From Brachionus manjavacas (taxonomy: Eukaryota > Rotifera > Eurotatoria > Ploima > Brachionidae): a stretch of 64,000 nt of DNA. A model generated the notes under the pieces. That model had not been told where the DNA came from and ran no database searches. It was given only the letters and a program-made list of their open reading frames with translations. Below are positions 1-64,000 of the stretch, piece after piece (position 1 is the first letter of the stretch; every line of letters starts with the position of its first letter). Where the stretch lies: NCBI GenBank assembly GCA_019054805.1, contig JAHQIY010000001.1:11546501-11610500 (forward strand), given 5' to 3'. A program made the translations under genes and the position numbers.

Positions 1-11
1 TTATTATTTAC

Positions 12-3000
12 CTTTTTATTTTCACTTAAGCTATCTAAAGAATTTTGTTGGTCAGAGATCGGAGACAGAGAACTTGATTCAGCTTGATTATTTTCTGTAG
101 CCAGATCATCAATGGAAGATGATTTTGATGAATCAGGTGAGATGATCTCGGCTAAGAGTGTGTTGGCGTTTAGGCTCCAATTAAGAATTAAATTCAATTG
201 GTTTTTTCGTTTTTCTATCAAGCTCTCAGTGTTCATATCCTCTGTCTAACATTTGAGAAAAAAAATTTTAAGGTAAGATTTTTATTTGCATTTTAGCACA
301 AATAGTAAATCCCAACTAATTGGAGATAAATGAAGCAAGATTAAGATCGGGCTTTAAAAATTTTTATTTATTTAAAAATATGAGTACCTGGTTGGATGTT
401 GGATAGGTCTTTTTGAAGGGCTTAGGCGCAACTATTTGATGGTAATCGCCTTGTTTGTGTTGGCTAAGCAACGGATTTGAAGTTATCGAAGAAATGGTCG
501 GAGTCGAGTGATCGCTTGAGCATGGACTGAGGGCAGTGGGCAGCTCGCTATGGCTTCTTGGTTCAATTTTATCCCCGCTTAGATCTTAATACAATAAATG
601 TCAATCTTTTATTAATTTATTTATAACTTAATTTTTAGTAAAACTAAAATGTTAGAATTAGAAATTTTTTTTGTTTATTAAAAAAATAATAATTTAAATC
701 ATAAGTTTAGACATAAGTAAATAAAGAATTTACGTTTTTGCATAGACCTTTTGTTATCTATTCAATTAGTAAAATTTGTGACAATTGATAAACATGTTTA
801 CTTAAACTGTTCGTTCAGTAACATTCGTTCGAGCACAACTGTTTAAAGTTTAGCAAAGATGGTATTTTCTTTGTGCGGAAATAAGCTCTATTAGAATAAT
901 CGTTTGGTTTATCTTTACCATTGGAGTGATAGTTATTTTCTAATTTGTTTGATTAACAAAAACCGAATGCAATGTTTTTGAAATTTTTAATTTTTAACTC
1001 AAAAAACTTATCAATTGTAAACAATGATCAGATTTTTAAATTTTACCGAAGAATTTTTGAAATTTTTAATTAATTTTAGAAAGAATCGGTTGAATGAACA
1101 ATTAAAAATACTGATTAGTTTTTTTTAAATTGTTTTCTATCAAAATATTATTTCGGTGCTGAATTTTTTAAAAAATTAAATACCAAAATTTAAATAGCCT
1201 GACCGAAAAAAGACTTTACATTAATATAAAAAAATGTGCTAACATTTTTTTCTTTTAATTTAGGTTTAAAATTTGAAAAAACTAAAAAATTTTTTTAAAA
1301 ATACCAATTAGTTTTTTATAATTTTTAAAGTCTTTTTTATTTTTTTTTTTGACGTGACAGAAGAATGTGTAGAATAATGTTTGAATTTTTTCGTGGTTAA
1401 CATTTACTTTAAAAAATGGTAAAAAATAAAATCTGATCATCATTTTTTCTAACTGAAACAATTTCAATTAGATTTTTCACTTAATTAAGTCAAAAAAATC
1501 CGTTTATATATTAGATACATTTATTTAATTTGTTTCCTAAATATTTAACTTGTTTTAAAAAAATAATTAAAAAAATAATGTTACATAAAAAAGTGAATAT
1601 AGATAAAAAAACAATGTCATGTATAGAAATAATTAATAAATCAAATTAGAACGAAAATTTTGTTTTAAATAAAGCAGACTAAATTTAAACAAAAATAGTT
1701 GCATTTTAATAATTTGGCCCGCTCTGGCTGGCACAATTAGCAGCCAGTTTAGACCGATATTCAATTCTTCTTTACAATAACGCTTTAAATGGTACAATGT
1801 AAAAACGATACGAGCGTTAACAAAAACAATTTTTTTTTGGTACAAGAAGTTTTTCTCACTTTTAAAAAATAAAATACAATTCTAAATAAAAATTAAATTC
1901 TTGACTTTTTTTATTTATATAAATGACTAGTGTCTTGGCAAAAGCAAAAATTTATTTCGGGCTTAATTAAAATTTCGTGAGCCTAAACTCGGTCACTTTG
2001 AAATTCGACTCGGTTAGTACGAGATAAACGCAAAAAGAGTCTACATACTTTCAAACTCTTGGCCTTGTCTTTGCTGGCTCAGAACTTTCATAGAAATTGA
2101 ATTCAATTGTAATCTTTGTCTCATTAATTTTCGTAATTGTTCATTATTTAGGTTATTTGTACACGATTCATTTATTTCGGTGACTAGATCGCCTTTTTTT
2201 AGGCCGGCCTTATCAGCAAGAGTATCTAACCAGAAAAAATTAGAAAAAAAATTGAATTTTTTTATTAAAAAATTTACTTGGCTCGACTACCACAATTTGA
2301 GCATAGCATTTATTGACGAGCACAATTTCGCTGCTGATCAACACTTGAATTGGTTCGTTGCTTTCTTTGTTGTTAAGGCCACTATTGAGTAAAAACCCGA
2401 AGCCGCGGAAGGGGTAGTCGTGTGGCCGGTCTATTTCCACTGTAGTTTCCATATATACATACTGTTGGCTCTGGGAATCGTCCAGTTCAGACTGAGACTC
2501 GTTCATGGACTGATCAGGCTCTTCTTTGTTTGTCTCAGTCGGCTTTTTGGCTGACACCTCAATGGTCATGGCGCATTTTTTCTGCTCGTCACCCTCACCT
2601 AGAGGCAGAATGAAATGCTGTGAATTTTCGAATGGGTTTATGCGTTTGAGCCGCTCCGCTCTGCTATTAAGAAGCTCTTCTTCGTAGCACCGTTGTTTTT
2701 GAGGAAGTTTTTGTTTTTCGCGGCGGCGCTTCTTCCAGTCATCCACCTTCTGGTAACAAAAAAGTTTTTAGTCTAATGATTCAGTTGTTTATTCATAGTG
2801 TCTCTACTTCCAAGTATTCAATATAGTCCCTAGCAGTAGCAGTCCTACTAGTTCCACAACCCATTCTAGAGCCTTAATATGAAATTTATTCTGTTTTCAA
2901 AAACTTATATGTAGCTGCTTCGGTTAGAAATTAAACCAATTTTGAACTAAATTAATTAAAAACACAAGTTTTTTAAATTTGAATTTGATGATTGTTGGCT

Positions 3001-6000
3001 TTAAATGTTTTTGTAATAAGTTCAGAAATCGACAAATAATAAACAAAATTGCTTTTTTAGAAAGAGAAAATTTTTTGCATTTCTAGATGAAATTACTTCT
3101 TGAGCTTTATCTATTTTTTAATTAAGACTAATTAAATAAATGACTTATCTGCGTTAAAGCTAAATTCCCATAGAAACGTGATCATCTATGGAACCGTCAG
3201 TCATTGCATAAGCAATAGTCTCAGTAGAATAATTAATTTGTCATTTAAGTAAATGAGTTTTGCCTAAAGACATAATTATTAAATTGTAAAGTTTGGGCTT
3301 GGTTGAATTTAATGATCGCGAAAATTGAATTTTTCAGCTTTTGAAATTCTATTTCGACACTTTGGAATAAATTCGGACAAAGCCCCAAAAAATCATTATT
3401 TACAAATAAAGAATAAAACTTTTTTTCAAATATTCAAACAAGATTCAAACAAGACCTAATTTTATTCTAATTATTTTTCTAAATCATTTTAACACTAATA
3501 AATGAAAGCAATAAAAAATTTTCTATTATTGTATCAATAAATTTTTTTAATTTTTTCCATCAACAACAAGATAAAAAACTAATTTCAATCATTCCTGTTT
3601 AAACCAAACATAAATCGTGTAAAAGGGGCATTTTTCTTTTTTAACAATCGGAGGGCTTTTCACACTTTTTTTTCATTATTTTTTAATTTTTGAAAATCAA
3701 CCATTCTGTCGATGAATATTCATGAAGAAATTAATTTTTTTTGGAATCAGCGGTAACTAAATTTTATTTTAGCTTTTATATTTTAGATTGAAAATTTAAA
3801 TTTCAAGACTGCTTAAAGGAAAAAACAGTACTAATAAATGAAGCTTTGTTTTTTTTTGCGATTTTGCTATTTTTTTGGTTAACTAAAAAAACAAACAAAA
3901 TTATTAAATAAAAAAAGTTTATGCTTAAAATTGAATAGATTTTTTAATTCTTGATTTAATAAAATGAAAAAATAGCTTATTTTTGCTTAGTTGAAAATAT
4001 AATTGAGACCAGCAAAATTAAATTCTAAATTTTTCGCCCTAATATCTACTAATTCAATTAAAGATTGCTTTATTGATATACAATTATTTTTCATTAACTT
4101 ATCGAAAATTTCTTTTTTTTAAATTCTTTTAATGGGTTGAGGCAAATTTTATTATTTTGTCAAATTATTATGGTCTTGTAATCGCAGTTAATTTTTTTTA
4201 CGACATTCGAATTCAATTTTAAAATTAGAGTATTTTTTAAGAGGTGAATTGGAATAAATTTGAAATTTATTTTTAGCTTATTAAAAATTCTTAATTTTAG
4301 GAAAAAATTAAACAATTAAGAAATAGTTCTTTAAATTTAATTGTTCATTATTTCTGGTTTAAAAACCATAAGTAAGTATTTTTCTTCTTTTGAATATTAA
4401 CCCATAGCTTTACTATATCAAATTAAAAATTAAATTGCGTAATTAATTAAGATAATATTTAAGAGTTGTTTAAAAGTCCGAGACCGGAATTTTTTTACTT
4501 TTTCGTTTAAAAAAAGGATGAGCCAAATAAATTTTTTCCCTCTAAATAAAAAACTTAGACATAAACTTGACTACCATAATGACTTCCTGGAACAATAAAA
4601 AGAACATTTTGCCATGATTCTGACTAATGCATTGCCGATGCAAAAATTTGACTCAGTTTAATTTAAGAAAACTTTTTTTTTTATTAAATAATTATCACAA
4701 ATATCACAAATTAAAATCAAAGGAACAAAAATTGATCTTAAGCTTTTAATAAGTTTAATTTGTTTTGTAAATTTTAATTTAAAATTTCTAGATAGCTTTA
4801 ATTTATAAATAAAATGAATGTTTAATAATTATAAACAACAACTCTAATATTCAGGAGAAAAAAAAGAATTAAACAAAATCAAAAACTTAAAATTAATTGA
4901 AACAAAAGTGGATTTAGATCAATTTCACATTATTTTTTAAAGACAAAAAAATTTTTTTTTTAATTTTGCAATATTTTGATTACTTCCTGCCAGATTTGTG
5001 CAAAGATAAAAAATAGTCATTTTAGAGTCATTTGACTTTTTTTAATTTTGATTTATATTATGAAAACCTGTAAGAGTTGTGGGGTTTTTTTCAATCCGGA
5101 AAATTCTAAATAAATTTTTATTAAAAGAATAATTCAGTTCTGTAAAATGAATAATTTTAAAGCAACTTTGCTTAATTCTTAAAAACTCTTCAAACTAATT
5201 GCACAATTGATTTTTAATGGCGGGCAACATAAAAAATACGCAGTCTTTTATACTATTGCATTAAGCAATTTTGCCTAAACTCAAGCATTTTACAGAACTA
5301 AATTATCTCTTTTAGTTAAAAAGTATTTAAAATTTTCTAATTTAAAACTCCATTAATTAGAAAAAAATTTTTTTGCATAAAATTTAATTTGGCATTGTGC
5401 ATTTTGAACTACTCTGTCTTCAATCTAATCTTTTAATAATTAAAATTTTTATTAGAAATAAAGGATAAGAAAAAATTAATTTATTACAATTCAAAAAAAG
5501 TTTCGATTAAAATTTGCTCCAAATTTGACTTATTCTAATTTTTTGCGTTTCAAGAATTTCTTAGATTAAATTACGCAATTAATTTCAAAATTATGCAATA
5601 AAAAACTTAACTAAATAAAAAGCTAATTATTTTATTTAAAAAATATTAAATTAAATTAATTTATTTCTGAGGTAGTTTTAAAGAGCTAAAAATTTCAAAC
5701 TTCCAAATTTCTATATTCATTTTTTTTAATAAAAAAAAGGACTTACATTTTGCCAGTCATCATTCAAACTTTCATCGTCATGATTTATATAGTCGCTTTT
5801 TCGGCGCGGCATTGTAGCCACATCGCTTTTTTCACTACTTAGCTCTTTAGATTTTTCGACAGTCTTGAGCTGTTCGTGAGCTTTTTTAGCCAGTTGCTGT
5901 CCAGCAGTCGAATAGTTGACATTGAACTTGTACGGATTGGCCTCTTTGGCACTGTTGGACACGCGTCTATCAAAAAATCTAGTCGGTATGGTGGCTGTGG

Positions 6001-9000
6001 TGGCGGCTGGTGTGGGAATATTGGGCGTACCACGGCCCGAGTTAGTATTTACATATCTGGGCGAAACAGTGCTATGGGTAGTGGAAATGGGCGAGCATTG
6101 CGAGTCGATCGATTGAAGTTCTTGGTGTTTGGACTCGCCATGTGTCTGCATGGAAGAGGCTGAAGATACAAGCTGATTGTTGTCCGCTTTTATGCTGCTA
6201 GTCTTGCTGGACATCATTGTTTGCTTGCGCTCTATTTTGGGACCACAATATTCAATGCAATCAAGTTTATATTGTGATATATCATCCGAGCAAGAGCTCG
6301 AAGATGAGCAAGCTATTTCTTTTCTTTCGTTGGGTTGTTTTAGGGGACAATTAGGCTTCGGTGTGGATAGTTTAATTGAGTCTCCCGGTCCGATGATCAC
6401 CGATAATGAGACGCCCGAGCTATTCGTCGATTGTATGAAGCTTGACGACGAGGACAAAGAGCTCGACACGGAAGACGACGAAAACTGGTTCAGCGACGTA
6501 TTCGAGCTGTAGGAAAGTATTTTGGACTTTTGCTTGAGATTAGCGCTCGGTTGAGCTGTGTGGAAGTTGCATGGGTCCAAGTTGAATGGAAGTGGAATGC
6601 CGGATTTGTTAGCTGTTTGAGAGAGCCAACTAATTGTGTGAACAACCTAAATTAAACAAAAATTTTGAAGGTAGATTTTATTGTGAATAAAAATTCGAAA
6701 AACTTTTAAAATAAAAAACATTAATTTAATCTCTTTGGAAAATTTTTTTTTCTTAAGCACTTTTTTCAAATATCAAGCTATCTAGGTTAGTTAACTTGAG
6801 TATAATTTTCTTATCTATTTTTTATGACATCAGTCGAGTGCCAATTATTTGCTAAGGTGAGGCCAATTTATTGGATTAGCCATCTAAAGGTAAATTTTTA
6901 TTTTTATTTAACAAAAAAAAGGCTTATGTCTCATAGACATTAAAAAAAAACAATTTAAATATAAAGACATATATTAAATACTACGCTGGGTATTCGCTTT
7001 ATTACAATTTATTATTTAGCAGCTCTTAAGCCTAAATAAATAAAAAATTTGAGCAAAAATTAAATTTTATCCAACTTCATTTTTTTATTCTTTTAAGATT
7101 AAAAAAAAGGACTTCGCTTCATTTATAATTCCTTAATATTCTCAATTTTTAAATGCTTAAATCAATAGCTTTTTTTCCAACTCTCTAATTATAATTATTT
7201 TAAAAAATAAATCATTTTTATTTAATTTTTTAAACAACCGAAATAAAACTAAATTTCAAGGTAGTTTTCTGATTTAGAATAAAAAAAGAGCACATATTGA
7301 AAAAACTCAATTTTTTTTCTCTAATTCGAAAATTGGTCCGGAAATTTTACAAATCCATCGTGAGTTCTCACTTAGGTATGGAATCAAAGGTGCAGGAGTG
7401 GGATACAAAGATACTAGTCTCGCTAAGAAAACATCTTATCAAATAAGGTCGATTAGAATGGAATTGACAAGGCTCAGTGATAGGGGATTTGATTAAAATG
7501 TACAAATTGGAGAATGAATTAGAAGAGGTGGACCTTTTCAGAGATCTGGTGAAAAAATCTGGAAAAAAAGGTCTTGCTGAAACGCTAAGAGGGAAAAGTA
7601 TTTGAGTACAGAGATGAAGTTTTCAAAGAACTTTAGTTCCGTATTGGAATAGGTTGCCAGAAAATGCGGTTTTAGATAGATACAATGGAATTGGTTGCTA
7701 CAGTTTCGCTCTGCCTATTGGTGGTGATGAGCTCAGAAAAATTGGTCAGGTGAATTTAAATGAAACACAAGTTTAAGTTTTTAGGAGAAAAAAAAATTTA
7801 GCTTTTCATTTTTGTCCTCTATTTTTGTTGCGTAATTTTTTTTTCGAAATCTTAAAGAGAAAAAAACTCCTAACCATGTTTTACAAAATAGTTTAAAAAT
7901 TAAAAAAAAACATTGATTTAATCGAGAAATTTTTTTTTTCTCAAATATCATCCTAAAAAAATAAGTACAAGTCTAATATAGGTTAGTCAACTTGTATGAT
8001 TTTCTTATCTATTTTTTACGACATCAGTCGAGTGCCAATTTATTGGATTAGTCATCTAAAGGTAAAAATATTCATAATAATATTTTTTTCTCATTTTTTT
8101 GAAATTTATTTAAAATAATTCTAGTATGATATTTAGGGCCTAGTTAAACACTCATTTTCGAAGATGAGAAAAGACTTGAATCTAATGTTATTTGATCGCT
8201 TTAGATTAAACTTAAATAAGTGGGCCTTGTGTTGACAAATCTGGAGCTTAGCTAAATCGAATGAAATCGATTTTCTAGATATTTGTTGGTTCCGTGAGCT
8301 TTTATTTCGAATATGAAATGAAGCTTAGAAGAAGTTGTGGAGCAAATGGTTATTAGTTTTTGTTGTTGTTTTAAAGCCCTAAATCAGCAATAAAAAAAAC
8401 CAATATCAGCGTTGTCAACGTTATTAGCTAAACTCAAAATAGCAACTAATAATGGTCGCTTGTATTGTTGTAACATTTTTAATAAATAATAACCAAACTC
8501 AATTAAGGTATTTCTATTCGTTTTCTTTAGCTTTATTAATATTTTCTTTCAAAGCCTTTATGTTGTTGGAGCACAATTTACAATTACGTAACCATCATAT
8601 TTGGTTTCTAATGTGCACCAAGGAAATTCTATTCGAATAATTAAATAGACTCGGACAAAGACGTTTTAGTTTGGCCATCAATACCGACCGTCGATTCAGA
8701 CGCTTGAATTAACAAAATTTTGTCTGTGATTTTTTGGCACTCTTGGCAGACAAATTTTAATCCAGCAAAATAAAAGATAATAATTAACCTCTATTTTTTA
8801 ATTTTTTAATTATTGTTAAAGATAAAAATTTTCAAAAAATTTAAATTTTTTAATTAAATAAAAATGCGTTTAATCTGCTGGTGTTTTTGTGTTAATTTAA
8901 TTTTTAATTTCTTTCCAGAATTGAATAAGTGTCCGAGTATAGCATTAAAAAAAAAATTTTCAGAAAACTCTAATAAATTAAGGACCTGAATTTGGACTTC

Positions 9001-12000
9001 ATGACACTGAATATAAATTTTTAAGTAATTCTTTACTAATAATATTAAAAGAAGACTGAGAGCTGATACAACTAGTTAAGAAATTGTAATGAATCGAGTT
9101 TGATCGGTTTCGTAAACATATGCTCTGGTATTTTGTTATCCTAATGCATACATATGAACTTAAAAAATTTCCTCAATTTTGAATTTTAAGTTAAAATACA
9201 ATCTAATTGACACTTTTTTTTAATAAATTTTATGTATGTAGCATTACATTTAGACTTTAACAGTTAAAAACGATGGTGAAAATAAAAAAAATATTCTTTT
9301 AATGTTTAAAGTAATAAATTTTTTAGTTTGACAGATTAAGGCAACTTTTTTAGTTACAAACCTTAAGGAATATAATTGAACCCGTGTCAACAAAAATCTC
9401 AGGAGAGAAAATATTTATATATTTTTACTCTAGATTAATTAATAACTTTACGATCAAGAGATCAATATTGTAGTTTTCTACATTTGAGCTCTCAGTTTTC
9501 AATAATACAAACTTAAAAATAAAAATTCAAATTCAAATGCTACATTGTTGAATATTTAAAACTATATATTTTTATAATAATCAAAAATAAATTTTATTAT
9601 AAAATTTGTATTAAATTTTATAAAATTTTAAAAATAAAAAGGCTATACAAATTATAAATTTTTCCAAATTTGAAATTTAGAGGCAACTTATTTAAAATTA
9701 ACCTGATTAAACCCAACAAAAATTGGAAATTATAATTCATGATCTTTGATAACAAAAAAAATCCACTATAAGCTCGATTGCTGAATGACAACTAAAATTG
9801 AATTGTATTTTACTTTTTTTAATTTTTAATTTTTATTATTTCTTAATTCTTTTTTCCTCTCATTTAATCTGATTATAACAAACTAAATTTCCAAAAATGA
9901 TTTATCAAGATTAAATATTAGGAAGAAAATTGTAAAAAGTAAAATTAAGTAGCATCAGTAAACGATTCACTTAGTTAATTTTGTCCATCTATACAGAGAT
10001 AGGAATTTAAAAAAATATTATACATTTTAAAAAAATGTAATATTTAAGCTAAATTCTACCCTTTATTTTTTTTAATTGTTTAAGAAAACTTTTTAATTCA
10101 AATTTGGTATACAGTGGTGATAAGATATTTGATTTTTACCGAAGTTTACTCAGTAAAATAAAGTGAATTTAAAGGAATTACTTTCAAAACGAAAAAAATT
10201 AAATTAACAAAAAAATTGTCTATTTACTATCATGGCAGGAATGTATTTGAAAAAAAAATTAAAATTTTATTTTGATTTTCTGAATAAAACTGAAAAATTT
10301 TCCATTTTTTTTCTAATTTAAATGTGTCTATCTAGCTTTCTTTGTTTGAATTTTATTAAAAAATATTTGACTTGTTTTAGAATTAAATATGAAAATCTAA
10401 TATACAATACTCTAATATCAATAAAATTTTCTCTTTAAGTTATAAATACAATGCTTTAGAAAAGAAATTGAAAAAACAAATTTATATTTTTTCAACTTGA
10501 TTTTTAAAAGACTATTTTTAAATAAATTTAGGTTTCCTGGATTGAAAATCTATTTAAAAAAAGTACCTTTTTAAGTCGTCTTTGTTGTTCTTCGTCGATT
10601 GAGTGGTGGTTCAAATTAGGGTTTCTTTAAATAAATAAATTCCAATAAATCAAAGAAAAAAAAAAACTCACTCATTTTTAGTCGAAAAATTGTTCGAAAT
10701 TGTTCCACGTCTCTTGACTAAATCTTCTAGGTCGGTAATATCAAACAAATTAGCCTGTGATAAGCCAAAATGTTCTTGGCATGCTTTTAAAAATTGGTTC
10801 AAATTGTCCTTATTTTTGAATGTGGTTAGTGGATTTAATTTAGAAAGGCGGCTAGTCTTGCTTGTCATCACAAACAGGTCAAAGTCCGGATGACTTACAA
10901 GCTTAAATATTTGCTCTCAAGTTTATTTAGTTGCTCTAAGGAGATTAGAACAATCTTTGTGTACTTACGATTCCTGCTATTGGTGTTGAATGTCTATTAA
11001 TTCTGCGGATACAATCAGGCTTCAGTGTGTTCAAAAGTCTTTTGGAAAAAGTTTTAAAAAAATTTTAAATTAATTTTTCGAACAATTTACTCGCACAAGA
11101 TGACGCCGTTTTCGAGCGATTTTCGAAAGTCGTTTGTATACGTAAACTTTTTGTTTGTCACAGTCTTAAGGAAAAATATTTAAGCTCTAGTTGAAGAAAT
11201 GAGTCTGAGTCACGTTTAGAATTCATTTGAATAAATCAAGCTTAGCTGAAACAAAAGATTCGGCTTAATCTCAATGAGCCTATTTATTTTTTGTATTTAT
11301 CAAAGATACAAATTTTGTAAAAATAATATTTGAATTTACTATTGAATTTTTAATTACATAGTTAATCTTGACCGAGATAAGATTTTAAAAGAATCTTAAA
11401 TTTTCTAGCACATTTTAAATTCAAAAAGCCAAATACGAAACCGATCTGTTGTGAGCAAAAAATGTTTTTAGCTATTTAATTGATAACACTGGTCTAGCTT
11501 TGAGATGAGGTTTTAAGAGTTTTCCTAATTAAAGTAAGCTCTTAAGTATTAGAGTAAACTTAAACGTTTAAAATCAATTTCAATATTAAAATTTTTTTAG
11601 GGACTATCCAAAATTTTTTTCTAAAATAAATTTTATTTAACTTAAGGATTAATTTGAACATATTTTTATTTAATAATTTTGATTCTTTGCATACATTTCA
11701 AACTAAAGCAAACACTTTGTGGAACTCTCAATTTTCAAAATTTATCCCAGTCTAAATCATCACAATAAATCTATTTTAATGACCCTTCAAATTAATAAGA
11801 ATTTTTTTTTTTAAGTAAAAAAAATTATTTAAATTATATTTTTTTTTGAAATTTGAACGATGAATGGTTTAAGCTCATTTATACAAAATTTAGCTACAAA
11901 AGCATAAACTACACAAATCTCTTATTAAAAATGCTCTCAAAAAAGCTGCAATTAAGCTGAAATCATATGATTTCAATAATTTGTTAAATATTCTCAGCTG

Positions 12001-15000
12001 AATGATCAAAAAGCAAATGCAGATAGAATTAATCAATTTAATTTCATTCAGGCGATCATGTTATTTTTTTCTTTAATTAAATATTTAGACTAATATTGTT
12101 TAAGCAAAAATAATCAAATAATTTGGTTCTAGTATATTATTTTAAACTATTAATAATTAGTCTACTTTGTAAATCAATATTTTGAAGAGGGGTCATGATT
12201 AAACTAAAATTTTATTTTTATTATTTAATTACCAAAATACGGAAAAGATTTAGCCATTTTTTTAAAAATTATCATCATTATGATGATGATAATTTTTAAA
12301 ACTTTTCCAAAAAAAATAGAATGAAATAATTTTAATCTAAAAAAGATCAATAATTTTGATCTAATTTTTGCAAATTCTTCCCGATAAAGAAAAGATTCAA
12401 CATCATGGTACCTATTTATGAATAAGAACTATTTGATTATTCTAATTATTAAATAATCTTTACTAAAATATGATTTAGAAATTAATTTTTTTAATAAATT
12501 CAATGTATTTTTTGTCAAAAATAAAAAATAATTATAACTTTAGATAATGCTGATTTTTCTTAATATTCAAAATACTAGTTTTAAGATTGGATTTTTTTGG
12601 ACAAAAAAATCTAGTTATTTAATTAGCTATGATGAAAATGACAGCTAAATACTTTAATTTGAGACTAGTGCAAAAACCAAACTTAGTGAATCTAAAAACT
12701 ATTTCTAAATTAAAGACGGTAAATTAAATATTAACACCATTTTAAATTTTGGTAATTTTTTTTTTATTAGTCTAAAATGTTTAACAATAATATTAAATTT
12801 TTAAAGTAAGTCGTTTTTAAATGTAAATATTTATCATCTTATGGTCAGACTTTGTTGTTCGGTTGGGTTGGTGAACTAACAAAATTTTGGAAATTGTAAT
12901 GATTAATTTAATTAATCATTTGTAATTAATTTTTTTTTAAAGAACAGAAAAAACCCTCAAAATAAGCTTTTTAATGGTATGCTGCGGGAGCAGCTTCAAG
13001 CGTTGCTATTATGACTGAAAACTGTTTGAGCTCATTAGAGAGCTAGGTACCATTGTACTACATTTTTAATGCTACAGTTTAAACTACTTAAATAACTATA
13101 AATGAAAATATATCAAAAATTTAAACAATATGTGAGGGTTCAATTTGAAGTTATTGTTAAAAAAAATCTCGATGAGAAAAAAAATAGTCAATTGTTTATT
13201 TCCTTCAAAGATTTTACCTATTTTTTTCAATAGAATTTTTTGTGGAATCAACCTTATGAAATTCTCTAAAAAAATTAAAACCTAATTTTTCTTTCGGAAA
13301 ACGAGGAAAGTGAAATTTAACAATGACTTGGTCACATTCTAAATTCTTAAAAAAAAGGAAAACAAACACTTAGACGAATTTGAAAAATGGCTTTTCAAGT
13401 TGAAGATGAAAATATATGCTGAAAAGTCTAGTTTCATTGTCTTCTCTTAATTTAATAAAGGAAATATGGACTCAAAATTAAAAATATTTGTAAATAAAAT
13501 TGAAAGCCAAAAAGAAATCAAGTTCTTAGAAATAAAATTTGACTCAAGATTAACTTTGACTCCAATGGTTGATGAAACAAAACAACATTATAGTTCACAG
13601 GTATACTTAATAAAAATACTGTCAAGCAAAATTTATAGTCTAAACTGTAAAAGCCTTTAACCGAATCTATTAGTGACTTCACTTTTCCATGTCTGAATTT
13701 ATTATCAGAGACAAATGTCAAGATATATCGAATATCGGACTTCATTGTGTAATTGCTGCCTTACTATTTCTTCTTTCATTCCTGAATTGTTCAACACTTT
13801 AACATGTGGCATCTTTCATTACTTTGTTCAGTTTATCTTTTTTAATTTTATTTTATATTATATTAATTTTTTGATTTTTTCTATTTTTTTTAATCTGAAA
13901 GAGATTTAGCTCGTTATATAAACAAAAAATTTCTTCCTTTTTTTATAAATTAATTAAAAAATATTAGAATATATTTAAAGATTAAACTTCAACATGCTAT
14001 GTTGTACCTTTTTACCTAAAATAAAATCTTCATTTTCTTCTTTATACTAAATCAAATCAATAATCAATTAAAATCTTATAAATGTTTTATCGAGTATTTT
14101 ATTATCATTTATTTTAATTTATCAAAAATCAAGAATTTTTTTCAATTTTTATTCTAATAGCACAGTACCTGTTGAACGATTCAGTCTTAAATTTATATTT
14201 TGAGGATAATTTTAAGCCTCTATTCAATATTGAAATTAAAAGTGTAAATAATGTTAAATAATAATAATAATATGTTTTTTTTCTATCCTAGGGAAAAGTA
14301 GAGGAGACGCTCATCTCCTTTTTCAGTCCCTTTTTGAGCAATGGCTCCGACCTGACACACAGTTTACTGTATCGAGTTGACCTTTAATCAAAGAAATGTT
14401 ACATACTAAAGGTTCCATTTATCATTTTATAAAAGAATAATCAAGTTTTCATAAATTTAACTGAGTAAGATAGAATAACTTCTCAGAGTTATGTTACTCA
14501 AAGCCTTTTAAAACTTATCTTTTTATTAAGTAAAAGATCAAAAAAACCTTAAAAAATTTTAAAAAAGATTTGAATCCTGAACAACTCAAAAAGGAAAGAA
14601 ATTTTTGTAAATCTTATAATCGAATATAATAGTTTGTCTTTGGCAACTTGAAGTTCATGATCATGATCACATGATCAAAACTTCTAAATTATTAAAATCT
14701 TAATAAAAATGATGAAGAAAGGTTATTTAAAATACTTTTAAATTAAACACAAAATGCTTATTATTTTGGTTAAAAAAAAAATTTTTAGTTTAATAAAATA
14801 TTTTTCCTATTGATCTTTATAAAATTTTTATTTGAAAATTTGAAAGACCAATTTAAAATCCACATTAAAGCATCCATTGATCATAAACTTCAAATTGCCT
14901 TTGTCTTTGTCTTTTATTTTATTAATTAAGTTTTTAATTTTTGTAAGATCAATTTTCAGAGATAAATACTTCCTTTTATATTAACCCTTTAAAAAGTTTT

Positions 15001-17021
15001 TTAATGTAAAGGAATTCTGTAAAATTAAGTTTTTTTATTTTAAAAACCGTTTAAGGTGTTCAACAACTTTATTCTTATTTGGCTTTTTTTAAACAATTTT
15101 TGTAATAATTTAGTTTTTCATTGTTTAAATAAATAGAATGATATTCGATGGCTTTGGTTTAAAAAAAATATCCTCTTTTTTTTAATACCAAAGAATATTC
15201 ATTATTTTGTTTATATGTACGGAGCTAGAGCTCCTTCAGAATAAAAAATAAAAAGAAATAAAAATAAAATTAAAAACGCGAAACTGGAAAAGCTAGAAGA
15301 TAGACATGTTTAAATATTTAATAATTTTGGAAAAAAAGGAAGAAATTGTAAAGTAACTTATTCCCTCGTTCGATTATTCTGCACCATAAGCTCAGACCCG
15401 TTTTTGGACCATGCACTAAAGTACATCTCGCCCATGCTAGTACATTTTTGATTAAGAACGCATGGTTTAATAGTATTATGACGGATTTAGGTCCGCATCA
15501 AACTCTGAAATTCTTAATTTAATGCCTCATCAAGACTTAATTTTAAGGCAAAAAAAATTAATTATGCATCTGGTGTGGTAATTGCTAAAACACGGATCAC
15601 CTCTTAAAGCACGAAAGAATAATAATTTTTTTAGGACAACATTTTTATGCTCTTTCACGCGAAATTTCGACCTAAGCCGTAGGACTTTTAGTTTTTGCTG
15701 CACAGACCTTTCAAATAAAAAAGAACAAAGAATTTACGGTTCACTTTTTTTAGCCAGAACCAAAGGCCCGCCTTCCGGCGCCCGTCACTTTTTTTTGGTG
15801 CAACTTTTTGTCTTCTTTCAAGCACAATTTAGAGCTAAGCTCTAGGAGTTTATTTTATTATTGATTCGTGCTTTAAGTGGTGGTCCGTGTTTTAGCAATA
15901 ACCTCTGGTGTAGCGGCATGAATAAAAAAAAAAATTAGTAAGAAATTAATTTTTTTTTAATTCAATTTTTTCATTTACTAAAATTTGAGTTCTTGTGCGG
16001 CATTATTAAATTTTGACAAAAAAATAAATAAATTTCTTCCTTTAAACCCCTCTCAGTTCCCTTTAATTTTATTGTTTCTTTTATTTAATGTTTAAAGAAT
16101 CGCACAACAAAGTTAACAAAATGTTCGGAGATTAGAATTGATAAAATAACTAATTAAACAGTATTATTTTGTTTTGATTTTGTGTTTAAGACTAAAAATA
16201 AAAGGATTTTTTTTAAATTTAGAATTTCAGAGTTTGATAAGCACGTGACGATGCTGTTTGACCATCGTGATGCATAATGGTCGAGGGAGCATCGTAATTA
16301 AGCTTCATAAAAGATCGAAATGCTGAATTTTGAATAACTTTTTTTTCTGACAAGGTATTTAAACAAGGAAAAGATTAATCCAAGATTGGTCCTAGCAATG
16401 ATTTGTAAAGACTAATGAATCGATACTGTATAAAATTTTAATTTCATTAAAATATATAAAAAACTAGTGATTTAAAAATTTAACTTCAAAGAAAAAAAAT
16501 TAAAAAAAAATTACTTCGATCCAGTTTTGGCATTTGTTGATCATGAGCGAAAATTGATTGTCTTCCTTTTTGGCCTTAAGCCTAGTAAAATTACAAATAG
16601 CCGAATCGTCATTGTAATTGAGCATAAGCAAATTTTCATCATTAAAATCGTCCAAGTTGTTAGTGGTGCTCGTGCTAATGCTCGACCGGTTGCTTCGGCA
16701 CACTTGACTCAACTTGTTAAGGCACTTGGAGCCGGTCGATTCGTCAAATACGCCGATTGACGAATCCTCGACATAGTCGCTTGTTTGGTTGTTGTTCTTG
16801 AACAGATTGGACGATGAGGATACCGACACCGAGGAGGCCAGTGACGAAGAAGACAGAGTGCGCTTGTTGTCGGTAAGGTCGTTTTTGGACGAGATGCTGG
16901 TCGGCGATGAGCTCCGACTCGAGCCGATTTTAGTTGTCTTGTTCATCAGGCTTACTAGATTGCCCACTGAGGGCTTGGCGACTTGGTCGTCAAAATACTC
17001 GCTACAATTATTCTCACTCAT
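12..17021 (-). CDS. LMO7: LMO7/LIMCH1-like CH-PDZ scaffold protein (3' end beyond window)
   Basis: Minus-strand gene rebuilt from ten coding exons: 17021-16515, 11164-11091, 11038-10969, 10808-10672, 10624-10567, 6646-5747, 2749-2278, 2225-2049, 584-388, 245-12. All borders are GT-AG and phases match, giving 942 codons without a stop. Residues about 160-300 form a calponin-homology domain (key stretches NDFRKSLENGVILCE, RRINRHSTPIAGI, DNLNQFLKACQEHFGL, RRLKKVVHTISWL) very close to the CH domain of vertebrate LMO7/LIMCH1. After a Ser-rich linker comes DDWQN-KVDDWKKRRREKQ, like the Trp/Arg-rich DUF4757 of that family, then a PDZ domain at about 684-785 (FRGFGFLL; ADKAGLKKGDLVTEIN). The LIM domain expected at the C-terminus would lie left of base 1; the last exon ends in a donor. 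Family members link actin and cell junctions (Drosophila Smallish, vertebrate LMO7). Start chosen at 17021, the first in-frame ATG after a pyrimidine-tract acceptor. Orthology is strong; the exact isoform is inferred. Confidence 0.88.
1713..1748. repeat. Short GC-rich hairpin in an LMO7-like intron
   Basis: CTGGCTG and CAGCCAG pair perfectly across a 10-base loop in an otherwise AT-rich intron. No transcript or family recognised. Confidence 0.35.
4462..4496 (+). repeat. Solo hAT-like terminal sequence in an LMO7-like intron
   Basis: agagttgtttaaaagtc followed by a gagaccggaattttt stretch matches the left end of the complete hAT-like element at 33494. No partner end was found nearby, so this looks like a truncated copy. 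Confidence 0.45.
6720..8070. repeat. Direct repeat of ~110-150 bp flanking LINE debris
   Basis: Bases about 6760-6895 and 7940-8065 share long stretches, including tttatgacatcagtcgagtg in one and the same with one change in the other, and ggattagycatctaaaggta at the end. The first copy carries about 23 extra bases. The LINE remnant at 7370-7745 sits between them. Both copies lie in the intron upstream of LMO7-like exon 6646-5747, and neither has a useful reading frame. Confidence 0.6.
7370..7745 (+). mobile_element. LINE reverse-transcriptase C-terminal remnant
   Basis: Interrupted plus-strand translation gives RGFDLIKMYKLENELEEVDL and, after frameshifts, YRDEVFKEL and WNRLPENAVLD-like pieces. 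This is the usual order downstream of the RT domain of Jockey/CR1-type non-LTR retrotransposons (RGDLIxMYK, then an R-rich stretch, then WNxLP). Stops and frame changes show it is dead. Confidence 0.6.
12241..12308. repeat. Long near-perfect hairpin
   Basis: Arms ttttaaaaattatcatcat and atgatgataatttttaaaa are 19-bp perfect complements around a 4-base loop. The outer bases ggaaaag and cttttcc also pair after a bulge. It lies in an LMO7-like intron. It could be the core of a foldback element or a small-RNA precursor; the sequence alone does not tell. Confidence 0.6.
12973..13054. other. Structured 82-base segment, not a canonical tRNA
   Basis: AATGGTA and TACCATT close a 7-bp stem around an inner hairpin GCTGC-ggga-GCAGC and a weaker one, agct-cattagag-agct. 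Size and closing stem recall a tRNA, but there is no 7-base anticodon loop or TTC-type T arm, so I do not call one. Could be a tRNA-derived SINE head or chance. Confidence 0.3.
13330..13900 (+). mobile_element. LINE fragment (post-RT region)
   Basis: Plus-strand pieces FEKWLFKLKMKIYAEKSSF, IKFLEIKFDSRLTLTPMVDE and a following tail match, in order, the region after the FADD motif in the fuller LINE copies at 42 and 59 kb. Stops separate the blocks. Non-autonomous and decayed, inside an LMO7-like intron. Confidence 0.65.
15211..15275 (-). repeat. LINE 3'-tail stem-loop copy
   Basis: On the minus strand: ttctgaaggagctctagctc followed by cgtac. The stem GGAGC-tcta-GCTCC is flanked by AT-rich simple repeats (aaataaaataaa type). 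Same unit as at 19640, 43086, 56251, 58321 and 58671; the 43 kb copy follows RT sequence, which assigns the unit to the LINE 3' end. Confidence 0.6.
15577..15903. mobile_element. MITE with 8-bp target duplication and ~47-bp inverted ends
   Basis: Perfect 8-bp duplication tctggtgt at 15569-15576 and 15904-15911. The ends begin GGTWATTGCTAAAACACGG and match as inverted repeats at about 42 of 47 positions. The 327-bp interior has short hairpins (for example cctaagccgtagg) and no transposase. An 8-bp duplication with GG-starting ends fits Merlin-type elements; hAT or P types are alternatives. Boundaries are well supported; family assignment is inference. Confidence 0.8.
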
Positions 17022-17040
17022 TTCATCGTCTTATCTAAAA
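17019..17040 (-). promoter_or_regulatory. Splice acceptor and minimal uORF at the LMO7-like start codon
   Basis: Read on the minus strand, a T-rich tract ending in AG (17036-17035) precedes the start by only 13 bases, so the mRNA 5' end is probably made by splicing from a noncoding exon or by a trans-spliced leader. Between acceptor and start lies ATG AAA TGA, whose stop overlaps the main ATG (ATGA). Such an overlapping two-codon uORF could damp or recycle initiation. Seen directly; the function is inference. Confidence 0.5.
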
Positions 17041-17600
17041 AAACAAAATGAAGCAATTAGTCGATTGTATTGACTTGCACAGATCGACCTGCTTTTAGAA
17101 ATAATTTCTAATGTGACCCCCTCTCTCACCACAGGCTAAAGAGTTCGAGCGAGGAATAATTATTCATAAAATTAATCTAGTATTCATCCGTTTGTTCGGA
17201 TACAATTGATTCAACCAAGGCCTGTATTTATTGAAGCTAAATGCTAAATGTTAGAATGTAGTACGATGAGTTTGTGCGTGTGTGTGTATGTGTGCTAAAT
17301 TATAATTGAACGCTTCTATGAATTTATTTTAGATTTTTTTGTCTTAATTTTTCTTGTTCGTGTGCGCTCTCTAGCCTGCGGACAGATTACCTTTTATGAG
17401 CTATTAAAACGACTCGAAAGTGGTGCTAAACACACCGACTAGGACTTTCGAGTTGTTTATCTAGAAAAGTGTGCTTTCAAACTTTAGAGGGTTGATAAAA
17501 TTTTGTTGTTTTTGGGGTTTGTGTGCCTGCTTGGCGACCATTAAATTAAGGTCATGTAGAGGCAAATATTCCAACATTTGAAAAACAAAAAACTCTCACA
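17041..17600. other. Upstream region of the LMO7-like gene
   Basis: Richer in GC than its surroundings and free of long reading frames. It holds a GT-rich microsatellite (17274-17294), a possible minus-strand donor reading AAAG/GTAATCTG near 17392-17380 that could end a noncoding first exon, and a hairpin with 10-bp perfect arms (actcgaaagt near 17411 and actttcgagt near 17443). Probably promoter plus 5' UTR, by position only. Confidence 0.4.
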
Positions 17601-18380
17601 AAAATTAACAATTAAAATTGAACTTTTTTTCTATTAATCTAAAATATTTAAAAATGATCACTCGATTGAATTTGACTGATTTGATCACGCAAATTGGCCC
17701 TAGTCCTTATCGTGCTATTCAGTAAAATACTTGAAAATGTCATTTAATTTTGAGATGACTGATTGTATCACTCGGATAAAAATGCTCATTTAATTTTCTG
17801 ATGCAGAAAAATTCAATTTATCCAAATATTTGTAATATCGGACATAAAGAATAAAAATTTAAGCTTTTTAAGAATAAATTAGTCTAATTTTTACTTGAGA
17901 CTAAAAGGACTTGCAAATTTTTATTTATGATTTATTTGATCTTATTTAAAAATTTTTAAAATAAGCAAAATTCACATGGCGAGTTTTTTTTTAATTTTTA
18001 TTAAAGAATTCCAAAATTTAAAAAAAATACCGTAAACTCTTGCTTAGTACTCTTAGTAATAAGACGAACTTATATTTTTTTTATTTTGAACTTGTTACCA
18101 TTCAAAGCATTGGTATAGAATTTTTTATTTATTTTTTGAAATGAACCTGAATTCAGCTCATCTTCCATCAATTATTTCCTAGACAAAAATTGAAAATAAT
18201 TCGAAAAAAAATAAATTTTAAAATTTTGAATAATTCAATTAATTTTTTATAAATTTTTCTAAGAGTTAAGTCGAACTGTAAACATTATTTTTAACTTATG
18301 TCTTACAAATATTTACAATTTTTTAAAAACGAATTCCAAACTTTGAAAAACTCTGCAAAAGGTAGAGGATTAAGCTCACA
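17600..18380. other. AT-rich intergenic stretch, nothing recognised
   Basis: No coherent reading frame on either strand and no repeat that I could match elsewhere in the window. Confidence 0.5.
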
Positions 18381-18399
18381 TAAAAACTTTCCAAATGAC

Positions 18400-18960
18400 C
18401 AACCGCTCTATTTCGGTGTTAACGAAGGCAATTAATAGACCCACTTTCATCTAGGTGTTACTCCTAAGCATTTGTTGTCACACATCAAAATAGGTTCAAC
18501 TTTCCATGCATACTGTAATTCAAAAGTCGCTAAGTACGGATTTCCTCTTATAGTGTTTGGTGCGACAGATATTAAGCGTAAATTCTTTCCTATATGCTTT
18601 ATGGTTACCTCTAGTGAACAAGAAAATGAATTATGACTAAAATATTTATGTTTTTAATTCACTTTTTTACTTTGATAAATAAAATTGACTTGTTTTCCTA
18701 ACAGTTATACAATATTTCTGTAAATTTTTTTTCACGTTTCACTAAATTTTAAACAAAATTTATGTGCCTCTTTGTTTATGTTTTTTTAACTCACTTTATG
18801 TGAATTTCAACCTACACCTCGGCAAAAAATTGCAAATTTTAATCAAAGGTTTTTTGATGGTGTGCATTTAACAGAAAATCGCAGATATTTTGCTGAGCAT
18901 AGAATTTGTTTGAACAAATTTCTACAATATTTTACTGTTTGCAGAACCACTTTGATACAG
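18400..18960 (+). pseudogene. DNA-transposase relic (MULE-like)
   Basis: The frame from about 18450 to 18640 gives SHIKIGSTFHAYCNSKVAKY then GFPLIVFGATDIKRKFFPIC and FMVTSSEQENE. That resembles the central block of MULE-type transposases, where a hydrophobic PLxVxGxxDxxxxFxPIxF segment is followed by SxExxxxF. A second piece near 18840-18960 (FFDGVHLTENRRYFAEHRIC) may belong to the same relic. No complete gene and no inverted ends seen. Confidence 0.45.
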
Positions 18961-19639
18961 CTAGAAACAAATTATAACTTTTTTCTTTTTCTGTAAAGTA
19001 ATTTTTGTACCGAAACTTCACATTGCCATAAAATTGGTTATAACATTGTTTGAATGATAATGGATCAAAATAAATCCAATTGAAGTTCGCCTTATTTCTA
19101 GAGTATTTAGAAAGAGTGAATCTGGATTTTTTTAATGATTTAAATGATTAAAATATATTATGGGTATGAGAAAGCAAATTAATATAAAATTATATTGACT
19201 AATTCTGGTTCTTTAAATTCTAATGGTTGGGCTTTGAAGGAAATAAACTAGAAAAATATGACTTTTTATGTACATTCATTCAATTCGAACTTTAGATTCT
19301 TCTGTATGTTTTTCTGGAGAAATATTTTATTCTGAAAATTGGATTGAATACTTAGCATTTCCAATTGGTGACGAAAACTTTGAGATTTCGCTGAGTATCA
19401 AAATTTTAAAATACATTCCTAATCTACTATTCTCCTTGTACAAGAACTTTTTTCTACCTTAATTCCATTTTGGAATAAAAAACTCAAAAGTTTTTTATCG
19501 AGGTGTCTTTTAAATAAGACTTAGTATATAATTTACATCCTATTTAATAATATTATGGTTTTCATATATTCTTAGTTAATCTTCTGATCATCAAAAAATT
19601 ACTATTCAATTTATAAAATGCTTATTTATTAATTTTTTT

Positions 19640-19770
19640 TTCTGTACTGAGCTTGAGCTCCTTCAGAATTAAAAAAAAAATAAAATAATAAAATGAATTA
19701 AAATAAAAAATAAAGTAAAAAGGATTAAATAAAAGAAATTAAAGAAAAGATATGATAATAATAATAATAA
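19640..19770 (-). repeat. LINE 3'-tail stem-loop copy with AT-rich simple repeat
   Basis: On the minus strand ttctgaaggagctcaagctc followed by agtacag, next to a run of aaataaaata-type repeats and (aat)n. Confidence 0.55.
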
Positions 19771-21090
19771 ATATGATGTGTAATTAATGATTTTTGCAAA
19801 TTTTTCCAAGAAAGCCTTGAATTTTTAATTTAACTTAAATTTAAAATAAAAGAACTTTAAAAAATTAAATTTTAAAATTTATTTTAAGATAATTTACTCG
19901 CTAAATATACTTAGTTTTCTTGAAAGATTGAGAAAACTTTTTTTTTAATTAATCATTTTCAAATCAAATATCCTTTGAAACACTCGTGGTATTTCAAATG
20001 TGAGAGCTTTTAAAGCTGTCGAAGCCTAAATTGTCTATTTTAGAAAAAGGATGATCATCTTTAAAATTGTGTACAAAGAATAATTGATGAAAATTTCTTG
20101 TCATCACATTTTTAAATAAATACAAAGCAAAATACCAAATATATTTGTTTCAAATTTTAATTGTATTCATCGCTTAAAAGTAATATTCATAAAAATTGTT
20201 AGCTCTTAATGAGAGAATTGACTTCATAACAGACTGATTACTAAAAATCTAATTACTTAGCTGGTAAACTATTTTTTGGCAAATGAAGTAATCGATATTA
20301 CTGAAAAAATCCAAAGAGTAAATCTTAAATAACTGATTTCCTAAGAATAAATGGGTGAGCTAAAAAACTAATCTAAGTTAATTTAGATTTGAACAATGAG
20401 TCAAAAACTATCTGAAAAAAACTTAAAGAAGTTATTCAAATAAAGGTTTAAGAAAAAGAACTTTCTCAAATATTCGAATTATGCAGGTACAACACATAAT
20501 AAATGAATTATCTCTAAATGTCAATATTTGAATAAAAATTGATTGTTTTTTGTATTTAAAGAAAAGAATTGTAAGCATTCTTATTCTATTAATATAAACT
20601 TTATTGCTTTATTTTCAAGATATTTACAAAGTAATCCATTATTTGACGGAATTTCTCAGAAAACTGATAAGTGGACTCTTTGCAGTGCAGAATAATAAAC
20701 TTATTATTTTTTCTTAGTATTAAAAATGCGAAAATAAAAGTTTTTTTGTATTGTACTGTTTATGTAAAATTTGACAAAAAAACCTATATTTACATAAAGA
20801 TTTTAGTTTATTTATTATTTATTTTTAAGTTTTCACCATTCAAAAATAATACAAACAAATGCTTAAAAAATAATTGAACAATAAATTTATTTAAATGTTA
20901 TGAAAATTATTAGGCTTTTGAAATTATTAAGTTTGAGATCAGAGAAGAGCTGATATGATGCAGCGTTATAATCTACATTCACACAGATACCTCTGTGTCA
21001 CAGCTTTAAGACTACTCCTACTACTTAGACTTGGTAATTAATATTAAAATCAATTTAATGTAAAATGAATATTTTTGTATAAAATTCAAA

Positions 21091-21253
21091 TACAGCACTG
21101 ATTTTTAACAAGGATTTGACGAATTTTTACGTAAAAAAATGCAACTTAACGATAAATTTAGTAAAACGAATTTTGTGAAATTACAATAATTAACGATAAA
21201 TAACGTTTTTATGCGTAATTATTGTCAAATCCTCGAAGCAAATCAATGCTGTA
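21091..21253. mobile_element. Short MITE-like element flanked by TA
   Basis: Imperfect inverted ends: tacagcaytgattt, a variable block, aggatttgac, then an AT-rich part with acgtaa/acgcat. The element starts and ends at TA, as for Tc1/mariner insertion. About 163 bp, noncoding. Arms are diverged, so boundaries are approximate. Confidence 0.5.
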
Positions 21254-21259
21254 AATAAA

Positions 21260-24200
21260 TAATATTTTAAATGTATATTTTTTAGAATAGTAGTGTTTAA
21301 TATGATTTAATTAGATTCCTATTAGATAAATAAATTAAAAAAAATTTAATTGAACTGCCATTAATAAATCTTTGACTAAAAACTTGCAATCTTTGTCACA
21401 TTAACAGATTCAAAATTAAATGCTAGGTTTGCAAAATAAAATTATTTTTAGATAATAATTAAATATTTTTCTAGAACATTCATTGTTTAATTTTTTCTTA
21501 GAAAAAAAATAGAAATAAAATCGAGCCTTTTATTTTTTGACGAATTCAACAGTATTAATTAAAATGGTCTTTCTAGTTTTTATAAAACTTCAAACAAATA
21601 TTTAAAAATCCTAGTAACTTTATTTGTTTTTTTAATTTTCTATTACGTGATATTAAATCAACTCTATAAATTCACATTCAAATTTTTAATTTCTTGGAAG
21701 ATTTAAATTAAAACCCCCAAAAAAGTGTAAATTTTCCAATGAATGCAAATAAGTTTTCAAAAAAGAATTAAAAAATTTAAATTTAAATTTTACTTAAAAG
21801 TGATATTTGAAATTTAAAAAAAGTTTTAAAAAAATTAAATTGTCAGTTTTGATATAAATTGTTGATAAATTTTGTCTATAAATTAGGATAAATGAAATTT
21901 TTGAACAGATTTCAATTTTCAAATTTGATCAAAAATTTCTTAATACGAAATCCTTTTGAAAAGCTTCAAATCAATTCAATTTCGTATACAACTAAATATA
22001 ATCAGATTCAAAAATTGAAGCTTGAACAAAAATTTAACATAGATTTTTTTTTCAAAAAATAGTAAAGATTTTTATCTTGAAAACTAAATATTTTATTGAA
22101 ATTTTTAATTTTTTTTACTTATCTTACCAAAAATAAATCAATATGAAAAAAACATTAATCTAACATTGACATCATATGTAAAGTAATAATAAATTTTTAG
22201 TTACTTAAAATTAAATTTTAAATCTTTATTTACCAAATGCTTAGCATATCTAATCATCAGTCTCATTTACCTACATTAAAGATATTTTTAATCAATTAAG
22301 CTAAAAGCATTTATCGACACTTAAATTAAAAATATATTTTTTAAAAATGAATGATCTTTTTTTTTCTCGATCTAAAAAGATAAGGTGCATTTTTTAATTT
22401 ATTGGTTTATGCAATCTATCTTTATTGTAAAGTATATAAAAAAATATGGTCAATGCATAATCCCTATTGGAAAAATTCAAAATATTTAAAACCTAAAGTA
22501 AATTCGCTCATATTTAGTCTAAAAATTCGATATTAACTCATATAAAATTTTGAAATATTGAAAGACCAAAGGTGATACTGTGTCCAGTAAATTAGCTTGT
22601 CCTGAATTTAAGCCGCATCATATTCTCAATTTCTCAACTTACTGCAAAAAAGTTAAATTTAACCAAAGTTTATATATTTTTCTTTTTTAGAATTCCTTAA
22701 CAATAATTTCTGAACTAAAAATTTAAATATTTACAAAAAATTTTCTAATTTAAAAAAAATGCTTTTTTCGGCAATTATATAATTTTCAAAATCTTTCTAT
22801 AAATTACAACAAACTAACACCTTGAGTAACAAGAACCCCAAAACAATCTTAAACATCCAACAATGGCACACACAATTATATTTTGCTTTCCAAAGAAAAA
22901 AAAGCTTTTTTTCTAAAATTGTTATTCTATTTTGTGCTGAAAATGAGTTTAAATAACAACAGTTAAACAAATTTAACCAAAATAAAAGTTTATAGTTTTT
23001 GGTTCAACAAGCTCGCTTCTTTTTTTTAATTGAAAATAAAATTGGCTAGTTTTTGATACAAATCAATGGTGGCTCTATTAAACTAGCCTACATAAATTAA
23101 TAAAATTAATTGATAATGCAAGGAATAGCCCAAGGATCAAACTTTTAAGATACTATGTTGATCAAACATTTATCATTACATTTATTTTGCTATTGATTTA
23201 TAATTTTGCTGTATGTGATAAAAAAAACTCAAGTTGTAAATGCCAATTTTATCTTTTATAAATTGTTCATCAACCCTTAAAGTAAATTGAATTCGAGCAG
23301 TGTTTATTCAAAAAAATCGTGAGGTTTTGCTCATTGAATATAAAAATCGGATAAATAGAGCAAATTTCCGATTACCGATTTTAATAGCTTATTTAACTGA
23401 GAAACATCGCTCATCGGACAAAATTAAGATTTGACATGACCAAATATATTTTTTTCTAATTAGAATAGCTTAACTCCGTTTTTTGTTACAATTATTTAAT
23501 GTGACATTTGAATCAAGTGTAGTGTAGCCAAAAATGGGCCAAAGTGTCAGATTAAAAATTGATCGAGCTTCTTTTTTATGAAATTTTGCTCTAAAGCCGG
23601 ATTTAGTTTAGCATAATCTGATTTAAAGCTTAAGTTTTGTCCAGACTTGATACAAATATTAGAAACTGTACCAGATAATAAATTTAAAGATCAAATGCTT
23701 ATTTGGATTTTTTTTTTAATTCTTCAAGAAATTAAATTTTACAGTAAGAACTACTAAAACTTTTAAAAAATTTATTAATTTATATGCTGATTACGAATTC
23801 AACTATTATTTGAATAAATATCTAGGATTTCGTGTCATTTAAAAATTATCAAAAAATTTATTTTTTTTCAAAATGCACTGTAAATAACATTATTTTCTTG
23901 CATTTTTCGAATGATCAAAAAAGAAAACTTCTAATTTAAGTTCCCAACTAGTTTTTTTTCTAAAATTTGACTAATTCAAAAATAAATTAAAATTTATTAA
24001 AAAATTTAAAAGCTTCCACAACTCAAATAAATTTTCTTTGTTACTTATTAAGTGACAAAAATCTTTGAAAATCGATTGAACGATTGAAATCTTTGAAAAT
24101 ATCGTTTGAGATCAGAATTTTATCTTGAAAAAAAAATTTAGTTAATATTGAATTTTTTTATCATTCCTCCTAATTTTTTAAATAAAATTTGATTTAACTT

Positions 24201-27200
24201 TTTTTTTAATTTCTTTAATTTTACCAGAAAATAATTAAAATCGACCACAGAACGGTCGTTCATTAATCTCCAAAATATATAAAGTTTCTTGTTATTTTAA
24301 ATTTGTGAATTTTTAATCAAAAATACCAAAGGTTTATCCCCAAGCATTCAAATACTTTGAACAGTGGAGTTTTCTTTTGGAGGCCGATTACTAAGGGCAT
24401 GAAAGTATTATACTCTTGAAATTTAATAATTTAACCTTAAATAGCTGCTTGAAAAAAAAATGATTTGTTTATGTTTACTTTAGAAATGTGTCAAAATTTT
24501 TTTCCACCATCGATCTAAATTTCAGTCTTAAACAAAAAAAACTGAACAAAAATAACTTGAAATATTTTCTAAATATTCACAGAGTATTTGTTTGGATAAA
24601 GAAATAATATGAGTGGAAAAAATTTGATACCTTTCGACGTCAAAAAGTCCAATAATGATTATTTTCTTGTGAAAAATTTTTGCTATGCGAATTTTTAAAA
24701 AAATCAAAACTCTTATAGCGATGGGTTAAATAATAATGGGCTCTTAGCCTTCGATTGCTCACCAGGCGTTCAATTTGATTAGTGAAAATCTTTAGTTTTC
24801 AAAATTTCTATAGGTCATAAGCCCAACGTCATTTTAAAATTTGTTTACATTTTTTCTTATTTTTTTATAAAATAAATTTGATACTTCAAAGAAAAAATAT
24901 CAATAAATGTCAATCAATAAAGTAAAATATGAGAAAGTATTAGTTTAGATATTTTTGAATTTTTTGAACCAATTTGATTTATTTTTTTCATCAACTAAAT
25001 AACAAGATAACGTTAATTATAATGAAAATTTAGCAAAAATTACACTTTTGAAATTTAGTAGAAAATTAATACGAGTTTTGTAATTAAAAATTTTTTAAAT
25101 ATTTTCTTGCAAAGAAAATCTTTGAGAAGAAAAATTAGAAATTTTAATATAATATTTAAAAAAAATTTGTTTAAAATATAAAAGTTGATAAAAAAAGGAA
25201 TGATAATATGGAAAAAAAGAAGGAGTAATTTTTAAATTAATTATTGTTCTTTATAAAGAAATATTATTATCCAAATCTATGATCAAGATGGATAATCACA
25301 TTTCACTTCCAAAATTTGCTATCAATGTCAAATGCATGTCAAATTTTTTGCTTGTAAAAAAAAATTTTATTTAAAATTTATAAATTATTGCATTCGAATT
25401 TTATATTTTTCTTGCACAGTCTCACATTTTAAATTTTTAAGATATTATCGCATCTGATTGTGACTGAAAGCATATGGTACCGCAGAGGAAAATATATTTC
25501 TGGAAAAAAAAATTCTTTAAGAAAAGAAACAGCGTGTAGAATCAAAAATATAAAAAATCTAGGTTTTTCACGGATCCAGAAACTCTGGAATTCATTTTTT
25601 TCAAAAATCAGTCTAAACTAATGAAAGATGTAAAATGAGCCATTGTCAGAAAATTTTTTATAAATAAATAATCTAAAGTATGTTAACTTGAAGACAGAAC
25701 TATCGAGTTGTCACTGGATGACAATGGTTTAATGTTCTCACTCTTAATCTTTTTCAGAATTGAAGAAAAAATCCTTATTTAAAAAATTAAAAAATAACAA
25801 AAAATCTCAAAAAAAATCTGTAAATTTTTTTTAAAATGAATTAGAATAAAATTTTTTTTGAACCAACAAAATCAATTATCATACATATATTATTGATGTT
25901 TTATTTCAGTCTGTTTGGGACATAAGTGAAACTTTATGTTCACTTAATGTTCTCTTTTTTTTTTTAATTTATTTATTTAAATCTTCCTAAAATTAAGTAA
26001 AAAATTTTTAAAACTGAATTGACGGAATTTTTTGGTAATTAATCTCCTTTTATCATTTTAAATCTGTAATTTATTATTTCAAAAAAAGCTAAAAAAACCT
26101 TTTTTTGATTCATAACTTTCGACGTTCAACATCTGAAGATAATATCAAGTTGAAAGATAAAAACTTTGTTTTCTTTTAAAATAAGATTTTCTTGGTTGAC
26201 AAAAATATGTTTTTGGGAATTAAATAAGTCTAATGCATTTTATAACGATGAAAGGCAAAGCAAAAAAATTACATTTTGATAAAAAGCAGCAAAACAAGTT
26301 TTTATAAATTAAATCTCTTTAAACTTTTTTAAAAATCTCTTATAAAACAAATTTTTTTTTTAAATTGAAAACGAACTAAAGTCGAAGAGAAAGGATGTTG
26401 GTTTTAAATTAAGATTACAATTATTTTTCTATTTCTTCCCGAATCCCCCTTTAATTCAATATTTAAAAAAATTAAAATTTTAAAAATTTTCATTATTTGA
26501 TATTTACAATGTTTTTTTAAAATGAAATTTTAATTGAAGCCTTTTCAAAATAAAGAAAACAAATCCTCGCTAAATAATATTTGATCTGAAATAATGGAAT
26601 TTATTAAAATATTAGATTTTCTGAGATAGGAAATCGCAAATTCAGCACTCAAATTATTTAAAAGATTCAGCTTTTTAAAGATTTCAAATAATGATAAAAT
26701 TTTTCTTTCCTTATCTTTTTTTTCAAATTTAATAAGATACTTTGCTAAAATTTTAGATCGCTTTTTTTTAAAAGGCCAAATAAATTTTATCAAAACAAAT
26801 GTTCATTTGAAACATATTCTGTTAAAAAGTCTATTTTTTCTATAGGAAAGTTAATAAAAAACGGTTTTTAATTTTTCCAAATTATCAATAAAATTAAATT
26901 TGAAACAAAAATAGAAAACCGAACTGAAAAAATATTCCTAAATATAATTAAATGATGCACTGGATCCCAAAGCAAAGAAAAAAATTATTAATTAATAAAA
27001 AAATAAATTATTATTCAACTGGATTTTTCCCATTTATATTAAAAATTATTTTCTGTTTTATAATTATTTCTGAATTATTTTTTAGCACAATCACCTCTTT
27101 ATGTAAATACCATCTGTTAAATAGAACCTTTTACTTAAAATTTATACTAAAAATGTTCTCATTCATAAAAGATTGCAAATCAAATGATCTCATATTGGTT

Positions 27201-28110
27201 CTACTTTTGGAATGGTACATGCTTTTGCGTTTAATAATTACCATATGTTGATTTGAAGTAATAAGCTCCAGGCTCCTTAAATCCTTAGCGATGGGGCTCG
27301 AGAGCCTAACAAGAGCCTAACTCATTTAATTTTCGATCTCTGATCATTCAGAGTAAAAAATTGTTTAAGTTTATATAAAGTCTGAATAGCTCAAATCTTA
27401 TTCTAATCTTAATATAAGCAGTGTGTGTAAAAGATGATAGCTAAATATTAATCTAAAGCTTGCCAATTTAAGAAATAATCAGCTGAAATTTATTTAATTA
27501 AATAAAATACCGTTCAGTGAATTAACCGTGAATTAGACTGGTTCCATGAGAGCTGACTTGATCGGCGCTATGCAAAAAACTCAGGCATATTTATGAGCTT
27601 TATTACGCAACTTTTAAAACTTAAAACAATAACCAAACAAACCATTCGACGATTTATTGAGATATTTAAATTGATTATTTTCTTATGGCTAATATTAAAA
27701 TATTCATCTTGTTTATATAATTTTAAATGTATTTGCATTATTTAAGCAAAAAATTGAAGATTGTTTTGATGAAATTCTTGGCCAATATCTTTATTGAATG
27801 AAGGGCTTCGAAACCTTTGTTTTTCCGAATATCTGCTTTCTTTCAACCAGTTTTGATTCATATTATTTTTTGAGATGGAGTTTTGCAAAACTTATTTCGA
27901 ATACTTGAATTCAAGATAAATCCAACAAAACATAAATGGACTAATTAGTAAAGAAAATCAATAATGGCTTTGAATCCTTTCAAGAAATCAGAAAAAAGGA
28001 AGAAAATCAAAGAAAAAATAAATAAATAGGGTTTTGTTAATTTTAAAAAATATTAAGAAAAATTTTCAATTTTTAAAAAAATTTTAATTTAATTTTTTTT
28101 TTTTTAATAT
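21260..28110. other. Long AT-rich gene desert
   Basis: Only low-complexity reading frames (for example a Lys/Phe/Ile-rich 82-codon frame at 26793-26545 and a 99-codon one at 26952-27251), which I judge to be chance. Slightly GC-richer patches at 23330-23640, 24720-24790 and 27250-27345 show no family I recognise. Confidence 0.5.
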
Positions 28111-28270
28111 TGAAAAAACCATTATGACAACAAATTAAAAAATTGAAATATTTTTAGAGTCGAAATCAAATCGACTTTTTAATAAAAATTATATAAAAGA
28201 CAAGAATAAAATCTCAATTGATTTTTCATTCTTGAGTTACATTTGGATTTTTTTAAAAACAAATTAATTT

Positions 28271-31020
28271 TCAAATAGAGCGTTGAATGCTTTCTGATTT
28301 GAAATTACAAACTCCAATATTTTCATCAAAAGATAAGCCACCAGGACACTGTTTTAGAAAAGCTGAATTATTGCTGCAATGCCAGAATGTTTTACAATTG
28401 TCAGGATTTTTGAACAATCCATTTGGTTCAGGGCAAGAAAAATCTAGATTGAAACAAAAAATATTTTAAATATTTTAAAAGAAAAATATCAGAATTAATT
28501 TTGTTTACTTTGCTTAGCTGAAAGCTTCGAAGGTACAGTGGACAAAGTACTAATTAAACTTGTTTTAACACCACCATTGAATAGTCTTGATTTCATTGCA
28601 CAAATCTTAAGCTGACTATCGAAAATTAAATTACCAGGACATTGCTTTAAATAGGCATAATCATTCGAACAATGCCAAAATTTATTTGAATCTTGAGCAT
28701 TTGAAAATAGTCCTGAAGGCTCTGGACATTTAAATTTATCATTCAGATTCGATTGAGTTGAATATGTTTGTGCTGTTGTTGTTTTTGTTCTTGCTGGCAT
28801 TGCAGATGTTGTAACATAATTTGGTACTGATGATGTTACTTTGAAATTTTGACAGTGAGACTTAAGAAGCATTAAAATTGATAAAGATTGATAAAGAAAT
28901 AAATGCTTTTATAAAATAAATTACTGGTTTGGTTTTAACACAAGATTGTTCATTTGAATTAAACCAAAAATTGTTCGGACACTTGACTGTTGCTATTGAA
29001 TTTGAAAATCCTTTCATACATACTCGGAAATATTGGCATCCACTTTGACTCTTAATGTACTTGTTTTCTCTGCCCGAACAATTGTCTTTAATTTAATTGA
29101 AGGTAAAAATTAGCCTTTTTTATTTAAAAACTGAATTAAATTAAAATTCAGACCATTTGGTAAATGAGAATGAGTGACAGAAGTTGGTTTAAATGATGAA
29201 GTTTGAGTATGATGATGGTTGGTTTGTTTGGTTGATGAAGCAAAAGTAATAGGTGCAGTAGACTGTTTGGTACTTAGAGAACATTGTGAATCACTGAGAA
29301 TATGATTCAATAATTTCATCAATGGATAAGATCCTTGGTCGCAAAAATTTCCTTTGAAATCATCGAAATCAATCTTTAAATTTGAATCAAATAATTTATC
29401 AATATTCAAAGTTAATAATTAAAGAAAAGAATATTAATGAAAATAAATTAAAAATAAAATTGATTTCAATTTTGGAAAACTTACGGCCCAAATCATTGCA
29501 CCTCCAAGACACTTGTCTTTAATGTAATTTGCTTTGATTACAATAGATTCTTGATTTTCATATCCGATCCATTCATTTCCATATGTTAAACCAACTGCTC
29601 CATGTTCGGTATCCACTTTTTCCACGAGATTATTTTCTTTGATAATTTGACAAATCTTTATTTGAAATTTTGAATTTTCTGAATTTAGAATTTAAGTAGA
29701 AAAAAAATTTTAAATTACTTCAAAGTAAGATAAAACTCCAGCCTCTTTGGTATATTGTCCAGCTTTCGAAGAGCCCATTGACGGTGAACCTATTTGATTT
29801 AGTTTCGAATTTTGTAATTTAAAACCTCTTCCGTAGAATGCTAATCCAAGTATCAATTTGTCTTTGGGGCAACCATTTTTCAACCAATAGTTCACTGCCC
29901 AGTCCTTTTTGTTTATTTTTTTTTTTAATATTACTTTATTTAATAAATTTTGATTTTGTTTCAATCTTACGGCATTTAAAGTATTCTCCCATGACATGTC
30001 ACCAATTTTAGGATACAATGCTGAGTGAAATCCTGTTTTGCTACTCCACGAACCATGAAACTTAAGTCAAAAAAATCAAAATTAAAAATTTTGTTAATTA
30101 ATAAAAAAATAACAATCGATTACATCATAGGCCATCAAATTGATAAAATCAACCGACTGACTTATCTTGTTTATTTCATAAGATGTGTCAATAGTTCCTT
30201 TGCCTGCTGAAACTGCAATCGATAATTCAAGACGGTTTTTGCCTGTCAAAGCTTCTCTATCAAAAGCGTGTCTCAGTTTCTTTGAGAAAAAAAATTAAAT
30301 CAAAAAGAAATCTATTTAGTTTCTATCAATTATGTTTTAAAATAAAACATCTTTTAATCTTGTTAATTCAAAAAAAGATAAAAAAGATAAAATACCTCAA
30401 GAAGTTGAGTAAATTGTGTTTTTTTAACAACAGGAAATTCCCAGTCAACATCCAAACCATCAAAATTGTATTTTCTCAAAAAAACAATTGAATTTTGAGC
30501 AAATTTTTGCATTGTATTATCACTTTCCACAACTTTAAAATCAAAATTAATGCAAAACAAAAAAGAGATAAACATGACGATAAAATTAAATTACCCGAAT
30601 TGAATCCACTTGAGCCTTGTGCCCAGCCACCAACAGCCAAAAGAATCTTTAACTTTGGATTGATCAATTTTAGAACCATTATTCGCTCATACATGCCCGG
30701 GCCATTGTCAATACCAACATCACTTTCTTCAGTATTTGCCAAAGAATAATTTTCAATTTTTGCAAATGCATAAACAACATGAGTGCACAATTTGGGATCA
30801 ATATCTTCCGGATAGAATTCAGCACCAGTTGGTCTTAATTGTGCCCAATTGGTAAAGTAACTTTATTGATAAATAAAGCAAAATTAATTAAAAAAAAAAA
30901 AACATTTAAAAAAGAAATAAAAAATGTTTACCAAATCTTTTTGAAATCAGCCCAACACCCATTAATCAAACTTCCAATTACAACAAATACCAACACAACT
31001 GTTTTTTTGTTCAAAAGCAT
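28271..31020 (-). CDS. Chitinase A: secreted GH18 with three CBM14 domains
   Basis: Eleven exons: 31020-30932, 30860-30595, 30532-30396, 30279-30124, 30060-29971, 29904-29719, 29655-29485, 29373-29154, 29085-28925, 28860-28509, 28443-28271; 2001 bases, 666 residues, all phases consistent. Signal peptide at about 1-24. GH18 domain at about 27-385: CYFTNWAQLRP start, catalytic DGLDVDWE with acid Glu150, MAYD at 213-216, GGAMIWA end. A Ser/Thr/His-rich linker and three Cys-rich chitin-binding (CBM14) modules follow: about 439-495, 536-585 and 613-660. It should hydrolyse chitin beta-1,4 bonds outside the cell, for example in cuticle, gut lining or prey. Intact and near-identical to chitinases B and C; its downstream homology with them stops near 28110 and its upstream homology near 31380. 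Confidence 0.9.
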
Positions 31021-31091
31021 GATTTGATCATTTATCTTACTTGGTCCCTTTGATTTTTATTTTCTGATGTGTTTCATCGAGTTTTTTAAAG

Positions 31092-31099
31092 TATTTATA
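31092..31099 (-). promoter_or_regulatory. TATA box of chitinase A
   Basis: TATAAATA on the minus strand, 72 bases upstream of the ATG and kept in all three copies. A hairpin (caacactaacc / ggtagtgttg) about 100 bases further upstream is also kept. Confidence 0.6.
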
Positions 31100-31947
31100 T
31101 TGTTGAACAGGAAACGCAAGACTTGGTTAAAAAACCACTGATCTCGAACTCCTGTCTAATAAAAGTTTTGTCAAACCCATTGCAACACTAACCAAAAAGT
31201 GCATGGTAGTGTTGAACAAATATTAATTAGCTCTTTCTTTTCTAATTGAAAGCTTATTGTTTGGCTTAAAGCATTTTGATACAAAACACCAAACACATGG
31301 TCATCTAAAGTTTACTGTCTCTATTTCAAATCTTTAACTATTTTGTCATTTTTTTTAATTAATTTTCAAGTTGATTTTTTTTGATTATAAAATTTTCAAT
31401 TTTTAATTTTAAAAATTTCATCAATTTTTGATTTTGAACAAAAGATTCATTTTATAAATACTAACTACCATTAATTTAAATTAATCACCTTTATTTTTTA
31501 ATCTAATTTATTAGTCTAATTTTTTTACATTCTTAACTTTATTTTAAGGATTTTACTAAAACTTTGACCCTTTATTTTTTAAAATTTCCTGACTCCGATT
31601 TTTTTTTGCAAAGCAAAAATATGCTTTTACTTCCTGGAGAATAACTAAACACATTTTTAGAAAGCTCGTTAAATTTTTTCAAGGAAAAAAGGAGCCAAGA
31701 GGAGGTCAGGTTTTTTAAAATCTAAAATTTTCACAAATAATAAAAATTTTGGAGGATTATTAGTTTAATTTTCAAAAAATAGAGAAAAATTCAAACTTAA
31801 TGATAAATTAAAGCTGTTACAAATATATTTTCTTAAATCTAAGCATTAAAAATTAAAATTTTTGATCGTTTTTTGTTGAATAAATGATTAAAAATAATTT
31901 CATTCAAAATTTTTTATTAAAATAAAAATTAGGTAATTTTATTTGTT

Positions 31948-34900
31948 TTAATTAGATTTCATTGTTTTTTTAATCCAGGGAAGGTACTCAAAAACATTAG
32001 TATAAACACCAAAACCTTTACACAACATACAAATAAAATTAATCTTTAATTTTTTTATTCAAAATACCATCACATTTTGATCTTCCATAGCTAACAATGC
32101 CAACTATATAGTAACGACCATTATTATAGATAAACAATGGGGACCCACTGTCACCCTTTTTAAATAAAATAGTTTTTTTCATTTGAAAACAAAGTTACTT
32201 ACCTGGCATGAATCTTTGATATCGCCGACTGAAATTCCAGCACTTTAAATTTAAAATAAGTATACTTTTTGCCAACCAAATTTTTAAATTTGTTACCAAA
32301 GCTGAGTTTTTCGCAAATTATAGAAACTACACTCAGAATTGTTTTTTATTTCTACAAATGTTTCTTGTAACTGAGAGGGGAATATTCCTAAAATAAGACT
32401 AAAGCAAAATTCACATTCTTTATTTGACTAACAAAAAACCTTGTATTGATATTTTGCCCTTAAGATATAAGATAAAAAGCAAGTTTTTTTTTAATTTAGA
32501 CTCATAAATTAAAATACTAAATCACATTGTCTAACAAACAAAATTAAAATTAGAAAGCATTCTTCTAATTAAATGATCCAAAATAAATTTTATCAATAAA
32601 TACTTAACGGTATTTAATCAAAATAAATTTAGATATAAAATACCTAAAATATTAATTAATGGAAACAAAAGAAAAAATTTACCCATCCAATTACGATGGC
32701 TTTTTTTCCCACATCGCCAACAAATTCATTTGGCAAACAAATCGATCCAACTGTTGATGAAAATTCAGCTCGAGTTTGCAGTTTAAATAAAGCTATATCA
32801 TTGTAATAATTTGTTGAATTATAATTAGGATGCTAAAATTTTCAATTAATTTAATAATAAAAGCAAATAAAATTTAAAAAAAACAAATCCTCAACAAGTA
32901 CTTTAAAAAATTTGAGAAGAAAGATGATAGCAAAAATGTGTAAATTTTAAAAATGTTTTGGACCAGCCATTATTTTCTCCTTTTACTTAAGTTAAAAAAA
33001 AGTGCTTGAAATCGTTACCTAACATCAAAAAAAATAGCTGGTGGACAGTGCCGTAAATTAATTTTTCACATCAAATCATTTTTTTTAATCATCACATCAT
33101 TTTTTTATAACTTCCTCATTTTAGCTGATATCAGAAAAATAAAAAAAAATATATTTTAAAATGTTTTTAAAAACTAATATTAGATATTATTTTAAAAAAA
33201 AAATTTTCTTTTTTACAAATATATACATCAATGTATCTACAGTAAAAATAAAACTGTAGGGACAAAGATTTGTTTAAGGCAAAGATGCATCCATTTTGAA
33301 GAAAGTAACTAGCGGAGTACCACAAGGATCCGATCTTGGACCAATCCTATTCATTCTTCTTATCAATGATCTCCTTGATAGCTTCAACAGTTTCTGTCTT
33401 GAAAAACCGATAACGTTAATAGTAGATAGAAATATCTTTACTGCAGATATCTCTACTATCACTACTAAATAATCTTTTAAACAATTTTAAATCCAGAGTT
33501 GTTTAAAAGTCACAAGTCTCAAAACAAGTCCAAGTCCGGAATTTTTTTTTTTTTTCAAGAAGAATATAATGACTGAAAAATTCTTTAAGTATTTTAAAAT
33601 AAAAAATTGTCTTAATCTTGATGACTCGACGTTCCGATATTCCAAAGTCAATTTTTTCTCCGGTTTTAAAAATTATTCAAATAAATCTTCCTGTTTTTCC
33701 ATAAAGAGTAATTATTCAGGAATTTTCACGTTCAATGAATGTGAAGGCACAAATGAAATTTCTTCCGTTCAAGGAAATGATAATTTTGCCGTCCCAGGTG
33801 GTTATCATGGAAGCTAAATGAGTGTTGGACTTTTTTTAAAAAAATAAAAATAAAAGTCTTTGACTTGGACTTTTGAAAATACAAAAATACAAAAATAAAA
33901 AAATAAATAAATAAAAAAATTTAATGACTTGGACTTTAATTTGGGACTTATAAACAACACTGTTTAAATCTATGATCTTTTATTAAAAAAAAAGAATCTT
34001 CTGAATATATTCTGAATCTACACTGGATTTTTGGTCCAAAACATTCACTAGTTTAAATTGAGAAAGCTTGCTTTTCAGGTAATTAAAAACTTGTATATTC
34101 ATTAAGATTTAATCTAAAAATTTAATCTTTAAGTGTAATATTTGTCTTTTCAAGTTTCATAAAGGTGATTTTTTTCTAAAAAATAAATATTTTTCAAATA
34201 TTTTTTAATTGTGTTTAGAATTATGCATAAATTTAATGATTCTCTATAAATGTTAGACTCGATTTCATTAAAAAAATCATAAAATGATTTTTTTTAACAC
34301 TTTTTATCGAAGGACGGCATTGTGAATTTTCATAGAACAATTCCAATACAAAATTTAATTTCCTAACAAAAATTTTGATTTTTACCACAGATTTTTCTGA
34401 AAGTTTCAAAAGGTAAAATAAACAATGTTTCATTTAAAAGTTATGTTGAAAAAAATTTGTGAATAACTTGATTATTTTTGATCGAATTGTATGTTAATTA
34501 AGAATTGTAGTAACCACTTAATTCAAAATTATTTAAGTAGCGATGAAAGAATATATTTAAATAAAACAAATTTACAAATTAGTAGTAGTAGTAGTAGTTA
34601 AAAAAAGAAAAAAAAAAAAGAAAAAAACAAAATAGAAAAGATCATCGAGACAAAAAAAAAAACAAAAAATATTTATTTGATCATGTTTCCTGAGTTAATT
34701 GAAAAAAATTTCTTTTTGTTGGCTTCAGTGAAATATATTTTAGTTCAAATCATATAAAGCTCAATTTTTTCAGTTAAAATTAATGGAATAGAAAACATTT
34801 TTTGGAAGGTTTGCATGAAAATTCACAATGACTTGAAGGATTTTCATAAAGGTTTTTTAAAGGATTATAGTCAAACTGCTATTTATTTTTGATTTATCCT

Positions 34901-36532
34901 TTAGGATTTTTTAAAGATAATTTAATTTTAATTTTTTTTTCTCTTCATTAAAAAAAAAACAAAAATATAAAGTCCTGACAATAATATGAATTATTGTAAA
35001 AATTCTATCATCCTAAAAATGATTTTCTAAACTATTAAGTAGGTTTGTCGTTTTTTTTAAAGAAATACTTAATTTTTACTAAAAATTTTTAAATGGAACG
35101 ACGACATTTATCTCCAGTCTGTTCTATGTATTTTCCATTCATCATTTAAATAAATTCCTCTTTTTCTGGTCATTAAATATTTCTTGACACCTTTCCACGT
35201 CAACTTGTGACCCTGCTCCATCTTTGGACCTGAAACTCGAACTTTAATTCCAAACTTAAAACTAATAAAGCTCCCAGATTCTAAAGCAAAATTAGATCAG
35301 ATTAATAGATTTTTATCAGGTCTAGTTACTAGAAGGTGCAAATAAGGTCACAAATTGACATAGAAAGTAGTTTAAAAATTATTTAATTTCCAAAAAAAAA
35401 ATATGCATCCATTTACATCAATGCTGAATGTTGGACACAAAAAAATAAAAATTCAGAACGATTTCAAAAGTTATAAGCTTTTCAAAAAAAAACAATCAAC
35501 CTGTAGATCCACTTTTGCTTCAAAATGGGAATTGCGTATTCTTACAAAAATCAAAAAAAATTACCTTGATAATTTTAGAAACTCTAATTTCTTTAACTTT
35601 TGAAATTAGACGTATATCATGGTATCCCAAATATGCTTTCCAGTAAGGTCTAAGTATTTAAATTTCTAAAAATTCATTGAATTTTTTCAAATCTAAAATC
35701 TTACGATACAACACAATGTGAGGCTGTCAAGACCCTTTTTATCAAAAATATAATTACTCAATATTTTTATTAAACCTTACCATTCGTCATTTAGAAGTGT
35801 TCCTCCGCAAAACTTTTTTCCATCAGTTAAATAAACTTGCCAAGGCCATGAGTTCGGCACAGCTTCTGAGCCACCGATTATTCGAGGCCAATTCAAGCCT
35901 AAAAAAGAAGGAATTCCACAGCCTTAAAGTGGAAAAATAAAAAAAATATTCAAAAAGTCTATGAATTACTTTCAAAAGAATGATTGAAATTTTTTGTGGT
36001 CAGAGGGGAAGACTTGGAACTAGACAATGTAGTAAATATTGGCTGATTGTAATCGATTAGATGAAGATAAACCGTGGAAAACAGTTGACTTGGTTTGAAC
36101 AAACGTACTTGGATTATTACATAAAAATCTTCAGTTGAAAATTTTGGTGAACTTTTTGGATTCAACTTGGAAAATTGACAAAAATCAAAAATTTTCTCTC
36201 TCTGGTCATTTAGAATTAATAAATTGCCATTTTGACAGTTGATAAAAGAATTGTTGAAAATAATGAAAATCAGCTTTAAAAAAATCATAAATTCACCAAA
36301 AAGCCTAATGGAATTCTAATAAACCTGTCTTTTGAAAATCGATCCTACAAAATATTCGCAACCTTTGGAAAAAAAAATATAGTTAAGCTTAAAAAATTGA
36401 ATATTTCTTACAAAATTCATTTTCAGATAAAATATTAATTGTAAATTGAGTCGTTTTATGAAAAGAACTGTTTATTGGGCATTGCGAAAAAACAAAATCA
36501 ATAAGAATTGTAAAAAAAAATATTAGATTCAT
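31948..36532 (-). CDS. Secreted CUB-like/trypsin-like serine protease
   Basis: Twelve exons: 36532-36412, 36362-36325, 36273-35970, 35922-35781, 35734-35705, 35649-35565, 32832-32683, 32458-32440, 32387-32297, 32242-32203, 32155-32068, 32015-31948; 1176 bases, 391 residues, every phase matching. Signal peptide at about 1-17 ([16 protein letters not shown]). Residues about 18-130 look like a diverged CUB domain ([20 protein letters not shown]). The S1 domain starts at the activation site R168/IIGG. Catalytic triad: His208 (WVLTASHC), Asp252 (NDIALFKL), Ser343 (GDSGSP); Asp337 before SCQ predicts cleavage after Lys/Arg. The C-terminus [13 protein letters not shown] is normal for the family. Oddities: a 19-base exon, a 2.7 kb intron carrying transposon debris, and GDSGSP where GDSGGP is usual. 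Likely an extracellular digestive or processing protease. Confidence 0.87.
33265..33475 (+). mobile_element. LINE reverse-transcriptase core fragment
   Basis: Plus-strand translation [20 protein letters not shown] then [15 protein letters not shown] is the GVPQGSVLGPILF...INDL motif of Jockey/CR1-type RTs. It lies in the large intron of the protease gene, antisense to it. Fragment only. Confidence 0.7.
33494..33962. mobile_element. hAT-like nonautonomous element with perfect 8-bp duplication
   Basis: Flanked by TTTAAATC at 33486-33493 and 33963-33970. Ends CAGAGTTGTTTAAAAGTC and CAGTGTTGTTTATAAGTC (inverted) agree at 16 of 18 positions; further in, both carry aagtccaagtc. The CAG-start plus 8-bp duplication is the hAT signature. 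The interior has an 82-codon frame (33569-33817) with no recognised domain. Inserted in the protease intron. Confidence 0.8.
34581..34600. repeat. (AGT)n microsatellite
   Basis: Six tandem agt units followed by a purine-rich low-complexity run. Confidence 0.9.
35135..35239 (-). pseudogene. Decayed duplicate of the protease activation-site exon
   Basis: A 35-codon stretch from RVSG to GIYLNDEW has the same length as RIIGG...GTLLNDEW in protease exon 35922-35781. It keeps R at the start, G at position 4, W at 15 and G.xLNDEW at the end, but has lost the WPW motif and the cysteine. It lies in the intron just downstream of the working exons. Likely an old exon-duplication relic; the match is weak outside the last eight codons. 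Confidence 0.4.
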
Positions 36533-37011
36533 TATTTTAAACTTTAAAATATTGAAAAAAAATTAAATTCAAGGCGTCTGAGTAAATACATGACATTTAA
36601 ATTTAAATTTAATACTTAATAAATATTTTTTTGAACATTTTAATACGAAACAATAATTGACTAGAATAAAAACGATTATCTAATACAAAATGAGCATTTA
36701 TTTTTAAAAGACAAATATTTACTTGAATAATAAAATTAAATTTGTTAAAATGTACACTGCAATAAACATTTTACTAAGCCTTTTTCAAAAAAAAATCTCT
36801 AATTTTACTCTATCAAATAAAATTTTATTATCCTGTCATTTCATGTTAAAACTTTATACATATTTATTCAATATTATGAGATCAAAATAAAAGAATTAAA
36901 AAAAATTATTTAATAACTTTTAAATCTAAAAATTTTATTGATCTTTGAAATCTTTCCTTTTTTTTCAATCCGAGGAAAAAAAAGGAAAGATCTAATTGAC
37001 AGTTTTAATTA

Positions 37012-37965
37012 AACAGTTTTAATTGATATAAGATTTAAGATAGATTCATCGTTTAAAATCCTTTCGAAAATATTCAGATGAAAAATAATTTAAATTTATA
37101 AAAAGATTTTATTTTCATTTTTTTTTAATTTTTTTAGTATAATTTATTTTTATTTGATTTTGAAAAAATCATAATGACAACAAATTAAAAAATTGATATA
37201 TTTTTTAGAGTCGAAATCAAATCGACTTTTTAATAAAAATTATAAAAACAAAAACAAAAAAGGAAATCAAAAAATAAAATTTTATTTCTTTAAAATAAAC
37301 TTAACATTCCTTTTATCCAAATACAAGTAAGTGAAAATTTAAAAGGTAGATCTTTGTCTTATCATATCGAGGAAATTGCAAACATTGAAAAACTGGGACA
37401 AAATTTTTGATAATCACTAGATAGAAACCTTAAACATCCTCTTCTAAACAAAACAAACGATATTAAATGCCTGATTCATTTAGGCTGTGATTGATAAAAA
37501 AATTTGATTCAAAAAATAAAGAATAAAAATTTTAAATGTTTAAAGGCTAATAAACAGGCTATGATATAAATAATAAACCAAGTTTTAGAAAGAAACTTTT
37601 TTATACCAATTAACTTGTAAAATTTTGATTTTAAACAACTGAAATTGAATTTTTATTTAAACCCTGTCTAATTAATTATTTTGGATAAAAGGTAACGAAA
37701 GTTAATTTTCCTGGATTTCTGCTTTCTTTCAACGAGTTTTAATTGATATAAGATTTAAGATAGATTCATGGTTTAAAATCCTTCGAAAAAATTCAGATGA
37801 AAAATAATTTAAATTTATAAAAAGATTTTATTTTCATTTTTTTTTAATTTTTTTAGTATAATTTATTTTTATTTGATTTTGAAAAAATCATAATGACAAC
37901 AAATTAAAAAATTGATATATTTTTTAGAGTCGAAATCAAATCGACTTTTTAATAAAAATTATATA
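37012..37965. repeat. ~230-bp direct repeat pair downstream of chitinase B
   Basis: Bases about 37012-37245 and 37735-37965 are nearly identical, from gttttaattgatataagatt to a small hairpin agtcga-aatcaaa-tcgact and ttaataaaaattata. The second is the natural 3' flank of chitinase B (single copies follow A and C); the first is an extra copy about 725 bp away. Confidence 0.75.
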
Positions 37966-38040
37966 AAAGACAAGAATAAAATCTCAATTGATTTTTCATT
38001 CTTGAGTTACATTTTGATTTTTTTTTAAATTAATTCATTT

Positions 38041-40808
38041 TCAAATAGAGCGTTGAATGCTTTCTGATTTGAAATTACAAACTCCAATATTTTCATCAAA
38101 AGATAAGCCACCAGGACACTGTTTTAGAAAAGCTGAATTATTGCTGCAATGCCAGAATGTTTTACAATTGTCAGGATTTTTGAACAATCCATTTGGTTCA
38201 GGGCAAGAAAAATCTTGATTGAAACAAAAAATAATTATTTTAAATATTTTCAAAGAAAAATATCAGAATTAATTTTGTTTACTTTGCTTAGCTGAAAGCT
38301 TCGAAGGTACAGTGGACAAAGTACTAATTAAACTTGTTTTAACACCACCATTGAATAGTCTTGATTTCATTGCACAAATCTTAAGCTGACTATCGAAAAT
38401 TAAATTACCAGGACATTGCTTTAAATAGGCATAATCATTCGAACAATGCCAAAATTTATTTGAATCTTGAGCATTCGAAAATAGTCCTGAAGGCTCTGGA
38501 CATTTAAATTTATCATTCAGATTCGATTGAGTTGAATATGTTTGTGCTGTTGTTGTTTTTGTTCTTGCTGGCGTTGCAGATGTTGTAACATAATTTGGTA
38601 CTGATGATGTTACTTTGGCATTTTGACAGTGAGACTTAAGAAGCATTAAAATTGATAAAGATTGATAAAGAAATAAATGCTTTTATAAAATAAATTACTG
38701 GTTTGGTTTTAACACAAGATTGTTCATTTGAATTGAACCAAAAATTGTTTGGACACTTGACTGTTGCTATTGAATTTGAAAATCCTTTCATACATACTCG
38801 GAAATATTGGCATCCACTTTGACTCTTAATGTACTTGTTTTCTCTGCCCGAACAATTGTCTTTAATTTAATTGAAGGTAAAAATTAGCCTTTTTTATTTA
38901 AAAACTGAATTAAATTAAAATTCAGACCATTTGGTAAATGAGAATGAGTGACAGAAGTTGGTTTAAATGATGAAGTTTGAGTATGATGATGGTTGGTTTG
39001 TTTGGTTGATGAAGCAAAAGTAATAGGTGCAGTAGACTGTTTGGTACTAAGAGAACATTGTGAATCACTGAGAATATGATTCAATAATTTCATCAATGGA
39101 TAAGATCCTTGGTCGCAAAAATTTCCTTTGAAATCATCGAAATCAATCTTTAAATTTGAATCAAATAATTTATCAATATTCAAAGTTAATAATTAAAGAA
39201 AAGAATATTAATGAAACGAAATTAAAAATAAAATTGATTTCAATTTTGGAAAACTTACGGCCCAAATCATTGCACCTCCAAGACACTTGTCTTTAATGTA
39301 ATTTGCTTTGATTACAATAGATTCTTGATTTTCATATCCGATCCATTCATTTCCATATGTTAAACCAACCGCTCCATGTTCGGTATCCACTTTTTCCACG
39401 AGATTATTTTCTTTGATAATTTGACAAATCTTTATTTGAAATTTTGAATTTTCTGAATTTAGAATTTAAGTAGAAAAAAAATTTTAAATTACTTCAAAGT
39501 AAGATAAAACTCCAGCCTCTTTGGTATATTGTCCAGCTTTCGAAGAGCCCATTGACGGTGAACCTATTTGATTTAGTTTCGAATTTTGTAATTTAAAACC
39601 TCTTCCGTAGAATGCTAATCCAAGTATCAATTTGTCTTTGGGGCAACCATTTTTCAACCAATAGTTCACTGCCCAGTCCTTTTTGTTTTTTTTTATTTTT
39701 TTTTTTAATATTACTTTATTTAATAAATTTTGATTTTGTTTCAATCTTACGGCATTTAAAGTATTCTCCCATGACATGTCACCAATTTTAGGATACAATG
39801 CTGAGTGAAATCCTGTTTTGCTACTCCACGAACCATGAAACTTAAACAAAAGTCAAAAAAATCAAAATTAAAAATTTTGTTAATTAATAAAAAAATAACA
39901 ATCGATTACATCATAGGCCATCAAATTGATAAAATCAACCGACTGACTTATCTTGTTTATTTCATAAGATGTGTCAATAGTTCCTTTGCCTGCTGAAACT
40001 GCAATCGATAATTCAAGACCGTTTTTGCCTGTCAAAGCTTCTCTATCAAAAGCGTGTCTGAGTTTCTTTGAGAAAAAAATTAAATCAAAAAGAAATCTAT
40101 TTAGTTTCTATCAATTATGTTTTAAAATAAAAGATCTTTTAATCTTGTTAATTCAAAAAAAGATAAAAAAAAGATAAAATACCTCAAGCAGTTGAGTAAA
40201 TTGTGTTTTTTTAACAACAGGAAATTCCCAGTCAACATCCAAACCATCAAAATTGTATTTTCTCAAAAAAACAATTGAATTTTGAGCAAATTTTTGAATT
40301 GTATTTTCACTTTCCACAACTTTAAAACCAAAATTAATACAAAACAAAAAAAAGGATAAACATGACGATAAAATTAAATTACCCGAATTGAATCCACTTG
40401 AGCCTTGTGCCCAGCCACCAACAGCCAAAAGAATCTTTAACTTTGGATTGATCAATTTTAGAACCATTATTCGCTCATACATGCCCGGACCATTGTCAAT
40501 ACCAACATCACTTTCTTCAGTATTTGCCAAAGAATAATTTTCAATTTTTGCAAATGCATAAACAACATGAGTACACAATTTGGGATCAATATCTTCCGGA
40601 TAAAATTCAGCACCAGTTGGTCTTAATTGTGCCCAATTGGTAAAGTAACTTTATTGATAAATAAAGCAAAATAAATTAAAAAAAAAAAAACATTTAAAAA
40701 AGAAATAAAAATTGTTTACCAAATCTTTTTGAAATCAGCCCAACACCCATTAATCAAACTTCCAATTACAACAAATACCAACACAACTGTTTTTTTGTTC
40801 GAAAGCAT
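38041..40808 (-). CDS. Chitinase B: secreted GH18 with three CBM14 domains
   Basis: Exons 40808-40720, 40648-40383, 40319-40183, 40065-39910, 39840-39751, 39678-39493, 39429-39259, 39147-38928, 38859-38699, 38634-38283, 38213-38041: the same 11 lengths as chitinases A and C, 666 residues, intact catalytic DGLDVDWE. Differences are few: it starts MLSNKK where the others have MLLNKK, reads ESENTIQKF where they read ESDNTMQKF, and its last intron ends CAAG instead of CTAG. Same predicted role as chitinase A. It forms the left half of the inverted pair around VMP1. Confidence 0.9.
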
Positions 40809-40879
40809 GATTTGATCATTTATCTTACTTGGTCACTTTGATTTTTATTTTCTGATGTGTTTCATCGAGTTTTTTAAAG

Positions 40880-40887
40880 TATTTATA
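40880..40887 (-). promoter_or_regulatory. TATA box of chitinase B
   Basis: TATAAATA, same spacing to the ATG as in the other two copies. Confidence 0.6.
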
Positions 40888-41203
40888 TTGTTGAACAGGA
40901 AACGCAAGACTTGGTTAAAAAACCACTGATCTCGAACTCCTGTCTAATAAAAGTTTTGTCAAACCCATTGCAACACTAACCAAAAAGTGCATGGTAGTGT
41001 TGAACAAATATTAATTAGCTCTTTCTTTTCTAATTGAAAGCTTATTGTTTGGCTTAAAGCATTTTGATACAAAACACCAAACACATGGTCATCTAAAGTT
41101 TACTGTCTCTATTTCAAATCTTTAACTATTTTGTCATTTTCTTTAATTTATTTCCAAGTTGATTTTCTTTTTCAAAATGTAAAAAAAATAATTAAAGACT
41201 TAT

Positions 41204-41455
41204 TATTGTTAAAATTGTAATTCATTATTATTCTTTTTACTAAATTCATTTTATTTCTCAAAATTGTAATAAAATTAATGCAAGTAAGTTAATAAAGGTA
41301 TTATCTGTCGGTCAGATTCACCTAACTCAAAGAAGCTTCATTTTCGAATAAAGTTGAATTAGAAAACGCCAGTTATGGTAGAAGAAATATGCTGTATAAA
41401 TTTGTTTATTTTAAAAAAAATTTTTTTAGATGATATCGTTTATTTAGTAGAAGAA
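41204..41455. repeat. ~250-bp insertion in the left arm (or deletion in the right)
   Basis: The right arm reads gacttatatacatttacag straight through; here gacttat and atacatttacag are separated by about 250 bases without clear inverted ends, coding sequence or target duplication. Content is AT-rich with one GC-richer patch (ctgtcggtcagattcaccta). Confidence 0.6.
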
Positions 41456-41869
41456 TATACATTTACAGATTTTATCATTCAAATTTTTCTAAATTTTTAT
41501 TATACGCACAAATTTTTTAAATAAAATTGTTTCAAAATAAACTTAAGAAAATAAACTGCAATTAATAAATAATATGGTATTATTTATTTCAAAAAATATC
41601 TCTTGGGTGATGAAGAAAAAAAATTGAATAAATGATGAATAAATTGGAGCATAAGTTTAACTTTCTGTAATGAATAAGCTTGCATTTAAAAAAAACCAAC
41701 TTGAATAAAAATTTATAAAATTATTGATACACATTTTAATGCCTATCATAAATAAATTTTTTTTCTTTTACTTTTTTGAATTTAAGCTTTTAATCTTACA
41801 TTTGAAAAAATTTAAGCCTAAAAGAATTTTGGAACAAAAATTTGTTCAAGTCCATAGAATAAACAGGAA

Positions 41870-43035
41870 AATATATAAAGGAAAAATCTTTGACGATCTT
41901 CTAGCCATTCCAATTAGTCAACCAGATGTGATGTTTACATTAGCCCCCTTGATCCTGTCATCCGTTCTTTTCGCCAGCCAGACGTATTGGAACAGTTATT
42001 TATGCTCCTTGTTAACTTAAACGCTCATGGTTAAGTTAATAAACTTACCAGTCATATCGACAAAGATGTCGATATTTCACAGTCACAAGTAATAAGAGAT
42101 TTCTTATAAATAAGGTACAAAATAATTTAAACGAGCCTATCTCTCTTTTAGAAATTAAAACTGCCTTAAAAAACCAAACCTAATAGTAAAAAGTTTACCT
42201 ACAGAGACTTAATTTGAAATAAGTCTACTCTTTAAAATGAATTTGAAAGAGCAAAGTGATCTAAGTCATCAATACCCTATTAAAGCAGGAGTTACACAAG
42301 GGTCAGTAATTATTCTACCTCTTTTTAGCATATTTATCAATGAGATACCAAAGAGAAACAAAACAAAGTGCCAATACCCTCTTCTTTTTTGCAGATGATT
42401 TAGCTACTCATTTTATTTTCAAAAAGAAATGAAATCTTGAAAACATGATAAATACCTGATAAGTACTTAAAAGAAATTGAAAGTTGGCTTTTCAAATGGA
42501 AAGCGAAAATTTTTATTGAAAAGTCATATGATCTTCAATAAAAAAACTAATTTTAAAATTAATCTTGACCTTAATATTAATGGTAGCAATTTAAGTAAAG
42601 AGGAAAAAGTCAAATTCTTAGGTCAATTTTGGACATTTTTTGGAGCCACATTGGTCAACACAAAACTTACATTTAGTCCAATGGTGGATGAATTAAAAGA
42701 GCGCCGTAATTCAAGGTTTTATATAATAAAATATCTCTTGAATAAGAAATGGGGATTTAAACCAAAAACTTGAGGTAATCTTTAAAAATCTTTGAAAGGA
42801 TCAATCTCGGATTATGCTTTTCCTTGTTTAAATTCAATCGCAGAAACTAACATCAAAAATATGATGCCTCTTCCAATATAATGCACCAAGCGGCTTTCAA
42901 AAAATTAAACTACTAACAGTCTCAAATCGACTTTTTGAGATGAGTGAGAGATATATCAAGGCAGGATTGAGTCATTCTGTTCCATTGTTCGTCAGACTTG
43001 TGGAAGAATATAGAGAGGGTTTAAATAAACTTATT
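41870..43035 (+). mobile_element. LINE fragment between the inverted arms
   Basis: Broken plus-strand translation shows NKVQNNLNEPISLLEIKTAL, then a GVxQGxVIxPLLF-like block, FFADDLATHFIF (RT catalytic FADD), EIESWLFKWKAKIFIEKSY, TFSPMVDELKERRNSRFYII and a shared tail ending near 43030. Many stops and frameshifts. At 42623-42656 it contains a stretch resembling VMP1 instead of the expected LINE bases (see findings). Followed by the LINE tail stem-loop at 43086. Confidence 0.75.
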
Positions 43036-43135
43036 TATTTTTTATTTTATTTTATCTTATCTAGCTTTATTTTTTTTCAATATTTTTATTCCTAAGGAGC
43101 ATTAGCTCGGCACCGATTAACAAATGAACAAGTAA
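43036..43135 (+). repeat. LINE 3' tail with stem-loop
   Basis: Directly after RT-derived sequence: AT-rich linker, then ttcctaaggagcattagctc and ggcaccgattaacaaatgaa. Stem GAGC-atta-GCTC. This copy ties the stem-loop unit to the LINE. Confidence 0.65.
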
Positions 43136-43195
43136 AATGTCACCTTTTTAATGTAACAAAAAAGAGTTTTCTTTAAGTACGAGTAAGGCTTTTAA

Positions 43196-43317
43196 CGTAA
43201 TTATCCGAATTTAGTGACATATCATTAAATTTTTTAGTGACATGTCACTTTAGAATCATTTACATGTTATAACAGAGTGTCTAAATTGACTAAATTCACT
43301 AAATTCGGATGATTACG
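43196..43317. mobile_element. 122-bp MITE flanked by TTAA
   Basis: Inverted ends CGTAATTATCCGAATTTAGT and CGTAATCATCCGAATTTAGT differ at one base. TTAA stands on both sides, as for piggyBac/Kolobok-type insertion. Inside is a short repeat of tagtgacat. Lies about 470 bp upstream of the VMP1 start. Confidence 0.65.
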
Positions 43318-43789
43318 TTAACTTCAATACAAAAAGTCTAAGGGCGAAAAATTAAAGTTAATTTCGCTTTTGAACAAAAAAATATTTTATTAAAAATAAA
43401 ACTAAAACAATCGGACTTTAATTCCTAAATTCATGTCACTATTCGTTTTCATCTATTTGTTCATTCAGTCTTAAACCTAATCATAAACAACTTTTTTTTT
43501 TTCAAATTAAAATATTATTATTTCTAAATTGACTTTTCAAAACTCAGCTCATTCTTAGCCATCAAAGCTTTGCCAATGTTTTGAGAAAAAAATCACTTTG
43601 CTTTAATTTCTCTTCGCTTATGGCGCTATTTTTTTTTTGCTTACTGAGACCTTTTGATAAAATACTTCAAATTAATACTAAAGCTAACACGTCATCTTAA
43701 AAGTTTTATTTTTTTTAGTTTAATAAAGAAAAAATTGTTTCGGAAATAATCAAGTAGTTTCTAATATTGACCAAATATCAACTGGTAGG

Positions 43790-45067
43790 ATGTCTTCTGG
43801 TTCACAGACAAGTCAAGTAAAGCATAGAAAATCAGACGTAAAGAGTAAAAAAAAAGCGGAAAAAAAATCCTCACCCAAGGCCAGACCTGCGGTAAAGACT
43901 CACTTTGACAAGGAAGAAATGGCCAAATATGTCATCTGGCGCCGTCCATTTCAAACAACTTATTTTTTTGTTCTCGAGCTGTTTGAAATTATATTTTATT
44001 ATTTTTGTAAATTATTAACTTATCGTAAATTAGTTCTAAGTTTTGTGCTGCTATCATCTTTGATGACCAGTGGTTTTTACATTCAAGGATCGCATTTACC
44101 TGTTCTAATCTATTTGCGTAAAAAATTTCTCTGGTGCATGTACTGGGTGGGACTCGGAGTGGCTTCGTCAATAGGTCTTGGCACCGGACTGCACACATTT
44201 TTGCTATATTTAGGCCCATTTATTGCTCAAGTGACTCTAGCTGCATACGAGTGCCAAAGTCTGGATTTTCCGGAGCCTCCCTATCCAGAAGACATTATCT
44301 GCCCAAACTCGACCGACACCTCTTCGAGTTTAATCACCATTTTGTCAATTATGTCCAAAGTTCGTCTAGAGTCTTTCATGTGGGGCGCAGGCACTGCCAT
44401 CGGGGAGCTACCGCCCTATTTTATGGCGCGTGCAGCTGCCCTCTCCGGCAAAGAAAATCACCAAAGTGAAGAATCTGACAATGAAGAACTGGAAGAGTTC
44501 GAACATTTGCTAGAAGCAGAAAAAGATGGATCAATCAAGCTAAGTATGCTGGACAAGATTAGATTAAGTGTTTTTAAGATAATCAAAAAAGTCGGATTCA
44601 TCGGTATCTTGTTGTGTGCCTCGATACCTAATCCGCTTTTCGATCTGGCTGGTATAACCTGTGGCCATTTTTTGGTAAAATTTTGGACGTTTTTTGGAGC
44701 CACATTGATCGGAAAAGCAATCATCAAAATGCATATTCAAAAAATGTTTGTCATTTTCTTATTTAGCCAGCACCATTTGGACAATTTGTTCGGATTGTTG
44801 GCCAATGTGCCTTATGTTGGCTCAAAAATTCAGCCTTTGTTCGAGGAATGGCTGACCGCCGAAAAAACAAAGCTGCACAGAACACGCGGAAGCAATGAGG
44901 GTTTGCATGGAAGCGAAAGCATTTTATCATGGATACTGGGAAAAATAGTTTTGCTGATGATTCTTTTTTTTGTTGTTTCGATTGTCAATTCTTTGGCACA
45001 ACAACGTTATAAACGTTTAAGTAGCCATCATGCCGAAACCAACAAGAAAAAAATTGCGAATGATTGA
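43790..45067 (+). CDS. VMP1: Vacuole membrane protein 1, intronless
   Basis: Single reading frame of 425 codons, close to the roughly 400 residues usual for VMP1. A Lys-rich N-terminus is followed by several hydrophobic segments and the family landmarks ELPPYFMARAAALSG (about 205-219), an acidic loop, SIPNPLFDLAGITCGHFLV (about 278-296) and FWTFFGATLIGKAIIKMHIQ (about 297-316); a last membrane helix lies near 385-405. VMP1 is an ER multispanning protein of the VTT/DedA group, a phospholipid scramblase needed for autophagosome formation and ER contact-site remodelling. A T-rich acceptor-like site (tttttttag at about 43711-43719) lies 70 bases upstream of the ATG, and AATAAA follows at about 45183. 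No coding introns, unlike its neighbours. It stands in the middle of the inverted chitinase duplication. Confidence 0.95.
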   Translation: MSSGSQTSQVKHRKSDVKSKKKAEKKSSPKARPAVKTHFDKEEMAKYVIWRRPFQTTYFFVLELFEIIFYYFCKLLTYRKLVLSFVLLSSLMTSGFYIQGSHLPVLIYLRKKFLWCMYWVGLGVASSIGLGTGLHTFLLYLGPFIAQVTLAAYECQSLDFPEPPYPEDIICPNSTDTSSSLITILSIMSKVRLESFMWGAGTAIGELPPYFMARAAALSGKENHQSEESDNEELEEFEHLLEAEKDGSIKLSMLDKIRLSVFKIIKKVGFIGILLCASIPNPLFDLAGITCGHFLVKFWTFFGATLIGKAIIKMHIQKMFVIFLFSQHHLDNLFGLLANVPYVGSKIQPLFEEWLTAEKTKLHRTRGSNEGLHGSESILSWILGKIVLLMILFFVVSIVNSLAQQRYKRLSSHHAETNKKKIAND

Positions 45068-45867
45068 GTTGATTTTTTTGAAAATTTTTATTTAATTTTT
45101 TTGTTTTCAATATTTGGACTCAATTTCTCTCTTTGTTAGATGCTTTTGTTTACCGAAAAATTTTTAAAAATTGAATAATTCAAATAAATAGATTCCCATT
45201 TAGTTATTTTTTTAAACTCATTCAAATTCAAAAAAGTAAAAGAAAAAAAATTTATTTATGTTAGGCATTCAAATGTGTATCAATAATTTTATTAATTTTT
45301 ATTCAAGTTAGTTTTTTTTAAATGCAAGCTTATTCATTAGAGAAAGTTAAACTTATGCTCCAATTTATTCATCATTTATTCAATTTTTTTTCTTCATCAC
45401 CCAAGAGATATTTTTTGAAATAAATAATACCATATTATTTATTAATTGCAGTTTATTTTCTTAAGTTTACTTTGAAACAATTTTATTTAAAAAAATTTGT
45501 GCGTATAATAAAAATTTAAAAAATTTGAATGATAAAATCTGTAAATGTATATAAGTCTTTAATTATTTTTTTTTCATTTTGAAAAAGAAAATCAACTTGA
45601 AAATTAATTAAAGAAAATGACAAAATAGTTAAAGATTTGAAATAGAGACAGTAAACTTTAGATGACCATGTGTTTGGTGTTTTGTATCAAAATGCTTTAA
45701 GCCAAACAATAAGCTTTCAATTAGAAAAGAAAGAGCTAATTAATATTTGTTCAACACTACCATGCACTTTTTGGTTAGTGTTGCAATGGGTTTGACAAAA
45801 CTTTTATTAGACAGGAGTTCGAGATCAGTGGTTTTTTTAACCAAGTCTTGCGTTTCCTGTTCAACAA

Positions 45868-45875
45868 TATAAATA
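45868..45875 (+). promoter_or_regulatory. TATA box of chitinase C
   Basis: TATAAATA 72 bases upstream of the ATG, with the same upstream hairpin (near 45752-45787) as in copies A and B. Confidence 0.6.
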
Positions 45876-45946
45876 CTTTAAAAAACTCGATGAAACACAT
45901 CAGAAAATAAAAATCAAAGTGACCAAGTAAGATAAATGATCAAATC

Positions 45947-48704
45947 ATGCTTTTGAACAAAAAAACAGTTGTGTTGGTTTTTGCTGTAATTGGAAGTTTG
46001 ATTAATGGGTGTTGGGCTGATTTCAAAAAGATTTGGTAAACAATTTTTATTTCTTTTTTAAATGTTTTTTTTTTTTATTTATCTTGTTTTATTTATCAAT
46101 AAAGTTACTTTACCAATTGGGCACAATTAAGACCAACTGGTGCTGAATTCTATCCGGAAGATATTGATCCCAAATTGTGCACTCATGTTGTTTATGCATT
46201 TGCAAAAATTGAAAATTATTCTTTGGCAAATACTGAAGAAAGTGATGTTGGTATTGACAATGGTCCGGGCATGTATGAGCGAATAATGGTTCTAAAATTG
46301 ATCAATCCAAAGTTAAAGATTCTTTTGGCTGTTGGTGGCTGGGCACAAGGCTCAAGTGGATTCAATTCGGGTAATTTAATTTTATCGTCATGTTTATCTC
46401 TTTTTTGTTTTGCATTAATTTTGATTTTAAAGTTGTGGAAAGTGATAATACAATGCAAAAATTTGCTCAAAATTCAATTGTTTTTTTGAGAAAATACAAT
46501 TTTGATGGTTTGGATGTTGACTGGGAATTTCCTGTTGTTAAAAAAACACAATTTACTCAACTGCTTGAGGTATTTTATCTTTTTTTATCTTTTTTTGAAT
46601 TAACAAGATTAAAAGATGTTTTATTTTAAAACATAATTGATAGAAACTAAATAGATTTCTTTTTGATTTAATTTTTTTTCTCAAAGAAACTCAGACACGC
46701 TTTTGATAGAGAAGCTTTGACAGGCAAAAACCGTCTTGAATTATCGATTGCAGTTTCAGCAGGCAAAGGAACTATTGACACATCTTATGAAATAAACAAG
46801 ATAAGTCAGTCGGTTGATTTTATCAATTTGATGGCTTATGATGTAATCGATTGTTATTTTTTATTAATTAACAAAATTTTTAATTTTGATTTTTTTGACT
46901 TTTGTTTAAGTTTCATGGTTCGTGGAGTAGCAAAACAGGATTTCACTCAGCATTGTATCCTAAAATTGGTGACATGTCATGGGAGAATACTTTAAATGCC
47001 GTAAGATTGAAACAAAATCAAAATTTATTAAATAAAGTAATATTAAAAAAAAAAAAAAAAAAACAAAAAGGACTGGGCAGTGAACTATTGGTTGAAAAAT
47101 GGTTGCCCCAAAGACAAATTGATACTTGGATTAGCATTCTACGGAAGAGGTTTTAAATTACAAAATTCGAAACTAAATCAAATAGGTTCACCGTCAATGG
47201 GCTCTTCGAAAGCTGGACAATATACCAAAGAGGCTGGAGTTTTATCTTACTTTGAAGTAATTTAAAATTTTTTTTCTACTTAAATTCTAAATTCAGAAAA
47301 TTCAAAATTTCAAATAAAGATTTGTCAAATTATCAAAGAAAATAATCTCGTGGAAAAAGTGGATACCGAACATGGAGCGGTTGGTTTAACATATGGAAAT
47401 GAATGGATCGGATATGAAAATCAAGAATCTATTGTAATCAAAGCAAATTACATTAAAGACAAGTGTCTTGGAGGTGCAATGATTTGGGCCGTAAGTTTTC
47501 CAAAATTGAAATCAATTTTATTTTTAATTTCGTTTCATTAATATTCTTTTCTTTAATTATTAACTTTGAATATTGATAAATTATTTGATTCAAATTTAAA
47601 GATTGATTTCGATGATTTCAAAGGAAATTTTTGCGACCAAGGATCTTATCCATTGATGAAATTATTGAATCATATTCTCAGTGATTCACAATGTTCTCTT
47701 AGTACCAAACAGTCTACTGCACCTATTACTTTTGCTTCATCAACCAAACAAACCAACCATCATCATACTCAAACTTCATCATTTAAACCAACTTCTGTCA
47801 CTCATTCTCATTTACCAAATGGTCTGAATTTTAATTTAATTCAGTTTTTAAATAAAAAAGGCTAATTTTTACCTTCAATTAAATTAAAGACAATTGTTCG
47901 GGCAGAGAAAACAAGTACATTAAGAGTCAAAGTGGATGCCAATATTTCCGAGTATGTATGAAAGGATTTTCAAATTCAATAGCAACAGTCAAGTGTCCGA
48001 ACAATTTTTGGTTTAATTCAAATGAACAATCTTGTGTTAAAACCAAACCAGTAATTTATTTTATAAAAGCATTTATTTCTTTATCAATCTTTATCAATTT
48101 TAATGCTTCTTAAGTCTCACTGTCAAAATGCCAAAGTAACATCATCAGTACCAAATTATGTTACAACATCTGCAATGCCAGCAAGAACAAAAACAACAAC
48201 AGCACAAAAATATTCAACTCAATCGAATCTGAATGATAAATTTAAATGTCCAGAGCCTTCAGGACTATTTTCAAATGCTCAAGATTCAAATAAATTTTGG
48301 CATTGTTCGAATGATTATGCCTATTTAAAGCAATGTCCTGGTAATTTAATTTTCGATAGTCAGCTTAAGATTTGTGCAATGAAATCAAGACTATTCAATG
48401 GTGGTGTTAAAACAAGTTTAATTAGTACTTTGTCCACTGTACCTTCGAAGCTTTCAGCTAAGCAAAGTAAACAAAATTAATTCTGATATTTTTCTTTGAA
48501 AATATTTAAAATATTTTTTGTTTCAATCTAGATTTTTCTTGCCCAAAACCAAATGGATTGTTCAAAAATCCTGAAAATTGTAAAACATTCTGGCATTGCA
48601 GCAATAATTCAGCTTTTCTGAAACAGTGTCCTGGTGGCTTATCTTTTGATGAAAATATTGGAGTTTGTAATTTCAAATCAGAAAGCATTCAACGCTCTAT
48701 TTGA
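45947..48704 (+). CDS. Chitinase C: secreted GH18 with three CBM14 domains
   Basis: Exons 45947-46035, 46105-46370, 46433-46569, 46687-46842, 46911-47000, 47071-47256, 47320-47490, 47602-47821, 47890-48050, 48115-48466, 48532-48704; 2001 bases, 666 residues. Domains as in chitinase A: signal peptide about 1-24, GH18 with DGLDVDWE at 143-150, MAYD at 213-216, CBM14 modules at about 439-495, 536-585 and 613-660. Distinct residues include AQKYST in the linker (AQTYST in A and B) and PKPNGLFKNPEN in the last module (PEPNGLFKNPDN in A and B). The intron before exon 47071 carries a poly-A run of nearly 20. Intact and presumably active. Confidence 0.9.
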
Positions 48705-49642
48705 AAATGAATTAATTTAAAAAAAAATCAAAATGTAACTCAAGAATGAAAAATCAATTGAGATTTTATTCTTGTCTTTTATATAATTTTTATTAAAAAG
48801 TCGATTTGATTTCGACTCTAAAAAATATATCAATTTTTTAATTTGTTGTCATTATGATTTTTTCAAAATCAATTAAAAATAAATTATACTAAAAAAATTT
48901 AAAAAAAATGAAAATAAAATCTCTTTATAAATTTAAATTATTTTTCATCTGAATTTTTTCGAAAGGATTTTAAACCATGAATCTATCTTAAATCTTATAT
49001 CAATTAAAACTCGTTGAAAGAAAGCAGAAATCCAGGAAAATTAACTTTCGTTACCTTTTATCCAAAATAATTAATTAGACAGGGTTTAAAAAAAAATTCA
49101 ATTTCAGTTGTTTAAAATCAAAATTTTACAAGTTAATTGGTATAAAAAAGTTTCTTTCTAAAACTTGGTTTATTATTTTATATCATAGCCTGTTAATTAG
49201 CCTTTAAACATTTAAAATTTTTATTCTTTATTTTTTGAATCAAATTTTTTTATCAATCACAGCCTAAATGAATCAGGCATTTAATATCGTTTGTTTTGTT
49301 TAGAAGAGGATGTTTAAGGTTTCTATCTAGTAATTATCAAAAATTTGTCCCAGTTTTTCAATGTTTACAATTTCCTCGATATGATAAGACAAAGATCTAC
49401 CTTTTAAATTTTCACTTACTTGTATTTGGATAAAAGGAATGTTAAGTTTATTTTAAAGAAATAAAATTTTATTTTTTGATTTCCTTTTTTGTTGATTTAT
49501 CAGTACGTTTTCAGATTTTTTAAATTTAACCAAAAATAAATTAAAATCTGCTAACTCTCAATTTTAATATTCAAATTGTATGAATTTTTAGTTATTTTAT
49601 TTAGATCAAGAACATTTTTTTTAAAGCTTTGGAAAATAAGAA

Positions 49643-51214
49643 ATGCCTCCAAAAAAGAATTCAAAGACAGCACTTTATTTTTTTGTAAGGGAGAAAGTTG
49701 AAAAAGGAGAAGCATCAGGTAGCTTTCAAGAAGCTATGGGACAAGTTTATCAAGAGTATTTTTTTTAATTTAAGTTAATTTATCTAATTTTTGAACAGAT
49801 GGAAGAGTTTGTCCAAAAAAGATAAAGAACCTTATGAAAAAAAATTTAAAGAGTTCAAGGAATCACTTAGACAAGAAAAAAGTAACCTTTAGATTTTAAA
49901 TTTTAGATTTTTGACTTAAAATTTTAAGTGGTATTGACACCATCTAGCTTAAAGCAAGAGTATCTGAGCGAAACAACTTCTTTCAATTCTCGGTCATCTG
50001 CTCTAGTCTCGCAGATAATCAACCATTTTGAAAGTTTGAAAAAAAAAGGATTGGCAGCAAACAAATCTGCTATCGACTTGGTAAAAGAGCAAAAATGGTA
50101 CATTGTAAAATTTCAAACATTTTGTAAATGTGATGAAAACACTTTGGACAACTATGAATTCGGTTCAAACCACTATTATGTCCTTGCTGAAGTAGGTGCA
50201 GTTGAATATAGTCTTGAGAATGGCATCACTAAAGAGTTTAATGCATTTATTCCGCCAAACAAAATACCACTAGGGTACAGATCGCTATGCATGGACTCGT
50301 CTAAAGAAAATCAAATTCCTTTGTCGAATTTTAGCAAGTTAAATTACACCATTCCAGAGATTTACGCTCAATTGGAAGAGTTTCTCAGGCCAAATGAAAC
50401 TAACAATAATTTTGTACCAATTTTTTGCATGAGCAAAGACTTGGACGAGACAAAATTTGGATTAGAATTTTTGGAATACGAGACCAATTCTCCTGATACT
50501 CGTTGTCTTTATGATAAAATATTCGATCTAGAGTCTTTGTTGATTCAACTTACTGGTTATTTCAATGTAAATTTGTCCTATAATTCAGCTCGGGAAATTC
50601 TGACCTCCTATTCATTTGACTATGCGTCAAATAGCAGATGCAAATTTCATGAAGAAACGGGTGTCCATTGTGGATTTTGCGCTCTTGGTTGTGTCAAAAA
50701 AGCTGTCTTTTTGATTTCGGAATATATTGGTCCAATTTTTGAGATCAATCTAACTGAGCGACACTTGCCGGTACAGACACCAGTTGGAACAGTAATTCAC
50801 AATACCGATTCGGAGCCGAGAGCAAAAAGAAACCAGAGACCATTTCAGTATGGCAAAAGACCGCATGAAAACGACCAACAGAGCACTACAGAGATTTACA
50901 TGACTCAAAGAACTTCAAATTCTGGCAGTTCCAGCATGATCTCTGTTGACATTCAGAAACACAGTCAAAATATTAGGACAAATAGGAGACTTGTAGCTCT
51001 GGAGACGGCTTCAGAGATGGACACGAACTCAGTAGTGTCTGATAAATATGAGCCTGATGCAGAGGGCTGGACTGTTGTTAAAGATAAAAACCAAAAAGAA
51101 ACTGATAATATGAGCGAATTGAGTGCCAATAATTCTAATTTAAGTGAATCTACTTTTAAGACAGTCAATCCAAGTAGATACATCGGAAGAGGACGAGCCT
51201 TTAATAGAAATTAA
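49643..51214 (+). CDS. mael: Maelstrom, piRNA-pathway HMG-box/MAEL-domain protein
   Basis: Three exons: 49643-49755, 49799-49881, 49929-51214; 493 residues, introns of 43 and 47 bases. Residues about 4-62 form the HMG-box-like domain (TALYFFVREKVEKGEASGSF; WKSLSKKDKEPYEKKFKEF), typical of Maelstrom. Residues about 130-340 are the MAEL domain, an RNase H-like fold: GAVEYSLENGITKEFNAFI, IPISNF-like IPLSNF, and the metal-site pattern CKFHEE (Cys303, His306) with later cysteines at 313 and 316. The C-terminal 150 residues are polar and low-complexity, ending Gly/Arg-rich (RYIGRGRAFNRN). Maelstrom acts in nuclear and perinuclear piRNA silencing of transposons in animal germ lines. The third exon has no methionine of its own near its start; the codon split over the intron supplies ATG. 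Confidence 0.93.
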
Positions 51215-51639
51215 AATAAAATGATTTTTTCCATTTTTTCCAGTTAATTTGTTAGACTCTAAAATATTAATAAAATTTATTTATAATTTTTTTTTTATTC
51301 GAATAGCGGATTAATTTTTAGTTTGCAAAAATTATTTTTTTATTTCTAGAAAAAAAAATTAAAATAATTTTTTACATTTTAATCTGATCTTTCGGTTCGA
51401 AATTTTAAAAACCATTTAAAAAAAAAAGAATTGATAATCTTAATTTTAAAAGAAAAGAGCGATCTTTGGTTCCACAAGCTGTCAAGAGATTCTTGAGTAA
51501 TTTTTCATGAACCTCTCTGGACTAAATTTTTAGATAAATAGAATTAAAAAAAAAATTGTTAAAGTTAATTATTAAGCAAAATCAGTTCATTTTGATTAAA
51601 AATTAAATTCACTTTTCCTTTTTATAATGTTAAATTTTT

Positions 51640-52045
51640 TAGTAAATGGAAATCAGTTGAAGAAAGAATTGTGAGAAGCGAACTTATTTTGCAGTACAGA
51701 TTGATAAATAAGATCTGTTAATTGGTTTCATACCAAAGCAGTTACAGTCCGGTAATCGTAGACATGAATTCTCATTTCTACAAGTAGTAAGAAATTGCAA
51801 CCAGAGATTCAACTTCTTTACCAACAGTATGATAAGCCTATGGAACAGGTAACCAGCAGAGATTGTTCACTCTAAATCTGTAAATGAGTTAAAGAATAAG
51901 TTGGACAAGATTAACCAGGAATCGCTAAGAGCAATATATAATAGCGAAAGAGCTATCATAATGTGTATTCCACATTCCATGTAGTTCCGGGACCAGAACA
52001 CATAATAGCTTATGATTATTATTATTTTTTTTATTATATTTTTAA
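51640..52045 (+). mobile_element. LINE C-terminal remnant
   Basis: Translation across frame changes gives ELILQYRLINKIC, RRHEFSFLQVVRNCNQRFNF and FTNSMISLWNR-PAEIVHSK with KSVNELKNKLDKINQESLRA. This is the RRGDLI...RNCNxRxNFFxNRVxxxWNxLP region of Jockey/CR1-type elements. It ends in (att)n, a typical LINE tail. Confidence 0.7.
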
Positions 52046-52084
52046 AACAGTTCATGCATATTTATAAATAAAAATAATTTAACT

Positions 52085-52870
52085 ATGGTAAATGAGCCTA
52101 ACCGGGTGACCTATCATTTTTGGAGTTATTCAAAAACTCCAAAAATGCTCACCGAATTAGACCAGTTTTTTCTTGTCACCCCTTTACCTCCTGCGGTCAA
52201 TTGGGTGAGGCCTTATTGGGTGAATTAGGTTAACCCAGTTACCCCTGATTTTGTAAATATTTAGCCCCAGAACTAACCTCTTTTTCAGGATATTCACCGA
52301 ACTCACCCAATTAGCCCAATAAGAATTAAAAAAAGGATTTTAAATGTTAATTTTAAAAATAAATATTTAAAATATTCTTTATTATTATTCTTTTAAATAT
52401 ACGCTAAAACATAACTATTTAGAAAAAAATCTAAACGAATTATTTACGAATTCAAAAAAAATTTTATGTTTGATTTTTTTTAGTTAAAAAGATCTGTCTC
52501 GGAATGTTGTATAAATTTGAAGCTTGAGTAGTGTTCAATTTTTTTTCTAAAATACATCTTTTTTTGCGTTATCAAGATCTTCCATCGAATACTATTTTTT
52601 TAACTTCTTTTTGTTTGTTCTGATTCATTTTTATAATATATTGACGATTTTTGATAATACAGAATGAATATTTTTATCAAATAGAATCAAATTATTTTTG
52701 TAAAAAAAAGGAGAAACAAAATTTTAAATTTTTCATAAAAAATGACGTCATTGTGATCATTTTTGTCCTTTCAGTCTAATTATGTTAAATATTTTATTTT
52801 TAGGGGTTAATGGGTGGGATTTTGGGCATTGAGGTGATCCCTCATTAACCCTCTAACCCATAAAAAATAA
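52085..52870. other. GC-richer, palindrome-rich intergenic segment
   Basis: Holds a 12-bp hairpin atttttggagtt / aactccaaaaat (52109-52146) and repeated gggtga, tcaccc, gggttaa and ttaaccc words in both orientations, for example ttattgggtgaattaggt near 52213 against the complement of the sequence ending near 52325. A second cluster lies at 52803-52862. No coding frame. May be a decayed foldback transposon. Confidence 0.4.
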
Positions 52871-53808
52871 CAACATTAGACAACGGACCCATCGGCTACT
52901 TCAAAATTCTAGTAAAATTATTTTCTACTAATTAAGACCCGCTGAAAACGATAAGCAAATAAGGTCAGTTCAAACTTGTTTCGTCATCGGATCAAAAATT
53001 GTCAAACATAATTACTAATTTGAAAAATTCTACCGAATTAGCCGAAAAAAAACTTGGAATTAAGAAAAAAAAGGTTTAAAAATTTTTTAAAAATATTTCA
53101 TTTATATATTTGGATTCCTCTCTTCAAGATTTACAAGAATATGTGGGTTGTTTTAAAAAATAAAATAAAACCACTGATATATTTCGGTTTTTCAAATTAC
53201 GTCACCGAATTTACATTAAATACATTTAGGCTGTGTTACCATAAAACATTTTGTTTGTGTAATATTAGAATAGTTTATTTGTAATGTAATATGGGACAAT
53301 AGAAAGTTTGTTAACTAATTTTTTATTAATCATAAGATGATTTAGAATAATAAAAAGAGTTGCTTATATATTGAATCATGTGCGTGACAAGATTCTTAAA
53401 AAGAATAAAGATGCATATAAAAATTACCAAATAAGGTAAAATGAATTTTAATAAATTCTAGAATATTCAAGAAAACAACTAATAATACGACATATTCAAG
53501 CGTCAAAGTTCAAAGTCTAATGTGTGTACTGCGGAATCACCAAATTGTATTATCAGTCTCTTAGTTTCAACAACATTGGTAGACTAAGCGGAGGTAGTCA
53601 AATAATCAGTCAAATAGTGGAAAAGAGGAAAATTTCGCCAAAGATAAAAAGAGTGCTATACAAGGATTGTTAATTCGAGATTTTAAGTTTTAATATTTTT
53701 TATTTATTTTAATTAAAATATTTAAATTAAAATTGATATTTTACAACATTTACTAACAAAACCAAACTTATCGGATATTTGATTACCAGCTTCATTGAAA
53801 CTAGGGGA
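52871..53808. other. Intergenic, nothing firmly recognised
   Basis: AT-rich; a 76-codon frame at 53054-53284 has no family I recognise and biased composition. Bases 53500-53640 are GC-richer without an identifiable product. Confidence 0.4.
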
Positions 53809-55332
53809 CTAAAAATACAAGTTGGTGATTTTAATCTCTGAATCATCACTTAAATCAGCGTCTTTGATCAATTCAAAATCTTTCATTAAAGTCTTATTTT
53901 TTAGCAAAAGATCCAAGCTAATGAGGGGTTGTTTTATCAAAATTACATAATGCCACATACGGAAAAAGTTACAGCCATAAGATTCTGCTTGATCACCGAT
54001 CGCAGAATAAATAGCTTTTTTGATGCACCGGGCACCACTTCCGTACATAGTGGAATAATTAACTTTCACAAATTGAATCAATTCATGTTCAAGAGATTCG
54101 AATTTTTCATCAAGGACCTGGTAAGCAAACAAGTAGAATTCAGGTTCTTGGGTTTCAATGGTTAAATCTTTGGTCGAAGGACTTGTTTTGCCTGCATTAT
54201 AAAACAAAAAGTCCAATGGAAATTTCAAGTTTAAATAATTTATCAGTTCTTGATTCATTTGTTCCATTTTTGCCAATAAATTTTGGCTCATGAAATCAAT
54301 GATCTCATCGTTGCTCATATCTAAATCCTTGAATTTAATGTACAAGGGGCAGTAGGTATGGAAACTTTCATATCTAGTATTTTCCCATAAGTTGACACCA
54401 ATTTCACACTCTGAATTGCCTTTTGAGAGCTCAAACTGACTTGGTTTAGAGGAACAATTTGGAGTTATGTCATTTAACATTAGACTACTGTAGTCTAATT
54501 CACATATTTTTGCGTATGGATACCCATAATAAGTGAAAACTTTACTTGGATTTTGAATTCTATCTATTTCATCCATTTGAGTAAAATCAAAAATAAGTCT
54601 TTTTGAATTTACCAAGCGCTGATTTTCTGAGAACTTTTCTCTCATAGTGGCAATGCTTTCAGGATCGCGTGAAATACCTACACTTAATTTGGGGTTGGTC
54701 AATGTCTGAGCCTTAATGCCTGGATCGTGAGTGTTTTGATCAGCATAAACCTGGTGTTCATAGTAAACAATCTCCATAACAGAATCGCCCTTTTTATCTA
54801 TCACGTTGCCTGCAAAAGAATTGTATCTTATGCTTCGTTTTGATTTGAAAAGGAACTTTTGCCAAGGAGGAAGTTCTCTTGGATATTTGAGAAGAGCTGA
54901 GTATTGAAAGTGCTGAAGAGAAGAGTGTCGTTTGCTTAAGTCATTCCCTTCAATTTGAAAAAGATTTGCATCAGTTTTGGATCTTGGAATTGTTGGTTTT
55001 AGAGAAAAATTGGGTTCTAATATGTCATTGATATTTTGATTGTTGGATGATTTGTCAAAATCAGAATCCTCTTCAGAATGATTTCTTATTGAGTTCATAT
55101 CGCTTCTATCTATTTGAATGAAGATTTTTCTTAAGCTAAGACCTTTATCAATCTGATCAAAATGATTTGTGAGATTGGGACACATGATGTCTACTCGAAT
55201 TTTGATTATCTTTTCTTCATTTTTTCTTAATTTCTGACTATTTCTCAAAATTGAGCGTTCTTTGACTTTGCGCTGCCTTTCTTTAAAAAAAGAATCTTCC
55301 AACGAGGAGGTGATTGAGTTTGTAGTTGACAT
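53809..55332 (-). CDS. Unrecognised intronless 507-residue protein
   Basis: One uninterrupted minus-strand frame from an ATG at 55332, 507 codons long, remarkable in this AT-rich DNA and therefore surely coding. The N-terminal 30 residues are basic (KERQRKVKERSILRNSQKL), residues about 80-125 polar and Ser/Asn-rich, and the rest (130-507) has a balanced globular composition with many aromatic residues (LPPWQKFLFKSKRSIRY; VFTYYGYPYAKICELDY; YGCNFFRMWHYVILIKQPL). No signal peptide, transmembrane helix or repeat. I do not recognise the family and assign no function. The start is the most upstream ATG, with AT-rich sequence before it. It stands alone between LINE debris on both sides. Confidence 0.85.
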   Translation of the reverse strand: MSTTNSITSSLEDSFFKERQRKVKERSILRNSQKLRKNEEKIIKIRVDIMCPNLTNHFDQIDKGLSLRKIFIQIDRSDMNSIRNHSEEDSDFDKSSNNQNINDILEPNFSLKPTIPRSKTDANLFQIEGNDLSKRHSSLQHFQYSALLKYPRELPPWQKFLFKSKRSIRYNSFAGNVIDKKGDSVMEIVYYEHQVYADQNTHDPGIKAQTLTNPKLSVGISRDPESIATMREKFSENQRLVNSKRLIFDFTQMDEIDRIQNPSKVFTYYGYPYAKICELDYSSLMLNDITPNCSSKPSQFELSKGNSECEIGVNLWENTRYESFHTYCPLYIKFKDLDMSNDEIIDFMSQNLLAKMEQMNQELINYLNLKFPLDFLFYNAGKTSPSTKDLTIETQEPEFYLFAYQVLDEKFESLEHELIQFVKVNYSTMYGSGARCIKKAIYSAIGDQAESYGCNFFRMWHYVILIKQPLISLDLLLKNKTLMKDFELIKDADLSDDSEIKITNLYF

Positions 55333-55534
55333 TTAATTATTATTAAGCAAGTTTGATCTGGTCAGAAGTTATTGAATGCCTAAGCAATAGAAATGATTTG
55401 AATTTTGAATTTTTAGTAACTAAGCATTTAATCAAACTAAATTATATTTCTTAGATTTTTTTTGAATTAAATTTTATTAAAATTATTTAACAGATTAAAT
55501 TTAAGGTATCAGGTATTAATAATCAAAGTTATTG

Positions 55535-55710
55535 ACACCTAAAGAGCGACGTAAGGTAGGACGACCAACAGTAACATGGAGGCCATCAATCACGAAAGAA
55601 CTCATCGAAATGGGGTTGACATGGAGAGAAGCAAGGGTAAAGGCATAAGAACGGCTTGAGTGGAAATCAAGAGTAATGACCCTATATTCCACAAGTAGTG
55701 AATAAGGAAA
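55535..55710 (+). mobile_element. LINE C-terminal 'GRPxxTW' remnant
   Basis: Translation GRPTVTWRPSITKELIEMGL then TWREARVKA and ERLEWKSRVMTLYS matches the extreme C-terminus of many LINE polyproteins (RRGRPxxTWxxxVxxDLxxLGxTWxxAxxxAxDRxxWR). One stop interrupts it. It belongs to a different LINE family from the stem-loop-tailed one. Confidence 0.7.
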
Positions 55711-55719
55711 AATATCAAA

Positions 55720-57249
55720 GTTATTAAAAAAATGAATTTTTCGTATACAATTTTATTTGATATTTATTATTCCTAATGGGAGAAAAGGCGAAATTTGTTT
55801 GAATTTAAGTATTATCTGTAAAATGGTTCAAACTAGTTTTAAATAATGATCTTCATTGAATTTCATTTATCAACTTTGGTTTTAAATTAAATAAAGAAAG
55901 ATTTTGAACCATTTTTATTTTTTCTCATTTTTCAATTTGTCAAATTAACATGAATTAAAAATTTTAATTTAATTAAAATAATAAAATCAAATAAATTCTT
56001 TCCAATCTGTCAATCTATTTAAACTAATTACGCTTAAACCAAATCAAATATTTTGTTTAATAAATAATGAAAATACTAAGCAGTCGAATATTTTTCCAAT
56101 ATACATTTTAAACCTTCTATGTATCCGTTAGGCACTTAATATGTTTAAAATATTTTCTATGATGATCATAAATTAATAAATAAATAAAATAAAAGAAATA
56201 TTTACAAAGAGAAATAAAAAAAGAAGGAATAACACACAATGAAGGTTCTAATTTATTTATTTGTAAATCTGAATCGAGCTAATGCTCGTTCTGGATAAAA
56301 ATATATAAATGAAAAAAAAAAAAAAAATTAAAAATAAAGTTAAATAGGAAAAAAAAGGGATTAAATAATGAGAAAAAAATTAAAAACGTTAAGTTGAAAT
56401 AACAAGATGTTTAACATATTTAAATATTAGACAGTTCAGAAGAATAAATATTAAAGTAGCAATTACATAATGGAGTTGAATATTCGATAAATCTGGGTAC
56501 TAAACCTTCTCTTTATTCGAATACAATTAGTATTTATATTCATTTTAAAATAATTTGGACTAAAGTTTTGATTTTATATATAATCTGGTTAATATTTATT
56601 CAAAGAAAACTTAATTAAAAGTATAAAAATTTATTTTATTTAAACTAAAAAATAGAAGTTTATGCGGTAGTCAATGCAGTTAATGGATTAGTGGGATAAT
56701 GAACTATGCAGAGTTTTTGCGGACAAATATTTTGGGATTACGCAAATTTACTTTTAAAATTTTACAGAACAAAAATAGGTAATTTATTAAAAAAGGCATT
56801 CAAGTTTATCTGATATGAACGAACTTAAAAAATCCAAATTAAATGTTTAAATGAATTATTTTAAATTTAAATTAAACTATTACTTTATTTTTAATTATTT
56901 ATTCTTTTATTACCAATTCTGGTAATCTGATATTAATTAAAAAATTAAAATAAAATTTTAGCTAAAGATAACTTTTTGTTGCTTTAGCAGATAAAAAAAG
57001 AAAGTTTAATTGCCAATTTCATCATTTTTTTATTAATTGTGTGAAAATATACGGAAATAATAAAAATCAGGGGATAGTTAATCTATTTTTCTTAATAATG
57101 ATTAAGAAAAAAAATTATTAATTACTTCTAAACTAAATAAATTACAAATGTCGACAACTTGTGTTACAATTATTTATTAATTATATTTAATTATAAAAAG
57201 GACTGAATAATCGTTTTGCATGGCATAAAAATAAAATAAAAAATGGACA
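55720..57249. other. AT-rich intergenic stretch
   Basis: Apart from the LINE tail at 56251-56345 no feature seen; AAAATAAAATAAA just below 57250 on the plus strand is simple sequence. Confidence 0.4.
56251..56345 (-). repeat. LINE 3'-tail stem-loop copy
   Basis: On the minus strand gaacgagcattagctcgatt then cagatttacaaataaataaa. The stem is longer here (CGAGC-atta-GCTCG). Followed by a poly-A stretch in plus orientation. Confidence 0.6.
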
Positions 57250-57801
57250 TTAAACTAAAGTTTCATTTAAACTTTGTTTGCATTCCGGAAAAGAAACAAA
57301 ACCGGTGTCATCAGAATCAATGGATGTAACAGAACTGGATGAAGGAATGTTATATTTTCTTTTCATCATGTTTTCCATTGTATGAATATTAGAATTTTTT
57401 TTTGCAATCAATTCATCGAGTTCGTTCAATCTTGTGATCATTCTGTCAAGTTCTGTTGATTTTGAAGAAGATGATCGTTGTCTATTGTCGTTGATTCTTT
57501 TAACTGAAGCAAAATTATATCTTACTGCTTCAATGATGAAGAAATTAACTTTTGATAAATTGTGTGAAATTGATTCTGCCCATTGGAAAAGATACTTAAA
57601 TGCATTGACATGATCTGGTATTTCAATTTTTTTTCCGTCATAAATATGAATAAATTGGAAGTCACTTGAAGTTTGTTGGAGGCTAATTTTTGGATAAATA
57701 CTAAGTAGTAAAGCATATTTAAGCTGACCAACTGTAGTATGGGGTTCAATGCCAGTAGCTATTTTAATAGTGCCATTTACATTTATTGCTATTTTTTCCA
57801 T
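57250..57801 (-). CDS. Small Ras-association-domain protein, N-terminal RASSF-like
   Basis: 183 residues from ATG 57801. Residues about 2-85 fit a Ras-association/ubiquitin-like fold as in RASSF7-10: IAINVNGTIKIATGIEPHTT (VxVxGxxRxVxGvtxxTTc pattern), VGQLKYALL and later FIHIYDGKKIEIPDHVNAF. Residues about 118-148 are a short predicted coiled coil (LDRMITRLNELDELIAKKNS), and the end is Ser/Asp-rich. RASSF members couple Ras-like GTPases to growth and cell-adhesion control. An upstream in-frame TTG extension of six codons exists but ATG is preferred. Shorter than vertebrate N-terminal RASSFs, so more exons or a reduced gene are possible. Confidence 0.7.
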   Translation of the reverse strand: MEKIAINVNGTIKIATGIEPHTTVGQLKYALLLSIYPKISLQQTSSDFQFIHIYDGKKIEIPDHVNAFKYLFQWAESISHNLSKVNFFIIEAVRYNFASVKRINDNRQRSSSSKSTELDRMITRLNELDELIAKKNSNIHTMENMMKRKYNIPSSSSVTSIDSDDTGFVSFPECKQSLNETLV

Positions 57802-57819
57802 TTTTAATGTTGCATCCAA

Positions 57820-58320
57820 GTGTCACATACAAATGCCATTAAATACCAGAATTATTAATTGAATAACAGATAATTAGATTAATATACATTTAATGAAAAC
57901 TAGTTAAAAAGCTTCATTTTTGATGGATTACCTATTAAGATGAGTAAAGAGTAAACTGAATAATTAGTCTATTAGCGTCTACCTTTGTTCTCAGTAATTA
58001 GCTTGAGGATTTTACAGAATGTTACATTTTTTAAGATTGTTTAATTACTGCCTCATGTTTTTTTTTCTTCTTTTTTTTTTCTAAGGTGCAACTTATGAGA
58101 TAAATATTGATCTTATGAGATTTTTGTTTTTTTTTTTGTTTTTTGGAACATTTTATATAAGCTTGGCAAAGGATCGAAAGCTCGAGCCAATATTTATTTA
58201 AATAAAGACCTTTATAAAAAAAAATAAAAAAAAAACTGCCTCATGTCTTCTTAACTTTTTTTTTATCTCATTTTATTAACTTTAATTTTATTTTTTTTTG
58301 ATTTCGTTTCTTTTTTTAAT
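57820..58320. other. AT-rich spacer with homopolymer T runs
   Basis: No gene recognised; repeated 'actgcctcatg' words near 58050 and 58240 suggest a small local duplication around T-rich tracts. Confidence 0.4.
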
Positions 58321-58735
58321 TTATTCTGAAGGAGTCCTAGCTCGATACAGAAAACAAATAAAAATAAAATCTGCCACCTTCCTATTTTTTAATTTTGTGT
58401 TTTTTTTTTCAAAAATGAAGCGACATCAGGAGCTGATCAAGTTCATAATTTAATGTTAAAAAACTTACCTACTAAACGTTTTTAATTTTTTTTTTATTCA
58501 TTATTTAACCCATTTTATTTTATCTCATTTTTTTATCTGAACTATGAAAACATGTGCCACATGTAACAATCTATGTCTTCTCAACTTGCATTTTTTTTAG
58601 CTTATTTACTTTATTTCGAATTTTTTATCTCATTTTATTAACTTTAATTTTATTTATTTTAACTTTTTGAATTTATTCTGAAGGAGCCCTAGCTCAGTAC
58701 AGATTTACAAATAAATAAATAAAATAAAATAAAAC
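58321..58735 (+). repeat. Two tandem LINE 3' tails with stem-loops
   Basis: ttctgaaggagtcctagctc at 58324 and ttctgaaggagccctagctc at 58674, each preceded by a Thr/Leu-codon-like AT-rich 3' UTR (ttattaactttaattttatt) and followed by AAATAAAATAAAA. Two tails 350 bp apart without full elements. Confidence 0.65.
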
Positions 58736-58739
58736 CTAG

Positions 58740-59945
58740 AAATTCATTAATAGAAATTATAGAATTTTTTAATTTATCTCTTCGAGGAGGTAGAGTTCCG
58801 AATGCGTGGAAAACTTCGAACATTACTATGATTCAAAAAAAACCTCTACTTTACGAGATCCTTTAAATTTTAGACCAATTAGTATAACGAGTTGTTCAGG
58901 AAAGTTAGTTGAACGAAAACTCTATTCAAGGTTTTACTTTTTTTGAAACAAAATTCACTTCTTATCCAGGAGCAATCTGGATTTAGAAAACACCGACGAA
59001 CATCATATAATCTTTTCTTTTTAATTAAAAAAATTGTGGAGTCATTTAATAGAAAAAAAGAGTTTGTTGCCTGTTTTTTGATATTTTCAAAGCCTTTGAT
59101 AGGGTTTGGCATGAAGGTTTACTTTTAAAATTGATTAAAATGAATACACCTCATTACTTGACTAACTGAATTATATCCTTTTTAGACTCTAGGACATTTA
59201 AGGTAAATGTGAATGACCATCTGAGAGAAGAATACCAAATAACTGCAGGTGTTCCTCAAGGCCCAGTAATTAGTCCTCTTTTATTTAGTATATATTTTGA
59301 TGACATCCCCAAACGAGACAAAACAAAAACGAATACTCTCTGCATTTCGCAGATGATCTAGTTACATTCTTCATTTATAACAAAAAGGGTAACCTAGAAA
59401 GTAAGATAAATAAATACAGCAACAAACTTTAACATTAGCTTATTAAATAGAAAATGAAGATATCAATTGAAAAGTCGTATTCAGTAGTTTTTTCTTAGTA
59501 CAAAAAAGAGAGTGATAGAAACGAAAATAAAGAACGCTGCAATAAAAGGCTAAATATTATTAAGATATTGTCAAATAAAAAATGGGGCCTTACTCAAAAC
59601 ACACTAGGAAATTTATATAAATCTTTAGTCGGATCAATTTTAGACTATTCTTTTCCTTGCTTGAATTCATTTTCAGAAAATAATATCAAAAAACTAAAAG
59701 CAATACAGAATACAGCAGTCAGATCTATCCTTAATTTAAAATATGATACTCGCTCCAACATGGTGCATCATCAGGCTTTAATAAACTTAAATTATTAACA
59801 GTCTCGAATCGGCTTTTTGAGTTGAGTGAGAGATATTTCGGAACAGGACTTAGTCATTCAGAATGACTCATTCTATTCCATTGGTTGTCAGACTAGTTGA
59901 GGAATACAAAGAAGGTTTCGAATCAAGATATATTGAATAGAAGTC
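58740..59945 (+). mobile_element. LINE reverse-transcriptase pseudogene, fullest copy
   Basis: Across several frames: RGGRVPNAWKTSNITMIQKK, LNFRPISITSCSGKLVERKL, LIQEQSGFRKHRRTSYNLFF, FKAFDRVWHEGLLLKLIKMN (first catalytic Asp), GVPQGPVISPLLFSIYFDDI, FADDL at 59346 (catalytic), KKWGLTQNTLGNLYKSLVGS, ILDYSFPCLNS and AIQNTAVRSILNLKYDT. This is the order of RT motifs in Jockey/CR1-like non-LTR elements. At least five frame breaks; the first ~400 residues (endonuclease) are missing. Same family as the fragments at 13.3 and 42 kb. Confidence 0.85.
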
Positions 59946-60519
59946 TTCTTATAAATATTGTTAGTCATCCTGGAAAATATAACAGAATTTAATTTTAATC
60001 AACAAATAATTAAGCGCCTCTGCCAGTTTGCTTCTGGGATTGAATGGTTGAATGCTTAGAATAATTAATTTTATTCAAATATGATAGATTTTTGATTTTT
60101 TATGAATTATACTAAAATATTTTTAAATTAATTTGATAACAAATTTTTATATCATGTGTGTGTCATGTGAGAAAATTTGTTTTTCTTATTACCAAAATAA
60201 TTATCCACTGTTTTTTTATTCATTAGAGATATTTCTTTGACTCCTGCTCAACTCGCTCACAAACACTTGAGCTTTCTTCCATCAACTTAAATCTCGCTCA
60301 ATGGGCACTGGACACTGGAACACTACTGAACAAATCAACTTGGACTTGATTCTACAGCTGCTTTGCTTTGTTAACAATTGATCATTCTCAGATATGTGAC
60401 ATATTTCTTCGGAAATAGTGAAATCTTAGGAAATTAATTTATGAAAATTAAGTGTATTTAAGAAAATAATTTTCCAGTAATTTAATATGTTGTCTAAAGA
60501 TATCTTTGGACAAGAATGA

Positions 60520-60720
60520 AATCTTTTACAATTTAAATGTATATTGTTTGAAAAGATTTCAATTGAGCGCCAGTTGGTTCGCAACTGCGAGGCACGCACC
60601 AATTTCTTCACGAACAGGACCCTCAGGTGACTTGAATGCCCTCGATGCAGCGACCAGATGCGTAACTAACACCAACACATTTAAAAATAGAATTGATAAA
60701 CAACTGGGTTTCTACTAGAT
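60520..60720 (+). mobile_element. LINE C-terminal remnant
   Basis: QLVRNCEARTNFFTNRT and, after a frameshift, NALDAATRCVTNTNTFKNRI DKQLGFY-like residues: the RNCxxRxNFFxNRxxxxWNxLP...F KxxID region of another LINE. GC-richer than surroundings. Confidence 0.6.
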
Positions 60721-61218
60721 AAGGTAACATCCACCAAAATCACTTTACACACACTATAAGCACACTAAAAATTTTACAGCTAAAAACTATTATTAATGAA
60801 TTTTAAAGTTCACGAAATTCAAAACTTTAGTGCTATCTGAATTTCACATTTTTGACTCAAAATTTGTAATCTACGCCCTCAAAAACCCCAAAAAAAATTT
60901 TTTACACCCAGGGTTCCAAAAATAGCAAACCCTTTAAAATGTTGTTGTTCTTTAAGACTCAAAGTCTCAAAGATAAAACTTGAATATACTAAAAAAGTAT
61001 ATATATTCTGAAAGAGCATAAAATTCTCTACATGCTAATGTAATTTAGAAGAAAAAAAAAAAAAAGGGTGTGGCGGTTTTTGTTGGCTAAAAAAAGTAAA
61101 ATCCGAGGGATCAATTATGACCCGATTTTTTTTTTAAATCTAGACAAAATTCTGAACAATTCTATGGTTTTATATTATACAGCATTATAGAGTATTATAC
61201 ACTATTCTACAGCATTTA

Positions 61219-61253
<35 letters not shown>
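61219..61253. repeat. (CTA)n microsatellite
   Basis: About eleven tandem cta units. Confidence 0.95.
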
Positions 61254-61941
61254 GATGTATTTATTTTATTTTAATTAAATCTTTAAAAAACGAGATGTTT
61301 TGTTGTTTTTTTTACCAAAATAAAAACATTTTAAGAGATCTAAAAATGTAAAAAAGTTGACCTTGAATAAAGTCTCCATCGATTGTGGCCACTTGAATAT
61401 TCTCCTAAATCGCTTGCTTATTTTATTTTGTTTACGGGATACTCAAAATGACAAAAATGAAATAGAAAAAAAATTGAAATAGTTATTGAGATTAAAAATT
61501 TTACATATCAAATTTGAATTTTTTCAGATATTACTCAATCCTTAATATTCATGATGAAAGCTATTTCTTGTAACAAAAAATGTATTTGAATTCGATCTTT
61601 TTTTTGAGTCGAAGAATAAACAAAATTAGATTTATGCACATACTTGAATTCTTTAAATATGATTGACACATTCTTGAATGCAAACTGATGTATTCTTTCA
61701 GTATTCTTCATATATATATTAAAACCTTTAAAAGGAATTGTCATTTAAAAATTAAACGGGCTCGGGGCATGTTCAAAATCAGAGAACTATTATTTAAAAT
61801 TAAAATCAATAAACTTTTGGTTAACTGAAATCTTTAATTTAATTATCCATTTGAAGATAATATATTTATTTCCAATTTAATTATTGATATGACGGGTTAA
61901 GTCGTTCTTTTTTAAGTGTTCTTTGTGAAAAATATACAGTG

Positions 61942-61975
61942 TTTTTTTTTTTTGGGGGGGGGGGGGGGGGAAAAA
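61942..61975. repeat. T12-G17-A5 homopolymer junction
   Basis: A run of 12 T is followed directly by 17 G and then 5 A. It is the only long G run in this AT-rich window. Confidence 0.9.
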
Positions 61976-62465
61976 GAAATTACTAAAAAAAATTTTAAAA
62001 TTAAAATATAAATTTATTCACAATTTCATAAGTTTTTTTATCCGAATCAATATTTACAAGTTTTTGGAAAAAATAAAAATCTAACTTATCTATTTTTTTA
62101 AACCCTGAGGGTTATGAGCAAAAGTGTCTCCAATTTTTGGAGGGTGGGAGATAAGTCGACCATTTTGATGAAAATCATTTAAAAAGAGAAAAAAAAATAT
62201 TTTTAAAAGTTTATTTAAACGGCTAACTTTAATTTAATGCAAAAACTTGAAAAAAAAAACAAAACTTGAAGACATAAAAATCGTTTTTATATAATTAGAT
62301 ATCCCAAAGTCACTTTGTGCAATAATAAGGCAGCAAATTTATCCCCGACGGCCGAAAAATTCAATCCAACCATGGTGACAAAAAAAGTTGAAAATTTTTA
62401 AAAAAATTTTACATCAACAAATATTCTCAAAATAAACAACAACAACAAAACTAGATCAATAAAGA

Positions 62466-62522
62466 AATAATAATAATAATAATAAAAATAACAATGAAAG
62501 TAAAAAAAAATAATAATAATAT
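62466..62522. repeat. (AAT)n microsatellite, two tracts
   Basis: Tandem aat/ata units at about 62469-62485 and 62509-62520. Confidence 0.85.
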
Positions 62523-62639
62523 TTGAGAAAATAGAATTAGCTTAAAGTTTTAAGTTCAATAAATTTATAGAGCTTCTGGACAGTACCAAAATAGAAAAAA
62601 ACAAAATAGAAAAAAATACGAAATATTCCCAGTAGTTGG

Positions 62640-62916
62640 AACAAAAACGTAGAATAACGCCCCTTGAAAGCATCATGCACACACACACTCACACACATTT
62701 ACTCACTCACGGAATCATCATCAAGTACATACCATTTCTGAGTGGTACCAAAAAAAAGAAAACATCAGCTTGGTGACTAAATACTTTGTGCTTAAGGAGA
62801 CTAATCTAGACACATCTTTTTAGGAAAATTTATTGCGTAAGCCATAGAAAAAAATGAAGATTGAGGGAACAAACGAGATTGACTAAAACAAAGACGGCAT
62901 GCCAATTTGGTCCAGA
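62640..62916 (-). other. Probable 3' UTR of the BEN-domain gene
   Basis: Directly downstream of the stop; less AT-rich than the region beyond 62600, with a (CA)n tract at 62679-62698. Minus-strand A/T-rich signals occur but no single poly(A) site stands out. Confidence 0.35.
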
Positions 62917-63963
62917 TCAGCACTCGTCCACATCGTCAAAGGCCTCGTTGCACTCGTCAATGTGGGACGAGTGCACCAAGTGGCCGCTGGTGCTCGGCGA
63001 AAGACTCTGCTGAGCCATGTTCTGCTGCGGACCGCCGTTGTGTCTTATCAAAATGCTGGGATTGTTTTTCTTGTACCAGGCGACCAGCTGTTTTTTGAGC
63101 ACGCGATTCGACTCATCAATGGCCGGTATGCAGTCGCGCACCCAAACACTGTTCTCGTCATGGTCTCCGCTGGTTATTTTGTCACCATTCAAAATAACCG
63201 TCGACTGCTTGCACGGATAGTACTTGAATATGGTGTTGCGAATGGCCAGCAGCCTGACCGAGTCGAGCGCCTTTTTGCCAAAGCGTCCGTTGCAGTTGCT
63301 CTCGAGTCTCTCGCGCGGCGTGAACACCAGCTTGGTCAAATGGGCGGCGAAATTGCGCCTACTCTTGCTCTTCGAGTAGGAGAGCGCGGCCATCGAGTCT
63401 TCCACAAAGTACTTGTCATGCTGAAAGACTATGGGAGGCTTGAAGTTGGTGTACGACTCTAGCTGCAAGTACTTGGGACCGTTGCCTTTGAACAGTTCGT
63501 TCAGATCAAGATCGTATGTTTGGTTTAGGTTGGGGTTGAGCACGGTCTTTGGCGGCGTGTGGCCCAGCGATTGAGACAGGCTCTGAAATGCTTGCATGTT
63601 GGTGGGATACTTGAAGTTGGGCAAGCGCTGCGGAAAGGCCATCGGGTACTTGAAGTTCTTGTGCTCGTCGAAATTGTCCAGCTCGTAGTCGGGCAGCTCC
63701 TCGTTGTCCGCGTAGACGTCGTCGATCTCGGCCAGCTCCGGATTCGAGTCCTCGTGGCTCACCATGTACGGCGATTGGGTGGTGTCGATGTGGTGATGAT
63801 GCTGCTGCATCTCGGTGGTGGTGGACGTGTGCGACGAGGACGAGGTCTCCGACGAGGACGACGAGGATACCGAGGCGGAGCGCGGCGGGTCCTGCACACA
63901 CTGCGAGTAGCTTTTGACAGAGTTGAACTTGCGTTTTTTGGCACCGGTCAAGTTCACTTCCAT
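62917..63963 (-). CDS. BEN-domain protein
   Basis: 348 residues from ATG 63963, which has a good context (CCAAAATGG); the frame stays open to the window edge, so a longer N-terminus is possible. The N-terminal half is disordered: Ser/Thr tract 31-50, HHHH at 55-58, acidic 72-100, and two FKYP repeats (104-107, 117-120). A BEN domain spans about 204-298: NFAAHLTKLVFTPRERLESN, then GRFGKKALDSVRLLAIRNTI, ending NRVLKKQLVAWYKK. BEN domains bind DNA or chromatin partners, mostly in transcriptional repression (for example Insensitive, BEND proteins). Codon use is far more GC-rich than in the chitinases. No introns in the visible part. Confidence 0.8.
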   Translation of the reverse strand: MEVNLTGAKKRKFNSVKSYSQCVQDPPRSASVSSSSSSETSSSSHTSTTTEMQQHHHHIDTTQSPYMVSHEDSNPELAEIDDVYADNEELPDYELDNFDEHKNFKYPMAFPQRLPNFKYPTNMQAFQSLSQSLGHTPPKTVLNPNLNQTYDLDLNELFKGNGPKYLQLESYTNFKPPIVFQHDKYFVEDSMAALSYSKSKSRRNFAAHLTKLVFTPRERLESNCNGRFGKKALDSVRLLAIRNTIFKYYPCKQSTVILNGDKITSGDHDENSVWVRDCIPAIDESNRVLKKQLVAWYKKNNPSILIRHNGGPQQNMAQQSLSPSTSGHLVHSSHIDECNEAFDDVDEC

Positions 63964-64000
63964 TTTGGCTTCTTGCTTTAGGCTTTTGTTCGGGGTCGTG

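Follow-up and report, generated by a model that had tools for sequence, protein, structure and literature searches.

A chitinase gene in three copies, two of them inverted around a VMP1-like gene, in the rotifer Brachionus manjavacas

A chitinase gene is present in three copies on contig C1 of the Brachionus manjavacas assembly, all of them inside the window, by which we mean the whole 64-kb stretch of DNA that was analysed. One pair of copies stands in direct and two pairs stand in inverted relation, so that the locus is a triplication and more than a two-armed palindrome. The inverted arms described in the initial annotation are real, but that picture was incomplete because a third chitinase copy at 28062-31382 had been overlooked. 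What is observed at the locus comprises the three copies with their open frames, about equal divergence between them, purifying selection, a drop in identity at one end of the first copy (c1), and the sequences of the junctions. We explain these observations by a three-copy amplification in which c1 was converted, the inverted left arm (c2) was derived from the right arm (c3), and VMP1 was a bystander, a reading that we hold with a probability of roughly 65%. Under this scenario, amplification would have brought a GH18-CBM14 chitinase gene, its active-site stretch intact, to three copies in a span of 21.4 kb, and the body of an older tandem copy, c1, would have been overwritten by conversion at approximately the same time as the inverted copy was laid across VMP1. 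The copy between VMP1 and a Maelstrom-like gene, c3, would probably be the source, and c2 the inverted derivative, which template-switching repair would have produced and joined to an old LINE. The three gene products would then have been kept by purifying selection, with extra dosage of one enzyme as the most likely effect.

Arrangement of the three copies

The left arm, c2 (37253-41783, minus strand, CDS 40808-38041), and the right arm, c3 (45224-49493, plus strand, CDS 45947-48704), each contain a chitinase gene of 11 exons together with its flanks. The borders proposed earlier (37255..49492) were right within 2 bases, and the two near-identical arms of about 4.4 kb that had been described turn out to measure 4,531 bp on the left and 4,270 bp on the right. 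Both genes are transcribed away from the centre, as had been annotated, and the centre itself, previously given as 3.5 kb holding VMP1, is 3,440 bp long and contains one single-copy VMP1-like gene. By alignment the arms are 99.04% identical, with 41 substitutions over 4,265 ungapped positions and 14 indels. The divergence is uniform along their length, also in the flanks that are absent from c1, with identities of 99.13% in both the core and the outer 3′ flank and of 98.17% in the inner 5′ flank past the indel. Most of the difference in arm length is due to one 251-bp stretch at 41204-41454, which is found in the left arm only and was perhaps deleted from the right arm. A repeat was considered as the identity of this stretch and ruled out, because a genome search with 281 bp around it returned only the stretch itself and the LINE copies that we compared had no match to it. 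The outer flanks of the two arms have no homology to each other (z 0.3).

The third copy, c1 (28062-31382, minus strand, CDS 31020-28271, 11 exons, 666 aa), lies about 6 kb to the left of the left arm and on the same strand, which makes it a direct repeat of that arm; the members of this direct pair are about 9.8 kb apart. According to BLAST in a self-comparison of the window, c1 is 97.8% identical to c2 and 98.1% identical to c3, and the corresponding values over ungapped positions are 98.40% and 98.58%. When 1,501 bp of the chitinase unit served as query against the whole assembly (61 contigs, 114 Mb), 11 matches came back, of which c1, c2 and c3 reached 98-100% and the others were weaker. 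The two longest of the weaker matches, at 67-68% identity, are also located on this contig, at a distance of 0.7 Mb.

Two further features were noticed around c1. Between c1 and c2, at 33486-33995, there is a roughly 500-bp repeat that has inverted ends and at least 85 genomic matches, itself included (40 of 1768 candidates scored). Just upstream of c1, at 31930-32180 on the minus strand, a frame resembles the C-terminal part of a trypsin-like serine protease, with a GDSGSP stretch that was read by eye.

The arms are reverse-complementary homologous blocks on one chromosome with a gene in each, and a gene-bearing inverted repeat of this kind is an already known type of structure. Gene-bearing palindromes have been described in several parthenogenetic animals, where, in the sections of the report consulted, few genes are affected (PMC7953838). 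Those palindromes share with the present locus the homologous, reverse-complementary gene blocks on one chromosome; unlike them, it carries a single gene in each arm plus a directly oriented third copy, whereas the published cases, in the same sections, were found by MCScanX colinearity on annotated genomes. No title listed in our searches of the rotifer literature dealt with this locus, which we do not take to mean that it is absent from print. The locus offers a datable case of the amplification of an enzyme gene: copies in both orientations are packed into 21 kb, and the junctions can still be read.

Product, age and selection of the chitinase genes

The gene models were predicted by GT-AG splicing of the DNA alone. 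All three copies have the same 11 exons with GT-AG introns and 666 uninterrupted codons, 24 of which differ among the copies, and the exon-for-exon match noted earlier between the chitinases of the two arms is thus confirmed, with no stop or frameshift in either. The c2 protein contains a GH18 catalytic domain (PF00704, E 1.1e-92, 311.5 bits against a cut-off of 29.6) that covers positions 3-317 of the 317 in the profile, and three stretches match the chitin-binding peritrophin-A domain, CBM14 (PF01607, E 1.4e-25). Its N-terminus looks signal-like by eye, and among solved structures it is closest to those of chitotriosidase (best E 3.2e-106). The stretch FDGLDVDWEFP occurs at residue 142 in all three copies and aligns to FDGLDLDWEYP of chitotriosidase; it retains the motif DxxDxDxE, which we take to be the catalytic stretch of GH18. 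All three copies thus encode a predicted and apparently intact GH18 chitinase with CBM14, which may be secreted.

How old are these copies? The synonymous divergence (dS, Nei-Gojobori) is 0.0246 between c1 and c2, 0.0222 between c1 and c3, and 0.0222 between c2 and c3; all three pairs of gene bodies are separated by much the same distance. The recent origin suggested in the initial annotation is well supported by these values of about 0.02 and by the identity of the arms. Similarity also extends into the region upstream of the start codon, where 360 bp are nearly the same in the three genes.

The three copies are under purifying selection. For this analysis the majority base was taken as the ancestor, and the same changes were placed at random. 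The 25 coding changes comprise 14 synonymous and 11 nonsynonymous ones, against an expected 19.0 that alter the protein, 1.9 of them to stops (P 0.0003 for 11 or fewer). Because of this deficit of nonsynonymous changes, all three genes have probably been useful since they separated, and an increased dosage of the enzyme would be the most likely working effect, with the benefit of dosage argued from the selection on the products.

Probable gene conversion of c1

We compared c1 with the arms along its length. The third copy helps to tell the age of a duplication from gene conversion. Without the last 210 bp, c1 and c2 are 98.97% identical. Within the last 210 bp, at the 3′ end of c1 (28062-28270), their identity drops to 89.95%, while c2 and c3 remain 99.05% identical to each other there. 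Changes specific to c1 occupy 20 of 211 ungapped columns in this 3′ end and 16 of 3106 elsewhere (Fisher P 1.4e-15, with the cut placed after the sites had been seen), and changes between c2 and c3 show no excess in the same region (P 0.71). Further out in the 3′ flank of c1, a decayed homologous block at 27747-27863 is 76.8% identical to c2 over 112 ungapped positions; its score of 58 was reached by none of 300 dinucleotide shuffles (z 7.7), and the alignment of the block to c3 is slightly longer, at 78.6%. The 3′ end of c1 and this block are separated by about 200 bp of c1 and about 80 bp of c2 that align poorly. On the 3′ side, the gene body of c1 is therefore closer to c2 and c3 than its homologous flank is. 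The simplest reading of this pattern points to c1 as an old tandem copy whose gene body would have been overwritten by gene conversion, with conversion as the presumed cause of the drop.

A related arrangement is known from the hsp70 clusters of Diptera, which, in the portion of the study available, contain inverted pairs that evolve in concert, with a homogenised gene body and decaying flanks (PMC3071340). Both systems comprise near-identical genes in inverted and direct orientation, a homogeneity that falls with distance from the coding sequence, and purifying selection. The present locus differs from the account given there in the gene family and in its unrelated centre gene, and conversion is deduced here from one genome, not from shared polymorphism.

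Could the three copies have arisen as recent duplicates with no conversion at all? In that case c1 would have been copied at the same time as the others, and its 3′ end would have landed beside a related older fragment. The dS values of 0.022-0.025 for all pairs agree with this, as do the absence of significant mosaicism in the core and the abrupt stop of c1 at its 5′ end, beyond which (past 31382) its flank has no homology to the flanks of c2 and c3 (z 0.4 and -0.1). For the same reason the drop in identity is visible on one side of c1 only, which counts against conversion. On the other hand, c1 continues past the gene into collinear homology, first at 90% and further out at about 77%, which is easier to understand if an older copy was already in place, and we consider simple triple duplication unlikely.

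A mosaic of conversion tracts within the gene was also looked for and dropped, and no tract was mapped: runs tests inside the core were not significant (P 0.20-0.32 in four versions, with few variable sites and little power). When the whole core including the c1 end was used, the runs tests gave P 0.031 and 0.042. With regard to the gene conversion proposed in the initial annotation, the idea is supported for c1 against the arms, by deduction from the sequence, and is not demonstrable for one arm against the other, as their divergence is even. The two arms show no sign of conversion beyond a simple recent duplication.

The VMP1-like centre, its possible inversion and the arm junctions

The gene in the centre is a single-exon frame on the plus strand (43790-45067) with a VTT domain and one genome match. 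Its E value against the Pfam entry VTT_dom is 4.1e-6, and its score of 27.7 bits lies under the curated cut-off of 33.9; no credible match to the protein was found among solved structures. From its motifs we take the gene to be VMP1-like, in agreement with the earlier assignment. The centre includes about 2 kb of sequence upstream of the gene and 156 bp past its stop, so that the VMP1-like gene would move as a whole if the centre were inverted. Upstream of it lies a short MITE-like element of 130 bp (43192-43321) with 26-bp terminal inverted repeats and at least 70 genomic matches (40 of 155 candidates scored).

Recombination between inverted repeats leads to inversion of the sequence between them and not to its deletion, while recombination between direct repeats leads to deletion or duplication. 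The loss of VMP1 by recombination of the arms, which had been put forward earlier, is not an expected product of inverted arms, and we rejected it in favour of inversion. For the direct pair c1/c2, deletions or duplications would be expected instead, in the sequence on the left side of VMP1. A flip of VMP1 between the arms is possible in theory.

Is the locus an active site of recombination, with VMP1 flipping in the population and mutual conversion of the arms? Arms of more than 4 kb at 99% identity speak for this, and a comparable human arrangement is polymorphic: at FLNA-EMD, inverted repeats flank unrelated genes, and the inversion, as cited in the parts of PMC8719250 consulted, is found in 33% of females and 11% of males. 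Both loci have unrelated gene content between two inverted repeats. They differ in that the inversion polymorphism at FLNA-EMD is documented in that source, whereas one arrangement from one assembly is at hand here, and in that the amplified genes here lie in the repeats themselves. However, the assembly contains a single arrangement with a single VMP1 match, and the even divergence of the arms, including the flanks not shared with c1, is sufficiently explained by a simple recent duplication. Therefore, we regard ongoing flipping with mutual conversion of the arms as improbable. Should VMP1 occur in both orientations, a small animal genome would offer here a natural inversion locus; if not, the locus represents a recent and mostly ordinary expansion of a gene family.

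Which arm, then, is the derived one? On its inner side the left arm meets a decayed LINE-like relic (41785-43136, plus strand), whose left edge lies at the arm border. We presume that it is a LINE with a reverse-transcriptase remnant, a name based on a FADD-containing frame. The relic has at least 99 genomic matches (40 of 2926 candidates scored), which are 72-81% identical in long pieces. One other copy, L019, and three of the five copies compared with it reach 167-198 bp past the left edge of the relic, and the other two start nearby. Since its divergence far exceeds that of the arms, the relic was probably cut by the left arm; the edge may also be an ordinary 5′ truncation, given the two copies that start near the same place.

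The outer border of the left arm is marked by a fragment, X′ (37015-37259, minus strand), which lies just outside the arm and is a copy of about 230 bp of 37735-37981 in the 3′ region of the gene. It differs from c2 by 2 substitutions in 229 positions and from c3 by 5 in 230, which makes it about as young as the arms. A remnant of an older copy, as a BLAST identity of 95-96% might have indicated, was rejected in view of just 2 and 5 substitutions in about 230 bp. X′ could also be a later local duplication. No comparable debris was seen at the borders of the right arm, which is placed between the VMP1-like gene and an open frame with a Maelstrom domain (49928-51214, plus strand; PF13017, E 2.3e-25) that adjoins the arm outside the repeat. 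With possible scars at each of its two junctions, c2 is probably the derived arm. We infer that c3 was probably the source from which c2 arose via template-switching repair, where both the direction and the mechanism are read from the junction sequences. Against this direction stands the 251-bp stretch, which must have been lost later from c3 if c3 was the source.

The LINE relic carries a further possible trace of template switching. A 43-bp insert in it (42614-42656, plus strand) resembles the VMP1 segment 44667-44710, which is 2 kb away on the same strand. The local score of 56 between insert and segment compares with a maximum of 38 in 300 first-order Markov randomisations. The insert is missing from the other LINE copies in the alignment, and in all 13 other LINE loci that were examined the resemblance was weaker, the best of them scoring 32 against 60 for the insert itself. 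We suggest that it is probably a templated insertion.

A bolder version of these events would be that one burst of template switching generated the inverted arm, X′ and the overwriting of c1, each with a divergence of about 1-2%, in a place where an earlier switch had left the VMP1 piece in the LINE relic, and that VMP1 is now found in both orientations in the population with conversion tying the three chitinases together; we consider this whole chain quite doubtful. An assembly artefact, either a misjoin or duplicated haplotypes, is highly improbable: the arms have opposite orientations and different outer flanks with differences (41 substitutions, 14 indels) scattered over them, which makes a collapsed or duplicated haplotype unlikely, and the centre gene has one genome match, the copies number three and not two, and the contig is 12.1 Mb long.

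A scan of the 64-kb window with Rfam gave no matches. At its right end, 62001-64000 has a GC content of 0.42, compared with 0.21-0.33 in the other 2-kb bins, and spans an open frame of 360 aa with no Pfam match at E 0.01. In the whole genome the GH18 family has 98 matches, many of them single exons, which form several clusters. One GH18 cluster (G000:C12:1232680-1261532) has a spacing of about 9.2 kb, and the two members of it that we examined are 98.6% identical over 1,911 bp.
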